Both the position numbers and the translations under genes were made by a program. From the NCBI RefSeq assembly GCF_024105735.1, contig NZ_JAAAML010000001.1:1993809-2057808 (forward strand): a stretch of DNA of 64,000 bases. Direction: 5' to 3'. Each line of letters begins with the position of its first letter. Positions within the stretch are counted from its first letter, which is position 1. The notes beneath the pieces were generated by a model. That model did not search any database. It had not been told where the DNA came from and was given only the letters and a program-made list of their open reading frames with translations. This DNA comes from Parahoeflea alexandrii (lineage in GTDB: Bacteria; Pseudomonadota; Alphaproteobacteria; Rhizobiales; Rhizobiaceae). Below, one piece after another: positions 1 through 64,000 of this stretch.

Positions 1-1346
<1,346 letters not shown>

Positions 1347-1430
1347 TTAGAGAACTGATTCCGCCACCCCAAAATTCAGATGACGCATTTTAGCGGTGAA
1401 TAACAGAACAAGCGCCTGCAAAATCACATG

Positions 1431-1466
1431 AAAAAACCGGCGGAGGCTTTTGTGCCAACCGCCGGT
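1431..1466 (-). terminator. Rho-independent terminator after secG
   Basis: Read on the minus strand, an 8-bp perfect stem (ACCGGCGG at 1459-1466 pairing with CCGCCGGT at 1436-1443) is followed by a run of T (complement of 1431-1436). It lies 18 bases past the secG stop and before pyrG, so it should end the secG transcript. Confidence 0.8.
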
Positions 1467-1483
1467 CAATGAATGGTCAGGCC

Positions 1484-1891
1484 TTACTGCCCGGAGGGAA
1501 CGTCCGAGCCGGATGGCACCGGCGCAGCCGGAATGTCGCCTGCAGCGTCTCCAGCGGGTGCCGTTTCCGGCGCGGAGGCAGGTGCAGGTGCGCCGCCCAA
1601 TTGGTCGAGAACGCCCGAGCCGGTGCCCTGGGTCTGGGCCGGAATCCGGTCGAGAATGTCTGTCGGGCTTTCGCTGTAGCGAGCCAGAATGCCAAGCGCC
1701 AGCGAGGTGATGAAGAATGCAGCGGCAAGGATGCCGGTGGTCCGGGTCAGCGCATTGGCGGCGCCGCGCGCCGACATGAAGCCGGAACCGCCGCCGATGC
1801 CAAGGCCGCCACCTTCGGAGCGCTGGATCAGCACGATGCCGACAAGCGCCAGCACGATCATGAGATGAATGACAATCAAAACGGTTTGCAT
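1484..1891 (-). CDS. secG: Preprotein translocase subunit SecG
   Basis: SecG is the small subunit of the SecYEG protein-conducting channel in the inner membrane. The 135-residue protein has an N-terminal membrane segment (about residues 4-21) ending in IQRSEGGGLG, a SecG hallmark. A glycine-rich cytoplasmic loop follows (GGGSGFMSARGAANALTRTT), then a second membrane segment (about 53-70). The C-terminal tail is rich in Ala, Pro and Gly, as is usual in alphaproteobacteria. AGGAAAG lies just before the ATG at 1891. It sits between tpiA and pyrG, a conserved alphaproteobacterial order. Confidence 0.95.
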   Translation of the reverse strand: MQTVLIVIHLMIVLALVGIVLIQRSEGGGLGIGGGSGFMSARGAANALTRTTGILAAAFFITSLALGILARYSESPTDILDRIPAQTQGTGSGVLDQLGGAPAPASAPETAPAGDAAGDIPAAPVPSGSDVPSGQ

Positions 1892-2021
1892 CGGTTTCTT
1901 TCCTGCCCTTGTCAGGGCGTAATCTTTGTCCGGTTTGGCGGCTCTTTACACGAGGGCAGCCAGCTTTCCAAGTCCCGTCGGGGCGCAACAGGCCAAAGCG
2001 GGTGCAAGATCATGTCGCTGA

Positions 2022-2792
2022 TCAGCCCAAGAGGCCGCGGCAAGCCTTACAGATGGCGAGGAAGTCAGAGGCTTTCAAGCTTGCGCCGCCAATCAGCGCA
2101 CCGTCGACATGCGGCACTGCGAGGAGTTCTGCAGCATTGTCGGGCTTGACCGAACCGCCATAGAGCAGTCGCATAAGCGCCCCCTCGCCTGCAAATCGCT
2201 TCTCCATTTCGGCGCGGATAAACGCGTGGGCTTCAGCAACATCGCCGACCGTCGGCGTCAGACCGGTGCCGATCGCCCAGACCGGTTCATAGGCAATGAC
2301 GGTATCGGCGGCGATAGCACCATCGGGGACAGAACCCGCGAGCTGCTGGCCCAGAACCGCGAGCGTCTCGCCGGCCTTGCGCTCGGCCTCGGTCTCGCCG
2401 ATGCAGATAACACGGGTGAGACCGGCAGCCTTTGCGGCCTCTGCCTTGGCCCGCACGGTCTCGTTGCTCTCGCCATGCAGCGTGCGGCGTTCGGAATGTC
2501 CGACCAGCACGAAACCGGCGAGGCAATCGGCAATCATTTCGGCCGAGATGTCGCCGGTATAGGCGCCGCTCTTCCTGTCGTGGCAATCCTGGGCGCCGAT
2601 CGAAAGCGGCGTCCCGTCGGCAAGTGCGGTGGCGACGTAGAGAAGGGTGGCGGGCGGACAGATCAGCGCGTCGATGGCATCCGCAAGATCCGCCCCGAGG
2701 CCCTCGGCAATAGCCTTGAGCTCGGAGAGGTTCTCACGCGTGCCGTTCATTTTCCAGTTGCCGGCCACCAGCGGGCGAATGTCAGGTGTCAT
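2022..2792 (-). CDS. tpiA: Triosephosphate isomerase
   Basis: The enzyme interconverts glyceraldehyde-3-phosphate and dihydroxyacetone phosphate in glycolysis and gluconeogenesis. The 256-residue protein, normal for the family, carries GNWKMNG near the N-terminus with the catalytic Lys, VGHSERR with the catalytic His, [10 protein letters not shown] with the catalytic Glu, and the phosphate-binding [10 protein letters not shown]. The ATG at 2792 begins [17 protein letters not shown]. It lies 130 bp upstream of secG in the same direction. No separate terminator is evident in that gap, so read-through into secG is possible. Confidence 0.98.
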
Positions 2793-2948
2793 CTGTTGTC
2801 CCCGTTGCTGTCATCTTTGGACGGGGCTTAGCAGACGAAGCATGATTTGCAAACGGCAGGGGTCAAGTGTAAAACACCGGAAAGGCGATTTCTGCCGCAG
2901 GCAGAAGTTCGCTTGGACACCCCGGCTGGCTCGCGACACAAGTGAACC

Positions 2949-3410
2949 CTACCTGCGGGAAATTGGGAGAATGCGGTTGTATCGGCCTCTGTCCCTTGGC
3001 CGCAGGCGCCTGTTCTGTCCGGGCTCAAGGCTCGCGATCAACCGGACGAGGCTCTCCTTGAGCTCCTGATCGAACTGCACGCCGATGATGAAGGAACCGA
3101 CACGCTTGATCCGGGCTGTGCAATGGGTTCCCGTCCAGGGAACATACATGTGGCAACGTTCATTGATGATATCAAACAGGGAATCTCCCGGCTTGCGACC
3201 TTCCAGGTTGGACCATGGCATCTTGTCATTGGAAAAAAGACAGCCGGTTACCGAAAGGTTGACGATCACGCCGGTGAGCGCCATGAAATGCTTGCCGTCC
3301 TTGAAGATCAGCTCGATGATGCCGGGACAATGGGCACCATAGCGCACATCGGAATTGCGATTGTAGGCTTCTCCGGTCAGATCGGTAGCACTCGAGGCGT
3401 TAGAATCCAT
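2949..3410 (-). CDS. PilZ-like domain protein
   Basis: This 153-residue protein has a PilZ-like core: a polar N-terminus with RNSDVRYGAH, then a beta-rich stretch with VNLSVTGCLF that matches the (D/N)xSxxG part of the PilZ motif. PilZ proteins bind cyclic di-GMP and change the activity of partners. The arginine-rich RxxxR part is not clear, so binding is uncertain. The frame is open to 3443, but that would need a TTG start; ATG at 3410 (MDSNASSATD) preceded by GAAGAAGGGA is preferred. The C-terminus is very basic (RRLRPRDRGRYNR). The next gene upstream is a diguanylate cyclase, a natural partner. Downstream is tpiA, 156 bp away. Confidence 0.7.
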   Translation of the reverse strand: MDSNASSATDLTGEAYNRNSDVRYGAHCPGIIELIFKDGKHFMALTGVIVNLSVTGCLFSNDKMPWSNLEGRKPGDSLFDIINERCHMYVPWTGTHCTARIKRVGSFIIGVQFDQELKESLVRLIASLEPGQNRRLRPRDRGRYNRILPISRR

Positions 3411-3639
3411 GCCCCATTCCCTTCTTCCGCCAAAAGTGCTCAACGCAGCCCATTTCAGCTTCCATCAACCAAGAACCTCTCCGTCAACTGCTCCACTGAC
3501 ACGGAGTGCATTCGCCGCCTCTGACGGCAGTGAAACCGTCACCCGTGTTATCCAGCGCCATTCTCCTGTACCCAGGTGACGCCAAGGCACACCGTTTCTC
3601 GGCATCAACACGGCGGGACGAGACGGCATGAACGGCAAG

Positions 3640-4749
3640 TCAGCGCTTCAAACGGAAAACCTTCTTCATCCTCATTTTTCTGTCGAATGCCTTGATCTGG
3701 TTGCGGCCATTGTTCTTGGCTTCATAAAGGGCCATGTCCGCATTGCTGTACAATTCCTCGGCGGTCTTGGCGTTGTGCACCATGCAAAGACCGAGCGTGA
3801 TCGTGATACGGCCGCAATCGAGGCCGTCATAGTGGTTTTTCAGCGCGGTTTTCTCGATGACGAGGCGGATGCGATCCGCTATGCCCGTGGCGATTTCCTG
3901 ATTTGTGTCAGTGAGAACAATGGCGAACTCCTCGCCACCGGTACGGGCAACGAACACGTCGTCGCCAAGCGAACTCTTCATCACGTTCGCCACAACGCTC
4001 AACACGCGATCTCCGACCTGGTGACCATAGGTGTCGTTGAACATCTTGAAGTGATCGATGTCGGCGACCAGCAAAGCGTGCTGGCCATCGCTCTGCTGGT
4101 GGTTGTAAAGATCAGCCAGCCGCGCATCGAAGGCCCGCCGGTTGGACAGGCCGGTGATGGCATCAATGGTGGCGAGGCGCTTGTACTCTTCCAGTTCCGA
4201 TCTGACCTGAGCCATCTCACTGGCGCACTCGACGAGTTGACGGACAACATCCTGGGCTTTTCCCATCGTGTCCCCTGTCGCCGAAGAAAGAGCCTTGACC
4301 AGTGCATCCACGGTATTGGGGCCGGACTCGGGCTTGCCGGAAACACGTGACGAGGTGTCGTCAAGCAGGTTGGAATAACGCTGCCTTTCGGCGCGATCCT
4401 GCCTGAGAAGGCGGATCACACCCTTCATCTCATCGGAGATACGCTCCCGGGTCTCTTCCACGACCCTCACACCATGATGATGCGGCAGGAACTTCTTGCC
4501 TATCTCATCAAGCTGGGTCTGACTTGGACGACGTCCGAGAGCGCCAAACTCGCGGATAAAGGCCGGGTCCGAGGTGTTGAGAAATTCCCACACAAGCGCG
4601 TAGTTGCGCGGCAGCGAGGAGATTCCCTGCTCCCGCATCTTGGTGATCACCGTTGCTGCGGGATCGATGCTTTCACTGTTTTGCAACTGAACCACGGAAC
4701 GCTTCATGAAAGTGTGACTACAATATTTCGGATCTACATTTGACACCAT
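3640..4749 (-). CDS. GGDEF diguanylate cyclase
   Basis: The C-terminal half (about residues 200-350) is a GGDEF domain that should make cyclic di-GMP from two GTP. The signature reads RTGGEEF, an active form. The inhibitory I-site (RxxD, five residues before the signature) is replaced by GDDV, so product inhibition by that route is not expected. The N-terminal ~190 residues (SLPRNYALVWEFLNTSDPAF and after) show no membrane segments and resemble the soluble N-terminal region found in many rhizobial cyclases. The frame is open to 4905, but the first 52 codons look non-coding. I chose the ATG at 4749; an ATG at 4707 (MKRSVVQLQN) is also possible. Neither has a strong ribosome site. Confidence 0.88.
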   Translation of the reverse strand: MVSNVDPKYCSHTFMKRSVVQLQNSESIDPAATVITKMREQGISSLPRNYALVWEFLNTSDPAFIREFGALGRRPSQTQLDEIGKKFLPHHHGVRVVEETRERISDEMKGVIRLLRQDRAERQRYSNLLDDTSSRVSGKPESGPNTVDALVKALSSATGDTMGKAQDVVRQLVECASEMAQVRSELEEYKRLATIDAITGLSNRRAFDARLADLYNHQQSDGQHALLVADIDHFKMFNDTYGHQVGDRVLSVVANVMKSSLGDDVFVARTGGEEFAIVLTDTNQEIATGIADRIRLVIEKTALKNHYDGLDCGRITITLGLCMVHNAKTAEELYSNADMALYEAKNNGRNQIKAFDRKMRMKKVFRLKR

Positions 4750-5069
4750 ATGTATTGAAAAACAGCTAATTTCGGCCCGGTGACGTACTGGTTGAGGGAG
4801 GCGTTTTGTTGGCAACGACCACCTAGACTGCAGCCGCACTTTTCTGCCCCGGACGGCTCCCGGCCGGATACGCAGTCCGCTTCGGGAAGCAGATCTGCCG
4901 CGCAACCGCCACCGCTCCCGCCCCGATCAGCAGCTGCTCCGGAGGCTTGTTAATCGACCTGCCCGCTCTTCATTTCGCCACCGGTTTGGTCTAAAGGGTC
5001 GGGTGAGAGATCTCGGGCTGGCTCCCATGCCGATCCGAGACCGATAATGTTGATGCCTCAGGAGCTTCG
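4750..5069. other. Intergenic, divergent promoter region
   Basis: These 320 bases separate the minus-strand cyclase gene from the plus-strand ppiD-like gene and should hold promoters for both. I see no RNA gene, repeat or clear operator. AGGAGC lies just before the ATG at 5070. Confidence 0.5.
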
Positions 5070-6959
5070 ATGCTTGATATTCTGCGTAAGGGTGCCCAGG
5101 GTTGGGTTGCCAAATTCCTCCTCATTCTGCTGGTTGCGTCGTTCGGCGTGTGGGGCATCTCCGGATCGATCCTGAACGCGGGCAGCAATGCGGTGATCAC
5201 CGTAGGCGAAACCGTGGTGACGCCCAACGAATTCCGCCTTGCCTACGACCGTCAGGTCGCCGTGGTGAGCCGCCAGCTTGGTCAGCGACTGACCACGGAA
5301 CAGGCCCGAGCCTTCGGCATCGAGAACCAGGTCTATTCACAGCTCGTCGCCGGCGCGCTTCTCGACGAACAGGCCAGGCTGATGAACCTCGGCCTTTCCG
5401 ATGACCGGCTCGCCGCGCTGATTGCCGAGGACGCGGCCTTTCATGACTTCAACGGCAGATTTGACCGCAACAATTTTCGCCGCGTGCTCAGTTCCGCGGG
5501 CATGACCGAGGAAAACTATCTCAGGAGCCGCGGCCAGGTGGCCGTGCGCACCCAGATCGTCGAGGCGGTGTCAGACGGTTTCTCCGCGCCCGAGGCGCTC
5601 ATTGCGGCATTCGCCCAATATGATGCGGAGACCCGCGACGTCGATTACCTGTTGTTGACAAAATCCAGCATTGATCCCGTGGCAGCGCCCAGCGAAAGCG
5701 AATTGTCTTCCTATTTCGAGGAAAACAAGGCTCGCTATGCCGCGCCCGAGTACCGCAAGATCACCTATGTGAAGCTTGAGAACGAGGACATTGCCGATCC
5801 GGCCGCAATCACTGCCGAAGCGGCACGGGCTGACTACGAGGCACGCAAGGATCGCTACACGACACCGGAGGTCCGGACCATCGACCAGCTGGTGTTTGCC
5901 GATCGCGCGGCGGCCGATGCCGCCGCGGCAGCGCTGGCCGACGGCAAGAGCTTTGACGAACTGGTTACCGAACAGGGCCGCACGGCCAGCGACGTCCGGA
6001 TCGGAAGCTTCGCCAGGAATACGGTGCCCGATCAGTCTCTGGCTGAAGCGGTTTTTGCGGTGAGCGAGGCCGGCGGCACCACACCGGTGGTCGACGGTCA
6101 GTTCGGCCCGGTCATCCTCCGGGTTTCCGAGGTCACGCCTGAATCCTCCAAGAGCTTCGAAGAAGTCGAAGCCGAAATCCGCGAGCAACTGGCGCTGGCG
6201 GAGGCCGCGCAGGTATTGCTCGACGTGCATGACGCCTACGAGGATGCGCGTGCGAGCGGCATGACGCTGCCAGAAGCGGCGGCACAGCAGAAACTCACCC
6301 CGGTAACGGTCGAGGCCATCGACCGCAGCGGCCAGACGCCTGACGGAACCGTCGTGCGCGACATCCCGGAATCGCAGGCGCTGCTGCGCGACACTTTTGA
6401 GGCCGAAACCGGCGTCGAAACACCGCCGATCAACATTGGCGCCGAAGGCTTTGTCTGGTTCGAGGTCAATGACGTCACGCCAGCAAGGGACCGCACCCTT
6501 GACGAGGTGCGCGACCGGGTTGTCACCGACTGGACCGCAATGAAGACCGCTGAAGCGCTTGGCACCAGGGCTACGGCGCTCAAGGAGCGTCTGGCCCAGG
6601 GCGCCGAGCTCTCCGCGATCGCCGAAGAGCTGGCGGTTGCCGTCGAAACCAAATACGCGCTGACCCGCGACGGTGCGGACGCCGTATTTGGCGAGGCGGC
6701 GGTGGCGTCCGCCTTCTCGGGCCCGAATGGCCTGGCCGAGGTTGCCAATGACGCGTCGGGGGAAAACCGGATCCTGCTCAAGGTGACTTCGGTCAACGAC
6801 GCCTCAACCGTGACCGCGGATTCGGTCTCGGTCGAACAGCGGCGCCAGGTGTCTCAGCAGATCGCCGACGACATTCTCGACCAGATGGTTGCGCGGCTTC
6901 AGTCCGACTACGGCGTTGCGGTCAACCGTCAGCTGGCCGAACGCGCGCTGGCATTCTGA
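5070..6959 (+). CDS. PpiD/SurA-like membrane-anchored peptidyl-prolyl isomerase
   Basis: The 629-residue protein fits the PpiD/SurA_N family: periplasmic folding helpers tethered to the inner membrane. One membrane segment lies at about residues 12-34 (FLLILLVASFGVWGISGSI). A SurA-N-like chaperone region follows (about 35-170), then a parvulin domain (about 230-370, with ASDVRIGSFARNTVPDQSLAEAVF and VVDGQFGPVILRVSEV), then a long C-terminal region. The start MLDILRKGAQGWVAK is typical of the family. trpD follows 27 bp later, so the trp and molybdenum cofactor genes probably share this transcript. Isomerase activity is not certain, since E. coli PpiD works mainly as a chaperone. Confidence 0.9.
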   Translation: MLDILRKGAQGWVAKFLLILLVASFGVWGISGSILNAGSNAVITVGETVVTPNEFRLAYDRQVAVVSRQLGQRLTTEQARAFGIENQVYSQLVAGALLDEQARLMNLGLSDDRLAALIAEDAAFHDFNGRFDRNNFRRVLSSAGMTEENYLRSRGQVAVRTQIVEAVSDGFSAPEALIAAFAQYDAETRDVDYLLLTKSSIDPVAAPSESELSSYFEENKARYAAPEYRKITYVKLENEDIADPAAITAEAARADYEARKDRYTTPEVRTIDQLVFADRAAADAAAAALADGKSFDELVTEQGRTASDVRIGSFARNTVPDQSLAEAVFAVSEAGGTTPVVDGQFGPVILRVSEVTPESSKSFEEVEAEIREQLALAEAAQVLLDVHDAYEDARASGMTLPEAAAQQKLTPVTVEAIDRSGQTPDGTVVRDIPESQALLRDTFEAETGVETPPINIGAEGFVWFEVNDVTPARDRTLDEVRDRVVTDWTAMKTAEALGTRATALKERLAQGAELSAIAEELAVAVETKYALTRDGADAVFGEAAVASAFSGPNGLAEVANDASGENRILLKVTSVNDASTVTADSVSVEQRRQVSQQIADDILDQMVARLQSDYGVAVNRQLAERALAF

Positions 6960-6986
6960 GGAACAGGAAAACGGGGGTCGACCGCA

Positions 6987-8021
6987 ATGGCTGATCTGAA
7001 GTCCTTCATCGCCAAGGTGGCCGACGGTCAGGCGCTCGACCGGAACGAAGCCCGCTCTGCATTCGGCGTGATGATGTCGGGTGACGCCACGCCCTCCCAG
7101 ATCGGCGGCTTCCTGATGGCTCTCAGGGTCCGCGGCGAAAGCGTCGACGAGATCTACGGCGCGGTCAGCGTGATGCGCGAGAAGATGCTGCCGGTCAAGG
7201 CGCCCGCCGATGCAGTCGATATCGTGGGAACCGGCGGCGATGCGTCGGGCACCTACAATGTTTCAACGGCGGCGGCCTTCATCACCGCCGGCGCCGGGGT
7301 CAAGGTGGCCAAGCATGGCAACCGGGCTCTGTCCTCGAAGTCAGGCACGGCTGATGCTCTTTCTGCGCTTGGGATTTCGCTCGAGCTTGCCCCGAAAGGC
7401 ATCTCGGCTTGTATCGAAGAGGCTGGCCTCGGCTTCATTTTCGCCCCGGCGCATCATTCGGCGATGCGGCATGTCGGACCGAGCCGGGTGGAACTCGGCA
7501 CCCGCACTATCTTCAACCTGCTTGGTCCGCTTTCCAACCCGGCCGGCGTGAAGAAGCAGTTGCTGGGCGTGTTCTCAGCGCACTGGCTCGATCCGCTGGC
7601 ACAGGTGCTGCGCGATCTCGGTTCGGAGACAGTGTGGGTGGTGCATGGCGACGGCCTTGACGAGATGACCACCACCGGCGTGTCCCAGGTTCATGCGCTG
7701 GAGAACGGCCAGATCCGCACATTCGAGGTTACCCCGGAAGAGGTTGGCTTGACCCGGGTTCCGCTGAGCCAGCTCAAGGGCGGCGACGGCGTCGCCAATG
7801 CGGCGGCGCTGAAGCGGGTGCTGGAAGGCGAGAAGAACGCCTATCGCGACATCGCGGTGCTGAATGCCGCCGGCGCGCTGGTGATCGCCGGGAAAGCCCA
7901 GGGCTTGCGCGACGCCATCGCCATCGCCGCACAGTCGATTGACAGTGGCGCAGCACTCGAAGCGCTGAGCAGGCTGGTGAGCGTGTCGCAGGCGCATGCG
8001 CCGGCACCGAAGGCAGGGTGA
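6987..8021 (+). CDS. trpD: Anthranilate phosphoribosyltransferase
   Basis: TrpD joins anthranilate to phosphoribosyl pyrophosphate, the second dedicated step of tryptophan synthesis. The 344-residue length is normal. Visible motifs are [19 protein letters not shown] (PRPP-binding GTGGD loop), [17 protein letters not shown], and [16 protein letters not shown] followed by [15 protein letters not shown]. The stop at 8019-8021 is four bases before the trpC start. This separation of trpDC from trpE(G) and trpFBA is usual in rhizobia. Confidence 0.98.
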
Positions 8022-8025
8022 GACG

Positions 8026-8841
8026 ATGAGCGATATTCTCAACCGCATAGAGGCCTACAAGCGCGATGAGATCGCCGCTGCCAAGGCCGCCATCCCGTTT
8101 GAAGAGATCAAGGCGCGCGCCCGCGATGCGGACAGCCCACGCGATTTCATCGGGGCGATCGAGGCAAAGCACCGTGCCGGCGGCTACGGGCTCATCGCCG
8201 AGATCAAGAAGGCCAGTCCATCCAAGGGGTTGATCCGCGCGGATTTCGACCCGCCATCGCTGGCCAGCGCTTACGAGGCCGGGGGCGCGGCCTGTCTTTC
8301 CGTGCTGACCGATGCGCCGTCGTTCCAGGGTGCTCCGGAGTTCCTGACCGCCGCACGTGCTGCCTGCGCCCTGCCGGCGCTGCGCAAGGATTTCATGTTC
8401 GATGTCTACCAGGTGCACGAGGCGCGCGCCTGGGGCGCCGACGCGATCCTGATCATCATGGCCTCGCTCGACGACGATGACGCGAGAAGGCTCGAAGACG
8501 AGGCGCATGCGCTCGGCATGGCGGCGCTGATCGAGGTGCATGACGAGGCCGAGACCGAACGGGCACTGAAGCTCGACAGCCGGCTGATCGGCGTCAACAA
8601 CCGCAACCTGCGCACCTTCGAGGTGTCGCTGACGAATTCCGAACGGCTGGCGCCGATGGTTCCCAGTGACCGGATCCTGGTCGGCGAAAGCGGAATCGGC
8701 TCGTTCGCCGACTGCCAGCGGCTTGAAAAATCAGGCATTTCCACCTTCCTTGTGGGCGAAAGCCTGATGCGCCAGGCCGATGTGACGGCCTCCACCAAGG
8801 CGCTGTTGACCGGCGCGGTCGCAAACGCGGCGGCGGAATGA
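8026..8841 (+). CDS. trpC: Indole-3-glycerol phosphate synthase
   Basis: TrpC closes the indole ring to form indole-3-glycerol phosphate. The 271-residue protein is a single-function TIM barrel with no fused TrpF. Key segments are [16 protein letters not shown] (catalytic Lys), [30 protein letters not shown], and [12 protein letters not shown] for phosphate binding. The start at ATG 8026 ([16 protein letters not shown]) is typical; the frame is open further upstream but overlaps trpD. The TGA stop abuts the moaC ATG directly, so the two are translationally coupled. Confidence 0.98.
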
Positions 8842-9336
8842 ATGGCTGACGAGAGCTCCCCGCGCCTGACCCATCTTGCCGAGGACGGCTCGGCCGCCAT
8901 GGTCGATGTCGGCGACAAGGCGGATACTGTGCGAGTTGCCGAGGCGATCGGCCATGTTCGGATGAAACCCGAAACACTCGCACTGATCCTGGCCGGAAAC
9001 ATGAAGAAGGGCGACGTGATCGGTGCGGCACGGATCGCCGGGATCATGGCCGCCAAGCAGACCGCCAATCTCATTCCGCTCTGCCATCCGCTGGCGCTGA
9101 CCAAGGTCAGCGTCGAGATCGAGCCAGATGAGGCGCTGCCGGGCCTCCGCGTGCGTGCGCTTGCCAAGCTCACCGGCAAGACAGGGGTCGAGATGGAGGC
9201 GCTCACCGCCGTCTCCGTGACCTGCCTGACCATCTATGACATGGCCAAGGCGGTGGATCGGGGCATGGAAATCGACGGCATCAAGGTGCTGGCGAAATCG
9301 GGCGGAAAATCCGGCGACTGGAAACTCGACACCTGA
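8842..9336 (+). CDS. moaC: Cyclic pyranopterin monophosphate synthase MoaC
   Basis: MoaC works after MoaA to form cyclic pyranopterin monophosphate in molybdenum cofactor synthesis. The 164 residues match the family. Motifs include [16 protein letters not shown], the active-site stretch [27 protein letters not shown], and [13 protein letters not shown] with the conserved Lys/Asp. It starts at the base after the trpC stop and is followed 10 bp later by moeA, so trpDC-moaC-moeA looks like one operon, as in related rhizobia. Confidence 0.98.
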
Positions 9337-9346
9337 AGGAAACATC

Positions 9347-10558
9347 ATGGCGCTGATGCCGGTTGACGAAGCCCTGACGCGGATCCTGGACGGCGCTGCC
9401 CCCTCGGCCAACACCGAGATTCTGCCTCTCGCGGAAGGCGGCGGGCGCGTTCTTGCCCGCGATCTCCTGGCCTTGCGGACACAGCCACCCTTCGCAGCCT
9501 CGGCGATGGACGGCTACGCAGTGCGCGCGAGCGAGGCGGTGACCGGCGCCAAACTCAGGCTGCAGGGTGAATCTGCCGCAGGCCACGGATTCGACGCCCC
9601 CCTTGCCCCGGCCTCGACCATCCGCATTTTTACCGGAGCCCCGGTGCCCGAGGGCGCGGACACGGTGCTGATCCAGGAAGATACCGAGCGGCTCGATGAC
9701 GGTCTGGTGCTGGTCATGCAAGCCCCCGAGGCCGGTCGCAACATAAGGCCCGCCGGCGTCGATTTCACGGAAGGCAGAACCGGGCTCGCAAGAGGCCGCG
9801 TGCTCGATGCCGGCGCCATTACGCTCGCTGCAGCGATGAACCATGCCGAGCTGCCGATCATCCGCAAGCCGCGGGTCGCAATTCTTGCCACCGGCGACGA
9901 GTTGCGCCTGCCGGGCCAGACACTTGGCCCGGGCCAGATCATCGCTTCGAACACCTTCGGTATCGCCGCGCTGGCGCGCGGTGCCGGCGCCGACGTCATC
10001 GACCTCGGTATTGCCGCCGACCGGCTGGACGCGCTCGACGAGGCGCTGGATACGGCGCTGGCGCACGAGGTCGACGTGCTGGTGACGATCGGCGGCGCTT
10101 CGGTTGGCGACCATGACCTGGTCCAGAAGGCGCTGACCGGCCGCGGCATGGCGCTCGATTTCTGGAAGATCGCGATGCGGCCGGGCAAGCCGCTGATGTC
10201 GGGCAATCTGGGCAAGCTGCGGGTGCTGGGGCTGCCTGGAAACCCGGCCTCGAGCCTGGTCTGCGCGCACCTGTTCCTCGAGCCGCTGATTGCGCGGCTG
10301 GCCGGACGGCCCGACCCTGACCGCAAGAGAACCGCGCGGCTTGGCAATGACCTGCCGGAAAACGATCAGCGCCAGGACTATCTGCGCGGCGATCTTGAGA
10401 TCGATGCAGAAGGCCGGCTGTTTGCCATCCCGTCGGCGCAGCAGGATTCCTCGCTGATGACGGTGTTCGCCGACGCCCGCTGCCTGATCATCAGGCCGCC
10501 CTTCGCGCCCGCGGCCAGGGCCGGATCGATCTGCGAGGTACTGGTTTTGCGGCCCTGA
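9347..10558 (+). CDS. moeA: Molybdopterin molybdenumtransferase MoeA
   Basis: MoeA inserts molybdate into adenylylated molybdopterin. The 403-residue protein has the usual order: an N-terminal region with PPFAASAMDGYAVRA, the GAPVPEGADTVLIQED barrel segment, a MoaB/MogA-like domain with ILATGDEL, IASNTFG and LVTIGGASVGDHD, then IAMRPGKPLM and LGLPGNPASSLV, and a C-terminal beta domain. ATG 9347 follows GAAGGA at a good distance; the longer frame starting at 9236 overlaps moaC and is not used. It is the last gene of the plus-strand operon and meets the minus-strand Old Yellow Enzyme gene tail to tail with 30 bp between them. Confidence 0.97.
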   Translation: MALMPVDEALTRILDGAAPSANTEILPLAEGGGRVLARDLLALRTQPPFAASAMDGYAVRASEAVTGAKLRLQGESAAGHGFDAPLAPASTIRIFTGAPVPEGADTVLIQEDTERLDDGLVLVMQAPEAGRNIRPAGVDFTEGRTGLARGRVLDAGAITLAAAMNHAELPIIRKPRVAILATGDELRLPGQTLGPGQIIASNTFGIAALARGAGADVIDLGIAADRLDALDEALDTALAHEVDVLVTIGGASVGDHDLVQKALTGRGMALDFWKIAMRPGKPLMSGNLGKLRVLGLPGNPASSLVCAHLFLEPLIARLAGRPDPDRKRTARLGNDLPENDQRQDYLRGDLEIDAEGRLFAIPSAQQDSSLMTVFADARCLIIRPPFAPAARAGSICEVLVLRP

Positions 10559-10588
10559 CCGCCCTGGTCAGTTCCGGGCAAACCATGG

Positions 10589-11773
10589 CTATGTTGCTGG
10601 CCGGTCCCAACCTGCACCTGATGCGGGCCGGTCGACCTGGCGGGTGGCCTTGACCGGTTGCGCGTCGGGATGAACCAACGGAAAGCCGAGCCAGTTGTTG
10701 GGCCGGGCGCGCAGATATTGCGGCGCGTAGTCGACATCGACGCCAAGCCGGGCGGCGGCATGCAGACCCCAGCGGGGATTGTCGAGCATGGCCCGGCCAA
10801 TGGCCACCAGATCGGCCTTTTCCTCGCTCACAATCTCTTCGGCGAGCTCCGGCGTGGCAATAAGCCCGACGGCCATGGATACAAGCCTCGTATGCTTCTT
10901 GATCAGCGTGGCGAAATCGACCTGATGGCCGGGGGTGGCCGCCGGGATCTTCGATCCGGGCGCCAGGTTGCCCGCCGACATCACAACATAGTCGACACCC
11001 AGCGCTTCGAGTTGCCGGGCAAAGGCGACGGCCTCGTCGATACTCTGTCCGTCAGGATGCCAGTCGGTGGAATTGACCCTGACGCCGAGCGCCTTTTGCT
11101 TCGGCCAGACCGCCCTGACCGCGCGCACCACTTCGAGCGGAAACCGCATGCGGTTCTCCATCGAGCCGCCATAGGCGTCGGTGCGGTGGTTGGTGACCGG
11201 CGACAGGAACTGGTGCAGCAGATAGCCGTGCGCCGCGTGGATCTCGAGAACATCGAAGCCGGCCCGGCCGGCGCGGACGGCGGCGTCGACAAAGGATTGT
11301 GTTACGCGGGCAATGTCGTCCGCATCCATTGCTTTTGGCGTGTGCCAGGTCTCGTCATAGCCGAAGGCGGAGGGACCGAAGGTCTGCCAGGCCCCCTCCT
11401 CCGGTGGCAGCGATTCGCCCTTGTTGCGATCGCGGATCGATCGGCAGGAAGCGCGGCGGCCGGCATGGCCGAGCTGGATGCCGATTGCCGCATCCGACAG
11501 TTTTCTCGCCTCGGAGACCAGCGACGAAAGCGCCGCCTCGTGCTCGTCGGTGTAGAGCCCGAGACAGCCGTGGGTAATCCGCCCCGCCGCCTCGGTGGCG
11601 GTGGCTTCCATGATGACAAGGCCGGCGCCCGAGAGCATCAGCCCGCCGACATGGATCAGGTGCCAGGGCTGCGCCAGCCCCTCGACGGCGCTGTACTGGC
11701 ACATCGGCGACACGACGATGCGGTTGGCGAGCGAAACGCCGCCCATCTCAAATGGCTGAAACAGTGCGCTCAA
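10589..11773 (-). CDS. Old Yellow Enzyme family ene-reductase (YqjM/XenA class)
   Basis: This 394-residue FMN barrel oxidoreductase should reduce C=C bonds next to a carbonyl using NAD(P)H. Features of the thermophilic-like (YqjM) class are SPMCQYSA with the flavin-tuning Cys near residue 25, QLGHAGRR, the active-site pair in EIHAAHGYLLHQFLSP, DAYGGSMENR, and AIGRAMLDNP. The start is TTG at 11773, supported by AAGGAGG seven bases upstream; the next ATG is nine codons in and lacks such a site. It is the last gene of the catabolic block, 75 bp after the Baeyer-Villiger-type gene. It could act on an unsaturated ketone or acid in the same pathway (inference). Confidence 0.92.
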   Translation of the reverse strand: MSALFQPFEMGGVSLANRIVVSPMCQYSAVEGLAQPWHLIHVGGLMLSGAGLVIMEATATEAAGRITHGCLGLYTDEHEAALSSLVSEARKLSDAAIGIQLGHAGRRASCRSIRDRNKGESLPPEEGAWQTFGPSAFGYDETWHTPKAMDADDIARVTQSFVDAAVRAGRAGFDVLEIHAAHGYLLHQFLSPVTNHRTDAYGGSMENRMRFPLEVVRAVRAVWPKQKALGVRVNSTDWHPDGQSIDEAVAFARQLEALGVDYVVMSAGNLAPGSKIPAATPGHQVDFATLIKKHTRLVSMAVGLIATPELAEEIVSEEKADLVAIGRAMLDNPRWGLHAAARLGVDVDYAPQYLRARPNNWLGFPLVHPDAQPVKATRQVDRPASGAGWDRPAT

Positions 11774-11848
11774 CGCTGCACCTCCTTCAATCTGTATCGG
11801 GTCGCGGGCAAGCCGGAATCTGGCCGGATGCTGCCCGAAACATCGTTG

Positions 11849-13489
11849 TCAGGCTTCGGCGTTCTGCCGCGCCGGCTCGAAAGCGAGCTCGGGGTAGCCG
11901 CCGGTCTTGGCCGCGGCACAGGCTTCGGCATATTTGTTGAAACCGCCGATGAACATGGTCAGGCCCTGCGACTTGCCCTCGACATTGGCGCCGACCCACC
12001 AGGTCTTGGCCTTTCGCACCAGCGACATGGCGGCAAGATTGACGACGACATCCATCCAGCGCGCCTCGCCCGCCTCCGTCGCCTCGACGACGCGCTGATC
12101 GTTGTCTTCCATGTGGGTGATCAAGTCGGCGATCCAGTCGACATCGTGTTCGCTGATGGTGATGATGTTGGCGAGTGCCGCCGGCCCGTTGGGACCGCAG
12201 GTCAGGAACATGTTGGGGAAACCTTCGACCATCAGCCCGAGATAGGACTGGGCGCCGCCCTGCCACTTGTCGTTGATCGAGCGGCCGTCGCGGCCCTCGA
12301 CCCGGAACGCCATCAGCGCGCCGGTGAGCGCGTCATAACCGGTGGCGAAGATGATCATGTCGAGCTCGACCTCGCCGGCCTCGGTGCGAATGCCGTTTTC
12401 GGTGATCTCGACGATCGGATCCTTGAGGCAGTCCTTGAGGTGGACATTGGGCAGGTTGTAGGTCTCGTAGTACTCGGTATCGAGGCAGGGTCTTCGGGCA
12501 AAGACCGGATAGCCGCGGGGTTTGAGCGCCTCTGCCGTGACCGGATCGTCGACGACTTCATCAATCTTGCCGCGGACGAATTCTGCGACCTGGTCGTTGG
12601 CCGCCTGGTTGACCAGCAGGTCGGAGAACGAGCCGAGGAAGGTGTGACCGCCATTGATCCAGGCCTGTTCCATGGTCTGGAGGCGCTGCTCCGGCGGCAG
12701 GCTGAAAAAAGGCCGTGAGGTGACGGGCCGAGTGCCGCCCGTCGGATTGAGCCGCATCGCCGCCCGCATGCCGGGATAATTGGCCTTCATCTCGGCCTGG
12801 TATTCGTCCGAGATCGCGTGGTTGCGCATCGGCAGGCTCCAGCTGGGCGTGCGCTGATAGACATAGAGTTCGCCCGCCTGGCGGCCGACTTCCTGCACGA
12901 TCTGGATGCCGGAAGAGCCGGTGCCGATAACGCCGACCCGCTTGCCGGTGAAGTCGACCTTCTCATGCGGCCATTTCTGCGCCCTGAAGATCTGGCCCCT
13001 GAACTTGCCGATCCCTTCGATCTCCGGATCCTTGGGGACGGACAAGGGGCCCGTCGCCATGATGCAATAGGGCGCCTCGACGATCTCGCCGCTTTCGAGC
13101 GTGGCGCGCCAGAGTTTTGCCTTGTCATCCCACACCGCGCTCTCGACCCGCGTGTCGAAGAGATAATTGTCGCGCAGCTTCAGCTTGTCGGCGACGAAAT
13201 TGGCGTAAGCCAGGATTTCCGGCTGTGCGGCGAACTGCTCGGACCAGCTCCATTCCTGCTGAATCTCATCGGAGAAACCGTAACTGTAGTCGACGCTCAT
13301 CAGGTCGCAGCGCGCGCCGGGATAGCGGTTCCAGTACCAGACGCCGCCGACGTCGCCACCGGCCTCGATACCAAGGACGTTCTTGCCCATTTCGCGAAAG
13401 CGATAGACGGCGTACATGCCGCCGAAGCCAGCGCCAACTACGATGATGTCCACGTGTCTGGTGGCCGGGTTTCCTGTCTTGGCGTTCAT
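11849..13489 (-). CDS. Baeyer-Villiger-type flavin monooxygenase, odd fingerprint
   Basis: The 546-residue protein is a class B FAD/NADPH monooxygenase of the cyclohexanone/phenylacetone monooxygenase group, which turns ketones into esters or lactones with O2. It has an FAD Rossmann motif VGAGFGGMY (residues 18-26), the second family motif GGVWYWNRYPGARCD (48-62), an NADPH Rossmann motif GTGSSG (189-194), an arginine-containing ARRPCLDTEYYETYN and FATGYD near the end. The signature FxGxxxHxxxWP reads FRGQIFRAQKWP (163-174), with Arg in place of His at 169. ATG 13489 follows GGAGG closely; the longer open frame to 13648 is not used. It lies between livM and the Old Yellow Enzyme gene. The exact ketone is unknown. 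Confidence 0.9.
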   Translation of the reverse strand: MNAKTGNPATRHVDIIVVGAGFGGMYAVYRFREMGKNVLGIEAGGDVGGVWYWNRYPGARCDLMSVDYSYGFSDEIQQEWSWSEQFAAQPEILAYANFVADKLKLRDNYLFDTRVESAVWDDKAKLWRATLESGEIVEAPYCIMATGPLSVPKDPEIEGIGKFRGQIFRAQKWPHEKVDFTGKRVGVIGTGSSGIQIVQEVGRQAGELYVYQRTPSWSLPMRNHAISDEYQAEMKANYPGMRAAMRLNPTGGTRPVTSRPFFSLPPEQRLQTMEQAWINGGHTFLGSFSDLLVNQAANDQVAEFVRGKIDEVVDDPVTAEALKPRGYPVFARRPCLDTEYYETYNLPNVHLKDCLKDPIVEITENGIRTEAGEVELDMIIFATGYDALTGALMAFRVEGRDGRSINDKWQGGAQSYLGLMVEGFPNMFLTCGPNGPAALANIITISEHDVDWIADLITHMEDNDQRVVEATEAGEARWMDVVVNLAAMSLVRKAKTWWVGANVEGKSQGLTMFIGGFNKYAEACAAAKTGGYPELAFEPARQNAEA

Positions 13490-13586
13490 CTCGATACCTC
13501 CGGTCTGACTTTTGAAATGCGGGTCTTGAAAGGGAGAGTGGCGACGGGCGGCAGCCACACAGCACCATTGCGCCGGCCAGGGCGCA

Positions 13587-14519
13587 TCACTTGCGCCCTC
13601 CGGCCTTGTAGCGGCGGACAAATGCGCCGAGTTCGCCCACCACGCCACGCCTGAAGAACAGGATGACGGCGAGCAGGATGACGCCTTGCGAAATCAGCGC
13701 CCATTCGCCGAACTGCGCCAGGTGGTCGTTGAGGCCGATGACGATACCGGCGCCGACCATCGGGCCTGTCAGCGTGCCGAGGCCGCCAAGCAGCGTCATG
13801 AAGATGACCTCGCCCGAGACGTGCCACGAGACGTCCGTCAGGGTGGCGAACTGGAACACCGTGGCCTTCAGGCCGCCAGCCAGCCCGGCCATGCCGGCCG
13901 AGAGCGTCATTGCCACAAGCTTGTAGCGGTCGGGCTTGAAGCCCAGCGACTCCACCCTTGGCTCGTTGTCGCGGATTGCCTTGAGCACCTCGCCGAAGGG
14001 CGAATGGACGACGCGGTAGAAAAACGCGATCGACAGAACGGTCACGGCAAGGACGAAATAGTAGAAGGAGAAATTGTCCGACAGGTCGATGAAACCGAAG
14101 ATCTCGGTGCGCGGAATGCGCTGCATGCCGTCCTCGCCGCCGGTGAACTCGGACTGCAGCAGCAGGAAGTAGACGAACTGCGCGATGGCAAACGTGATCA
14201 TGGCAAACTGGATGCCCGAGCGGCGCACCGCGACCAGGCCTACGAGGAAGCCCATCACGGCGCCGATCAGCATGCCGCCGATGATCGCGATCTCAAGCGA
14301 GACGCCGGTGGTCTTGAGGATATGCCCGGTGATGTAGGCCGCGGTGCCGAAGAACATCGCCTGGCCGAAGCTGAGCAGTCCGGCGTAGCCCAGGAGCAGG
14401 TTGAAGGAGGATGCGAAGATGACGAAGACGAGGATCGTCATCAGCGTCACCGAGTAGACGAAGAACGGTGCGATCAGCGCCAGAACGAGGATCGCGGCGA
14501 GGCCAAGATAGCGGCTCAT
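13587..14519 (-). CDS. livM: ABC transporter permease, LivM type
   Basis: The 310-residue integral membrane protein is one of two permeases of a branched-chain-amino-acid-type importer. It has about 8-9 hydrophobic segments, and the family stretch NLLLGYAGLLSFGQAMFFG lies near residues 40-60. The EAA-like coupling region IRDNEPRVESLGF is present. The start ATG shares its A with the livH stop (TGATG), showing translational coupling. The longer frame to 14933 overlaps livH and is not used. In this setting the importer may carry a carboxylic acid or aromatic/alicyclic compound rather than an amino acid (inference from neighbours). Confidence 0.93.
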   Translation of the reverse strand: MSRYLGLAAILVLALIAPFFVYSVTLMTILVFVIFASSFNLLLGYAGLLSFGQAMFFGTAAYITGHILKTTGVSLEIAIIGGMLIGAVMGFLVGLVAVRRSGIQFAMITFAIAQFVYFLLLQSEFTGGEDGMQRIPRTEIFGFIDLSDNFSFYYFVLAVTVLSIAFFYRVVHSPFGEVLKAIRDNEPRVESLGFKPDRYKLVAMTLSAGMAGLAGGLKATVFQFATLTDVSWHVSGEVIFMTLLGGLGTLTGPMVGAGIVIGLNDHLAQFGEWALISQGVILLAVILFFRRGVVGELGAFVRRYKAGGRK

Positions 14520-15400
14520 CACGCGCCCTCCTTCTTTGAAAACAGACCCTGCGGACGCAAAATTAGAGCCAGGATCATGATGACGAAGATCACCAGATTG
14601 GCGCCTTCGGGGTAGAACACCTTGGTCAGGCCCTCGACCACGCCGAGAAGGTAACCGGTCAGGATGGCGCCCATGATCGAGCCCATGCCGCCAATCACCA
14701 CGACCGCGAAGATGACGATCATCAGGCTCGACCCCATCGATGGCGACACCTGGTAGATCGGTGCTGCCAGCACCCCGCTCAGCCCCGCCAGACCGACGCC
14801 GAAGGCGTAGGTCAGCGTGATCATTCTGGGCACGTTGATGCCGAAGGACTCGACGATTTCGGGGTTTTCGTTGGCGGCCCTCAGGTAGGAGCCGAGCTTG
14901 GTGTGCTCGATCAGGTACCAGGTGCCCAGGCACATGGCGAAGGAGAACAGCACCACCCAGAGCCGGTACCAGGGCAGGAACATGAAGCCCAGATTGACGC
15001 CACCGGGGATCGGCGACGAATAGGGCAATCCCGATGAGCCGTATTGCTGGCGGATCAATCCTTCGACGATCAGCGTCACCGCATAGGTGGCGAGCAGGCC
15101 GTAAAGATGGTCGAGATGATGGATCGGCTTGAGCACCAGACGCTCCATCACCATGCCGAAGATGGCAACCACCACCGGCGCGATGAACAACGCGCCCCAG
15201 TAGTTGATGCCAAGCGTGTTGAGCAGCAGCCAGGCGATGAAGGCGCCGAGCATGTATTGCGCGCCGTGGGCGAAGTTGACCACATGCATCAGGCCGAAGA
15301 TGATCGCCAGCCCCATCGAGAGCATGGCGTAGAAGGAACCGTTGATCAGACCGATCAGCAGCTGGCCCATGAGGAGTTGGATTGAAATGCCGTCGAACAT
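14519..15400 (-). CDS. livH: ABC transporter permease, LivH type
   Basis: The 293-residue membrane protein is the partner permease of LivM. It shows the family opening LINGSFYAMLSMGLAIIFG followed by MHVVNFAHGAQYMLGAF, and the coupling region RAANENPEIVESFGIN. About eight membrane segments are visible. It starts six bases after the livF stop and overlaps livM by one base, so livG-F-H-M is a tight operon segment with the order ATPase, ATPase, permease, permease. Confidence 0.93.
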   Translation of the reverse strand: MFDGISIQLLMGQLLIGLINGSFYAMLSMGLAIIFGLMHVVNFAHGAQYMLGAFIAWLLLNTLGINYWGALFIAPVVVAIFGMVMERLVLKPIHHLDHLYGLLATYAVTLIVEGLIRQQYGSSGLPYSSPIPGGVNLGFMFLPWYRLWVVLFSFAMCLGTWYLIEHTKLGSYLRAANENPEIVESFGINVPRMITLTYAFGVGLAGLSGVLAAPIYQVSPSMGSSLMIVIFAVVVIGGMGSIMGAILTGYLLGVVEGLTKVFYPEGANLVIFVIMILALILRPQGLFSKKEGA

Positions 15401-15406
15401 CGCCGC

Positions 15407-16126
15407 TTACACTCCCAGATAGGTTTTGACGCGGGCCATGTTGGCCTGGAGCTGATCTGCCGCCAGGACATCGACGACCTGGCCGTGCTCGACCACGACG
15501 TGCCGGTCGGCGACCATCTGCGCGAATTTGAGGTTCTGCTCGACCAGCAGGATGGTGTAGCCACGCTGCTTGAGCCTCAGGATCTGCTGGCCGATCTCCT
15601 TGACGACAACAGGTGCCAGACCTTCGCTTGGTTCGTCGAGCAACAGGAAACGGCTGCCGGTGCGCAGGATCCGGGCAATTGCCAGCATCTGCTGTTCGCC
15701 GCCCGAGAGCATGGTGCCCATGCTGTTCTGCCGGGCGCGGAGATTGGGGAACTGTTCAAGCAGTTCCTCGTCGGAGGAGCCACCGGCACTCAGGACCGGC
15801 GGCAGGCCGAGGTTTTCCCGCACCGACAACGAGGCGAAGATCGCACGCTCCTCGGGGCAATAGGCTATACCCTGGCGGGCGATCTCGTAGGTCTGCCTGC
15901 CGATCAGTTCCGCGCCCCTGAACCGGATCGAGCCCTTGCGCTTGCGCACGATCCCCATGATCGAGCGCAGCGTTGTCGACTTGCCCGCGCCGTTGCGACC
16001 GATCAACGTGACCAGTTCGCCTTCGGGAACCTCGAAATTCATTCCATGCAGGGCCTGGGATTCTGCGTACCAGGCGTTCAGGTTCTCGACCTGAAGCAAT
16101 GGGGCCTTTGCGGTCTCAGAGCTCAT
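15407..16126 (-). CDS. livF: ABC transporter ATP-binding protein, LivF type
   Basis: This 239-residue ATPase powers the importer. It has Walker A (GRNGAGKSTTLRS), a Q-loop region, the signature LSGGEQQMLAIARIL and Walker B (FLLLDEPSEGL), then the switch His in a variant LVEQN segment as is usual for LivF. The frame reaches 16147, but the ATG at 16126 has GGGAGG six bases upstream and is preferred. It overlaps the end of livG by 11 bases. Confidence 0.94.
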   Translation of the reverse strand: MSSETAKAPLLQVENLNAWYAESQALHGMNFEVPEGELVTLIGRNGAGKSTTLRSIMGIVRKRKGSIRFRGAELIGRQTYEIARQGIAYCPEERAIFASLSVRENLGLPPVLSAGGSSDEELLEQFPNLRARQNSMGTMLSGGEQQMLAIARILRTGSRFLLLDEPSEGLAPVVVKEIGQQILRLKQRGYTILLVEQNLKFAQMVADRHVVVEHGQVVDVLAADQLQANMARVKTYLGV

Positions 16127-16916
16127 CGACGCCTCCCATGTAGGCACTGATCACGTCCGGGTTGCTCGACACTTCCGCATAGGTGCCTTCGGTCAGGACT
16201 TCGCCCTGCTTGAGCACGGTGATGCGCTCGCTCAAGCTGGAGACCACGGACAGGTTGTGCTCGATGATGACGATGGTGCGGTCCTTGCCGACCTTGGCGA
16301 TCAACTCGGTGATCGGCTCGACATCCTCGTGCCCCATGCCCGCCGTGGGCTCATCGAGCAGCATCACCGAGGGATCGAGCGCCAGCGTGGTGGCGATCTC
16401 GAGCGCGCGTTTCTTGCCATAGGAGAGATCGGAGGCGGCTAGGCCAGCGCTGTCGCTGAGTCCCACTTCGCCGAGCAGCGCCATCGCGCGCTCGTTGAGC
16501 TCGGCGACTGCCCGCAGCGAGCGCCAGAAATGGAAGGAGCGCCCATATTTCGACTGCAGCGCGACGCGGACGTTTTCAAGGCAGGTCAGGTGCGGAAACG
16601 TCGCGGAAATCTGGAATGAGCGCACCAGGCCCTGTTGCGCCACCTCGGAGGTCGGAAGCCGCGAGATATCGCGACCCTCGAGCAGGATCTGCCCGGAGGT
16701 CGGCTGCAGCGCCTTGGTCAGCATGTTGAAGCAGGTGGTCTTGCCCGCACCGTTCGGCCCGATCAGCGCGTGCACCGACCCGCGCCTTATCTTGAGGTCG
16801 ACATCCTTGACCGCGAAAAAGCCGCCGAAGGACTTGCTGATGCCCCGGGCTTCAAGGGCGTATTCGGGCGCGGGAGAACCTGCCTCCGCCGGACTTTGCT
16901 GCTCAGTGTGTTGCAT
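16116..16916 (-). CDS. livG: ABC transporter ATP-binding protein, LivG type
   Basis: The 266-residue ATPase is the second nucleotide-binding subunit. It has Walker A (GPNGAGKTTCFNML), the LivG-type long helical insert (GRSFHFWRSLRAVAELNERA), the signature in the form LSYGKKRALEIATTL, Walker B (VMLLDEPTAGM) and the switch His in IIEHNLSVV. GGGAGGAAAG precedes the ATG at 16916. It lies 27 bp downstream of an acyl-CoA dehydrogenase gene, so transport and CoA-dependent breakdown genes appear to be transcribed together. Confidence 0.94.
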   Translation of the reverse strand: MQHTEQQSPAEAGSPAPEYALEARGISKSFGGFFAVKDVDLKIRRGSVHALIGPNGAGKTTCFNMLTKALQPTSGQILLEGRDISRLPTSEVAQQGLVRSFQISATFPHLTCLENVRVALQSKYGRSFHFWRSLRAVAELNERAMALLGEVGLSDSAGLAASDLSYGKKRALEIATTLALDPSVMLLDEPTAGMGHEDVEPITELIAKVGKDRTIVIIEHNLSVVSSLSERITVLKQGEVLTEGTYAEVSSNPDVISAYMGGVDEL

Positions 16917-16943
16917 GATCCGTCTTTCCTCCCTTGCAGCACA

Positions 16944-18107
16944 TCAGGATGGCAACCCGAGCACGGCCTTGGCCAGAATTGTCCGCTGGATCTCGTTCGA
17001 GCCGCCGAAGATCGCCAGTGCGCGGGAATCGAGATAGAGGTTCATCGCGTCGACCTCACCGTTTCCGGTCGGCAGATCGTCGAGAAAGCGGGCCTCTTCG
17101 CCTGCAATATCAAGCGTTTCCTCGGTGATCTTCTGGTAGAGCTCGGAGCAGAAGATCTTCAGCACCGACACATCCGCGCCGAGCGTTCCATCGTCGCGCA
17201 ACTGCTTGGCGAAACGCTCGAAGGCCGAACCGAGATCGTAGAGATCGAGCCGGAGCCGGGCGTAACGGGCCACGAAGGCGGGATCGGCGAAGGCTCCGCG
17301 CGCCTCGGCGAGCTGCTCGAGCCGGGACAGCGCAACTTCTGGCCGCGACGGCGCGCCGAGGAAGATCCGCTCGTGGCCGAGCACCGCCTTGGCGAGGTTC
17401 CAGCCCTTGTCGACCTCGCCGACCAGGTTTTCGGCCGGGACGCGGACATTCTCGAAGAACACCTCGCAGAAATCGGCTTCCTGGCGCAGGTTCTCGATCG
17501 GTCGAACGGTGACGCCCGGCGAGGTCAGGTCGACCAGCAGCACGGTGATGCCCTTCTGCTTGACCTTCTCGTCGCGCGAGGTGCGGGTCAGGAGCAGGAT
17601 CCAGTTGGCGCAGTGGGCGAGCGTGGTCCAGATCTTCTGGCCGTTGACGATGAAACTGTCGCCGTCGCGCACCGCGGCGGTGCGCAGACTGGCGAGGTCG
17701 GAGCCGGCACCGGGTTCGGAATAGCCCTGGCACCAGACATCCTCGCCCGACAGGATGCGCGGCAGGTAATGCGCCTTCTGCGCCTCGGTGCCGAACTCGA
17801 TCAGCAGCGGGCCGACCAGCCCAATACCGTGGTCGGGAATGCGCGGGCAGCCGAGCCGGGCCCATTCCTCGACATAGATGATGTGCTTGGCGGCATTGAG
17901 CCCCATTCCGCCGTATTCCTGTGGCCAGACCGGCGAGAGCCAGCCCTTGTCCGCCAGCGCGTGGTACCAGTCAGCGAGCTCATCGAACACCGGCCGCTGC
18001 TTGCGCATGTTGCGCAAGCGCATGGGGCAGTTCTCGTCCACCCAGCTGCGGAAGATCTTTCGGAACTCGGTGTCGGAGAGGCTGTTCCAGTCCTGCTGCT
18101 CAGCCAT
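16944..18107 (-). CDS. Acyl-CoA dehydrogenase, large-subunit-like, catalytic Glu replaced
   Basis: The 387-residue protein has the full acyl-CoA dehydrogenase fold: an alpha N-domain, a beta domain with QGYSEPGAGSDLASLRT and FIVNGQKIWTTLAH (FAD and substrate contacts), and a C-terminal helical domain. The usual catalytic segment IYEGTxEIQR reads IFGGSNEIQR (about residues 366-375), so the Glu is Gly. This form is common in large subunits of heteromeric dehydrogenases such as PimC-type enzymes. A GTG lies one codon upstream of the ATG used; the ATG shares its A with the crotonase stop. With the other dehydrogenase two genes upstream it may form an alpha/beta complex (inference). Confidence 0.9.
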   Translation of the reverse strand: MAEQQDWNSLSDTEFRKIFRSWVDENCPMRLRNMRKQRPVFDELADWYHALADKGWLSPVWPQEYGGMGLNAAKHIIYVEEWARLGCPRIPDHGIGLVGPLLIEFGTEAQKAHYLPRILSGEDVWCQGYSEPGAGSDLASLRTAAVRDGDSFIVNGQKIWTTLAHCANWILLLTRTSRDEKVKQKGITVLLVDLTSPGVTVRPIENLRQEADFCEVFFENVRVPAENLVGEVDKGWNLAKAVLGHERIFLGAPSRPEVALSRLEQLAEARGAFADPAFVARYARLRLDLYDLGSAFERFAKQLRDDGTLGADVSVLKIFCSELYQKITEETLDIAGEEARFLDDLPTGNGEVDAMNLYLDSRALAIFGGSNEIQRTILAKAVLGLPS

Positions 18108-18886
18108 CACAATTCGTCCTTGAACACCGGGGCGCGCTTTTCGACAAAGGCGCGCATGGCTTCCTTGCTGTCTTCGTGCCGGGTCATTTCGACCGTCAGG
18201 TTTTGCTCGAAGCGGTAGCCGTCCTTCAGTCCCATGGTCTCGACGGTGTTGATGGCACGCTTGGCAAGGCGGATCGCGGCCGGGCTCTTCGACGCGATGT
18301 TGCGGGCAATTTCCATTGCGGTGTCCATCAGCTCCTCGGGCTCGACGCAGGCCTCGATCAGGCCGCGGCGGTAGAGTTCTTCCGCAGGCACCCGCCAGCC
18401 GGTCAGCACCATCCGGCGGGTCAGGCCCTGCGGGAAGACGCGCATTGTGTGGCGGACGCCGCCCATCAGGCCGATGTCGATCTCCGGCAGGCCAAAGGAG
18501 GCATTCTTGGAGGCGACGATCATGTCGCTGCAGATCGCAAGCCCCATGCCGGCGCCGAGCGCCACGCCATTGACCGCGGCAATCACCGGAATGTTCATCT
18601 CGATGATGACGAAGCCGACTTCACGGGCGCGGCGCAGATGCCGGTTGGTGTCGCCGGGCACGCCCTGGCCAACCTTGGCGCGAGACTTGATGTCGGCGCC
18701 GGCGCAGAAGCATTTTCCCGCGCCGGTGAGCACCACCACCCGCACGCCCGGGGTCTCGTTGAGCTCGTCAAAGACCGAGATCAGTTCCTCGACGAATTCC
18801 CGGCTCTGCGCATTGACCGGCGGCGCGTCCATGGTGACGACGGCGATGTGGTCCTTGATGACGGTCTTGATCAGATTGTTTTCCAT
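18107..18886 (-). CDS. Enoyl-CoA hydratase/isomerase (crotonase) family protein
   Basis: The 259-residue crotonase has the CoA-binding CFCAGADIK oxyanion segment (residues 59-67) and NGVALGAGMGLAICSDM (106-122). Of the two acids used for water addition in classic hydratases, the second is present (PEIDIG, Glu135) but the first is Gly115 in GAGMGLA. It may therefore be an isomerase, a hydrolase-like or a ring-acting crotonase rather than an ordinary hydratase. ATG 18886 (MENNLIKTVI) is chosen; the longer frame to 19003 overlaps the upstream dehydrogenase gene. It is coupled to the next dehydrogenase gene by a one-base overlap. Confidence 0.9.
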   Translation of the reverse strand: MENNLIKTVIKDHIAVVTMDAPPVNAQSREFVEELISVFDELNETPGVRVVVLTGAGKCFCAGADIKSRAKVGQGVPGDTNRHLRRAREVGFVIIEMNIPVIAAVNGVALGAGMGLAICSDMIVASKNASFGLPEIDIGLMGGVRHTMRVFPQGLTRRMVLTGWRVPAEELYRRGLIEACVEPEELMDTAMEIARNIASKSPAAIRLAKRAINTVETMGLKDGYRFEQNLTVEMTRHEDSKEAMRAFVEKRAPVFKDEL

Positions 18887-18897
18887 GTCCGGTTCCT

Positions 18898-20022
18898 TCA
18901 GGCTGCGCGCTCGAGCGCAACGAATTGCAGCCTGAGCTGCGCAGGGTTTCCAAGGGTGGCGTTCAGATTGACGGCGCGCTTCATGTAGAGCCCGATGTCG
19001 CATTCATCGGTGAAGCCCATGGCGCCGTGCAGGTGGATGGCCTTGCGGGTGATGTCGACGGCGGCGTCGCCGGCTCGAGCCTTGGCGGCGAGCACGGCAA
19101 GGGCCGCGGGCTTGCCCGGCTCGTCGGCCAGCCGTTCAAGTGCGTTGACGATGGCCGCACAGGAGAATTCGGCGACACTCCACATATCGACCAGCCGGTG
19201 CTGGATCGCCTGAAAGCTTGCGATCGGCTTGCCGAACTGCACCCGCTCCTTGGTGTAGTCCACCGTGGCTTCGAGCGCCTTCGACCCGGCCCCGGCGAGC
19301 TCGGCGGCCAGCGTCAGCCGCGTCGCCTGGATGGCGTCATCGAGCAGGTCATTGCCGAGCAGGCCGCGCGCCAGAACCTGTTCCGCGGCGACAGGGCAAC
19401 CGTCAAACCGGACCTGCGCCAACGTTGCACCATCGACCGTCGGGCGTTCCGACACACTCAGGCCATCCGATCCCGCCGGTACGCTGATCAGCACCCGCTC
19501 GTCTTTCGACCGGGCGAGAACCAAGAAAACATCCGCCGATGCTGCCGCCACAACAAGATCCGCCGTGCCTGAAAGCGTCACCCCGGCCACATCTGCGGTC
19601 GCGGTGACCACGGCAAATCCGCCGTCAGTGGTCTGCCAGACGGGAGAAACCACAAGCGAGCCCGAGATCAGCCCTTCGGCCAGCCTCGATCGTTCGGCAC
19701 CTGGTTCGGCCCCGGCCAGCAGCGTGCCGGAAAACACCGAGAGCTGCGCCAGCGGCTCGGTGATCAGCGCTCGGCCCAGCGCCTCGCTGAGGATCGCCTG
19801 TTCGGACAAGCCGAGGCCTGCGCCACCAAGATCCTCGGGCAGCATCAGGCCGAGCCAGCCGGCCTCGGCCATGGCCGACCAGATGTCGCGATCAAGATCC
19901 CGGCCCGCACCGCGCCGCGCTCTCAATGACTTGGCGCCATCGAAGCGTTGCGCAAACGCTGCAACGCTGTCGCGCAGCATGGCAAAGGTGCCGTCCGGGT
20001 CTTCAAGGATGATTTCGGGCAT
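18898..20022 (-). CDS. Acyl-CoA dehydrogenase, small-subunit-like
   Basis: This 374-residue protein has a diverged acyl-CoA dehydrogenase fold. The N-domain contains MLPEDLGGAGLGLSE, the middle domain is shortened and lacks the usual FAD-contact wording, and the C-domain has VQFGKPIASFQAIQH, KARAGDAAVDITRKAIHLHG and AMGFTDECDIGLYMKRA. That last segment is typical of PimD or FadE small-type subunits that act as partners. It lies 11 bp before the crotonase gene and 45 bp after the acyl-CoA synthetase gene. Together with the other dehydrogenase it probably oxidises a bulky or cyclic acyl-CoA (inference). Confidence 0.88.
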   Translation of the reverse strand: MPEIILEDPDGTFAMLRDSVAAFAQRFDGAKSLRARRGAGRDLDRDIWSAMAEAGWLGLMLPEDLGGAGLGLSEQAILSEALGRALITEPLAQLSVFSGTLLAGAEPGAERSRLAEGLISGSLVVSPVWQTTDGGFAVVTATADVAGVTLSGTADLVVAAASADVFLVLARSKDERVLISVPAGSDGLSVSERPTVDGATLAQVRFDGCPVAAEQVLARGLLGNDLLDDAIQATRLTLAAELAGAGSKALEATVDYTKERVQFGKPIASFQAIQHRLVDMWSVAEFSCAAIVNALERLADEPGKPAALAVLAAKARAGDAAVDITRKAIHLHGAMGFTDECDIGLYMKRAVNLNATLGNPAQLRLQFVALERAA

Positions 20023-20067
20023 GGTGCCTCCGTGGAAATGCGAATGGGTCGAGCGCTCGCGGCGCGG

Positions 20068-21696
20068 TCAGGCCGGCAGGACGTAATCGGCGAACTGTTC
20101 GCGCAGTTTCATCTTCATGAGCTTGCCGGTCGCGGTGTGCGGCAGTTCGTCGACAAAGGCGACATCGTCGGGCAACCACCACTTGACCACGCGCTCGGCG
20201 AGAAATTCGAGGATTTCGGGGCCGGTAACCTGTGATCCCTTGTTGCGGACGACGATCAGCAACGGTCGCTCCTGCCAACGCGGATGCGGCCGCGAGATGA
20301 CCGCGGCCTCCTCGATTTCGGGATGGGCCATCGCGGCATTCTCAAGGTCGATCGAGCTGATCCATTCGCCGCCCGATTTGATCACGTCCTTGGAGCGGTC
20401 GGTGATCTGGACGTAGCCGTCGGTATCGAGCCGTGCGACGTCCCCGGTCGAAAACCAGCCGTCCGCATCGAGCACATCTCCGCCCTCACCGCGGAAATAG
20501 CCGGCGGTGACCCAGGGGCCACGCACCTGCAGATCGCCGGACCGGCCGCTGCCGGCCGGGATTTCGGAGCCATCCTCGCCAACCACACGGAGTTCGACGC
20601 CGCACATGGCGCGGCCCTGCAGCACCTGGATATCGACCTGCTTTTCGAACGGCAGGTCGCGGTGCTTGGGCAACAGGTTGCCGATGGTGGCGACCGGGCT
20701 GGTCTCGCTCATACCCCAGGCCTGGATGACGAAGACGCCGATGCCGTGGAACTTTTCTATGATGGTGCGGGGCGCCGCAGCACCGCCGATGACAACCCTC
20801 TGGAGCGACAGGCGCGAGGGGTCGGCGGCGGGATCGGTTTCGAGATGCTTGAAGAAGCCCATCCAGACCGTCGGCACGCCGAGGCTGAAGCTGCACTTCT
20901 CCTCGACGGCGAGCTCGTAGAGGTTCTTGCCGTCGAGATGCGGCCCCGGCAGCACCAGCTTGGCGCCGCACAGGGCGGACGCATAGGGAACGCCCCAGGC
21001 ATTGACATGAAACAGCGGGACGGCGAGCAGGGTGCTGTCGGCACTGCTCAGCTGCAGGCCGTCCACCTGGCAGACCAGCAGGGAATGAAGATAGGTGGAG
21101 CGGTGACTGTAGAGCACGCCCTTGGGGTTGCCGGTGGTGCCGGATGTGTAGCACAGCGAAGACGCCGCGTTTTCATCAAACACCGGCCAGTCGTATTTGC
21201 CGTCCTGCTGCGCGATCAGGTCCTCATAGGGTTCCGCCTGGGCGGGCATTCCGGTCATGTGCTCAGCATCGGTCATGGCGATGAAGCGCCGGACATGCGG
21301 CAGGGCCGGCGTCAGGTCTCCGACCAGGCCGGCGAAGGTGATATCAAAGAACAGCACGCCGCTTTCAGCATGGTTGAGAATATACTCGATCTGCTCGGGG
21401 AACAGCCGCGGATTGACCGTGTGCAGCACCGCGCCGATGCCCGACACTGCGAAATAGAGTTCGAGGTGACGATGGGTGTTCCACGCAAGCGTGGCGACGC
21501 GGTCACCGGGCTTGACGCCCAAGGCAATGAGCGTCTGGGCCATCTGCTTGGCGCGATGCGACAATGTCCGGTAGTTGCTGCGCACGATTGTCTGCTCGCA
21601 GGTCTTCGAAACGATCTCTGTATCCGGATGGTAGCGCCGCGCATGTTCAAGCAAGCTAGAAATCATCAGCGGCTGCGCCTGCATAAGGCCCTGCAT
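20068..21696 (-). CDS. AMP-forming acyl-CoA synthetase
   Basis: The 542-residue enzyme should activate a carboxylic acid to its CoA thioester with ATP. It has the P-loop [18 protein letters not shown], the adenylation motif with [16 protein letters not shown] and [17 protein letters not shown], and the C-terminal catalytic Lys in TATGKLMK. It is closest in style to medium/long-chain FadD-like ligases. ATG 21696 follows GGAGGAG six bases upstream, and the longer frame to 21744 is not used. It is the first gene of the second minus-strand unit of the block. The palindrome TTTCACAGATGTGAA lies about 110 bp upstream, at 21803-21817. Confidence 0.93.
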
Positions 21697-21802
21697 ACCA
21701 GTCTCCTCCCATGTAACCGCGGACAATGCCTCCCAGCAGTCCACATTCAGATTATCGGCACTGAGCGCGCGATGAGAAGGAAAACCTTCACCTGAAGGAG
21801 AG

Positions 21803-21817
21803 TTTCACAGATGTGAA
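21803..21817. promoter_or_regulatory. Candidate IclR operator, second copy
   Basis: The 15 bases TTTCACAGATGTGAA contain perfect half-sites TTCACA and TGTGAA two bases apart. The same 15 bases occur before iclR at 29927-29941, and 18 of 20 bases match when flanks are included. It lies in the 175-bp gap between the double SDR gene and the acyl-CoA synthetase gene. That is the right place to control the downstream unit from the synthetase to the Old Yellow Enzyme. Confidence 0.75.
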
Positions 21818-21871
21818 GTTCCTTGCAGAACATGGATCGCGCGCCAGGTGATCCCCCGTTGGTCAGCGGCC

Positions 21872-23452
21872 CTATTGCCCGCCGTCGGACGCCTGTCCGG
21901 CATTGCCGAAAGAGGTCCAGCCGCCGTCGACATAAAGGATGCCGCCATTGATGTAGGACGCTGCCGGAGACGTCAGGAACAGTGCTGCACCGGCGATGTC
22001 TTCGGGGCGTCCCATATCGCCGAGCGGTATCCGTTTGCGGATCGCATCGCTGTCGACCTTGCCCGACTGCTCGAGCGCGGCGACGCCCGGGGTGCGGATA
22101 TAGCCCGGTGCCAGCGTGGCGCTGCGGATGCCCTTCTGGCCGAGTTCGGCGGCGAAGCAGCGCGTCAGGATGTCGATTGCCGCTTTCGAGGCGCCATAGG
22201 CATGGCGCGGCGCGAACGGCAGGAAGCTGTTGATCGAGCCCATATTGAGGATCATCCCCGCCCTGCCCCGCATCAGCGCCAGCGCCGCCTTTGTGCACAT
22301 GAACGCGCCAGCGAGATTGACGTCCATGACCCGCTCAAGATCAGCCGTGTGCTGCTCCATCGCCGGCTTGAACACATCGGCGATGGCGGCATTGTTGATC
22401 ATCACATCGATATGGCCGAACCGCTCGGCAATTTGGGCGAAGGCATTTGCGACCGATGTCTCTGAACCGATGTCTGCCTCGATGGCGAGATGCCCATCGC
22501 CAAGCGTCTCGACCGCTTTGCGCACCGCCTCGCCGTCCCTGTCGATCAGCGCGACGCGGTCGCCGTTTTCGGCGAACCGCCGAGCGATTGCCCGGCCTAT
22601 GCCGTTGCCTGCACCGGTGACGACAACCACACGCGGGTCTACTGCGGGTTCAGGTCGTGCGAGCTCGGCCGCCGGCGTTCCATCGACCGGCGGATGGGCG
22701 GTTCCGGGCTGGTTGAACGACATCCAGCCGCCATCGGCCACCACCACCGATCCGGTCACATAGCGCGCCGCATCCGAGGCCAGAAAGCCCGCGATGGAGG
22801 CGATCTCGTCGGAACGCCCGAGCCGGCCAACCGGGATACGCTGGCGTACCAGCGACAGATCCGCTTTTCCCTCGCGCTCAAGCGCTGCGACCATCGGAGT
22901 GCGAATGTAGCCCGGCGCGATCGCTGTCACCCTCACCTTGCGCGCCGCCCATTCGCAGGCCAGCGACTTGGTCATCGAGATAAGCGCCGCCTTTGAGGCG
23001 GCATAGGCATTGCGGCCGGGATTGCCCAGAACGCCGGCGAGCGAGGCCGTGTTGACGATGGCGCCGCCGTTTGCGGGCATCCGCCGAGCCGCCTCGCGCG
23101 CCATCACGAAGGGTCCGTAGAGATTGGTGTGGATCGCCTTGCGAAACCCGGCCATGTCGGTCTCGAGCGTCGGCTGCATGGTCGGCCCTACGGCGGCGTT
23201 GTTCAGGAGCACGTCGACACGGTCGACGACCCCATCGATCTCATTGAACAGGGCCATGATGTTGGCTTCGTCGGAGAGGTCGCACTCAAAGGCATGATGC
23301 TGGTCGCCGAATTCCCTTACCGCATCGGCGAGGCCGCTTTGCACCACATCGACGCCGATCAGCAGATCGCCGCGCGCGGCGAACTCCGCCAGCATGGCGC
23401 GGCCGACGCCGCCTGCAGCACCTGTAATGATTACAACGCGGGGGGTGCTCAT
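21872..23452 (-). CDS. Fused double short-chain dehydrogenase/reductase
   Basis: The 526-residue protein holds two complete SDR domains in one chain. Domain 1 (about 1-245) has TGAAGGVG (10-17), NNAAVG, and Ser137, Tyr150 and Lys154 as catalytic residues. A Pro/Ala-rich linker (about 246-273) follows. Domain 2 (about 274-526) has TGAGNGIG (279-286), NNAAIA, and Ser406, Tyr419 and Lys423. Both look active and NAD(P)-binding. SDRs normally work as dimers or tetramers, so the fusion may make an internal pair or do two steps. ATG 23452 (MSTPRVVIIT) is used rather than the longer frame to 23533. It is the last gene of the upstream unit. Confidence 0.92.
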   Translation of the reverse strand: MSTPRVVIITGAAGGVGRAMLAEFAARGDLLIGVDVVQSGLADAVREFGDQHHAFECDLSDEANIMALFNEIDGVVDRVDVLLNNAAVGPTMQPTLETDMAGFRKAIHTNLYGPFVMAREAARRMPANGGAIVNTASLAGVLGNPGRNAYAASKAALISMTKSLACEWAARKVRVTAIAPGYIRTPMVAALEREGKADLSLVRQRIPVGRLGRSDEIASIAGFLASDAARYVTGSVVVADGGWMSFNQPGTAHPPVDGTPAAELARPEPAVDPRVVVVTGAGNGIGRAIARRFAENGDRVALIDRDGEAVRKAVETLGDGHLAIEADIGSETSVANAFAQIAERFGHIDVMINNAAIADVFKPAMEQHTADLERVMDVNLAGAFMCTKAALALMRGRAGMILNMGSINSFLPFAPRHAYGASKAAIDILTRCFAAELGQKGIRSATLAPGYIRTPGVAALEQSGKVDSDAIRKRIPLGDMGRPEDIAGAALFLTSPAASYINGGILYVDGGWTSFGNAGQASDGGQ

Positions 23453-23471
23453 GTGCTTGTCCTCTACCGGT

Positions 23472-24011
23472 TCAGTCCTTGGACGCGAGGCGGCGAAAAT
23501 AGCCGTCGCCATACAGAAGGCCCTCGCCCTCATTGGAGATCATCGACACCACGCGGCCGAGAAACAGGCTGTGGCCGCCGCAGGTAACGACATCGACGAG
23601 GCGGCAATCAAAGGCGCTGACCGCGCCGTCGAGCAACGGTGCGCCGGTGGCCGCGGTGAGCCATTTGCCGTCTCCAAAGAGCATTTCGCCTTCGGCTCCG
23701 CCATCGGAAAACCGCCGCGCCATGCGCGCCTGCGTATCTGCGAGGAAACTGACGCCAAAGGCCTCGCAACGGGTGATGATCTGCGCCACGGCCGAATCCT
23801 GCTTGATACTGACAAGAAGGGTCGGCGGCTCCATCGTCGCAGAACAGACGGTGACAGCCGTCACGCCGTCGCGCTCTCCGCCGCAGGCGGCGGTCACCAG
23901 GCCGACCGGCTGCACGATCGCGCGCATGCCGGCCAGATAGGCCTCGGTGGAAACGGTTTCAGCTCTGTTTGTCAGCACGTTATCCAAACCATGCTCCTGG
24001 AAATGTATCAT
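23472..24011 (-). CDS. Flavin reductase domain protein (HpaC-like)
   Basis: The 179-residue protein fits the small NAD(P)H:flavin reductase family that feeds reduced FMN or FAD to two-component monooxygenases. Seen are FxQPVGLVTA-like and CSATMEPPTLLVSIKQDS segments, CEAFGVSFLADTQ, and the C-terminal GGHSLFLGRVV. No matching oxygenase component (HpaB-like or luciferase-like) is present in the window, and the class B monooxygenase nearby does not need one. The partner may lie elsewhere, or it may serve another flavoenzyme of the block. It starts 73 bp after the SnoaL-like gene and ends 19 bp before the double SDR gene. Confidence 0.85.
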   Translation of the reverse strand: MIHFQEHGLDNVLTNRAETVSTEAYLAGMRAIVQPVGLVTAACGGERDGVTAVTVCSATMEPPTLLVSIKQDSAVAQIITRCEAFGVSFLADTQARMARRFSDGGAEGEMLFGDGKWLTAATGAPLLDGAVSAFDCRLVDVVTCGGHSLFLGRVVSMISNEGEGLLYGDGYFRRLASKD

Positions 24012-24084
24012 TCAATTGCGCCACACCGCCAACGTGCAGCGTGATCGCGCGGGTTCGGAGGGCCGACGACCGTTGCCTGATTGA

Positions 24085-24627
24085 TCAGCCAGCCTTGGCC
24101 TTGCCCATGTGGTAGACCGGGTCGTCGGGGTAATTGCCGCCGATCGGGGTTCTTGGCCCGAAACGCTCTTCCTCACTCTCTCCTGGCGCGGTCTGCGGCT
24201 CGACCCAGTCGAAGACCACCGTGCGCTCGAGCACGCGCCACTCGCCCTCGCGTTTCTCGAAGACGTCGCAATAGCGGCCGCTCAAGGCAAACTGGCGCAC
24301 CACGCCATCGCCACCGGCGCCGCGCTGCAAGGCCGAGAAATAGCTTTCCACATGCGCCGTCGTCGCCGACTTGAACTCGATCAGGACATTGGAAATGGCG
24401 TGAATGTTGCGCGGACCCTTGGCCCAGACCGCTCTTGCCCATTCGACGAAACCATCGATCGGGCCGTTGTAGCTGCCGTGATTGTCGATCGCGTCGGGCC
24501 AGTAGGCTGAGCGAAGCGTGGCCTCGTCGGCACGGTCGATGCCGCGGCAATAGAGATACAGGCAATCGCGGATGGCTTCGCGGTCCATCAGTTCGACAAT
24601 TCTGGCTTCCATGTCAGTGGCGGTCAT
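24085..24627 (-). CDS. SnoaL-like / NTF2-fold protein
   Basis: The 180-residue protein has the opening [20 protein letters not shown], then [14 protein letters not shown] and a curved-sheet region ([20 protein letters not shown] and [10 protein letters not shown]). This matches the SnoaL_4 type of NTF2-like fold. Such proteins include small isomerases, dehydratases and ring-hydroxylase beta subunits, but many have no known activity. His50 and Asp32 are candidate active-site residues (inference). Its start overlaps the end of the upstream acyl-CoA synthetase gene by 14 bases. In this setting a dehydratase or isomerase role on a cyclic intermediate is possible. Confidence 0.82.
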
Positions 24628-26728
24628 CGGTGGCCTCCTCTTTCAGAACAATCAGCGCGTCGAGCGGCACAACGCCCTGTCCGCGCGGCAGCACCCGGAC
24701 CGGATTGAGATCGATGCTCTCGATGCGGTCGGCATGCGCTGCGGCGAAGCGTGACAGGTTCGAGAGCATCCGCGCAAGCGCCTCGATATCGGATGGCGGG
24801 GCGCCGCGAACCCCTTCGAGCATGGCGTGCCCACGGATCTCGCGGATCATCCGCATGGCTTCCGCTTCATCGAAGGGGGCCGCGCGGAAAGTCACGTCCT
24901 TGAGCACCTCGACGAAAATGCCGCCGAGACCAAACATCACCACCGGACCCAGCACCGGATCCTGCATGACGCCGGCGATCGTCTCGACGCCCTCGGGCGC
25001 CATCGGCGCCACCAGGATGCCGTCGAGCCTGGCGCCAGGCGCGTGTTCGGCGGCGCGATGCAGGATCTCTGCAGCTGCCTTCCGGGCCGCATCGGCATCG
25101 CGCAGATTGACGGCAACGCCGCCGACTTCGGTCTTGTGGGCGATATCCGGGGAGCAGATCTTGAGCACCACCGGAAAGCCGATCCGGCTCGCCGCCTCGC
25201 CCACGTCCTCACCCAATGGCACAAGCCGCTCGCCGGGGAAATCGAGCCCCGCCCGGGCGAGGATCGCCTTTGCATCCGCCTCGCTCAACGGGCCTTCCGG
25301 CAGCTCGAGCCGCGCGCCCGGGGCCACCGGAGCCCCATCCCGGTTGAGATCGAAGCCCTGCCTGAGCCAGACCAGTGCGCCGAGCGCTCCGGCGAGCGCC
25401 GAGCCATCCTCGTAGACCAGGAAGCCGTCCTTCTCGTACTGGCGCACCACCTCGTCGGGCGCCGACATGGTCAGGCCCCGGATCTTGCCCTCCTGCCCGT
25501 CCATCGCCGCCATCAACGCCTTGCGCAACGGATCGGCAAAGTTTTTCGATGACGGTCCGGTGCCGAGAATGGCGGTGAAGATGTCGTAGCCGCCCTCGGT
25601 GATCATGGCGCGCACATAGCTCGTCAGCATGTCCATGTCGCTGACCACCTGCGCGGTCGCATCGACCGGGTTGCGCGGCGACGAATAGGGCAACATCTCT
25701 CTGAGCTTGTCCTGCGCCGCGTCGGGCATGGGCGCCACATCGAGACCGGCCGCTTCGGCGTCGTCCGCCAACTGGATGCCAAAGCCGCCCGACATGGTGA
25801 AGATGCCGGTGCGGTTGGAGGGAGGATAGATGCCTGACGCGCAGGCATACGCGACATCCAGTTGCTCGGCGGTGGTGCTGGCCCGGTAGACGCCATATTG
25901 GCGCAGCACCGCGTCGAAAACCGCATCCGAGCCGGCAAGCGAAGCCGTGTGCGATGCCGCGGCCTCCGCGCCGACGTCCGAGCGGCCGGTCTTCATGAAG
26001 ATGATGGCCTTCTCCGCCTTGCGCGCCCGTTCGAGCGCACCGATGAAGGCGTCGCGATCGCGCACGCCCTCGGCATAGGCCATGATCACGTTTGTTTCGG
26101 GTTGCCGGACCATCCAGTCGAGCGTTTCGGCAACATCGATGTCGCATTCATTGCCGGTGGTGACCCACTGGCTGATGCCGAGCCCGCGCTTGCGGGCAAG
26201 ATGGGCAATATGCGCACCGTAGGCGCCGCTTTGGGAGACGATGCCGACCGGACCGGGCGCAATCAGCTGATTGTCGAGCACCACGGAGAACGTGCCGAAA
26301 TAGCCAACCGACGGGTTGAAGACGCCCAGGCAGTTCGGTCCGAGCAGCCGCATGCCTCTGCTCCTGGCAATGGCGACCATGTCGGCCTGAAGCCGCGCGC
26401 CGTCGGTGCCGGTTTCGGCAAAGCCTGCGGAAAAGACGATCGCCGATTTCACCCCGGCTTGCGCGCACTCCTCCACCGCCTGTCGGGTGAGGTGCGAAGG
26501 CACGGCGAGAATGGCAGTGTCGGGGATTGCCGGAAGTGCCGCGATGCTGGAATAGGCGGGCAGTCCCTGCACGGTTTCGCGCTTCGGATTTACCGGCAGC
26601 ACTTGACCCTTGAAACCGGACTCCCTGAGGTAACGCAACGGCCGGCCGCCGATCCGTGTCGGATCATCGGACGCGCCGACAAGGGCAACGCTCAGCGGCG
26701 CCAGCAGGCTGGAGAATGCGTCACTCAT
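24614..26728 (-). CDS. ADP-forming acyl-CoA synthetase (acetate-CoA ligase type)
   Basis: The 704-residue protein joins the parts of an NDP-forming acyl-CoA synthetase: an N-terminal CoA-binding domain ([19 protein letters not shown]), two succinyl-CoA-ligase-like flavodoxin domains ([35 protein letters not shown]) and a C-terminal ATP-grasp domain (about residues 480-704, with [22 protein letters not shown]). The phosphohistidine candidate lies in [15 protein letters not shown]. The enzyme forms or uses acyl-CoA with ATP/ADP; related pathway forms act on feruloyl or pimeloyl-like acids. It starts 4 bases before the SMP-30 stop (ATGA overlap). The block thus has two different acyl-CoA synthetases. 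Confidence 0.9.
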
Positions 26729-27633
26729 TGCGTCAGATCCTGCGGTTGTCCGAAACGGGGTTCCGGCAGGCCTTTGACGCCGAGCCCTTCAAGCGCGTAA
26801 AGCGCGCCACCGTGCGGATGGCGGGAAATGGCGCGTCCCGATCCGGAATCCTTGATCGAGGTGAGGTAGAGCGTTGTCAGGTCGGGTCCGCCGAAACTCA
26901 TGCAGGTCGGCATGTCGGTCGGCGCCTCGATCAGGCAGTCGAGCTTGCCATCGGGCGTGAAGCGGCCGATCTTTCCCGCCTGAACCAGCGCTACCCAGAT
27001 GCAGCCTTCGCTGTCGACCGTGGCGCCATCTGGTCCGGAATCAAACTCGGCGGTATCGACATGGATCCGGGGTCGGTCGAGCGCCCCCTCTTCCTTGTCG
27101 TAGGCATAGGCCCGGACCTTGCGGTCGAGACTGTCGGAAAAATACATCGTCGCCCCGTCAGGGCTGAAACAGAGCGAATTGGCGATGCGGATGCCATTGG
27201 CCAGCACATCGGCCTTGCCGGTGCTGTCGACGCGGATCAGCTCGCCGCTGGCTTCGGCGTAGACGCCCATCGAGCCGCAGAGGAAGCGGCCCTGGCGGTC
27301 GACCTTGCCGTCATTGAAGCGGATGCGGTCGCTTGGCCGCGGCAACTTATAAAGCGGCGCACACTCTCCGCTGGCGATGTCGACGAGATAGATACCGTCC
27401 ACAAGGCCCGCCACCAGCTTGCCGTCCTGGGCCAGACCGATGGAGCCGATCATCGAGGGGACCTCGATCTGCCGGAAGGTTCCGGCCAGCGTGTCATGCA
27501 TTCTGATCAGGCGCGAGACGCCATCCACCCAGTAGAGCGTCGCATTGTGCGGATCCCAGACCGGGCTTTCGCCGAGCATGTCAGCGGTCGGTGAAATGCG
27601 CCGGGCGGTTACGTTTCTGGCTACTTTGGTCAT
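26725..27633 (-). CDS. SMP-30/gluconolactonase family protein
   Basis: The 302-residue protein is a six-bladed propeller lactonase of the SMP-30 family. Metal-binding positions are visible: Glu in LGESPVWD, Asn in FNDGKVD and IANSLCFSPDG, and Asp in GPDGATVDSEGC. Members hydrolyse sugar lactones and other cyclic esters. A Baeyer-Villiger enzyme would make a lactone, so opening that lactone is an attractive role here (inference). It is followed directly by the ADP-forming synthetase with a 4-base overlap. The gap to the binding-protein gene upstream is 72 bp. Confidence 0.9.
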   Translation of the reverse strand: MTKVARNVTARRISPTADMLGESPVWDPHNATLYWVDGVSRLIRMHDTLAGTFRQIEVPSMIGSIGLAQDGKLVAGLVDGIYLVDIASGECAPLYKLPRPSDRIRFNDGKVDRQGRFLCGSMGVYAEASGELIRVDSTGKADVLANGIRIANSLCFSPDGATMYFSDSLDRKVRAYAYDKEEGALDRPRIHVDTAEFDSGPDGATVDSEGCIWVALVQAGKIGRFTPDGKLDCLIEAPTDMPTCMSFGGPDLTTLYLTSIKDSGSGRAISRHPHGGALYALEGLGVKGLPEPRFGQPQDLTQ

Positions 27634-27705
27634 GTCGGGCTCTGGAATGCATTCGGGAACAGGCGCGGCCGGAGCAAAGGTCCGGCCGCGCTGGTTCAGG
27701 TCTGC

Positions 27706-28932
27706 CTACTTCTTGAGAAGCGCGCAGGCGCTGTCGGCTTCAGACCGCCACGCGTCCTCAGCGGCGATTTCGCCGATGATTTCGTAGTAGTCCCATTCAC
27801 CCTTCGATTCCGAAGGCGCCTTCACCTTGGATGCCAGCATCGGCTTCATGACCACGCCGTCACCGCGGATCTTCGCATCCTTGACGATGGCGTCACTGAC
27901 CGGCATTTCGCGCATCGATGTCATCACTGAGACGCCATCATCGGCACCAGCCGCAGCGATGGACTTCAGATAATGGGTGACTGCGGAATAGGTGACCAGC
28001 TGCGCTTCGTTGGGCTTGCGTCCGTTGAAGGCCTCGCTGAAGCGCTGCGCCAGGGCGCGGCTTTCATCATCGCGATCCCAGTAGGCAGCGCTCGAGAACA
28101 CCATACCCTTGGTCGGCTCCAGGCCGATGGCGTGGATGTTGTTGATCAGCACGCCGAGCGGAGCGAGGTTCTGCCCGGCGGCCACGATACCGAATTCGTT
28201 GGCCTGCTTGATCAGGTTTCCGAGATCGGCGCCGGCATTGGCGATGCCGATGGCCTTGGCGCCGCTGGCTTGAGCCTGCAGCAACTGCGACGAGAAGTCG
28301 TTGGTGCCGAGCGGATGCAGCGTCGAGCCGACGACCTTGCCGCCGGCGGCCTCGATGAAGCGGGTGGCGTCTTCCTGCCACGTCTTGCCGAAGGTGTAGT
28401 CGACGGTGATGAAGTACCAGCTGTCCATGCCCCGCGCCATCTGCGCGGCAACCGCACCCTTGGCCAAGGTATAGGTGTCGAAGGCCCAGTTGGTGGTCAT
28501 CGGCGAGCAGGATTCATTGGTTACCGCAGTGGATGCGCTGCCCGAAACGATGTAGGGTTTCTGCTTGTCACGCATGATGTCGTTGACGGCATGGGCGATA
28601 GACGACGCGGAACAGCCGACAATCGTGTCGACGCCTTCCTCGTCCACCCACTTGAGCGCTTGTGCGACACCAATATCGGGCTTGTTCTGGTCGTCGGCGA
28701 CCACGACCTCGATTGGCGATCCGTTGACCGAGCCGCCGAAGTCCTCGACGGCCATCTTGACCATCAGCACCGAGCCGGGGCCACAATTGTCGGCATAGGG
28801 GCCGGACTGGTCGGCCATCACGCCGATACGGACAACGTTGTCCGAGATTTCGGCGCTCGCAGGCGATGCGACTAGAGCCGTGGTCAGCATCAGCATGCCG
28901 GCAAGGCCAGTGGTTTTCCTCAATGTAGTCAT
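27706..28932 (-). CDS. Periplasmic substrate-binding protein, Liv/Peripla_BP_6 type
   Basis: The 408-residue protein has a clear signal peptide (MTTLRKTTGLAGMLMLTTAL, cleavage near ASPASA-EIS). The mature part starts VVRIGVMADQSGPYADNCGPG, as in Leu/Ile/Val-type binding proteins that also carry aromatic and other organic acids. The later stretch WYFITVDYTFGKTWQEDATR is typical of the subgroup linked to aromatic acid uptake. ATG 28932 is preferred over the frame start at 28977. It is 11 kb from livGFHM, but both sit in the same putative regulon, so it probably serves that importer. Confidence 0.92.
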   Translation of the reverse strand: MTTLRKTTGLAGMLMLTTALVASPASAEISDNVVRIGVMADQSGPYADNCGPGSVLMVKMAVEDFGGSVNGSPIEVVVADDQNKPDIGVAQALKWVDEEGVDTIVGCSASSIAHAVNDIMRDKQKPYIVSGSASTAVTNESCSPMTTNWAFDTYTLAKGAVAAQMARGMDSWYFITVDYTFGKTWQEDATRFIEAAGGKVVGSTLHPLGTNDFSSQLLQAQASGAKAIGIANAGADLGNLIKQANEFGIVAAGQNLAPLGVLINNIHAIGLEPTKGMVFSSAAYWDRDDESRALAQRFSEAFNGRKPNEAQLVTYSAVTHYLKSIAAAGADDGVSVMTSMREMPVSDAIVKDAKIRGDGVVMKPMLASKVKAPSESKGEWDYYEIIGEIAAEDAWRSEADSACALLKK

Positions 28933-28997
28933 GGTTTCCTCCCGTTGAATTTCTGTCCAGATTTGATCGCGCGCCACATGCGCCGGCTCCCTGCCGG

Positions 28998-29756
28998 CTA
29001 CGAAAACGCGTAGGTAATTCCCCCGTCGACAAACATCATGTCGCCTGTCACGTAGGATGACTCATCAGACGCCAGATAAACGGCGGCGCGCGCGATATCC
29101 TCGGGCTCGCCCAGCCTCCCCAGCGGCACCCGCTGGCGACGGCGCTCCCAGGCCTCCTCGCTCACCACCCGCATTGCACCGTCTGTGCGGGTTGACCCCG
29201 GGGCAATCGCATTGACCCGGATATTGTCGGCACCGAATTCGGCGGCCGCGCTGCGCGTGGCCGCAGCGACGGCGGCCTTGATCGCGCTGTACATGATGCC
29301 ATGCTTCATCGCGAGAACCGCCGAGGGGGACGCGATATTGACGATCGCCCCGCCGCCCGCTCCGCGCATCTGCTCGAGCACAGCCTGATAGCCCCAGATC
29401 ACGCCCTTGAAACCGACGTCGATCATCCTGCCGATGGTCTCTTCGGATTGCTCCTCGAGCGGGCCGTAACGGTTCCACATGGCGTTGTTGACCAGCACCG
29501 TTACCGGCCCGAAAGCCTCGCGCGCAGCCTCGGCGGCGGCAAAGACCTCGTCGCGTTTTGCCGCGTTGCCGGTGATAGCGATGGCCTTGCCGCCGGATGC
29601 GCGAAGTGCCTCTGCTGCCTGCTCGGCAGTATCCTGGCGGATGTCGACGACACCGACTGCAGCCCCCTCGCGGGCATAGGCTTCACAGATCGCACGGCCG
29701 ATGCCCTGACCACCGCCGACGATGAGCGCGACGCGCCCCTCGAGCCTGCCGCTCAT
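28998..29756 (-). CDS. Short-chain dehydrogenase/reductase (FabG-like)
   Basis: The 252-residue classic SDR has the cofactor motif GGGQGIG near the N-terminus, the NNAM segment, catalytic Ser in ASPSAV, Tyr and Lys in YSAIKAA, and the C-terminal YVTGDMMFVDGG. It should oxidise or reduce a hydroxyl/keto group with NAD(P). It is the first gene of the upstream minus-strand unit and diverges from iclR across a 204-bp gap. It could serve as a hydroxyacyl-CoA or cyclic alcohol dehydrogenase, since no separate 3-hydroxyacyl-CoA dehydrogenase is seen in the block (inference). Confidence 0.92.
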   Translation of the reverse strand: MSGRLEGRVALIVGGGQGIGRAICEAYAREGAAVGVVDIRQDTAEQAAEALRASGGKAIAITGNAAKRDEVFAAAEAAREAFGPVTVLVNNAMWNRYGPLEEQSEETIGRMIDVGFKGVIWGYQAVLEQMRGAGGGAIVNIASPSAVLAMKHGIMYSAIKAAVAAATRSAAAEFGADNIRVNAIAPGSTRTDGAMRVVSEEAWERRRQRVPLGRLGEPEDIARAAVYLASDESSYVTGDMMFVDGGITYAFS

Positions 29757-29926
29757 AGCGAGATGTTCCGAAAGTGCATCCGATTTCCTCCAGCGGAGCC
29801 GGTTTCCAGCGCGAAAGGCAACCCTGGTCGCCTCCTCCTGCCGCGCTTCAACCCGGCGTCTTCCTTGGAAAAGAAACTGGCATGTTTCCGCCAGTTCCAG
29901 TAGAAATATTCTTATGTGGGGCAGAA

Positions 29927-29941
29927 TTTCACAGATGTGAA
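29927..29941. promoter_or_regulatory. Candidate IclR operator, first copy
   Basis: TTTCACAGATGTGAA lies 19 bases before the iclR ATG, directly ahead of the ribosome site GGGAGG (29945-29950), in the gap between iclR and the divergent SDR gene. The half-sites TTCACA and TGTGAA are perfect inverted copies. The same sequence at 21803-21817 points to autoregulation of iclR and control of both catabolic units. Confidence 0.78.
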
Positions 29942-29960
29942 TTTGGGAGGTTAACGGGCC

Positions 29961-30740
29961 ATGGCGAATCCGCAGGTCAAATCAGCGACACGCGCCATCG
30001 AGATCCTCGAATACTTCAAGCTGGCGCAGCAACCGCGTTCGATGTCGCAGATGGCGAGCGATCTCGGCTACCCGCAATCAAGCACCACCGTGATGCTCAA
30101 GACGCTGGTCAACCTCGGCTATCTGAATTTCGACAGAAGCACGCGCGACTACTTTCCCACCCCGAAGCTTACCGCTCTGGGGGACTGGATTCCGCGCGTC
30201 ATGTTCGGCTCCGGACAGATGATCGATGCGCTCAACGACCTGCATGCAGCGACCGGCGAAGGCGTGTTCCTGGGAACCAAGAACGACATCTACCTGCAAT
30301 ATACCCGGACGAAGGAGTCCATTCACGCGCTGCGCTTTCACATCGACGAAGGCTTCATGCGGCCGATCACGCTCTCGGCTGCGGGATGGATCCTGCTCTC
30401 CACGCTGCCCGAGGACAAGATCGACAACATCGTCCGGCGGGCCAACATCGCCACGCAGAACCCGAACGAGCGCACAGACACCAAGACAATACTGGCGCGG
30501 ATCAAGGAGATCCACGAGAACGGCTTTGCCTATGCGGAGAACATGCCGCTTGAAGGCGGCTCCACCCTGGCACTGAGGCTTCCGGCCGAACTGCAAGGAC
30601 AGCCAGTGGCGCTGGCACTGGGCGGCGTCACCGACCGGTTCAAGAAGAATTTTACGGAGTACAAGAAAGCACTCTTCGCCGCAGCGGAAGCGGTCAAGCA
30701 GGACAATGACTTCGACCTGCCGGTCCGCATCAGCCTTTGA
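29961..30740 (+). CDS. IclR family transcriptional regulator
   Basis: The 259-residue protein has an N-terminal winged helix-turn-helix (about residues 5-65, SATRAIEILEYFKLAQQ then MSQMASDLGYPQSSTTVMLK) and a C-terminal IclR effector domain (about 75-250, with ATGEGVFLGTKND and HIDEGFMRPITLSAAGWI). IclR proteins usually sense a small acid or aromatic compound and control the neighbouring pathway. It is the only plus-strand gene of the block and diverges from it. A palindrome lies just ahead of its ribosome site and again before the acyl-CoA synthetase gene. Confidence 0.95.
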   Translation: MANPQVKSATRAIEILEYFKLAQQPRSMSQMASDLGYPQSSTTVMLKTLVNLGYLNFDRSTRDYFPTPKLTALGDWIPRVMFGSGQMIDALNDLHAATGEGVFLGTKNDIYLQYTRTKESIHALRFHIDEGFMRPITLSAAGWILLSTLPEDKIDNIVRRANIATQNPNERTDTKTILARIKEIHENGFAYAENMPLEGGSTLALRLPAELQGQPVALALGGVTDRFKKNFTEYKKALFAAAEAVKQDNDFDLPVRISL

Positions 30741-31092
30741 ACAGAGCATCTTAACCGAGTGGCAGGCAGGTGGATGGACCCTCGCCCAGTGATTCGGCTT
30801 ATCCTGTGTTCCAAACAACCCACATCGGACCAGGCATCTCCTGTTCGCCCCGGACCGGACAAGCCACCTGCGCCTTGCCTACAGGCACAATACATAAACA
30901 TCTCAATGATTTAGGCAGAAAATCAGCGCCCGTGAGCTTTCAACGGCCATGTTCCGCACCCGTTTATGGTTCGCGCCGCCAATGTTCCTTCATTGTTTCT
31001 TTACCCCTTGCGGAACACATATGGAACATGGTACCCAAGTTCTGGTTTTGTTTCATTCCGGCAATTGGGCCGGACCCCGGGGTAAAATGCCA
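30741..31092. other. iclR-lexA intergenic region with SOS boxes
   Basis: This 352-bp gap marks the edge of the catabolic block. The first 200 bases hold no gene or repeat that I recognise. The last 140 bases hold the lexA control region with one perfect and three near-perfect SOS boxes. Confidence 0.6.
30951..31053. promoter_or_regulatory. Cluster of LexA-binding SOS boxes
   Basis: A perfect alphaproteobacterial SOS box, GAAC-N7-GAAC, lies at 31013-31027. Three sites of the form GTTC-N7-GTTT, each one base off the reverse-complement consensus GTTC-N7-GTTC, lie at 30951-30965, 30984-30998 and 31039-31053. The lexA ATG is at 31093. LexA autoregulation is established in this class; the extra weaker sites are read from sequence only. 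Confidence 0.8.
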
Positions 31093-31809
31093 ATGTTGAC
31101 GCGCAAACAGCACGAGCTTCTGCTCTTCATCAATGAACGCATGAAGGAAAGCGGCATTCCGCCATCGTTTGACGAGATGAAGGATGCGCTCGACCTGGCA
31201 TCGAAGTCCGGCATCCACCGTCTGATCACGGCGCTGGAAGAGCGCGGTTTCATTCGGCGGCTTCCAAACCGCGCCCGTGCGCTTGAGGTGATCAAGCTTC
31301 CCGACAGCTACCAGGCCAACCTGCAGCCACGCCGCGGATTTTCTCCGAGCGTGATCGAAGGCAGTCTGGGCAAACAGCCAGAGCCGGCACGGCGGGCGGA
31401 ACCTGCCAATGACGAGGCGTCGCACGTGGCGGAAGTGCCAATGATGGGCCGCATTGCAGCTGGCGTGCCGATTTCGGCGATCCAGAACATCACCCACAAC
31501 ATCACCGTTCCTGCCGAGATGATCGGCCCCGGAGACCATTACGCGCTCGAGGTAAAGGGCGATTCAATGATCGATGCCGGGATCTTTGACGGTGACACCG
31601 TGGTGATCCGCAACATGTCGACCGCCAATCCGGGCGACATCATCGTGGCACTGGTCGATGACGAGGAAGCAACACTGAAGCGCTTCCGGCGCAAGGGTGC
31701 GTCGATCGCGCTCGAGGCGGCGAACCCGGCCTATGAAACCCGGATCTTCGGGCCCGACCGGGTGAAGGTGCAAGGCAAGCTGGTCGGCCTTATCCGGCGC
31801 TATCACTGA
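31093..31809 (+). CDS. lexA: SOS repressor LexA
   Basis: LexA represses DNA damage genes and cleaves itself when RecA filaments form. The 238-residue protein has the alphaproteobacterial opening [20 protein letters not shown] and a winged HTH ([20 protein letters not shown]). A linker leads to the Ala-Gly cleavage site in GRIAAGVPI, the catalytic Ser in [15 protein letters not shown] and the catalytic Lys in EATLKRF. The open frame extends upstream to 30949, but ATG 31093 matches the family start; an ATG at 31087 is two codons earlier. It is autoregulated through the SOS boxes upstream. Confidence 0.97.
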
Positions 31810-31937
31810 AGCGCGTACCCTTCACTGTGCCGGAAGTATGATCTCTGCCTGCAGTCCTTAAATGATCGCTTGAGACACCGTGCCGTGCATTGCATCCCCT
31901 GATGAATGTATGGGCGAAAAGATCGCTGGCAGTGTGG

Positions 31938-34385
31938 TCAATTTGGCAAATCGAACGTGTCCGTGCGCCAATCATAGTAACGCTGGATCGTCCACGGTCG
32001 GGTGATGCCCTGCAGGGCCGCCCTGATTTGAATGTCCTGCCTGATTTCGGGATCGGGCTTCGGACCGCTTTGCGGCAGATATTGCCGGGTTGGCTCCTCG
32101 AGTGTAATTGCCAGCGCCCCGGAGCGGCGCAGTGTTCGCGACGTGATCAGTGTGGCGCCCGACCAGCACCTGCCGAGATAGACGGGAACAGCCACGATCA
32201 CCAGATCGGCCCGGTCACAGGCGGCGCCGATCAAGTCCGCTTTATCGATGGCGATGATGGCAAGCTGCTTGTGGACTGCGGCACAGAGGCCGCGGCCGGC
32301 GCAGTGAAACCGGGAAGGTTCGCGAACCGCCGACGCAAGCAGCCGGTCAAGGATATCCGGGGCCGGTTCATCCGACGTGGATTTTTTGACGGTTTCGGCA
32401 GGTAGCGGTGGCAAATGTGGCATCCCCCGGAGCGCAGTCTGCCACTGGCGAAAGATGAAGGCCGATGGCCTGGCTGCATTGCTGGCAAGGCTACCCCCGG
32501 TTTTCAGCCCGACAAGTCTGCCATCCTCGCTGACCAGCAGATCCGGTTCAGCCTGCCTGAATGGCGGCAACACCAATGTGAGACCGAGGCAGATCAGGGC
32601 CAGCCCGAAGAGACGCAGCCAGCTTGTCAGAAACACCAGCAGCACAAAGCCTGTTCCCGCAATCAGCGTGGCCTCGACCGGGATCTGCCCGACACTGACA
32701 TCGCCACCAAGATCATTGACGAAATTGGCTGCCGCAATCACAGCTTCGAGCCCCTGCCCCATCAGCCTGAGCGGCCAGGCCTCCAAACCGAACGGCATCA
32801 CGAGCATGGCAAGAAGCCCGGCAGGCATGACAATGAATGTCACCAATGGCATCGCCAGAAGATTGGCAAGCAATCCGTTGCCCGCCACCCGGTGAAAATG
32901 ATGTGCGGAGAACAGACCGGTGGCGAGACCCGCGACCAGCGATGTGATGGCAAGGCCAAGCATTGCCTTTGCGACAAGACCCGGCAGGCTGCGCAGTCCC
33001 GGCCGCCTGGCCTGAGCCACCTCGCGGGCGGCGGTGTTACGGGGCCGACGGGCAATGGCGGCATAGGCGGATATCAGCGCCGCGGTTGCGGCAAACGACA
33101 TCTGGAAGCCCGGGCCAACGACTGCGGAGGGTGAGATCAGGATGATCACGATTGCCGCAAGCGCGACATTGCGCATCGTCAGCGCCGGCCGGTCGACCAA
33201 TACGGCCACAAGCATCACGGTTAGCATCACCCAGGCCCGCTGCGTCGAGACGCTGCCGCCCGATATCATCAGATAGGCCGTGGCGGTCATCAGCGCACCG
33301 ATCGCCGCAATTTTCTTGACCGGCAATGCCTCCACCAGGGCCGGAAACACCGCCAGGGCTTTCCTGACCCCGATATAGAGTATGCCGGCAGCCAGAGCCA
33401 TGTGCAGCCCGGAAATCGCGAGAATGTGGGCAAGACCCGTGGCGCGAAGCACATCGACAGTTTCCCGACTGATGCCGCGCCGGTCGGAGACCGTGAGCGC
33501 CGCTGCAATGCCACCCGGATCCCCCGGCAGTACCAGGCGTATCCGGGCGGCAATGTCCTCCCTGGCCGTGCGCAAGCCGTCTTTCCAGACCTGCACAAGG
33601 CCGCGTCCATCCTGTGGCTCGACGTTGTAAGCCGGTGCACGGTAGAAATAGCCTTGCGCACCAATACCATCGGCAAAGGAGCGGAAGGCAAAATCATAAC
33701 CGCCCGGCATGACCGGGCCCGAGGGGGCAGTCAACCTCGCCCGGCCATTGATCTGGGAACCGACCGGCGCCGGCTGATGCGGGCGTCTTGCCGAAAGCCG
33801 CACCCGGTCCGGAGGCCGCCGGATCTGAGGATCAGCCGTGTTCTTGAGGCGTATCAGGTAGCGCACCCTGCCGTCGGGATCGAACTCACGGGCCTCGACC
33901 AGGCCCGTAACCGAGGTGGTCACGTCGGAATCGAGCAGGATGACACCATTGTGCGCCTCGAAAGCCGCGGCCAGCGAACCCGAAATCAGGGCGGCTGCAA
34001 ATCCGGCCGTTCGCGCTACCCCACTGTGGCGCAAGCGGGTAAATACACCCGCCAGCAAGGCAGCCATCAATCCGGCCGCCAAAAGCAACAAGGGAGGATC
34101 GGTGGGCGCCATGTAGTAGAGCCCCGCCCCTGCGCCCATGGCCACGGGAAGAAACAGGAAAGCCAGCCCCCGGTCTGTTTCCACAGATGCTGCCGACTGG
34201 AAAGCACGACCGAGGCGGGTTGCGATGCCGGGCGCCGGGCGGGCGGCGGCGACATCACTCAGACGCCGGGTATCACGCCACGCGACCGGCAAGGTGCCGG
34301 CATCGTCAAGCGGAAGTGCCGGCGTGGCAACGGCGCGCGCACCGACCTTTTCGTGTTCTGTGACCTCGCGTTCTGCCTGCATCAT
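31938..34385 (-). CDS. ComEC/Rec2 family DNA uptake-like membrane protein
   Basis: The protein of about 815 residues has an N-terminal membrane part with a DUF4131-like soluble insert, then the ComEC competence core (ATGLAHILAISGLHMALAAGIL and GGSVSTQRAWVMLTVML) with many membrane segments. A C-terminal soluble region follows. That region is in the place of a metallo-beta-lactamase domain but shows no HxHxDH metal motif, so it looks degenerate. ComEC forms the inner-membrane channel for DNA uptake in competent bacteria; whether this organism is competent is unknown. Tandem ATGs at 34385 and 34382 follow GGCGAGG; the frame is open to 34451. It converges on lexA, tail to tail. Confidence 0.88.
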   Translation of the reverse strand: MMQAEREVTEHEKVGARAVATPALPLDDAGTLPVAWRDTRRLSDVAAARPAPGIATRLGRAFQSAASVETDRGLAFLFLPVAMGAGAGLYYMAPTDPPLLLLAAGLMAALLAGVFTRLRHSGVARTAGFAAALISGSLAAAFEAHNGVILLDSDVTTSVTGLVEAREFDPDGRVRYLIRLKNTADPQIRRPPDRVRLSARRPHQPAPVGSQINGRARLTAPSGPVMPGGYDFAFRSFADGIGAQGYFYRAPAYNVEPQDGRGLVQVWKDGLRTAREDIAARIRLVLPGDPGGIAAALTVSDRRGISRETVDVLRATGLAHILAISGLHMALAAGILYIGVRKALAVFPALVEALPVKKIAAIGALMTATAYLMISGGSVSTQRAWVMLTVMLVAVLVDRPALTMRNVALAAIVIILISPSAVVGPGFQMSFAATAALISAYAAIARRPRNTAAREVAQARRPGLRSLPGLVAKAMLGLAITSLVAGLATGLFSAHHFHRVAGNGLLANLLAMPLVTFIVMPAGLLAMLVMPFGLEAWPLRLMGQGLEAVIAAANFVNDLGGDVSVGQIPVEATLIAGTGFVLLVFLTSWLRLFGLALICLGLTLVLPPFRQAEPDLLVSEDGRLVGLKTGGSLASNAARPSAFIFRQWQTALRGMPHLPPLPAETVKKSTSDEPAPDILDRLLASAVREPSRFHCAGRGLCAAVHKQLAIIAIDKADLIGAACDRADLVIVAVPVYLGRCWSGATLITSRTLRRSGALAITLEEPTRQYLPQSGPKPDPEIRQDIQIRAALQGITRPWTIQRYYDWRTDTFDLPN

Positions 34386-34702
34386 GCACGCCTCGCCTGA
34401 AGCGTGCGAGTCTACCACCGAAACGAGCAGAAACGCTACCCTGAATTGCAATGACGGTTACCGCACCGCAACTCGTCACCGTTCATCGTCATGCGCCAAC
34501 TCCATGGCGTTTGTTACACAATTCCAAAGTGTTATCATTTTCTAAAGCGAACGTTTGCGGGCCTTTGCATATCCGCTCGCAGCCCGACAATTAGCCATGT
34601 GCATAGCTTGGCACGGTGCAGCAAATCATATAGCTAGACGCGTGACGGTCATCCAAGACGTCGGCCACGCGCCGAACGCCTGCATTTGTGGAAGGACATG
34701 CC
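34386..34702. other. comEC-gltA divergent intergenic region
   Basis: The 317-bp gap should hold the promoters of comEC (minus) and gltA (plus). A weak plus-strand candidate is CTTGGC at 34607-34612 with TATAGC at 34629-34634, 16 bases apart. No gltX or tRNA gene is present here, although gltX often sits at this place in relatives. Confidence 0.4.
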
Positions 34703-35992
34703 ATGGCAGACAACAACGCAAAAATCACTATGGACGGTAAAGAGGTCGACCTGCCGATCAAAACCGGCACAATCGGCCCCGACGTCGTCGACATCGGCAC
34801 GCTTTACAAGAACACCGGCGCCTTTACCTATGACCCCGGTTTCACATCCACGGCGTCTTGCGAATCCAAGATCACCTTTATCGACGGAGATGAAGGCATT
34901 TTGCTGCACCGGGGCTACCCGATCGACCAGCTTGCCGAGCACGGCGACTTCCTTGAGGTCTGCTATCTGCTTCTTTACGGTGAACTGCCGACAGCGACAC
35001 AGAAGGCAGATTTCGATTATCGCGTGACCCGCCACACCATGGTGCACGAGCAGATGAGCCGGTTCTTCACCGGTTTCCGCCGTGATGCCCACCCGATGGC
35101 CGTCATGTGCGGCTGCGTCGGCGCCCTGTCGGCGTTCTACCACGACTCGACCGACATCACCGACCCGCATCAGCGCATGGTCGCCTCGATGCGGATGATC
35201 GCAAAGATGCCGACACTTGCCGCGATGGCCTACAAATACCATATCGGCCAGCCCTTCGTGTATCCAAAGAACGATCTCGACTACGCTTCCAACTTCCTGC
35301 GCATGTGCTTTGCGGTGCCTTGCGAGGAGTATGAGGTCAACCCGGTGCTGTCGCGGGCGATGGACAGGATCTTCATCCTGCACGCCGACCACGAACAGAA
35401 CGCCTCGACCTCGACCGTTCGCCTGGCAGGCTCCTCGGGTGCCAACCCGTTCGCCTGCATCGCAGCGGGCATTGCCTGCCTCTGGGGCCCGGCTCATGGC
35501 GGCGCCAACGAAGCGGCACTCAACATGCTTTCGGAGATCGGCAGCGTCGACAAGATCCCGGATTTCGTCAACCGGGCCAAGGACAAGAACGATCCGTTCC
35601 GCCTGATGGGTTTTGGTCACCGGGTCTACAAGAACTACGATCCGCGCGCCAAGATCATGCAGAAGACCACGCACGAAGTGCTGGGCGAACTGGGCATCAA
35701 GGACGATCCACTTCTCGAAGTGGCAATGGAGCTCGAGCGGATCGCGCTGACCGACAGCTACTTCATCGAGAAGAAGCTCTACCCGAACATCGACTTCTAC
35801 TCGGGCATCACGCTGAAGGCGCTCGGCTTCCCGACCACCATGTTCACGGTTCTGTTCGCGCTTGCGCGGACCGTCGGCTGGATTGCCCAGTGGAGCGAAA
35901 TGATCGAGGATCCGGGCCAGCGTATCGGACGTCCGCGCCAGCTCTATATCGGTGAACCGGCCCGCGATTACGTGCCTGTGTCGAAGCGCTGA
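34703..35992 (+). CDS. gltA: Citrate synthase
   Basis: Citrate synthase joins acetyl-CoA and oxaloacetate at the entry to the TCA cycle. The 429-residue type II (hexameric) enzyme has [30 protein letters not shown] with an active-site His, [15 protein letters not shown] with the second His, [15 protein letters not shown] and, near the C-terminus, DFYSGI with the catalytic Asp. ATG 34703 follows GGAAGG; the frame also allows a GTG five codons earlier. A strong terminator follows the stop. Confidence 0.98.
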
Positions 35993-36021
35993 GTTCGGCG
36001 CCTGACCGACAGACTACCGAG

Positions 36022-36044
36022 AAAGCGCCTTCGGGCGCTTTTTT
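36022..36044 (+). terminator. Rho-independent terminator after gltA
   Basis: An 8-bp stem (AAAGCGCC and GGCGCTTT) closes a TTCG tetraloop and is followed by TTT. It lies 30 bases past the gltA stop. The reverse strand also ends the stem in TTT, so it may weakly stop transcripts coming from lpxB too. Confidence 0.92.
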
Positions 36045-36194
36045 CGTTTCAGGGGTAATCTTCGAGTCCAGTATGAAATGCGGTGTTGCCAATTCTGGAC
36101 CATGAGGGAACAGGCGCCGGGCCGGATCATCCTTCGGGTTCGCCGATACGGCAGTGTCGGAGACCGTTTGCCCGGATGCGCTCGTGGTGGGCGT

Positions 36195-37358
36195 TCAGTT
36201 GCCCGCGAGCACCGAAAGCACGGTCCGGGCCGCAAGCTCCGATGCAGGCACACCGACTTCCATCCGCGAGCGGATCAGCTCGAAATCAGACAGCACGGCG
36301 GCCCGGTGCAATGTGTCCGTGGCCAACTGGTTTGCCTGGCGTGCCAGGCGCTCCGGGCGCACCTGCTTGTCATAATACTCGGGAATGACAACGCGGTCGG
36401 CGATCATGTTGGGCAAGGCGCCTGTCCAGGTGGTGATCATGTTGAACAGCACTCTGGCGATCGGATCGAGCTTGTAGCAGGACATGTGCGGCACCCCCGC
36501 CAGTGCCAGTTCAAGCAAGACCGTTCCGGAAGCGGCCATGGCGACGTCGGCCTCGCCGAAAGCCTGCCATTTGGCGGCTTCACCGGTAACAATCCTGCAA
36601 CCGACATCCCAGCCGAGAATCTCATCTCGGATCTGCCGCTCTACATGGGCACCGGCTGGAAGCACGAAGCGGATTTGCGGGTTGATCCCGGCGAGAACCC
36701 GGGCCGCCTCCCCGAACACCGGTGCAAGCCGCCTGACCTCGCTTTGCCGAGACCCGGGCAGCAGCAGGCAGGTGAGCGGTGCCTGGGCAGACCTTGCCGG
36801 CTTGCGGGCCATCTGGGCTGCGAATGCCGCGGCCAGACCCGGATCCTCCATCAACCGGTGGCCGACATAGGTCAGCGGCGGTCCGCCGAGCCGTGCCACG
36901 ATTTCCGGTTCGAACGGAAAGATGGAGAGCACATGATCGACATACGCCGTCATTGCCGCCGCCCGCTCGGGTTTCCAGGCCCAGACGGTCGGACAGACAT
37001 AATTGATGATCCTGGTGGCAGGCAACGCCTTGCGAACCTTGCGGGCGACGCGGTGGCTGAAATCCGGACTGTCGATAATGATCAGGCAATCGGGCCTTGC
37101 CGCAATGATGGCATCGGCGGCCTGGCGTATGCGCATGACCAGTCTGGGCAAGCGGGCCAGCACTTCGGAAAATCCGATGATGGACAATTCGGTGAAGTCG
37201 AAGAGCGAGTTCAGCCCCTCGGCAGTCAGTTGCTCACCACCGACGCCAACCAGTTCGGGCTGTTCGCCGCTCTGAATGGCAATCTGGCGGACAAGGTCCG
37301 CGCCGAGAATATCGCCGGAAGGTTCGCCCGCAATGACTGCCAATTTCAACGCCGTCAT
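36195..37358 (-). CDS. lpxB: Lipid-A-disaccharide synthase
   Basis: LpxB joins UDP-2,3-diacylglucosamine and lipid X to form the lipid A disaccharide at the inner face of the inner membrane. The 387-residue GT19 enzyme has the opening LAVIAGEPSGDILGADLVRQ, DSPDFSHRVARKVRK, NYVCPTVWAWKPERA, the LLPGSRQSEVRR loop, and AASGTVLLELALAGVP. It overlaps the end of lpxI by four bases (ATGA). It is the last gene of the long lipid A and envelope cluster. Confidence 0.97.
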   Translation of the reverse strand: MTALKLAVIAGEPSGDILGADLVRQIAIQSGEQPELVGVGGEQLTAEGLNSLFDFTELSIIGFSEVLARLPRLVMRIRQAADAIIAARPDCLIIIDSPDFSHRVARKVRKALPATRIINYVCPTVWAWKPERAAAMTAYVDHVLSIFPFEPEIVARLGGPPLTYVGHRLMEDPGLAAAFAAQMARKPARSAQAPLTCLLLPGSRQSEVRRLAPVFGEAARVLAGINPQIRFVLPAGAHVERQIRDEILGWDVGCRIVTGEAAKWQAFGEADVAMAASGTVLLELALAGVPHMSCYKLDPIARVLFNMITTWTGALPNMIADRVVIPEYYDKQVRPERLARQANQLATDTLHRAAVLSDFELIRSRMEVGVPASELAARTVLSVLAGN

Positions 37359-38236
37359 TGCTTGCCCCCGCCTTGGCCCGGCTCGATGCCGGTCACGAAA
37401 AGGCCCAGCCGATCAGCCACCTCCACCAGCTGCTCGCGCTCGAGAACCAGAGCTCGGCCCGCCTCGATGGCGATGCCCGAGAGGCCTGCCGCATGGGCAT
37501 TGGTTACGGTATCGGGCCCAACCGAAGGAAGATCGGCGCGCTCGTCCTGTCCAGGCTTGCAAAGCTTGACCAGAACTCCGCCGGGAGACGACAGTCTTCC
37601 GCCCTGGCGCAGGTCGGCAACTCTTGCCAGCATCGCGTCTGTCCCCTCCAGGCCTTCAAGAGCAATGACCCGGCCGCCGACGGCAACCGCGCCCTGACCG
37701 ATATCGAGGCGCCCCAATGCCAGGGCGGCACCGGACGCCGCCTCTATATCCCGCCTGTCGGCGGCAGAGGGTATCTTGCTGCCCAACGGACCCGCCTGCC
37801 CGAGCAGATTGGGTGCCACCTGCTGCGCGCCAAGAACCCGAACGCCCTCGTTTTCGAGCACGGCAATTGCCAGCCTGAGGATCTTGTCATCGCCGCCCGA
37901 GGCGAGAAGCCCCAGCGACGAGGCGAAGGCAAACAGCGAGCGCAACGTGGGACGGACCTCACGGAGCCGCGGGCGCCGCCTGATGCCGCCTGCAAGCACG
38001 ACAGAACCTATCTTCTGACGGCGCACCATGGCGGCAAAGGAAGCGAGATCGGCGATGCTGAGCTCGCTGCTGTCGAAGCCGGACCAGTCCTGATCCGCTT
38101 CTCCGGTGATCCTGAATACAAAGGGATCATGGCCGAGCTTTCGTGCTGCATGCGCTACCAGAAGCGGGAAACTGCCCTTTCCGGCCAGAATTGCGAGGCG
38201 TCCGATAATCTCTTGTGCGCCGGGTGCAGCACTCAC
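37355..38236 (-). CDS. lpxI: UDP-2,3-diacylglucosamine pyrophosphatase LpxI
   Basis: LpxI cleaves UDP-2,3-diacylglucosamine to lipid X and UMP; it takes the place of LpxH in most alphaproteobacteria. The 293-residue protein has the N-terminal LAILAGKGSFPLLVA, VVLAGGIRRRP, SLGLLASGGDDKILR and the C-terminal catalytic DLPSVGPDTVTNAHAAGL. It lies between lpxA (5 bp gap) and lpxB (4 bp overlap), as is usual in rhizobia. Confidence 0.96.
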   Translation of the reverse strand: MSAAPGAQEIIGRLAILAGKGSFPLLVAHAARKLGHDPFVFRITGEADQDWSGFDSSELSIADLASFAAMVRRQKIGSVVLAGGIRRRPRLREVRPTLRSLFAFASSLGLLASGGDDKILRLAIAVLENEGVRVLGAQQVAPNLLGQAGPLGSKIPSAADRRDIEAASGAALALGRLDIGQGAVAVGGRVIALEGLEGTDAMLARVADLRQGGRLSSPGGVLVKLCKPGQDERADLPSVGPDTVTNAHAAGLSGIAIEAGRALVLEREQLVEVADRLGLFVTGIEPGQGGGKQ

Positions 38237-38241
38237 CGGCT

Positions 38242-39072
38242 TCAGCCCCGCTGACCCCGGGCCGGCGATGACAGCGCGCGTTCGCTTTCAGCATCGATGA
38301 AGGCGATGATATCCACGACGGCCGCATTGTTGTCGGTCTGCTCGCGAACACGGGCAATGTTCTCGCGGATCGGCGTGGTCGGATTGAAGATCGCCTTGAA
38401 GGCGCGCCGGACCTCATGGATGTCGGACTTGCTGAAGCCGGAGCGCTGCATACCGATGATGTTGAGGCCCATAAGGATGCCGGGATTGCCATTGAGCATG
38501 CCATAGGGAATGACATCATTGTTGACCGCCGCCAATCCGCCGATAAAGGCGTGATGACCGATACGGACAAACTGATGCACAGCCGCGCCACCGCCCATGA
38601 TCACGCGATCACCGATGGTTACGTGACCGGCCAGCATAACATTGTTGGACAGGATGACATTGCTGCCCACATGGCAGTCATGAGCGACGTGGGAATAGGC
38701 CAGGAACATGGAATGATCACCAACCGTGGTCTTTCCGCCAAAATCCGGCATTCCCGGATGCATGGTGACGCCTTCGCGGATCGTGCAGGATCTGCCGATG
38801 ATCAGCTCGGTATCCTCACCCTTGTAGTGGATATTCTGCGGTGCGCAGCCTAGAACGGCATTGGGAAAAACCACGGTTCCCTCGCCGATCGTGGTGCAGC
38901 CCTGGATGACAACATGGCTCATCAGCCGGACGTTGTCGCCGAGTTGAACCTGGGGCCCGACATGGCAGAACGGCCCGACCTCGACGTTGATGCCAAGTTG
39001 CGCCCCATCCTCGACGAGTGCGGTAGGGTGTATGCGGGCCGCGTGAAGGGCAGCAGGCGCAGGGGATGTCAT
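38242..39072 (-). CDS. lpxA: UDP-N-acetylglucosamine acyltransferase LpxA
   Basis: LpxA adds a 3-hydroxyacyl chain from ACP to the 3-OH of UDP-GlcNAc, the first step of lipid A synthesis. The 276-residue protein is a left-handed beta helix of hexapeptide repeats starting at [14 protein letters not shown]. The catalytic His lies in [13 protein letters not shown], followed by [33 protein letters not shown] and a helical C-domain. Its ATG shares a base with the fabZ stop. Confidence 0.97.
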
Positions 39073-39542
39073 CAGGACTCGCTTTCTCCGGGAGCCAGCA
39101 TGGCTCCGATGTCCGCCTCGGCGGCTTTGGCGCCATCAACCGTGGCTTCGCAATGGAACCGCCAGATGTTGCCGCGCTGCTTGATTTTTGTGACGTGATA
39201 CTCGAGCCGGTCACCCGGAACAACCGGCTTGCGGAACTTGGCGTTATCAATCGTCATGAAATAGACGATGTTGTTGCCGCCCCCGGTGGCCTTGGCGCAG
39301 ATGGCGCCGGCCGTCTGCGCCATACCTTCGATGATCAGAACACCCGGCATGATGGGGTTGCCGGGAAAGTGTCCGGTAAAATGCGGCTCACTGGCAGTGA
39401 CATTCTTGATGCCGACGGCGGAATTGTCACCGTCTATCGCTTCTATCCGGTCAACCAGAAGGAACGGATAGCGATGCGGCAGAAGCTTCATGATCTCCCG
39501 GATATCAGCAGACTCAAGTGTGTTTGTCGCGGTTTCCGTCAT
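39072..39542 (-). CDS. fabZ: 3-hydroxyacyl-ACP dehydratase FabZ
   Basis: FabZ removes water from 3-hydroxyacyl-ACP in fatty acid synthesis and so balances acyl flow between phospholipid and lipid A. The 156-residue hot-dog protein has [16 protein letters not shown], the catalytic His in [19 protein letters not shown] with the catalytic Glu in the helix end (EGMAQ), and [11 protein letters not shown]. One-base overlaps join it to lpxD upstream and lpxA downstream. Confidence 0.97.
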
Positions 39543-40603
39543 CAGTCCTCTCCGCCCCGTTTTCTCTCTTTCTTGCCGAACGCGCGCGCATTTGCTGCAG
39601 CCGCATCCTGAAGGAACCCTCGCATGGGCCGCGCGGGCTGCCCACCCCAGCGAACTCCCGGTGGGACGTCACCCGCAACGCCGCTCAAAGCCGCGATCTG
39701 GGCACCGTCGCCTATGGTAACATGACCGTTGATGCCGGCCGCTCCGCCTATCATCACGCCGTTTCCGAGCGTGGCACTTCCGGCGATCCCAACCTGAGCA
39801 ACGATCACGCAGTGGCGACCTATCCGGACATTGTGCGCAATCTGGACAAGATTGTCGATCTTGGTGCCTTCGCCGATCACCGTGTCATCCAGTGCGCCGC
39901 GGTCGATAGTGGTACCCGACCCGATCTCGACTTGATCCTGAATGATCACCCGACCGATCTGCGGGACCTTCTCAAGTCCCCTCGGCCCCGGAACATAGCC
40001 GAAGCCGTCCTGTCCTATCCGAGCGCCCGGGTGGATGACAACATTGTTGCCCAGCAGCGCATGCTGAACCGTGGCCGCATGCCCGATGTGGCAATCCCGG
40101 CCAATGCGTGTTCCCGGACCGATGGCGGCGCCTGCGGCGATGACCGAACCGGCGCCGATTTCCACGCCCGCGGCGATGACGGCATTGGCCTCGACTACGA
40201 CGCCGTCCTCCAGCCTTGCGGAAGGATCGATTGTTGCCGCACCGGAGATGCCTGTGTCCGACGTGAAGCTGAGCGGCTTGAGAGCGTCCGGAACCAGAAT
40301 GGCAGCGGCCCGGGCGAAGGCTGATTGGGGCGCGGCGACAATGAGCGCTGCAACATCCGACGGAACGTGTTCCGCCATCTTTTCGGTCACGAAGACCGCC
40401 GCAGCGCGGCACTTGGCCAGATCGGGCAGGTTCTTGGCGGAAACTGCGAAGGTGACTTCGCCTTCGCCGGCCTGGCTCAGAGAGCCGATACCGGTGACCT
40501 TCCGATCGACCTGGGACGGGTCAGCAAGCTCCGCTCCGCAAAGACCCGACAGGTCAGAAAGCGAAATGCCTTCATGCGGAGGAAAGAAGCGATGAATGTC
40601 CAT
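39542..40603 (-). CDS. lpxD: UDP-3-O-acylglucosamine N-acyltransferase LpxD
   Basis: LpxD adds the second hydroxyacyl chain, at the 2-amino group, in lipid A synthesis. The 353-residue protein has an N-terminal uridine-binding domain ([17 protein letters not shown]), then a long beta helix of hexapeptide repeats with the catalytic His in [11 protein letters not shown] and [10 protein letters not shown] short basic C-terminus closes it. ATG 40603 ([12 protein letters not shown]) is the family start; the much longer open frame upstream to 41047 runs through bamA and is not used. bamA ends 52 bp upstream. Confidence 0.96.
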
Positions 40604-40655
40604 AAAGTGACCGGGTGGAAAGAGCGGCGGGTGGCACAGGGCCACCCGCGCCAAA

Positions 40656-43007
40656 TCAGAAGCGCGTCGAGGCGCCGAAACCGAACTTCTTGACGTCATC
40701 ATAGCTCTTCTTGACGACGGGTTCGGCGTAATAAACGCGCAGCGGACCAAACGGCGAGGCCCACATGATACCGGCGCCAATCGAAGCGCGCCAGTCCATG
40801 CCCGAACCGACCAGGGTCTGGGTCCCGAAATCAGCGGCGCTGATGCTGTTGCCGTAAAGCGTTGCGGCATCGGCAAAGACATTGAAGCGAAGACCGAAAT
40901 CACGCGAAACCGCCGGCAACGGAGCCGAAACCTCGAGCGTGCCGTTGAAATAGGTGGTGCCGCCGGCTGCACCGACATCGGTGGTACCGTTAAAGACACG
41001 CGGACCAATGCCCCGCGTGTCGAAACCACGGATTGTCTCCTGGCCAATGAAGATATGATCGAAGACGCTCAGGCTGTTGCCCGTGGCGGCAAGATAGCCG
41101 CCGCCCACGGAAACCTGACCGATCACATCGGCGGATTCGGACAGCATGTGGAAGTAGCTGGCCTTGGCGGTGGTCTTGAGGTACTCCGAATCGAAGCCGA
41201 GACCTGCATATTCCTGCGTGAACTTTGCGGAAATGCCTTCCCGCGGCAGGATATTGTCGTCGAGCGTGTTGTAGGACAGGCTGTAGGACAGCACGCCAAC
41301 ATCATGGCTGCCACTGGCAATCGTGCGATTGATTGCCGCGAGTTCCGGAGCCGAGGCGACGGTTGTTACACCGGTGTATTTGGTCTGGGTGTATTTGAAC
41401 GCCGTCGTCAGATAGAGGTTTTCAGTGATCGGCGCGCCAAGACGCAGATTGATCCCCTGGGATTCTTCGGTGAAACCGGTGTAGCTGGCGTCGGAATTCT
41501 TGAAGAGGTCGAAGCCGGCAGCAAGACGGTATCCGAGGAAGTAAGGCTCGGTGAACGAGAGCGTGTACTCGCGGGTATCAACGCCACCGCCCACAGAGGC
41601 GCGGATGAATTGTCCGCGGCCGAGGAAGTTGCGCTCGGTGATGTCGACCGAGGCTGTGAAGCCATCGGTGTTCGAGTATCCACCACCGACACCGAATTCA
41701 CCGGTTGCCTGGTCCTTCACATCAACGATCAGAACGACGCGGTCCGGCTGCGATCCGGGTTGTGTCGAGATATCCACCGAGGAGAAGAACTTGAGATCCT
41801 CAAGACGCTTCTTGGCGCGACGCACCAGCACCTGGTTGAAGGCATCACCTTCGGACAGGTCGAACTCGCGGCGAATGACGTAGTCACGGGTCCGGGTGTT
41901 GCCGCGGATCTCGATGCGCTCGACATAGGCGCGGGTGCCCTCGTCTACCAAGTAGACGACGGAAATGGTGCGGTTGTTGAAGTCGCGATCGCCGCGCGGC
42001 GTGATCTGAGCGAAGGGATAGCCCTGCGTCGCCACCCGGTCGGAAATCGCCATGATGGTGTCTTCAACATCCTTGGCGCTGTAGACTGAACCGCTGCGGG
42101 TCTCGATCAGACGATTGAGAGACTCAGCGTCGATTCCCGGAACGGTGCTTTCGACGCTGACATCGCCGAAGACATAGCGCTCACCCTCTTCCACCGTGAT
42201 GGTGACAACATACTCGTTGTTGGTTTCATCCAGCTCGGCGAACGACGAGATCACGCGGAAATCGGCATAGCCTCGGTTGTAGTAGAACCGGCGCAGCAAT
42301 TCCTCGTCGGCGCGCAGCTTGTCTTCGTCATAAACGTCCTTGCGGTTCAGGAACGACAGCAGGCCGGACTTCTTGGTGGTGATGACGTCCGAAAGGCGCC
42401 CGTCACCGAAGGCCTGGTTGCCGACGAAATTGATCGAGGAGATCTTTGTGCGGTCGCCCTCATTGATTTCGAAGGCAATGTTGACGCGGCCGCCATCGAC
42501 CGGAACCAGACGTGTGGTCACGGTGGCGTCGCTGCGTCCGATAGCCGAATAGGCATCGCGGATCGACTGGACGTCAGCCTGAAGAATAAGATCGTTGTAG
42601 GCGCCAAGCTGGCGGCTCTGCACGACATTCTTGAGCGCCGAGTCCTTGAGCTTCTTGTTGCCGTTGAAGACCACCTGGTTGATGATCTGGTTTTCCGCGA
42701 CGGTCACAACCAGTGTCGAGCCGGAGACATTGATCTGAACGTCGGAAAACAGGCCGGTGGCAAAGAGGCGTTTGACCGATTCATCGATATCGTTGTTGTT
42801 GAAGCTGGCACCGGGCGAAATCGTCAGATTGCCGCGCACCGTCGATGCGTCAACGCGGGAATTTCCCCGCACATCAATGCGATTGACAACCGCAGCTTCT
42901 GCTACCGTAACTCCGGCAAGCGTCACTGCGCCCGCGCCTGTCACAACGATCCCCGCTGTCAGCGCAACGGCTGATACAGCGTTCAAAAGGTTTGAACCGG
43001 CCTTCAT
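40656..43007 (-). CDS. bamA: Outer membrane protein assembly factor BamA
   Basis: BamA is the core of the machine that inserts beta-barrel proteins into the outer membrane. The 783-residue protein has an N-terminal signal segment, five POTRA domains (about residues 40-430), and a 16-strand barrel. The barrel contains the conserved loop 6 motif in [15 protein letters not shown] and ends in Phe (FGFGASTRF), the signal for barrel insertion. The ATG at 43007 is preceded by GGTAATAAGATCA. It lies 203 bp after rseP, with a perfect hairpin in the gap. Confidence 0.97.
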
Positions 43008-43138
43008 TGATCTTATTACCTTTTTTTACTCGGATGCCCCAAACGGCGACACACTTCGTGAGTCATGACTGGTGCCCGTTTTACCCGCTTTTCCCATACA
43101 AGCAAGGGACGGAGTTAATTTCTATTTACTTCCTTTGC

Positions 43139-43162
43139 AGACGTGGCCAAATCGCCACGTCT
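43139..43162 (-). other. Perfect hairpin between rseP and bamA
   Basis: AGACGTGGC and GCCACGTCT form a perfect 9-bp stem with a 6-base loop. On the coding (minus) strand no T run follows, so it is not a classic terminator. It could be an RNA processing or stability element, or a protein-binding palindrome ahead of bamA. Confidence 0.55.
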
Positions 43163-43210
43163 ACCCAATATCAAGGTAAACAGATCGTTAGCACGGCCTG
43201 CCCCTCAATT

Positions 43211-44344
43211 TCAACCGATCAGCATGGATACATCGTTCCATGTCGCAAACAACATCAGCGCCAGCACGACAGACAAGCCGAAGCGGTAGGCCCACTCCTG
43301 GGCGACCTCACCCGGAGGGCGTCCGCGGACAGCCTCGATGGCGTAGAAAACGAGATGCCCACCATCCAGCATGGGAATGGGCATCAGATTGAGCAAACCG
43401 ATGGACACAGAGAGAACCGCTGCAAGCTGGATCAGCGCGCCGATGCCGATGGTCGACATATCCTTGGAATATTTGGCCACCCGGATCGGTCCGCCGAGCT
43501 GATCGGCCTTCTCGCGTCCGGTGATGATGTTGCCGATATAGTCCACCGTCCGGGTGACGATGTACCAGCTCTGGGCCACGCCTTCACCGACCGCTTCCAG
43601 AGGACCGTATTCGCGGACCCGGAAATTGCCCGCATCGTCGCTGGTGATCACCCCGATGCGACCAACTTCCATCTTGTTGCCGAAATTGTCAGTGATTTCC
43701 GTTCTGGCCGGTGTCAGTGTGACATCAACGATGGCACCACCGCGTTCCAGGCTGATGGTCATCGGCACCTCGGGGCGCGCAGTGACGTAACGCTGCACAT
43801 CGTCGAAGATCTCAACCTCGACACCGTCAATGGCGACAAAAACATCTCCCGGCAGGATACCCGCGGCCTCGGCGGCACTCGCCGGCTGGACCCGGGCAAC
43901 CACGGGATCGGCGATCATGCGGCCATTGATGCTGAACATCACGGCAAAGATGGCTATCGCAAGGATGAAATTCGCAACTGGTCCGGCTGCCACGGTGGCC
44001 GCACGGCGCCACAGGGATGCAGCGGGGAACGATGCAGCCCGTTCCGCCTCGCTCAAACCGCTGGCGCCCGCGCCGGTCGGCTGGCTTGCCGCATTCTCAT
44101 CGCCGAGAAACTTGACGTAGCCACCAAGCGGAATCAGCGACAGCTTCCATCGCGTGCCGTGCCTGTCGGTGCGGCCGATCAGTTCCGGGCCGAAGCCGAC
44201 GGAAAAGACTTCCGCCTTGATGCCGCACCACCGACCAACCAGATAGTGGCCGAGCTCGTGAAAGAAGACCACGATGGTCAAGACAAGCAGAAACGGCGGC
44301 AAGGCGCTGAGGATGTTTCCAGCCGACGAGGTCAGAAATTCCAT
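43211..44344 (-). CDS. rseP: Site-2 intramembrane zinc protease RseP/MmpA
   Basis: RseP-type proteases cut membrane-bound signalling proteins inside the bilayer; the Caulobacter homologue MmpA removes PodJ remnants. The 377-residue protein has the zinc motif HELGH in the first membrane segment (VVFFHELGHYLVG), the GIKAEVFSVGFGPEL segment, one PDZ domain (about residues 130-205), and the third metal ligand in LMPIPMLDGGHLV. Three to four membrane segments are visible. It lies 77 bp after cdsA. Its position between cdsA and bamA is conserved. Confidence 0.96.
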   Translation of the reverse strand: MEFLTSSAGNILSALPPFLLVLTIVVFFHELGHYLVGRWCGIKAEVFSVGFGPELIGRTDRHGTRWKLSLIPLGGYVKFLGDENAASQPTGAGASGLSEAERAASFPAASLWRRAATVAAGPVANFILAIAIFAVMFSINGRMIADPVVARVQPASAAEAAGILPGDVFVAIDGVEVEIFDDVQRYVTARPEVPMTISLERGGAIVDVTLTPARTEITDNFGNKMEVGRIGVITSDDAGNFRVREYGPLEAVGEGVAQSWYIVTRTVDYIGNIITGREKADQLGGPIRVAKYSKDMSTIGIGALIQLAAVLSVSIGLLNLMPIPMLDGGHLVFYAIEAVRGRPPGEVAQEWAYRFGLSVVLALMLFATWNDVSMLIG

Positions 44345-44421
44345 TGGATCGGATCCTTTCGGGACGCAGCCTTGCCGCTATCCATTTCGTTCAGAACGGT
44401 CATGTCCGCCGCTTGGGGCGA

Positions 44422-45258
44422 TTATAGACCAAGCAACCTTGCCGCAAGCTCGTCTGCAACGCCGGCATGATCGGCCAGCGGCAGAAGGTTGCCAAGCAAG
44501 AAGGCTGCAAATGCGGCAAAGACAAGACCGTCGACACGGTCCATGACGCCGCCATGGCCCGGGATGAGCTGACTGGAATCCTTGGCGCCGAAGCGCCGCT
44601 TGACCCAGGATTCAAACAGATCGCCGATTTCGGACGCCACCGCCAGGATCAGGGCGATGAGCGGGATCATCAATCCGCCGCCCTGGCGCACGATCAACGC
44701 CACGCCGACACCCGCACCAACACCCGCGGCTGCGCCGAACACGGCTCCCGACCACGTCTTGCCGGGCGATATGCGCGGCGCGAGCTTCGGGCCACCCAGG
44801 GCACGGCCGCAGAAATAGGCCAATATGTCGGTCGACCAGACAATGGCAAACAGGAAGAGCATGGCAAACAGGCCGAAATGACCCTCGCCGCGGATTTCCG
44901 CGAGGGCAAGCCCGGAAAATCCGGCATAGAGAACGGCTGCTGCCGACCAAAGGCCCGCTCCACGAATCACGCCCGCGAGCACCGCGCCAGCGGCACCGAT
45001 GATGATCGCGGCGAGAGCCATGGATGGCAGGGATGTGAGAATGAAGCCGGCGGTGGCCAGAACCGACAACCAGCCGATCGCGTTGGCAAGCGGCGCCTTG
45101 ACCGGCGCATTGGTGATCGTGGAAAACTCGTAGTGCACCAGCACCATGATCAGGACAGACAGACTTCTGAACCAGATGCCGCCGGCCCAGGTGGCTGCCA
45201 GCACCAGAATGCCCAGGATCACTCCCGAGACGATGCGCAGCCTCAATTCCCGCGACAT
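44422..45258 (-). CDS. cdsA: Phosphatidate cytidylyltransferase
   Basis: CdsA makes CDP-diacylglycerol from CTP and phosphatidate, the precursor of all phospholipids. The 278-residue membrane protein has about eight hydrophobic segments and the C-terminal signature RRFGAKDSSQLIPGHGGVMDRVD with the metal-binding Asp. The segment ILAYFCGRALGGPKLAPRIS precedes it. Its ATG shares a base with the uppS stop. Confidence 0.96.
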   Translation of the reverse strand: MSRELRLRIVSGVILGILVLAATWAGGIWFRSLSVLIMVLVHYEFSTITNAPVKAPLANAIGWLSVLATAGFILTSLPSMALAAIIIGAAGAVLAGVIRGAGLWSAAAVLYAGFSGLALAEIRGEGHFGLFAMLFLFAIVWSTDILAYFCGRALGGPKLAPRISPGKTWSGAVFGAAAGVGAGVGVALIVRQGGGLMIPLIALILAVASEIGDLFESWVKRRFGAKDSSQLIPGHGGVMDRVDGLVFAAFAAFLLGNLLPLADHAGVADELAARLLGL

Positions 45259-46013
45259 CAGGAACCGACCGCGAGTTCAGGGGCCGCCACCGCGCCGTAA
45301 CGCCGGTCCCGCCGGCCAAATTCGTTTAGCGCCTCGTGAAACGCAGCCCGATCGAAATCCGGCCAGAGGCAGGGCATGAAAACGAATTCCGCATAGGCCG
45401 CCTGCCATAGCAGGAAATTGGAAAGCCGTTGCTCACCGCTGGTGCGGATCACCAGATCCGGATCGGGTATCCCGGCGGTGTCGATATGGCCGGCGACGGT
45501 CGTTTCCGTGATCGAGGCCGGATCCATGTCACCGGACTTGACCGCCTCGGCGATCTCGCGAACCGCACGCACCATTTCGTCGCGGGCGCCATAGTTGAAG
45601 GCGATGACGAGGCTAATGCCGGTGTTTTCACGGGTGCGTTCCTCGGCTTCGACGAGAAGCGCCTTGATATCGGGCTGGATCGATTGCCTGCAGCCGATAA
45701 CCCGGACACGGACATTTTCACGATGCAGCTCGGCCAGATCCCTGCGGATGAAGAACCGCAGCAACCCCATCAGGTCGGAGACTTCCTGCTTCGGCCTGTT
45801 CCAATTCTCCGAAGAGAAGGCGAACAGCGTCAGATACTTGACGTCAGCCTCGGCAGCAGTGCGCACCGCCTCGCGCACGCGCTCCACACCCGCCCGATGC
45901 CCTGCGGTCCGCGGCAGCCCGCGCGCATTGGCCCAGCGGCCATTGCCATCCATGATGATGGCAACGTGCTGCGGTACGTTGATGGGTGTTTCGGAGCGCA
46001 TTGCTGTTGTCAT
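45258..46013 (-). CDS. uppS: Isoprenyl transferase (undecaprenyl diphosphate synthase)
   Basis: UppS elongates farnesyl diphosphate to the C55 carrier used for peptidoglycan and O-antigen. The 251-residue protein has the catalytic Asp in [49 protein letters not shown] and the C-terminal [22 protein letters not shown] 46013 is used; a second ATG four codons in (MRSETPINV) is possible. It follows frr by 26 bp and overlaps cdsA by one base. Confidence 0.96.
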
Positions 46014-46039
46014 TTCCCGACCTGTAGCGCGAGTCGCGC

Positions 46040-46600
46040 CTAAACCTGCATGATTTCCTTTTCCTTTTCGACCAGCAAGTGATCGATTTCGGCAATCGTC
46101 TCGTCGGTCATCTTCTGAACCTGGTCGGATTCGCGGCGGCTGTCATCCTGACTGATGTCACCGTCCTTCTCCGCCTTTTTCAGCGTGTCCATGCCGTCGC
46201 GGCGCACGTTGCGAATGGCGACGCGGGCGTTTTCGGCATAGGTGTGCGACACCTTGACCAGCTGCTTGCGGCGCTCTTCGTTGAGCTCGGGCAGCGGAAT
46301 TCGCAGGTTCTGGCCATCGACGATCGGGTTGAGACCCAGATTGGCTTCGCGGATGCCGCGGTCCACAGCGCCGACCATCTGCTTGTCCCAGACCGAGACG
46401 CCGAGCATGCGAGGCTCGGGCACGGTCACGTTGGCGACCTGATTGAGCGGCACACGGCTTCCATAGGCCTCGACCATCACCGGGTCGAGCACGTTTGCCG
46501 AAGCCCGGCCGGTACGCAAGGATGCAATATCGCTCTTGAAGGCGGCAATCGCGCCTTCCATGCGACGTTTGAGTTCTTTCAAGTCGACGCCTTCACTCAT
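46040..46600 (-). CDS. frr: Ribosome recycling factor
   Basis: The factor splits post-termination ribosomes together with EF-G. The 186-residue protein has the opening [52 protein letters not shown], and [22 protein letters not shown] 46600 ([10 protein letters not shown]) is used rather than the longer frame to 46627. It lies 63 bp after pyrH. Confidence 0.97.
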
Positions 46601-46663
46601 CCCCAGTCCTTCCTGCAGATAACCCAAATGTTGCTCACGGCGCGCCTGTAACGCTTGCCGTGG

Positions 46664-47386
46664 TTAGTGATCACGAACGATGGTTGCCCGGCCTTCGCCG
46701 ACCATGATCTTTGCAAATGCGCCCTTTTCATGGATCGAAAAGACAACGATCGGAATGGAATTCTCACGTGCCAGCGCAACCGCTGCGACATCCATGACGG
46801 CAAGCCCCTTGTTGAGCACCTCGTCATGGGTGATGTTTTCAAACCGGGTGGCGTCCGGGAATTTCTTCGGATCGGCCGAGTAGATGCCATCCACCTGGGT
46901 ACCCTTGAGGATCGCCTCGGCGCCCATTTCGGCCGCACGCAGCGCCGCGGCGGAATCGGTGGTGAAGAAGGGGTTGCCGGTGCCGCCGGCAAAGATCACC
47001 ACCCTGCCCTTTTCGAGATGATGCAGCGCGGCGCGCTGGGAAAAGCTCTGGCAGATCTCCGGCATGGAGATGGCCGAGAGAACTTCGGTGTCGATGCCGA
47101 GCTTGCGAAGCGACGTGGCCAGCGCCAGCGCATTGATGACGGTTGCCAGCATGCCCATGTGGTCGCCGGTGACGCGGTCGCCGCCCTTTGAGGCCACGGC
47201 CACACCGCGGAAAATGTTGCCGCCGCCGACCACGACGCCGACTTCGATCCCCATTGCGCGAACCTCGGCGATGTCGCCTGCAATCCGGTCCACGACCGCG
47301 ACATCGATACCGAACCCCTGTTCGCCCATGAGGGCTTCGCCTGAGGCTTTGAGGAGAACGCGCTTGAACAGGGGTGCTGGAGACAT
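46664..47386 (-). CDS. pyrH: UMP kinase
   Basis: PyrH phosphorylates UMP to UDP and is regulated by GTP and UTP in bacteria. The 240-residue amino acid kinase fold has RVLLKASGEALMG, VGVVVGGGNIFRG, GDHMGMLATVINALAL, VIFAGGTGNPFFTTDSAAALRA (cut here into GGTGNPFFTTDSAA) and VVFSIHEKGAF. It follows tsf across a 107-bp gap that contains a long hairpin, a standard gene order. Confidence 0.97.
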   Translation of the reverse strand: MSPAPLFKRVLLKASGEALMGEQGFGIDVAVVDRIAGDIAEVRAMGIEVGVVVGGGNIFRGVAVASKGGDRVTGDHMGMLATVINALALATSLRKLGIDTEVLSAISMPEICQSFSQRAALHHLEKGRVVIFAGGTGNPFFTTDSAAALRAAEMGAEAILKGTQVDGIYSADPKKFPDATRFENITHDEVLNKGLAVMDVAAVALARENSIPIVVFSIHEKGAFAKIMVGEGRATIVRDH

Positions 47387-47424
47387 GAATTGATCCGGAT
47401 TTTATGTGTCAGGCCCGGATACAC

Positions 47425-47456
47425 GAAGGGCACCGCGTTGTCACGCGATGCCCTTC
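47425..47456. other. Long hairpin between tsf and pyrH
   Basis: GAAGGGCACCGCGT and ACGCGATGCCCTTC form a 14-bp stem with one mismatch around a 4-base loop. A run of seven T follows a few bases later on the plus strand only, while tsf and pyrH are on the minus strand. For minus-strand transcripts it would therefore be a stem without a U tail: an attenuator, a processing site or a block against antisense transcription. Confidence 0.6.
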
Positions 47457-47493
47457 CGCTTTTTTTGGCAATACGCTCTAAAGCTGCCAGAGG

Positions 47494-48417
47494 TCAGCCC
47501 TTTACGGCAGCGGCCACTTCCGCTGCGAAGTCGCTCTCTTCCTTCTCGATGCCTTCACCGAGCTGGAAGCGCACGAACGCGGCAATTTCAACCGGCGCAC
47601 CGGCCTGCTCCGCAGCCGCCTTGACGGCTTCTCCGACGGTCAGATCGGGATTCATGACAAATGCCTGCGAAAGAAGAGCTACTTCCTCGTAGAACTTGCG
47701 CATGCGGCCTTCGACCATCTTCTCGATGATATTCTCCGGCTTGCCCGATTCGCGGGCCTGTTCGATGAACACGTTGCGCTCGCGATCGGCAACGGTCGCA
47801 TCGACATCATCGGAGGTCAGCGCAAGCGGGTTGGTCGCTGCGATGTGCATGGCCACCTGACGGCCGATCTCGTTGAGCGCATCCTTGTTGCCGGTCGACT
47901 TGACGGCAACGATGACGCCGAGCTTGCCGAGGCCATCGGCAACCGCGTTGTGCACGTAGGTGGCGACAACGCCGTCATCCACGGAAAGCTTCGCTGAACG
48001 GCGGAAGTTCATGTTCTCGCCGATATGGGCGATCGCATCCTTGACGGTGTCGGTGACCGACTTGCCGGTGGATGCAACGGTTGCGGCGGAAACGGCTTCA
48101 GCCGAACCATCGGTGCTCAGGGCAACGGTCGCAATCGAGCGGGCCAGATCCTGGAAGCCGTCATTGCGGGCGACGAAATCGGTTTCGGAGTTGACTTCAA
48201 CCACAACGGCCGAATTGCCTTCCGAAGCGACAGCGATCAGGCCTTCGGCAGCGGTACGGCCGGACTTCTTGTCGGCCTTGGCAATGCCCTTGGCGCGCAG
48301 CCAGTCGATTGCAGCTTCCATGTTGCCGTCGGTTTCACCGAGGGCCTTCTTGCAGTCCATCATGCCGGCGCCGGTCTTGTCGCGCAGCTCTTTCACCATT
48401 GCAGCGGTAATGCTCAT
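47494..48417 (-). CDS. tsf: Translation elongation factor Ts
   Basis: EF-Ts exchanges GDP for GTP on EF-Tu. The 307-residue protein has the N-terminal UBA-like domain and [19 protein letters not shown], followed by [28 protein letters not shown] and the coiled-coil and C-terminal modules ([20 protein letters not shown]). It lies 151 bp after rpsB in the same direction. Confidence 0.98.
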
Positions 48418-48568
48418 AACAGCCTCTTCATTCTTGGGGCGCCCGGGCCTGCCGCAGCAACGGCTTCGGACCTGGATTCGCCAATCGGCACATCAACATG
48501 CCATTGAAATGTGACAGCCCGGCAAAGCGCGATGGCTCGGCCGGGCCGGTTGTGTCCGAAACCCGGAT

Positions 48569-49363
48569 TTAAGCCTGGGCAGGCGCTTCCGCGGCTGCTT
48601 CTGCCGGCGCTGCTTCTTCGAGCGCAGGCTCGACAGGAGCATCCATCGCGCCCAGATCAACGCCCGATGAACCCTGCTGGCGAGCAATGCCGTCGATGCA
48701 GGCGCGGCTGATCAGGTCGCAGTAGAGCGAAATCGCGCGGCTGGCGTCGTCGTTGCCCGGGATCGGGTAGTCGACAACGTCGGGATCGCAGTTGGAATCG
48801 ATGATCGCGACGACCGGAATGCCAAGACGCTTGGCTTCCTGGATGGCAATGCCTTCCTTGTTGGTGTCGATGACGAACATCAGGTCGGGCGTGCCGCCCA
48901 TGTCGCGGATACCGCCGAGTGCGCGGTTGAGCTTTTCACGCTCGCGCTCGAGGTTGAGGCGTTCCTTCTTGGTAAAGCCCGAAGCTTCAGCCGAAAGGAT
49001 CTCATCGAGCTTGCGCAGACGCTGGATCGAATGAGAGATGGTCTTCCAGTTGGTCAGCATGCCGCCGAGCCAGCGGGCGTTGACGTAGTACTGGGCCGAA
49101 CGCGATGCAGCATCGGCAACGATCTCGGCAGCCTGACGCTTGGTGCCGACGAACAGCACGCGGCCGCCCTTGGACACGGTGTCGGAGACCAGCTTCAATG
49201 CCTGATTGAGCATCGGAACGGTCTGGCCGAGGTCGAGAATGTGAAGATTGTTGCGAGCGCCGAAGATGTACGGCTTCATTTTCGGGTTCCAGCGGTGAGT
49301 CTGGTGTCCGAAGTGCACGCCTGCTTCAAGCAGCTGGCGCATGGAAAATTCCGGCAATGCCAT
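48569..49363 (-). CDS. rpsB: 30S ribosomal protein S2
   Basis: S2 bridges the head and body of the small ribosomal subunit. The 264-residue protein has [64 protein letters not shown] and [19 protein letters not shown]. The C-terminal extension is rich in Ala, Pro and Glu, as is common in alphaproteobacteria. ATG 49363 follows AGGAG; the open frame continues to 49492 but does not look coding. It is the first gene of the minus-strand run. Confidence 0.98.
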
Positions 49364-49567
49364 GCCTTTTACTCCTGTTTCCGGTTGAACCTCCGCAGGG
49401 CGTGAGCGCTTTGCGCCACCGGCGGACCAATCCGGATTTCTCCCGGACCGACCCATGCCCCACGTGTGGAATGAGCGTGCCCATACAGGCAACCGGGCGG
49501 CATTGCAAGTGCGAAGGGCGCGGAACCGCCATATCCGGGCGCTCCGGCAGGCGAAAGGCGCCTACGA

Positions 49568-50872
49568 TCACCCCGAAACCGGCACGGTCCACTGTTCGAT
49601 GTCATCGCGCTCGCCGATCAGCGCCAGGCCGTGGGCGATCGAGATCAGCTCGCCGCCGGTCTCGATGCGGTCCGTGGCAAAGCGCTCGGAGAAGATACGG
49701 CGCACGGCGGGGACAAACGAGGTGCCGCCGGTGAGAAAGACCTTGTCGACGGCGTCGGCCGCGGTACGGGTCTTGTCCAGCACCTCATCCAGCGCGGCCT
49801 CGATGCGGTCGAGATCTGCGGCAATCCAGGATTCGAAGTCCCGGCGCAGAACCTGCTTTTCTCCCGCCCCGCCGAGCGGCTCGAAGCGGAAATCCGCCTC
49901 ATCCTGCGACGACAGCGCCACCTTGGTGGCAGAGACCGCCTGGTTGAGCCGGTATCCCTCGTCCTGCTCGACAAGGTCGATGAACAGCTCGAGCTTGTCA
50001 GGCTCGACGGCCTGGCGCACCAGCCCCTTCAGGTCGGCAAACTCGCGGGTTGTCTTGAAGATCGACATCTGGTTCCAGCGGGCGAAGTTCGAATAGTAAT
50101 TTCCGGGCACATCAAGTTTCTTGCCGAAACTTCTGAACTGGCTGCCCTTGCCGATTTCCGGCGCGACCAGATGATCGATGATCCGTGCATCGAACTGGTC
50201 GCCGGCGACGCCCACACCCGAATGGCCAACCGGCAAGGCACTGATCCGCCCTGCCCGGCTTTCGAACCGGATCAGCGAGAAATCACTGGTGCCGCCGCCG
50301 AAATCGGCAACCAGAACGGTGGCATCGTGCTTGAGGTTCTGCGCAAAATAGAAAGCAGCGGCCACCGGCTCGTAGACATAGTGCAACTCCGGAAACCCGA
50401 GACGGGTAAGCGCCTCATTGTAGCGCTGCATGGCCAGATCCGGATCCGGCCTGGCACCAGCGAATTGGACCGGACGGCCGGTGACCACACGGCTGACCGG
50501 CGATGGCCAATCGTCGCCGGCATAGATCTCGAGCCGCTTGAGGAAGACTTCCATCAGATCCTCGAACTGGAAGCGCCGACCATGGATCAGCGTGCCCTGA
50601 AACAGCGGCGAGGCGGCGAATGTCTTGATCGATTGCAGGAACCGGCACTCACCGGGATTGTCGATGAAGGCGCGGATCGCGGCCTGGCCCGCTTCAACCT
50701 GCAGAGCGCTGGCACCAAGCTGCGGATCCTTGATGAAGGACAGCGCAGTGCGCATCGCATCGCTCTGCCCGGCAGGGGACTGGAAGCTGACAGACGTGGT
50801 ATCCGTCCCCCGCGCCAATCGGGCAAGAACGGTGTTGGTCGTGCCGAAATCGAGCCCAAGCGCGGTCGCCAT
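49568..50872 (-). CDS. Hsp70-family protein, YegD-like, no substrate-binding domain
   Basis: The 434-residue protein is an actin-fold ATPase of the Hsp70 group. It has phosphate-binding LDFGTTNTVLA near the N-terminus and VADFGGGTSDFSLIRF in the middle, and VFLTGGTSFVPAVRRIF near the C-terminus. It ends soon after the nucleotide-binding domain, so the beta-sandwich that holds client peptides in DnaK is missing. This matches YegD of E. coli, whose role is unknown. ATG 50872 lies downstream of two tandem 18-base repeats. It stands alone between rpsB and a membrane protein gene. Confidence 0.87.
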   Translation of the reverse strand: MATALGLDFGTTNTVLARLARGTDTTSVSFQSPAGQSDAMRTALSFIKDPQLGASALQVEAGQAAIRAFIDNPGECRFLQSIKTFAASPLFQGTLIHGRRFQFEDLMEVFLKRLEIYAGDDWPSPVSRVVTGRPVQFAGARPDPDLAMQRYNEALTRLGFPELHYVYEPVAAAFYFAQNLKHDATVLVADFGGGTSDFSLIRFESRAGRISALPVGHSGVGVAGDQFDARIIDHLVAPEIGKGSQFRSFGKKLDVPGNYYSNFARWNQMSIFKTTREFADLKGLVRQAVEPDKLELFIDLVEQDEGYRLNQAVSATKVALSSQDEADFRFEPLGGAGEKQVLRRDFESWIAADLDRIEAALDEVLDKTRTAADAVDKVFLTGGTSFVPAVRRIFSERFATDRIETGGELISIAHGLALIGERDDIEQWTVPVSG

Positions 50873-50885
50873 GGCGTTGCTCCAT

Positions 50886-50921
50886 CTTGTCTTGCGGGGA
50901 AGTCTTGTCTTGCAGGGAGGT
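50886..50921. repeat. Two tandem 18-base repeats
   Basis: CTTGTCTTGCGGGGAAGT (50886-50903) is followed at once by CTTGTCTTGCAGGGAGGT (50904-50921), with two mismatches. It lies 14 bases upstream of the YegD-like start codon and so falls in that gene's leader. Confidence 0.8.
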
Positions 50922-51102
50922 CAGGGCGAAGTCCGGACCGGGAACCGGCCGACGCGAGGTGGCCTCTTGCCACGATGGGCTGTCACAGTCCACCCGGGCG
51001 GCCATGATTGGCGTTCTTCGCAGTCGGGAACCATGCCATTACCGGAAAGTCACCACACCCTGCATGTCAGAAGCGCAGAGCTTTCTGATGCTCATGCGCC
51101 GG

Positions 51103-52806
51103 TCATTGCGAAGCAAACTGGGGGTGTTCCAGCGCATCGAAGCAATCGGTCAGCACGATGCGGTTGAAGCCGGCATAGGCCTCGGCGTAGCGGTCATGGA
51201 GCTTCTCGCGGGCGGCTGTGAGCGGGCATGTCGGCAACAGCACGATATCTGTCTGAGACAATGCCGCCGTTTCTTCCGGTGTCAGCGGCAAGACGGCACG
51301 GTAGGGATCGCCGCCAATCGATACGCCACGCGCCGGCGTCCGACCCATCACCGCCGTGACCGGGTTGGCGAAGTCACGCAGATCGATCACCTCGTAATGA
51401 TGGCCGAGTTCCGCCTCGCGGCTGCGGATCGCCCCGATGACCTCATCCATGGTCGTGAGCACGTTGACCTGAAAGCGGTGGTCGAAATAGAGCCAATAGG
51501 CCGGCAGGATGTTGGCTTCCGCATATTGTCCGTAGGTCTCACGGCCCGCGGCCATGATCGGGCGGGCTTTTTCAGCCGCTTCCACGGCCAGGTCCTTGGC
51601 ACTGAACCGCATGCTCGATGGCAGGTGCTCGGTCTCGATCGTCATGTCCTTGAGCCCGGTTGCAGCCGCACGCGCCGCCGAATGGACCACTTTGGTGGCG
51701 GTCGGAAAGATGATCAACGCGACCAGCACCGGCAATGGTGAAACCCGCATGCGCCTCTCCGGTTCCGCCGCCAGCAGGAAGACCAGCAGGAGCGGCCATG
51801 CAGAAATGAAGGCCGCGCCGCCGAAATTCTGCGATTCGAACACCGTGTTGGCGATGGCCAGCACGCCGACCCACAGCCAGTCCTGGTCCAGTTGACCCGG
51901 CGTTGGTGCGCGCGGGTGGGCGCGGTCGAAACCGGTGAGGAGGTTCTCACCGCCGCGCCAGCGGGAGTAAAGAAGGTAGGCGGCCAGCAGTGACGCAACC
52001 AGGATGACATCGAAATGCGCGCTGACCGTGGTCACAAGATTGGTCAGCAGGACCCCGTCATTGGCGTCCAGAAGCCGCCATGCCGATTGAAGATAGGCCG
52101 AGACACTGCCGGTCAACACTTCCAGCACACCGACAAAAAGCAGGCACAGTGCCGCAACTGCGAGCGAGGCGCTGACACTGATGCGACGCGAAACAAGCGC
52201 AAAGGCCAGTAGGATCCCGGCGACGGCAAAGCCGTTGATCTTGACGAAGGCGAGGCTGAGCAGAAGCACCGTCACCAGACCGACAAGCACCAATCGCGAG
52301 CGGACGAAAAACAAGGTGGCGACCAACAGATAGAGCAGAACGGAACTGTGCCGGTTGTAATAGGCGAAGCCGTCGACACCGGGAAAGGCGTTCCAGGATG
52401 TGACGTTGAAGGGCAGGATCGAGAATGCCAGATACGGCAGCAGCAGGCCGAAGGCGGCAAATGTGCCCCGCTCAAGCGCATGAAGGCCAATGACCAATGC
52501 CACGGGCATCGTCACCAGCATCATGCACCACTGGATGACAAGAGCCACATTGCCATGTGGGAAGACCGAACTCAACAGATCGAACAGGATGTAGTTGAGC
52601 GGCCCGACTGGCGCGTGAAAATCCCGGTAGATTTCCTGTCCGATGGAAAGCCGGTGGGCACCGTCAATGTAGATGTAGGTGTCCCAGAAACTTTCGCCGA
52701 GCGGCACTTCCATGGGGAGGCTGAGACAGGCGGCGAGCAGCGCTACTGTGCCAAGCATCAGACCATAAATCCAATATATTGAATTGGTTATGTAGGCTTT
52801 GCTCAT
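51103..52806 (-). CDS. Polytopic membrane protein, possible GT-C type glycosyltransferase
   Basis: The 567-residue protein is not recognised by name. It has about 10-11 hydrophobic segments in the first 390 residues and a soluble C-terminal part of about 170 residues. After the first membrane helix comes LGESFWDTYIYIDGAHRLS, with acidic residues in the first outer loop. GT-C fold sugar transferases place catalytic acids there, so that class is possible. The neighbours give no support: a YegD-like gene downstream and an EipB-like gene upstream. The 503 bp upstream hold no gene. Confidence 0.55.
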   Translation of the reverse strand: MSKAYITNSIYWIYGLMLGTVALLAACLSLPMEVPLGESFWDTYIYIDGAHRLSIGQEIYRDFHAPVGPLNYILFDLLSSVFPHGNVALVIQWCMMLVTMPVALVIGLHALERGTFAAFGLLLPYLAFSILPFNVTSWNAFPGVDGFAYYNRHSSVLLYLLVATLFFVRSRLVLVGLVTVLLLSLAFVKINGFAVAGILLAFALVSRRISVSASLAVAALCLLFVGVLEVLTGSVSAYLQSAWRLLDANDGVLLTNLVTTVSAHFDVILVASLLAAYLLYSRWRGGENLLTGFDRAHPRAPTPGQLDQDWLWVGVLAIANTVFESQNFGGAAFISAWPLLLVFLLAAEPERRMRVSPLPVLVALIIFPTATKVVHSAARAAATGLKDMTIETEHLPSSMRFSAKDLAVEAAEKARPIMAAGRETYGQYAEANILPAYWLYFDHRFQVNVLTTMDEVIGAIRSREAELGHHYEVIDLRDFANPVTAVMGRTPARGVSIGGDPYRAVLPLTPEETAALSQTDIVLLPTCPLTAAREKLHDRYAEAYAGFNRIVLTDCFDALEHPQFASQ

Positions 52807-53309
52807 GTTCAGGTTTAACTTTCGAACGGTTCTGCATCAGGCGTCAGTTACGCGCAATCCAAATCGGTCCAAAGCGCATTCAGGACAAAACATCCAATGA
52901 ATTCAAAAAATTGAACTCAACCTTGAATCCAGCACCCCACTTGGATGCCAACAGGATCGGGAATATTGGTTTCGTTTCGATTAACCGGTTGTGCACTCCA
53001 CGGATTTCAGACTGAGGTTTATCGACCGGCAGGCGCCTGATTGGATCCTTCGCCGTTTTTTCCCGGCGGCGGAGCGCAGCTTCTGCGACGATTGTTGCAG
53101 AGATCTGCCCCGGTCCAGCGCCGCTTCCAAAGGTGTACACCGGCATCAGACTGCATGCCCGCAGCATTTGTCACCATGCAAAACAGGCTCCACCGACTTG
53201 AAGACACGGATATGGAGGGATTTGAACTCGCTTATCCGCGCGGTGCCGGGAGCGGTTCAGCCCCGCAGGGGTCGAGTTTTCGCAATCGATTCCGGGCAAG
53301 CCAGATGCG
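52807..53309. other. Gene-free region of 503 bp
   Basis: The part at 52800-53000 is visibly more AT-rich than its surroundings and should hold the promoter of the membrane protein gene. A short imperfect inverted repeat (GAATTCAA / TTGAACTC) sits near 52900. The part around 53210-53240 resembles a tRNA T-arm on the minus strand, but no full tRNA can be folded. Open frames here do not look like genes. Confidence 0.5.
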
Positions 53310-54131
53310 TCATTGCTCGACGCATGGCTCCGGATCATACATTTCGAGCTGCGCCAGTTCGCCCTGCAGCACGAAGTCGCCGTAATCCATGGTGAGATCA
53401 CGCGTAACTCCGTTTTCGTAGAGCTTGAAGGCAATGGAATAGACCGGCAGCGCATCACCCTCTTCGGACTCCTCGAAATAGGACATCGAGACCGGCCAGT
53501 AATCGTCATCGGCGAGTTCACCCGCCCGCTCTGCCTCTGCGTCACCGCCATCCGCCGACTGCTTCTCGCCAATGATCGTCGTGGTGATCATTGCCTTGTC
53601 GCCCTCGTCAGAGCCGTCATAGATCCGCGATTCATAGAAGCGCTCGCCTTCGTTGGCCTTGTCGATCAATTCGATCATGTGCTCCGTTGGAAAACGCGCT
53701 GCTGCGATGTCGAGTTCAACCCGCTCGGGCTGTTCGAGATCAAGCGCCAGTCCCTCGCCACTCGTGGCAGCAGAGCCACGCACCTCGTGATCGAGCTTCT
53801 GATTGACATAGGAGCGGGTGACAAAGCGGAAGGTGCCGTTGCGGATATCTTCAAAGGTCGTCGTCTGCTGATCGGTCAGCCTGGAATCATCGGCGGTCGC
53901 GATCTCGGTGACGAAACGGAAACTCACCGTGTAGCCCTCGCAGGCCGATCCATTGAATTCATAGACCATACGGCCGACCATCCCGGAGATTCCCGACCTT
54001 TCGGAGGCGTCCTTGAGCGACAGATCATAGACCGCGCGATGGGCGGCAAGTCCGCCGCCGCCAACGGGTGGCGCGGCGTGTGCAGATGTGGCTGCGATGA
54101 CGGCGAGTGACGCAATTGCAAGCATGCGCAT
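53310..54131 (-). CDS. EipB-like periplasmic envelope integrity protein (DUF1849)
   Basis: The 273-residue protein has a signal peptide (MRMLAIASLAVIAATSAHAA) and the family opening LAAHRAVYDLSLKDASERSG, then RMVYEFNGSACEGYTVSFR. This matches the DUF1849 family, whose Brucella member EipB is a periplasmic beta-spiral protein needed for cell envelope integrity. Two Cys, at the CEGY segment and near the C-terminus (EPCVEQ), fit the conserved disulfide of that family. ATG 54131 has AGGAGA eight bases upstream and is preferred to the frame start at 54161. Confidence 0.88.
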   Translation of the reverse strand: MRMLAIASLAVIAATSAHAAPPVGGGGLAAHRAVYDLSLKDASERSGISGMVGRMVYEFNGSACEGYTVSFRFVTEIATADDSRLTDQQTTTFEDIRNGTFRFVTRSYVNQKLDHEVRGSAATSGEGLALDLEQPERVELDIAAARFPTEHMIELIDKANEGERFYESRIYDGSDEGDKAMITTTIIGEKQSADGGDAEAERAGELADDDYWPVSMSYFEESEEGDALPVYSIAFKLYENGVTRDLTMDYGDFVLQGELAQLEMYDPEPCVEQ

Positions 54132-54256
54132 CAGGTTTTCTCCTGTCGAATCCCGAACCAATGATATATGACCGCAGGTGGCAAAAGCGAGGCGTAACTT
54201 TGGTGCTACGCCAATTCGTTGGAGCAGCCTTAACAGAGCCGACCTTGGAGCCCTAG

Positions 54257-54724
54257 ATGACCGACACGATTGAATCCCGCCTGGCAGCCCGCAACATCAC
54301 GCTTCCCGAGGCGGCGGCCCCCGCTGCCAATTACCTTCCCTATGTCATCACCGGTTCGCATTTGTTCATTTCCGGCCAGTTGCCGATGGAGAGCGGATCC
54401 ATTGCGGTCAAGGGCCTGCTCGGCCGCGACGTTGATGTCGGCACCGGCCAGAGAGCGGCGGAGCTTTGCGCGATCAACATCCTGGCCCAGGCCAAGGCTG
54501 CGCTTGGCGGCGATCTCGAACGGATCGTCCGGGTGGTGAAGCTGAACGGCTTTGTCGCATCGGAGCCTTCGTTCACCGAGCAGCACCTTGTCATCAACGG
54601 CGCTTCAAACCTGATTGCCGAAGTTCTCGGCGAGCGCGGCAAGCATGCCCGCGCCGCTGTCGGCATGGCCTGCCTGCCGCTCAATGCGTCGGTCGAGATC
54701 GACGCCGTCATCGAGATCGGGTAA
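54257..54724 (+). CDS. RidA family protein
   Basis: The 155-residue protein belongs to the RidA/YjgF group. RidA itself hydrolyses reactive enamines and imines from PLP enzymes. The opening ESRLAARNITLPEAAAPAANY, then FISGQLPM and the C-terminal AVGMACLPLNASVEIDAVIEI fit the longer YjgF-like subgroup. The Arg that binds the carboxylate in true RidA is not in its usual place (the segment reads GMACLPLN), so substrate range may differ. The next gene starts 6 bp later, so the two are likely co-transcribed. Confidence 0.9.
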   Translation: MTDTIESRLAARNITLPEAAAPAANYLPYVITGSHLFISGQLPMESGSIAVKGLLGRDVDVGTGQRAAELCAINILAQAKAALGGDLERIVRVVKLNGFVASEPSFTEQHLVINGASNLIAEVLGERGKHARAAVGMACLPLNASVEIDAVIEIG

Positions 54725-54730
54725 CGCGCC

Positions 54731-55471
54731 ATGGCCGAGCAGCAGACGGATCTGGGCTGGCTGACGGCTTGCCCCATCGCCCATCGCGGTTATCACGACA
54801 TGAACCAGAGCGTGTGGGAAAACACGCCCAGTGCATTCCAGCGGGCCATCGACGCAGGCTACGCTATCGAATGCGATGTTCAGATCGCAGCCGACGGGGT
54901 GCCTGTGGTGTTTCACGATGACGATCTCGAGCGGCTGTGCGGGCTGCGCGGCGATGTCCGGGCCCGCACATCGCAGGAGCTGGGACAGCTGACAGTCGGA
55001 GGCACCGCCGACAGGATCCCTTCCCTACCGCAATTGCTCAAGCAGGTTGCCGGCAAGGTCCCGCTGGTCATCGAGCTCAAGGGCAGACCGGACGATGATG
55101 ACGGCTTTGCCGATGCGGTCGTCGAATGCCTGGAAAGCTATGAGGGGCCGGTGGCACTGATGAGCTTCGACCACGGCCTGCTGCGCGACCTCAAGGCCAG
55201 TGCGCCCCGCTGCCCGATCGGGCTCACAGCCGAAGGGACGAAACCCGAGATCTTCTTTGTCCATGAAGAGGCGATGCAATTGGGGCTCAACTTCATCTCC
55301 TATTGCGTCCACCACCTGCCCAACGTCTTCATCGAGGTGCAGCGCGCCCAGGGCGTGCCGATCATCACCTGGACGGTGCGCGATGCCGAGGCACGGGAAA
55401 AGACCCGGGTTCATGCCGACCAGATGACTTTCGAGGGATTTGATCCGGACGCGGTGGAAGACGCATCCTGA
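54731..55471 (+). CDS. Glycerophosphodiester phosphodiesterase
   Basis: The 246-residue enzyme should split glycerophosphodiesters into an alcohol and glycerol-3-phosphate. The family signature is clear: IAHRGYHD with the catalytic His, ENTPSAFQRAIDAGYAIECDV with metal-binding Glu and Asp, and VFHDDDLERLCG. The C-terminus has QGVPIITWTVRDAEA. No signal peptide is seen, so it is cytosolic (UgpQ-like). It follows the RidA gene by 6 bp and precedes the GNAT-like gene by 78 bp. Confidence 0.93.
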   Translation: MAEQQTDLGWLTACPIAHRGYHDMNQSVWENTPSAFQRAIDAGYAIECDVQIAADGVPVVFHDDDLERLCGLRGDVRARTSQELGQLTVGGTADRIPSLPQLLKQVAGKVPLVIELKGRPDDDDGFADAVVECLESYEGPVALMSFDHGLLRDLKASAPRCPIGLTAEGTKPEIFFVHEEAMQLGLNFISYCVHHLPNVFIEVQRAQGVPIITWTVRDAEAREKTRVHADQMTFEGFDPDAVEDAS

Positions 55472-55549
55472 CCTTGCCAATCCCGGCCCGGTTCATAAGT
55501 TGAAGAGCAGAGACCAAGCGCGCAGGCCATCCCTGCCGGACGGAGACGC

Positions 55550-56785
55550 ATGACCACCGAGAGTTCAGATTACACGCTGTCGACCATCGACAGCATGGCT
55601 TCCGTTACTGCGTCCGATTGGAGCCGCCTCGGCGGTACCGCAAGGGCCTCGCAATCTGATTCAAGCGGCTCACATCCAGAGTCTGGAGTCGTCTATAACC
55701 CCTTCGTCAGTCACGCTTTTTTATCCTCCCTGGAGGAGTCTGGCTCCGTCACGGCCGAAACCGGATGGCTGCCGCGGCATATCGTTTTGCGGGCACCGGA
55801 CGGATCGCTCGAGGGGGCAATGCCCGCCTATATCAAGAGCCACTCGATGGGCGAGTATGTGTTCGACCACGCCTGGGCAGATGCTTTTGAGCGGGCCGGC
55901 GGACGGTATTATCCAAAGCTGCAATGTTCGGCGCCGTTTACGCCGGCGACCGGGCCACGGCTGATGGTCCGGCCCGGTCCGGGAGATGACAGCCGAAGGC
56001 GGGCGCTTGCGGCGGGCGGGCGATCCCTGTGCAACCAGCTCGGCCTGTCTTCGGTGCATGCCACCTTCGTGCCCGAAGCGGAGATTGCAAGCTTCGAGTC
56101 CGAGGGCTACCTGCACCGTACCGACCAGCAGTTCCATTTCCAGAATGCCGGCTACGAAAGCTATGAGGACTTTCTCGCCACACTGGCTTCACGCAAGCGC
56201 AAGCAGCTCAGGAAGGAGCGCAACGCAGCCCTCGAAAATGGCATTACCATCGAGTGGCTGACCGGCGCGGACCTGACCGAAAGCATCTGGGATATCTTCT
56301 ACGACTTCTACATCGACACCGGCGGGCGCAAGTGGGGACGGCCCTATCTCACACGCCCGTTCTTCTCTCTGATCGGCGAGCGCATGGCCGAAGACGTGCT
56401 TCTGGTCATGGCGCGGCGCGAGGGCCGGTTTGTCGCCGGCGCCATCAATTTCATCGGCGGCGAGTGTCTGTATGGCCGCCATTGGGGCTGTGTCGAGGAC
56501 CACCCGTTCCTTCATTTCGAGGTCTGCTACCACCAGGCGATCGACTTCGCCATCGCCAAAGGGCTTGCGCGGGTAGAGGCAGGGGCGCAGGGCGAGCACA
56601 AGCTGGCGCGCGGCTACCTGCCTGCGACGACGCATTCGGCGCATTACATCGACCACCCCGGGCTCAGGCGTGCTGTCGCCGATTATCTGGAGCGGGAGCG
56701 CCGCGATGTCGCGCATATCGGCCAGGTGCTGAGCGAACATGGCCCGTTCCGCAAGGGCAACAGAACCGACGGTACGGATGCCTGA
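55550..56785 (+). CDS. GNAT-fold protein of the COG3146/DUF482 family
   Basis: The 411-residue protein fits the family often labelled peptidoglycan biosynthesis/recognition, with two linked N-acyltransferase-like folds as in FemAB proteins. Seen are YNPFVSHAFLSSLEESGSV, HAWADAFERAGGRYYPKLQ, SRKRKQLRKERNAA, and the C-terminal HFEVCYHQAIDFAIAKGL followed by EAGAQGEHKLARGYLP, all typical. The real reaction is not known. The family is common beside RidA, glycerophosphodiesterase and HIT genes in Rhizobiales. The start at ATG 55550 follows GACGGAGACGC. Confidence 0.88.
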   Translation: MTTESSDYTLSTIDSMASVTASDWSRLGGTARASQSDSSGSHPESGVVYNPFVSHAFLSSLEESGSVTAETGWLPRHIVLRAPDGSLEGAMPAYIKSHSMGEYVFDHAWADAFERAGGRYYPKLQCSAPFTPATGPRLMVRPGPGDDSRRRALAAGGRSLCNQLGLSSVHATFVPEAEIASFESEGYLHRTDQQFHFQNAGYESYEDFLATLASRKRKQLRKERNAALENGITIEWLTGADLTESIWDIFYDFYIDTGGRKWGRPYLTRPFFSLIGERMAEDVLLVMARREGRFVAGAINFIGGECLYGRHWGCVEDHPFLHFEVCYHQAIDFAIAKGLARVEAGAQGEHKLARGYLPATTHSAHYIDHPGLRRAVADYLERERRDVAHIGQVLSEHGPFRKGNRTDGTDA

Positions 56786-56857
56786 CCGGGCGAGATGCTT
56801 GACCCCTGCTCCGGGCCGGATACAAACGTGCCAGACTGATCAAACGGAGACCTGCCG

Positions 56858-57286
56858 ATGACCGCGCCCCATTATGACGACAGCAATGTTTTTGCAAAGA
56901 TCCTGCGCGGCGAACTGCCGGCCGAGCGTCTTTACGAGGACGAGCATACGCTGGTGATCATGGACATCATGCCGCGTGGAAACGGCCACTGCCTGGTGAT
57001 CCCGAAGGCTCCGGCGCGCAACATCCTCGATGTCGGGACCGACAGTCTTGCACGTGTGATGGAGACCACGCAGAAGATGGCGCGGGCTGTAATCAGGGCG
57101 TTTGATGCGGACGGGGTGACCATCCAGCAGTTCAACGAGAGCGCCGGTGGCCAGGTGGTGTTTCACCTGCATGTCCATGTCATCCCGCGTTTTGACGGCG
57201 TCAGCCTGAAGCCCCATACCGGCACGATGGAAGACGGCGACGTGCTCAAGGCCAATGCAGAAAAGATCCGTTCGGCGCTGGCCTGA
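56858..57286 (+). CDS. HIT family nucleotide-binding protein
   Basis: The 142-residue protein has the HIT signature HLHVHVIPRF (HxHxHxx) near residue 105 and the N-terminal NVFAKILRGELPAERLYEDE. Members hydrolyse or transfer nucleotide groups, for example AMP from adenosine 5'-phosphoramidates. A ribosome site is not strong. It ends the short plus-strand group and converges on the SHOCT-type gene, 69 bp apart. Confidence 0.94.
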   Translation: MTAPHYDDSNVFAKILRGELPAERLYEDEHTLVIMDIMPRGNGHCLVIPKAPARNILDVGTDSLARVMETTQKMARAVIRAFDADGVTIQQFNESAGGQVVFHLHVHVIPRFDGVSLKPHTGTMEDGDVLKANAEKIRSALA

Positions 57287-57355
57287 TCCCGCGGTTTTCG
57301 GCCGGTCTTCGCGCCTTTCAAGCAATCGCCTTGCCAGCAACCTGATCAATCAGGC

Positions 57356-58243
57356 TCAAATCCGTGCCAGCAACTCAGCTTTCTTGGCCTGATATTCCTG
57401 ATCGGTCAGGATACCTTTCTGATGCAGGGCCGCGAGCCGCTCGATCTTTGCGAAGATATCGGCCTCCTCAGCGGATGATTGAACAAGATCGCTTGCATTG
57501 CTCATCCCGGTGGGCGCAGCCATGGTTTCCGCTTCCGGTTCATGATCCTTGGTGCGGCTACCAGCGGCGGACTTGAGAAGCGCCTCTGACAAAGCTTTGG
57601 CGCCTTGCTTGGCTCCTGATCCGCTTTTCAAATCAGGTTCTTCGCCCATCGGGACTTCGCTCAATTCCGAGAGTTTCACAGGACCATGTTGCGAGGTGAA
57701 GCTGAGCGTCTGGTCACCCGACTGCTGCTGGGAGAAGCCGCCGATGCGGTGGTCGGCGGTGTCATAGACATGCACTTTGCCGTCGCCGGCATCAATCGCC
57801 AGTCTTGCCTTGTCAGGAAACCAGGCGTAGCGCATCTGGTTCTGTGCGCCGGTGGAGGCGGCATGACCGAGACCTGCGGGCCACCAGTTGCCCGACTCCC
57901 GGCCGGCAACAAACAAGCTCGTCCCGTCGCCCTGGGACTGTGACTGGCTTGCGCCCTGATTTGGCCGGTGCAGCAGTTCAGACCGCTGCATCAATTGCGC
58001 CACCTCCGAACAGAGCGAATCTACCCTAGCCTTGAGCGTATTGTTGAACATGTCACCGACCATGGTCATGCCGCCCTGCGACCATTGCCCCATACCCCCG
58101 AGGTCGGGATGGTTGAACTGCGCCTGGCTCCCCTGCCCGGCCAGAAGCGCCAGAAGCACATGTTCGACTGCGTCGGGGCTGACATCGTGGCGGCTCGCGA
58201 TTTGGGCGAGAGCCTCACGGCCCTCCTCGGAAAATTGTGACAC
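57356..58243 (-). CDS. Uncharacterised protein with C-terminal SHOCT domain
   Basis: The 295-residue protein has a Gln/Ser-rich N-terminal part with MSQFSEEGREALAQIASRHD and GGMGQWSQGGMTMVGDMFNN. A middle region with beta-like WFPDKARLAIDAGDGKVHVYD follows, then a low-complexity stretch. The C-terminus is a SHOCT domain (IERLAALHQKGILTDQEYQA), a short helical module with unknown partners. No signal or membrane segment is present. The family is conserved in Rhizobiales; the function is unknown. Confidence 0.8.
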   Translation of the reverse strand: MSQFSEEGREALAQIASRHDVSPDAVEHVLLALLAGQGSQAQFNHPDLGGMGQWSQGGMTMVGDMFNNTLKARVDSLCSEVAQLMQRSELLHRPNQGASQSQSQGDGTSLFVAGRESGNWWPAGLGHAASTGAQNQMRYAWFPDKARLAIDAGDGKVHVYDTADHRIGGFSQQQSGDQTLSFTSQHGPVKLSELSEVPMGEEPDLKSGSGAKQGAKALSEALLKSAAGSRTKDHEPEAETMAAPTGMSNASDLVQSSAEEADIFAKIERLAALHQKGILTDQEYQAKKAELLARI

Positions 58244-58542
58244 TGTGGAAAACTCCTGACCTGCCTGATCCAGATTCTACCGGGGCAACACATTCAACAT
58301 CTCTAATGGCTTGATGTCTACTGTTGAAGAAACACCTTTGGACAGTTAGCGCCACGACCCGCAGCGGCAAGCATTCCGCGGTTCACTCTTAAATCGTGAG
58401 AAATGCGTGGGGTGCAGATAGGCACGGTGGCGGGAGGAACCAAGAGGCTCACTGCGAAGATGCAGACCCGACCGGCCCGCTGCCTTGTTTTTGCAACACT
58501 GCCGGGGCATGAAACGAAGCCGACATATTTTGTGAGGATTTC

Positions 58543-59031
58543 ATGCAAACCGCCCTGATCATCATGACGATACTTGGTTGCGACGATTCAGCGACCCAGT
58601 GCCACTATGTCGAAATGCTTGAAGAGCGCTGGGCGACGATCCAGGAATGCGATGCGCACTCGGAAGACAGGCTGAGAGGCTACGCCAATATCGACTATCC
58701 GGTTGTGGTCGCGGTCTGCCAGACGCCTGGAGACACCGGCATAGAGGAGGCCGCAGCCGAACAGGGCGGCCTGCCTTCGCAAGACACAGGCACAATCGAC
58801 ATTGCGCCCTCGGTGCAGAATGCGCTGGTGCCGCAGGTCGACATTCCGGCCGAGAGCACCGAGCAGACACAGCTGAATGACGATGAGGCAGAAGCCGGTT
58901 TTGCGGCGAGGATGCTGAAGCGGGTTCAGGACGCATTGCCTGACACCGAGAGCCTCAAGTCACTGATGACGGAGCCGGTTCATGTGGTCACCGACAGCTA
59001 CTCCTGGGTCGCGCGCCGTTTCGAAAAATGA
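58543..59031 (+). CDS. Uncharacterised small protein conserved in Rhizobiales
   Basis: The 162-residue protein starts MQTALIIMTILGCDDSATQC and has four Cys in the first 65 residues (ILGCDD, TQCHYV, QECDAH, AVCQTP). The pattern could mean two disulfides after export, although the N-terminal hydrophobic stretch is short. The middle is acidic and low in complexity, and the C-terminus is helical. I recognise the opening as a conserved rhizobial hypothetical protein but know no function. It stands alone, facing the azlDC genes tail to tail. Confidence 0.75.
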   Translation: MQTALIIMTILGCDDSATQCHYVEMLEERWATIQECDAHSEDRLRGYANIDYPVVVAVCQTPGDTGIEEAAAEQGGLPSQDTGTIDIAPSVQNALVPQVDIPAESTEQTQLNDDEAEAGFAARMLKRVQDALPDTESLKSLMTEPVHVVTDSYSWVARRFEK

Positions 59032-59067
59032 TCCGGCCCGCTTTCCAGCCATGCAGATGATGCCCGC

Positions 59068-59424
59068 TCACGGCCCCGGGAGAAGCTGACCTGCAAGCAG
59101 GAGCGTCAATGCCACGGCGATGCCGAGCCAGATCCGCTTTCCCCCGATCAGGAAGACGGCAAACCCGACAGTTACGGCAAACAGACGCACCTCGACCGGA
59201 ACGGTCCGCAATTCGCCGGTCGGGTAGAGGATGAGCTTGGCGATAACCGCTGCCAGAAGGGCAGTGGCGACAGCGCGAACCCAGGTGAGCGCAGCCGAAT
59301 CCTGGCTGAGCCGGTTTCCGACCAGCACACCCAGCCAGCGCCAGATATCGGTTCCGAGCCAGCCGGCGATTGCAATGAACAAGTAGGGCCACCACCAGGT
59401 GTCAAAGGCGGCATAGCTCATCAC
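59068..59424 (-). CDS. azlD: AzlD-type branched-chain amino acid export subunit
   Basis: The 118-residue protein has four hydrophobic segments, with YLFIAIAGWLGTDIWRWLGV near the N-terminus. It is the small partner of AzlC; such pairs (BrnFE in Corynebacterium) export branched-chain amino acids and methionine. It overlaps the end of azlC by four bases (ATGA), which supports a two-subunit complex. Confidence 0.88.
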   Translation of the reverse strand: MMSYAAFDTWWWPYLFIAIAGWLGTDIWRWLGVLVGNRLSQDSAALTWVRAVATALLAAVIAKLILYPTGELRTVPVEVRLFAVTVGFAVFLIGGKRIWLGIAVALTLLLAGQLLPGP

Positions 59425-60149
59425 TTGCCCTCCCTCCGCGTCCAGAGGCGGTCAGCAAAAAAGGCAAGGGTGCCCCCCACAACGCCGGCATAGAGAATAT
59501 CGAACTCCGGTGCCACCTGATGAAACAGCGGCCCGAGGGCAAGACCGATGATCATGGCGATGTGCCCTGCCCGGTCGCGGGTCGAGGCCCAGATCGAGGT
59601 CAGGAAATAGACCGGCGTGAGGAAGAACAAGGCACCCGCGACCATCGCCGGAAGATTGGCGACCGTCGAGTAGATGACGGCGACCAGGACAATATTGGCC
59701 GAGGTGACCGTGATGCCGAAGCCCGCGAAGAAGGCGACACGATGCTCGCGCGGCACGTCGCGGATCCGCTCCATGGTGAAGACATAGGCGGTAATGGCGA
59801 TGAAATGTGACAGGAAGAGCAGCAGCCAGGTGGGCGTTTTCTCGGTCCGGATTTCAGGAATCAGCGCGGCGACCATCGGCATCAGTCTGATCGATGACAG
59901 CGCAACGGTGATGAAGGCTGCCGGCAGCGAAACGCCGGCCAGGATCGAGCCGACCAGCAGCACCTTTGCCGGCAGGGCCCAGATCATGCCAGTCATGAAC
60001 ACGGTCTCGCCGAGCGGAATCCCCGCCTCGACGGCAAAACCGCAGAAGCCGACAAAGGCGCTCATCAGGATAATGGCGGGAAGCGAGACGATGCCGCGCG
60101 CGCCCTTGAGAAACCAGTGGAGGCCGCGCTGGGCGGAAGGAGTGCTCAT
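59421..60149 (-). CDS. azlC: AzlC-type branched-chain amino acid export subunit
   Basis: The 242-residue membrane protein has about seven hydrophobic segments and the family opening GARGIVSLPAIILMSAFVGFCGFAVEAGIP (two parts), then LPAAFITVALSSIRLMPMVAA. It is the large subunit of the AzlCD exporter. No Lrp-like regulator gene is adjacent. A terminator-like stem separates it from clpA upstream. Confidence 0.9.
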   Translation of the reverse strand: MSTPSAQRGLHWFLKGARGIVSLPAIILMSAFVGFCGFAVEAGIPLGETVFMTGMIWALPAKVLLVGSILAGVSLPAAFITVALSSIRLMPMVAALIPEIRTEKTPTWLLLFLSHFIAITAYVFTMERIRDVPREHRVAFFAGFGITVTSANIVLVAVIYSTVANLPAMVAGALFFLTPVYFLTSIWASTRDRAGHIAMIIGLALGPLFHQVAPEFDILYAGVVGGTLAFFADRLWTRREGK

Positions 60150-60238
60150 GGAGGGTTTGTGAGAGACTTTCAGCCGCGCTGCAACCGTTTTTCATGCATG
60201 TTGACGATGCATTTTCCGCAAGGCTGCAACTGGAACGC

Positions 60239-60268
60239 AAAACACCCCGGCATGACCGGGGTGTTTTT
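60239..60268 (-). terminator. Strong hairpin terminator after clpA
   Basis: A 12-bp stem (AAAACACCCCGG and CCGGGGTGTTTT) with a 5-base loop ends in T on both strands, so it can work in either direction. It lies just past the clpA stop and ahead of azlC on the minus strand. Confidence 0.92.
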
Positions 60269-60292
60269 GATTATCACGCTTCCCTTGCGGGG

Positions 60293-62845
60293 CTACTTCT
60301 TGCGCGGCACCTTCGGGACGGCGCTCGAAGGCTTCTTGGCGGCCGGCTTTTCGGCGACAGCCGCCTTCGGCTCTTCCGTCTGTGCCGAGGCTTCCGGCTC
60401 GGGCCTGCCGGAATTGGAAGTTCCCTTGCCGCCAGAGGGTTTGCGCGTGGTCCTGGAAGTCGTCGCCTTCGGCTTGGCTTTCGCCTTGGTCGGAGCGCTT
60501 TTCCTGGCCGGGGCCTTTTCCTTCTTCGGTTTGACCGGCACTTCCGCCGAGATCGCCTCGAGGATCAGTCCCCTGGTGCCATTGTCCTTGTCACCGACGG
60601 TGACCTTGACCGTGCCGCCATGCTTGAGCTTGCCGAACAGAAGCTCGTTTGCGAGCTCCTTCTTGATGTTCTCCTGGATCACGCGGCCAAGAGGCCGGGC
60701 GCCCATTCGTTCGTCATAACCCTTGTCGGCCAGCCAGGCGATGGCGTCTTCCCCGAGATCGAAGGTGACATTGCGTTCGGCCAGCTGTGCTTCAAGCTGC
60801 ATGACGAACTTCTGCACGACCATGTGAATGACCTTCACCGGCAGTGCGCCAAACGGGATGATCGCGTCGAGACGGTTGCGGAACTCCGGCGTGAACAGCC
60901 GGTTGATCGCTTCCATGTCGTCGCCTTCGCGCTTGGACGAACCGAAGCCGATGGCGGCCTTTGCCATATCCGATGCGCCCGCATTGGTCGTCATGATCAG
61001 GATGACGTTGCGGAAGTCGATCTTCTTGCCGTTGTGATCGGTAAGCGAACCGTGATCCATGACCTGCAACAGGATGTTGAACAGGTCCGGATGGGCCTTC
61101 TCGATCTCGTCAAGCAGCAGCACGCAATAGGGATGCTGGTCGACACCATCGGTGAGCAGCCCGCCCTGGTCAAAACCGACATAGCCCGGAGGCGCGCCGA
61201 TGAGGCGTGAAACCGTGTGCCGCTCCATGTACTCGGACATGTCGAAGCGCAACAGCTCAACCCCCAGCGAGGATGCCAGCTGCTTGGCGACTTCGGTCTT
61301 GCCGACGCCGGTGGGGCCCGAGAACAGGTAGGAGCCGATCGGCTTGTCGGGCTCGCGCAGGCCGGCGCGGGCGAGGCGGATCGCAGCCGTCAGAGCATCG
61401 ATGGCCGTATCCTGGCCGTAAACGACCGAACGCAGTTCCTTGTCGAGATTGGCGAGAACGGTCTCGTCATCCTTGGACACGGTCTTGGCCGGAATCCGCG
61501 CCATGGTGGCAATGGTGTTCTCGATCTCGACGTCGGTCAGTGTCTTCTTGCGGTTCTTCTCGGGCAACAGCATCTGTGCCGCACCCGATTCATCGATCAC
61601 GTCGATGGCCTTGTCGGGCAGCTTGCGGTCGGTGATGTAGCGCGCCGAGAGTTCCACGGCGGCCTTGATTGCATCGTCGGTGTAGCCGACCTTGTGATAC
61701 TCCTCGAAATAGGGCTTGAGGCCCTTGAGGATCTCGATCGCATCGGGGATCGTCGGCTCGGCGACATCGATCTTCTGGAACCGGCGCACCAGAGCCCGGT
61801 CCTTCTCGAAGAACTGGCGGTACTCCTTGTAAGTGGTCGAACCGATGCAACGGATTGCGCCGGAAGACAAGGCGGGCTTGAGCAGGTTGGATGCATCCAT
61901 TGCGCCGCCGGAGGTCGCGCCGGCGCCGATCACGGTGTGGATCTCGTCGATGAACAGCACCGCGCCGGGCAGATCCTCGAGTTCCTTGACCACCTGCTTG
62001 AGGCGTTCCTCGAAATCGCCGCGATAGCGGGTGCCGGCGAGCAGCGAGCCCATGTCAAGCGAATAGATCACCGCATCGGACAGCACGTCGGGAACGTCGC
62101 CCTCGACAATGCGCTTGGCGAGGCCTTCGGCGATGGCGGTCTTGCCGACGCCGGGATCGCCGACATAGAGCGGATTGTTCTTGGACCGGCGGCAAAGGAT
62201 CTGGATGGTGCGGTTGACCTCTTCCATCCGACCGATCAGCGGATCGATCCGCCCGGTCTTGGCCTTCTCATTGAGATTGACGCAGTAAGCTGTCAGGGCA
62301 TCCTGGCCCTTCTTCTTGCCGCCTTCCTCGCCGGCCTGATCGGCCTTGGCCGAATCGGGATCAGGTTCCTCCGCACCGCGGACGGTGCGGCCTTCTTCCG
62401 CCCCGGGACGCTTGGCGATGCCGTGCGAGATGAAGTTGACCGCGTCGTAACGGGTCATCTCCTGCTCCTGCAGGAAATAGGCGGCATGACTTTCGCGCTC
62501 GGCGAAGATCGCCACGAGCACATTGGCGCCGGTGACTTCCTCGCGACCGGACGACTGGACATGGATCACCGCGCGCTGAATGACGCGCTGAAAGCCGGAT
62601 GTGGGCTTGGAGTCCTCGTCGTAGCCGGTCACCAGGTTGCCGAGTTCCTTGTCGACATAGTCACTGACCGTGCGGCGCAACTGGTCGATATCGACATTGC
62701 ACGCGCCCATGACCGCCGCAGCATCGGGATCCTCGATCAACGCCAGCAACAAATGCTCAAGCGTGGCATATTCGTGATGCCGCTCATTGGCATAGGTCAG
62801 CGCCTGATGGATCGCCTTTTCGAGACTGTTTGAAAAGCTAGGCAA
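60293..62845 (-). CDS. clpA: ClpA, ATPase subunit of the ClpAP protease, with long basic tail
   Basis: ClpA unfolds proteins and feeds them to ClpP. The 850-residue protein has the double Clp-N domain (LEKAIHQALTYANERHHEYA), AAA module 1 with Walker A GDPGVGKTAIAEGLAKR and Walker B VLFIDEIHTV, AAA module 2 with GPTGVGKTEVAKQLAS and VLLLDEIEKAH, and the ClpP-binding loop region. E. coli ClpA has 758 residues. The extra 80 or so here form an Ala/Pro/Lys-rich tail (KAKPKATTSRTTRKPSGGK). It starts 10 bp after clpS, which encodes its adaptor. Confidence 0.97.
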   Translation of the reverse strand: MPSFSNSLEKAIHQALTYANERHHEYATLEHLLLALIEDPDAAAVMGACNVDIDQLRRTVSDYVDKELGNLVTGYDEDSKPTSGFQRVIQRAVIHVQSSGREEVTGANVLVAIFAERESHAAYFLQEQEMTRYDAVNFISHGIAKRPGAEEGRTVRGAEEPDPDSAKADQAGEEGGKKKGQDALTAYCVNLNEKAKTGRIDPLIGRMEEVNRTIQILCRRSKNNPLYVGDPGVGKTAIAEGLAKRIVEGDVPDVLSDAVIYSLDMGSLLAGTRYRGDFEERLKQVVKELEDLPGAVLFIDEIHTVIGAGATSGGAMDASNLLKPALSSGAIRCIGSTTYKEYRQFFEKDRALVRRFQKIDVAEPTIPDAIEILKGLKPYFEEYHKVGYTDDAIKAAVELSARYITDRKLPDKAIDVIDESGAAQMLLPEKNRKKTLTDVEIENTIATMARIPAKTVSKDDETVLANLDKELRSVVYGQDTAIDALTAAIRLARAGLREPDKPIGSYLFSGPTGVGKTEVAKQLASSLGVELLRFDMSEYMERHTVSRLIGAPPGYVGFDQGGLLTDGVDQHPYCVLLLDEIEKAHPDLFNILLQVMDHGSLTDHNGKKIDFRNVILIMTTNAGASDMAKAAIGFGSSKREGDDMEAINRLFTPEFRNRLDAIIPFGALPVKVIHMVVQKFVMQLEAQLAERNVTFDLGEDAIAWLADKGYDERMGARPLGRVIQENIKKELANELLFGKLKHGGTVKVTVGDKDNGTRGLILEAISAEVPVKPKKEKAPARKSAPTKAKAKPKATTSRTTRKPSGGKGTSNSGRPEPEASAQTEEPKAAVAEKPAAKKPSSAVPKVPRKK

Positions 62846-62855
62846 TTTCAGGTCC

Positions 62856-63215
62856 TCATTTCTTTTCCATCACGCATTGCAGCGGATGGTGGTTTTCGCG
62901 TGCAAAATCCATGACCTGCGTCACTTTGGTTTCAGCCACTTCATAGGTGAACACACCGCATTCGCCGACTCCGTGATTGTGGACGTGAAGCATGATCCGG
63001 GTGGCCTGCTCTCGGTCCTTCTGAAAAAAGCGCTCAAGTACATGAATTACAAACTCCATCGGGGTGTAGTCGTCATTCAGTAGCAGCACGCGGTACATGC
63101 TGGGCTTCTTCACCTGCGGCTTGGTACGGGTGATGACGGACGTGCCTCTCTCCGAGTCCCCGTCGCCGTTTTTCTTGTCCGCCTGCAGGCGTAGCAGATT
63201 CATGCTGTCGTTCAC
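62856..63215 (-). CDS. clpS: ClpS, adaptor for ClpA
   Basis: ClpS delivers N-degron substrates to ClpAP. The 119-residue protein has an unstructured N-terminal 40 residues and then the folded core: [19 protein letters not shown] with the Asp-Asp that binds the substrate N-terminus, [20 protein letters not shown] with the binding His, and [13 protein letters not shown]. It is coupled to clpA downstream. Some rhizobia carry a second clpS elsewhere; that cannot be judged here. Confidence 0.96.
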
Positions 63216-63354
63216 TCTGGCAAGTTCCTGTCATTTGCCGCCGGCGCGCGCAAAACCGAAGCACCGGCATTGGCTCTAACTTAGTCTTTCCTGCGGGGAT
63301 TTTAAGCCCCCTTCGACACCGAAGAAAGAGATTTCCCGCACGGGTGCGCCAAAC

Positions 63355-63393
63355 GCAAAAACCCGGCCGCACGGATATGCGACCGGGTTTGCG
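63355..63393 (-). terminator. Rho-independent terminator after phasin gene
   Basis: On the minus strand CGCAAACCCGGTCGCA pairs with TGCGGCCGGGTTTTTGCG across a 6-base loop, with one G-U pair, and ends in T. It lies about 45 bases past the phasin stop and before clpS, so it should end the phasin message. Confidence 0.85.
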
Positions 63394-63436
63394 CGAATTC
63401 GATCCTCCACCCAGACAGGTGGAAGGCAGGCAGGTA

Positions 63437-63766
63437 TCAGGCGGAAACCTTGGCTGCTGCCTTTTCGAAGGGCTTGTAGGCTTCCTTGGCCATGTCAGCG
63501 TAGAGTTCGCTCATCTTGGTGGCCTGCGCAACAAACGTCTCATAGGCGTTCTTGGCGTAGTCGGTCTGAATTTCGATAGCCTTGTCGAGGCTCTTGGCAG
63601 ATGCCAGCTTCTCGACGACTGCGGTGCCGTCCTCGTAGGACTTCTTGGAATATTCGGTTGCTTCGGCAGCGATCTGCTGGAAACCCTTGGTCATCGACGA
63701 AACCGTGGTCAGCATGCTGTCCATGGCTTCCTTGCTCATTTTCGAAGTGCTGTCAAAGTTCATCAT
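63437..63766 (-). CDS. Phasin family protein
   Basis: The 109-residue helical protein fits the Phasin_2 family, which coats polyhydroxybutyrate granules. The opening MNFDSTSKMSKEAMDSMLTT and the segments YSKKSYEDGTAVVEKLASAK and AYETFVAQATKMSELYADMA are typical amphipathic helices. It lies next to clpSA as in Sinorhizobium relatives. A perfect 15-bp inverted repeat 45 bp upstream of its start suggests control by the granule regulator PhaR. Confidence 0.93.
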   Translation of the reverse strand: MMNFDSTSKMSKEAMDSMLTTVSSMTKGFQQIAAEATEYSKKSYEDGTAVVEKLASAKSLDKAIEIQTDYAKNAYETFVAQATKMSELYADMAKEAYKPFEKAAAKVSA

Positions 63767-63810
63767 GGCGGAATTTCCTGTCGTTGGGGAAGGTTATGAG
63801 TTTCATCTAT

Positions 63811-63850
63811 GTGCAATGCACAATAATGTCAAGAATATTGTGCATTGCAC
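63811..63850. promoter_or_regulatory. Perfect 15-bp inverted repeat upstream of phasin gene
   Basis: GTGCAATGCACAATA (63811-63825) and TATTGTGCATTGCAC (63836-63850) are exact reverse complements, ten bases apart. Each arm carries a small palindrome of the form TGC-N3-GCA. It lies 45-84 bases upstream of the phasin start. TGC/GCA-rich palindromes are known targets of the PHB regulator PhaR in alphaproteobacteria, so a PhaR operator is likely (inference). Confidence 0.75.
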
Positions 63851-63983
63851 CAAAGTCGCGAATCCACGGTTTTCACAATGGCACACCGGCACCCGGCTCA
63901 ACGGGTCGCTCCGGCACAAAACCCGGAAAGGAATAATTCATCATAAACGGATTGGTAACGACGCGGGGCTAAGATCGGACACA

Positions 63984-64000
63984 ATGGCTGATCAAGGAGG
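63984..64000 (+). other. Window edge: strong ribosome site, gene start outside
   Basis: The last seven bases, AAGGAGG, form a strong Shine-Dalgarno sequence, so a plus-strand gene probably starts just past the window. In rhizobial relatives a D-alanyl-D-alanine carboxypeptidase gene sits here, but this cannot be seen. An ATG at 63984 also opens a frame that runs off the edge. Confidence 0.4.

Follow-up and report, generated by a model that had tools for sequence, protein, structure and literature searches.

Two matching palindromes as predicted operators of a local IclR-family regulator of two catabolic gene units

We examined a 64-kb window (the whole stretch of DNA analysed) in which two near-identical palindromes lie before an iclR gene and before an acyl-CoA synthetase gene. 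These palindromes are very probably operators of the IclR protein encoded at 29961-30740. The explanation that we consider best as a whole, with a probability of roughly 0.8, is that this protein acts through them on both catabolic units, more probably as an activator than as a repressor, and represses its own gene. The two-unit IclR regulon proposed in an earlier note on this DNA is thereby supported. The operator type is already known in general, and it is conserved in distant relatives.

The predicted regulatory elements are as follows.

29925..29944: operator A, 20-bp palindrome containing the 15-mer at 29927-29941, between the iclR and SDR genes (exact match and conservation)
29909..29922: companion (second, degenerate) box of operator A, on the SDR-facing side, 19 bp centre to centre (conserved alignment block)
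21801..21820: operator B, 20-bp palindrome containing the 15-mer at 21803-21817, upstream of the acyl-CoA synthetase gene (exact match and counterparts in relatives)
21785..21798, minus strand: companion box of operator B, reading CCTTCAGGTGAAGG along the gene and lying on the promoter side of the operator, with the two centres 19 bp apart
21773..21778, minus strand: predicted -35 of the synthetase unit, TTCTCA, its first base 32 bp from the centre of the operator
21751..21756, minus strand: predicted -10 of the synthetase unit, GATAAT, spacer 16

The 15-mer TTTCACAGATGTGAA is found exactly at 21803-21817 and 29927-29941, where the earlier note had placed it, and its further description also held: the 20-mers 21801-21820 (AGTTTCACAGATGTGAAGTT) and 29925-29944 (AATTTCACAGATGTGAATTT) share 18 of 20 bases, and the arms TTCACA and TGTGAA are perfect inverted half-sites. 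Both copies lie in intergenic gaps. At operator A the 15-mer ends 3 bases before the Shine-Dalgarno sequence GGGAGG (29945-29950) and 19 bases before the iclR ATG (29961). At operator B it is flanked by the stop of the double-SDR gene (21872, minus strand) and the start of the synthetase gene, whose ATG (21694-21696, minus strand) is preceded by GGGAGGAG and lies 114 bp from the operator centre; translation might instead start at the GTG at 21744.

The genes concerned, with their Pfam matches, are these.

29961..30740, plus strand: iclR, IclR-family regulator, 259 aa (PF09339 and PF01614 above cut-off)
28998..29756, minus strand: SDR, first gene of the divergent unit (PF13561)
27706..28977, minus strand: periplasmic binding protein, probably of a LIV-type ABC importer (PF13458)
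26725..27633, minus strand: SMP-30/gluconolactonase-like protein, candidate lactonase (PF08450)
24614..26728, minus strand: NDP-forming acyl-CoA synthetase-like protein (PF13549, PF13607, PF13380)
24085..24627, minus strand: SnoaL-like protein (PF13577)
23472..24011, minus strand: flavin reductase domain protein (PF01613)
21872..23533, minus strand: double SDR, last gene of the SDR unit (PF13561 in two stretches)
20068..21696, minus strand: acyl-CoA synthetase, first gene of the second unit, scanned as 20068-21744 (PF00501, PF13193)
18898..20022, minus strand: acyl-CoA dehydrogenase 2, ACAD2 (PF00441)
18107..19003, minus strand: enoyl-CoA hydratase (PF00378)
16944..18110, minus strand: acyl-CoA dehydrogenase 1, ACAD1 (PF02770, PF02771)
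13587..16916, minus strand: LIV-type ABC importer with two ATPases (16116-16916, 15407-16147) and two permeases (PF00005, PF02653)
11849..13648, minus strand: Baeyer-Villiger-type flavin monooxygenase (BVMO) ORF, true start probably near codon 54
10589..11773, minus strand: Old Yellow Enzyme family protein (OYE), last gene of the second unit (PF00724)

The regulator belongs to the IclR family by PF09339 (40.9 bits, cut-off 22) and PF01614 (45.5 bits, cut-off 24). Against the named subfamilies PcaR/PcaU/PobR, IclR, KdgR, BhcR and AllR its best score was 67.6 bits, below the NCBIfam cut-off of 284.75. The double-SDR ORF overlaps the flavin reductase gene, so its true start is probably further in. 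The best solved relatives of the BVMO are phenylacetone monooxygenase (E 1.8e-160) and steroid monooxygenase.

Conservation beside iclR, a check that the earlier note had proposed, came out clearly. Among 394 genomes of the same family we found 26 cluster-linked iclR orthologues, and the palindrome lies just upstream of iclR in all 26. A matrix built from these sites scored at least 15 upstream of iclR in 38 of 39 held-out loci (shuffles expect 0.07), and those with the site reach Pseudomonas and Acinetobacter; the cluster itself occurs in Rhizobiales, Rhodobacterales, Pseudomonas and Acinetobacter. The held-out set comprises 39 of 59 named loci, 18 that repeat matrix genomes and 2 paralogue loci having been left out; among its members are L102, a near-identical relative at 97%, and two records of Microvirga lupini. 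At a score of at least 12, a site precedes iclR in 57 of the 59 named loci, and when IclR proteins are clustered at 75% identity, every member has the site in 20 of 21 clusters. Five paralogue loci were excluded from site counts. Across relatives the operator centre lies 18-86 bases before the iclR match.

The site follows this particular regulator. ACAD1 at 74% identity or more is present in 27 of the 394 family genomes, of which 26 are exactly those with the IclR orthologue; the 27th (G262) is represented by a 4.6-kb contig of an 83%-complete genome. Four distant ACAD1 loci (52-54%), with no IclR among the matches listed, have no site of at least 12 in about 20 kb each. The site is also absent from four Mesorhizobium-type IclR paralogues at 56-58% identity, so identity alone does not predict it; the IclR of G676 (50% identity, another family) has a match that is weak (15.4) but correctly placed, about 45 bp upstream. 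Of the four IclR loci L031-L034, which are more distant still (about 32-35% identity), a single one shows a match, with two mismatches, and the other three show no match. A recognition-helix explanation was set aside as not decisive: at position 39 the four paralogues have Ala for Gln, but two orthologues with the same operator have Leu.

Within the window, allowing up to 3 mismatches to the 15-mer gave just the two known places, both matched on either strand (4 matches, 0.83 expected), and the earlier statement that there is no third copy stands. The 12 arm bases with up to 2 mismatches added one place, 5760-5773 (3 matches, 1.39 expected); shuffles reached this count in 13 of 100 cases, which makes the looser pattern by itself non-significant within the window. 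Weak matches near 5767 (12.5), 20115 (9.8, within the synthetase gene) and 63809 (16.6) were not accepted as a third site. The core TTCACANNTGTGAA is matched perfectly at exactly two places in the 4.9-Mb genome, operators A and B. One mismatch admits two further places, the first overlapping a 438-aa ORF at its end and the second inside a 319-aa ORF, with weight-matrix scores of -3.9 and -2.0 versus 27.7 and 32.0 for the two operators. A looser 20-base pattern with 2 mismatches occurs at 73 genome places (19 for its reversed control); among the 50 of these that were scored, 8 besides the operators reach 15, the best being 21.7 and then 19.9, and only the two operators exceed 22. The genome scan that the earlier note called for thus finds the strong motif infrequent, and we reject a frequent genomic motif for this strong form. 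A 15-base pattern gave comparably low counts whether or not a genome has the regulator; having no discriminating power, it was given no evidential use.

The commonest bases at the 26 family sites read (G)TTTCAC-N4-GTGAAA(C), the first G being present in under half. For group 1 IclR operators, Suvorova and Gelfand 2021 (PMC8222616) give the consensus GKTYCRY W3-4 RYGRAMC and a tandem spacing of 18-22 nt. Compared by eye, the motif appears to fit this consensus: the half-sites TTTCAC and GTGAAA agree with GKTYCRY and RYGRAMC around a 4-base spacer, the second box about 19 bp off falls within the tandem range, and the site is near the start of the regulator's gene, as in that paper. The window sites differ from the consensus by one to three outer or spacer bases. 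Unlike the arrangement given there, the 4-base spacer here goes with WTT/GTT-type arms, which that paper pairs with a 3-base spacer, and the companion box is degenerate (PMC8222616).

That the two 15-mers are similar by chance and have no function is a reading that we hold to be practically negligible. The looser palindrome pattern is indeed not rare in the window, but the genome-wide core count and the held-out loci reject this reading, and it would also leave the gene-start placement, the fixed TTGAC spacing described below and the intergenic position of both copies to coincidence. The palindromes might instead be bound by another, perhaps more global, regulator, their adjacency to iclR being incidental. 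The moderate matches elsewhere in the genome (the best of 48 others scored among the 50 of 73 listed) would suit such a protein; against it, in both Alpha- and Gammaproteobacteria the site accompanies this clade of iclR, it is missing from related ACAD1 loci that have no such IclR, the perfect cores number just two, and the sequence agrees with the IclR consensus of PMC8222616. We regard this second reading as very improbable.

The link of operator B to the synthetase unit is strong, as had been proposed. Across 65 loci (26 family and 39 held-out), 111 sites were found away from iclR, versus 5 in shuffled DNA (one shuffle per locus), and 102 of them are no more than 400 bp from the start of a mapped gene of cluster type, the acyl-CoA synthetase being the commonest. 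The typical position of the second site in relatives is about 103-127 bp ahead of the synthetase start, and rearranged relatives have additional sites before BVMO, OYE, SnoaL, ACAD2 and flavin reductase genes. With the operator centre as zero, TTGAC begins at +32/+33 in 34 of the 43 synthetase sites and in 10 of 13 protein clusters. Some BVMO and SnoaL promoters show it at this distance of 32-33 bp downstream of the palindrome as well; at the ACAD2 and OYE sites it is missing from this position. This spacing test had a 45% identity limit, and flavin reductase sites, being below it, were left out. The companion position of operator B is occupied by a CTTCGCATNCGCG-like sequence in many relatives. 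At the synthetase promoter the predicted operator lies upstream of the -35, which is the placement of an IclR-type activator; the SDR promoter gave no such result. The predicted synthetase -35 in this strain reads TTCTCA, not TTGAC.

Operator A has its companion box toward the SDR unit. A model trained on synthetase operators scored 6.0 on the SDR side of operator A in the window versus -10.8 on the iclR-facing side, and in 60 of 65 loci it favoured the flank that points away from iclR, as it did, with the tested cluster left out of training, in 20 of 21 protein clusters; the companion score was 3.74, versus -10.62 (sd 0.69) for shuffled flanks. The box is 19 bp away at both window operators and is kept in relatives, though with a degenerate sequence that in most loci falls short of a full palindrome; it may be bound by protein. 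A -35 on the SDR side at +32 seemed likely on inspection (TTG in 15/65) and had a favourable score in 45/65, but it was not upheld (only 11/21 clusters with the tested cluster left out), and in the window this region of operator A scores -12.9 with the synthetase-trained model. A search of conserved TTGAC/TGTCA gap blocks for an iclR or SDR core promoter gave no consistent -35/-10 pair. The claimed link to the SDR unit is supported by the companion box on the side facing away from iclR, but not by a -35, and the SDR promoter was not located in this strain. The earlier note had also taken the sites as borders of the regulon; they do mark the heads of transcription units, but the far ends of the units carry no site, so that they are not both regulon borders.

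We propose that each operator would consist of a strong palindrome and a weaker companion box 19 bp off toward the catabolic unit, as for two bound dimers. The strong palindrome being centred about 32 bp upstream of the synthetase -35, bound protein would adjoin RNA polymerase, and IclR most likely activates this promoter upon binding an inducer. Operator A would face the SDR unit while also sitting at the start of the iclR message, so IclR binding there should repress iclR. Since the operators would serve both units and iclR, the regulon would comprise iclR, the SDR-to-double-SDR unit and the synthetase-to-Old-Yellow-Enzyme unit, each unit presumably continuous as an operon.

Activation is the mode that we favour, with some reserve. 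Under classical repression the same IclR on the same sites would hold both units off and leave the DNA when inducer binds. Catabolic IclR regulators are typically repressors, as is PheR of Sphingobium in the passages of PMC13273656 that deal with it; the iclR-proximal site is in a repressor position at the iclR message start, and upstream placement is compatible with repression too. What speaks against it is the fixed distance of 32-33 bp between the palindrome and the TTGAC downstream of it, seen at the promoter of the synthetase unit and in some promoters of BVMO and SnoaL genes. Activation requires fixed phasing with polymerase. We therefore consider repression a possible, less probable mode. 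It is unlikely, though less so than binding by another regulator, that operator A serves iclR autoregulation only, the SDR unit having an independent promoter and the regulon proper being iclR plus the synthetase unit. The site stays near iclR (centre 18-86 bases) while the iclR-to-SDR distance varies from about 140 to 1550 bp among relatives, no other site scoring at least 15 was found before the main SDR gene, and the SDR-side -35 is without support; yet the companion box points away from iclR in nearly all loci and clusters, and in 11 of 26 family loci, where the SDR is distant, another gene intervenes, a luciferase-like monooxygenase gene that occupies the divergent position about 190 bp away.

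Activation by the protein and control of both units remain our preferred reading, and known IclR systems offer partial parallels. PcaU and PobR of Acinetobacter are IclR-type activators. Their targets are aromatic-acid genes, and activation is established for them, where here we infer it. The likeness to the present system lies in the use of multiple boxes (more than two), activation by PcaU and autoregulation of PobR, whereas their half-sites are of GTNCG type according to PMC13273656. PheR, an IclR-family protein of an alphaproteobacterium, likewise controls a catabolic operon; it differs in being a repressor and in its minimal recognition motif GCAACG, which is not the half-site seen here (PMC13273656). 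Literature searches found no paper on this cluster or operator; the supplementary files of PMC8222616 may hold an entry.

Taken jointly, and tentatively, a bidirectional two-dimer operator may act as an inducer-dependent activator site for the divergent unit and as an autorepressor site for iclR; the cassette, with its -35 at a fixed 32-33 bp, may have arisen anew before genes that came to form units of their own, in the course of cluster rearrangement and of transfer between Alpha- and Gammaproteobacteria; and the pathway served by the regulon may be an undescribed one, for a cyclic ketone or a terpenoid-like acid, with Baeyer-Villiger monooxygenase, lactonase-like protein, LIV-type importer and beta-oxidation. 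An iclR gene without a name of its own, together with a catabolic cluster that our literature searches did not find described, thus becomes a proposed regulon with coordinates for its predicted operators and promoter. PDB 3d3o, an IclR-family effector domain whose chain is without the DNA-binding domain, agrees with L156, the A. baylyi orthologue, at 176 of the 177 residues aligned (79-255); with this domain already solved, inducer screening, and thereby the pathway substrate, is directly testable. The operator-promoter rearrangements of this one regulator form a natural series.

The 15-mer TTTCACAGATGTGAA occurs exactly at 21803-21817 and at 29927-29941, both times in a gap between genes, and 18 of 20 bases agree when flanks are included, as the earlier note had reported. 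The features concerned are as follows.

21801-21820, operator B, predicted palindromic site upstream of the acyl-CoA synthetase gene
29925-29944, operator A, predicted palindromic site between iclR and the divergent SDR gene
20068-21696, minus strand, acyl-CoA synthetase, start of the unit that runs to Old Yellow Enzyme (OYE)
28998-29756, minus strand, SDR, start of the unit that runs to the double SDR
21872-23533, minus strand, double SDR
23472-24011, minus strand, flavin reductase
29961-30740, plus strand, iclR
9236-10558, plus strand, MoeA
30949-31809, plus strand, LexA

As listed, the double SDR ORF shares its first codons with the flavin reductase gene, and relatives suggest a double SDR start further in.

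The concern that the motif might be frequent does not apply to its strong form: the 4.91-Mb genome contains the core palindrome TTCACANNTGTGAA without mismatch exactly twice. Two further places match with one mismatch, both overlapping ORFs and scoring below 0 with a symmetric 20-column matrix trained on 26 family sites. A looser pattern found 73 places, vs 19 for a reversed control; among the 50 of these listed, the operators score 32.0 and 27.7, followed by 21.7 and 19.9, and eight non-operator places in all reach 15. The palindromes scoring 21.7 and 19.9 (C8:138834 and C1:1795609, outside the cluster) are possibly distant targets or chance occurrences. In Hoeflea alexandrii, from the same genus (G374), both sites carry an identical spacer-position change, AGAT to AAAT, each with its own flanks kept; either the two predicted operators changed in parallel or they were selected together.

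The IclR protein was used as query against 394 same-family genomes, of which 40 matched at E 1e-20. An orthologue (at least 54% identity) linked to same-cluster genes is found in 26 of the 394, two of these on short contigs, and all 26, own genome included, carry a site of this form immediately before iclR, bearing out the expectation of conservation there. Five more IclR loci that lack the cluster (50-58% identity) have no site upstream of iclR. Among these, second IclR loci in four genomes (G251, G298, G030, G129; L083-L090) are paralogues of 56-58% identity with neither upstream site nor cluster; a third copy, about 50% identical, at the G251c locus (L091/L092) has a site (21.0) at +868, before a binding-protein gene. 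The matrix was also run on 59 loci of named genomes, where a site scoring at least 12 was found near iclR in 57, the other two being paralogue loci. After dropping repeats of matrix-training genomes, 38 of the 39 held-out loci have a site within 120 bp upstream of iclR at a score of at least 15 (39 at 12, 35 at 20), vs 0.07 in shuffled sequences. Loci with the upstream site include those of Pseudooceanicola, Pararhodobacter, Bradyrhizobium, Microvirga, Reyranella, Pseudomonas psychrophila, Pseudomonas reidholzensis and Acinetobacter baylyi. At 75% IclR identity the 65 loci form 21 clusters, in 20 of which all members have the site. The orthologous iclR of A. baylyi DSM 14961 is surrounded by several strong sites, up to 33.8, with one (21.6) within the gene at +383.

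The regulator co-occurs with acyl-CoA dehydrogenase 1 (ACAD1). Of the 394 genomes, 27 have ACAD1 at 74% identity or more: exactly the 26 that carry the IclR orthologue, plus one (G262) from an incomplete assembly, whose ACAD1 is on a 4.6-kb contig with no site. Where ACAD1 matches at 52-54% and no IclR match is listed (four genomes), about 20 kb around ACAD1 contains no site scoring at least 12. The MoeA and LexA genes flank the cluster, and its iclR is in only 2 of the 8 same-genus genomes listed, which suggests that the cluster was gained or lost as one block.

Away from iclR, 111 sites score at least 15 in 65 loci (1.76 Mb), vs 5 in one shuffle. The start of a mapped cluster-type gene is within 400 bp of 102 of these; eight of the rest are unmapped and one is inside iclR. 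The genes concerned are synthetase (46), Baeyer-Villiger monooxygenase (BVMO, 21), OYE (17), acyl-CoA dehydrogenase 2 (ACAD2, 16), SnoaL (13), flavin reductase (8), luciferase-like (4) and five others, counts in which one site may serve two divergent genes and some assignments have low identity (about 27-37%). Site positions thus tend to track the heads of transcription units, and the view that they mark regulon borders should be refined accordingly. In the window ACAD2, BVMO, OYE, SnoaL and flavin reductase are inside the two units, without sites of their own.

At 34 of 43 synthetase sites, read in gene direction, TTGAC begins 32 or 33 bases away from the centre of the operator; counted by protein cluster, 10 of 13 have at least one such member. 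TTGAC is at +32 in 6 of 21 BVMO and 6 of 13 SnoaL sites, and absent at that offset from the ACAD2 (15) and OYE (16) sites. The window's predicted synthetase promoter has TTCTCA at +32, then 16 bases, then GATAAT. Between operator and -35 of the synthetase sites a CTTCGCATNCGCG-like companion box is conserved, which for operator B is CCTTCAGGTGAAGG, 19 bp away centre to centre. Since the operator is upstream of the -35 at a fixed distance, activation would fit better than simple blocking, and IclR is a probable activator of the synthetase promoter. The closest functional model is given by PcaU and PobR, which are IclR-family activators. The window's IclR protein falls below the cut-off of every named NCBIfam subfamily; of 177 residues aligned between the solved effector domain 3d3o and the A. 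baylyi orthologue, 176 are identical.

A flank model trained on synthetase operators only was used to score the iclR operators on either side. The side pointing away from iclR, SDR-facing in the window, has the higher +10 to +40 score in 62 of 65 loci (companion part 60, -35 part 45). With the tested protein cluster left out of training and one vote per cluster (n = 21), that side wins 19 votes for +10 to +40, 20 for the companion and 11 for the -35. The companion box holds up under this test, and shuffling the flanks lowers its score from 3.74 to -10.62 (sd 0.69). Operator A itself has a companion box facing the divergent unit, scoring 6.0 on the SDR side and -10.8 on the iclR side. A -35 on the SDR side is not supported, at 11 of 21 clusters; in the window this part is poor on both sides (-12.9 SDR, -11.0 iclR). 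The case for IclR control of the SDR unit is weaker than that for the synthetase unit. Operator A is beside the iclR ribosome-binding site, a position that suggests autorepression. Between SDR and iclR, 11 of 26 family loci, the window not among them, have a luciferase-like monooxygenase gene (PF00296 in the one member tested), which there occupies the divergent position; it encodes 437 aa and spans about -1500 to -190 from iclR in G031, G129, G176, G064 and other relatives.

In PMC8222616 the IclR group 1 site is GKTYCRYW3-4RYGRAMC, tandem sites 18-22 nt apart occur in 94 orthologous groups, three-box sites are known too, and the commonest site centre is 22 nt before the gene start; the sites here fit group 1 in sequence, companion spacing and place, the centre of operator A being 26 before iclR.

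The cluster encodes a LIV-type importer, acyl-CoA synthetase, two acyl-CoA dehydrogenases, enoyl-CoA hydratase, an NDP-forming acyl-CoA synthetase-like protein, OYE, SDRs, flavin reductase, an SMP-30-like protein and a BVMO related to phenylacetone and steroid monooxygenases. No description of it was found in the literature searched; from gene content, it could plausibly serve to import and degrade a cyclic ketone or terpenoid-like acid. The two-unit IclR regulon proposed in the earlier note is well supported, refined by companion boxes next to the two palindromes, placement at unit heads, probable activation and putative iclR autorepression. It is no new kind of system; the regulon prediction is well founded and of a known kind.
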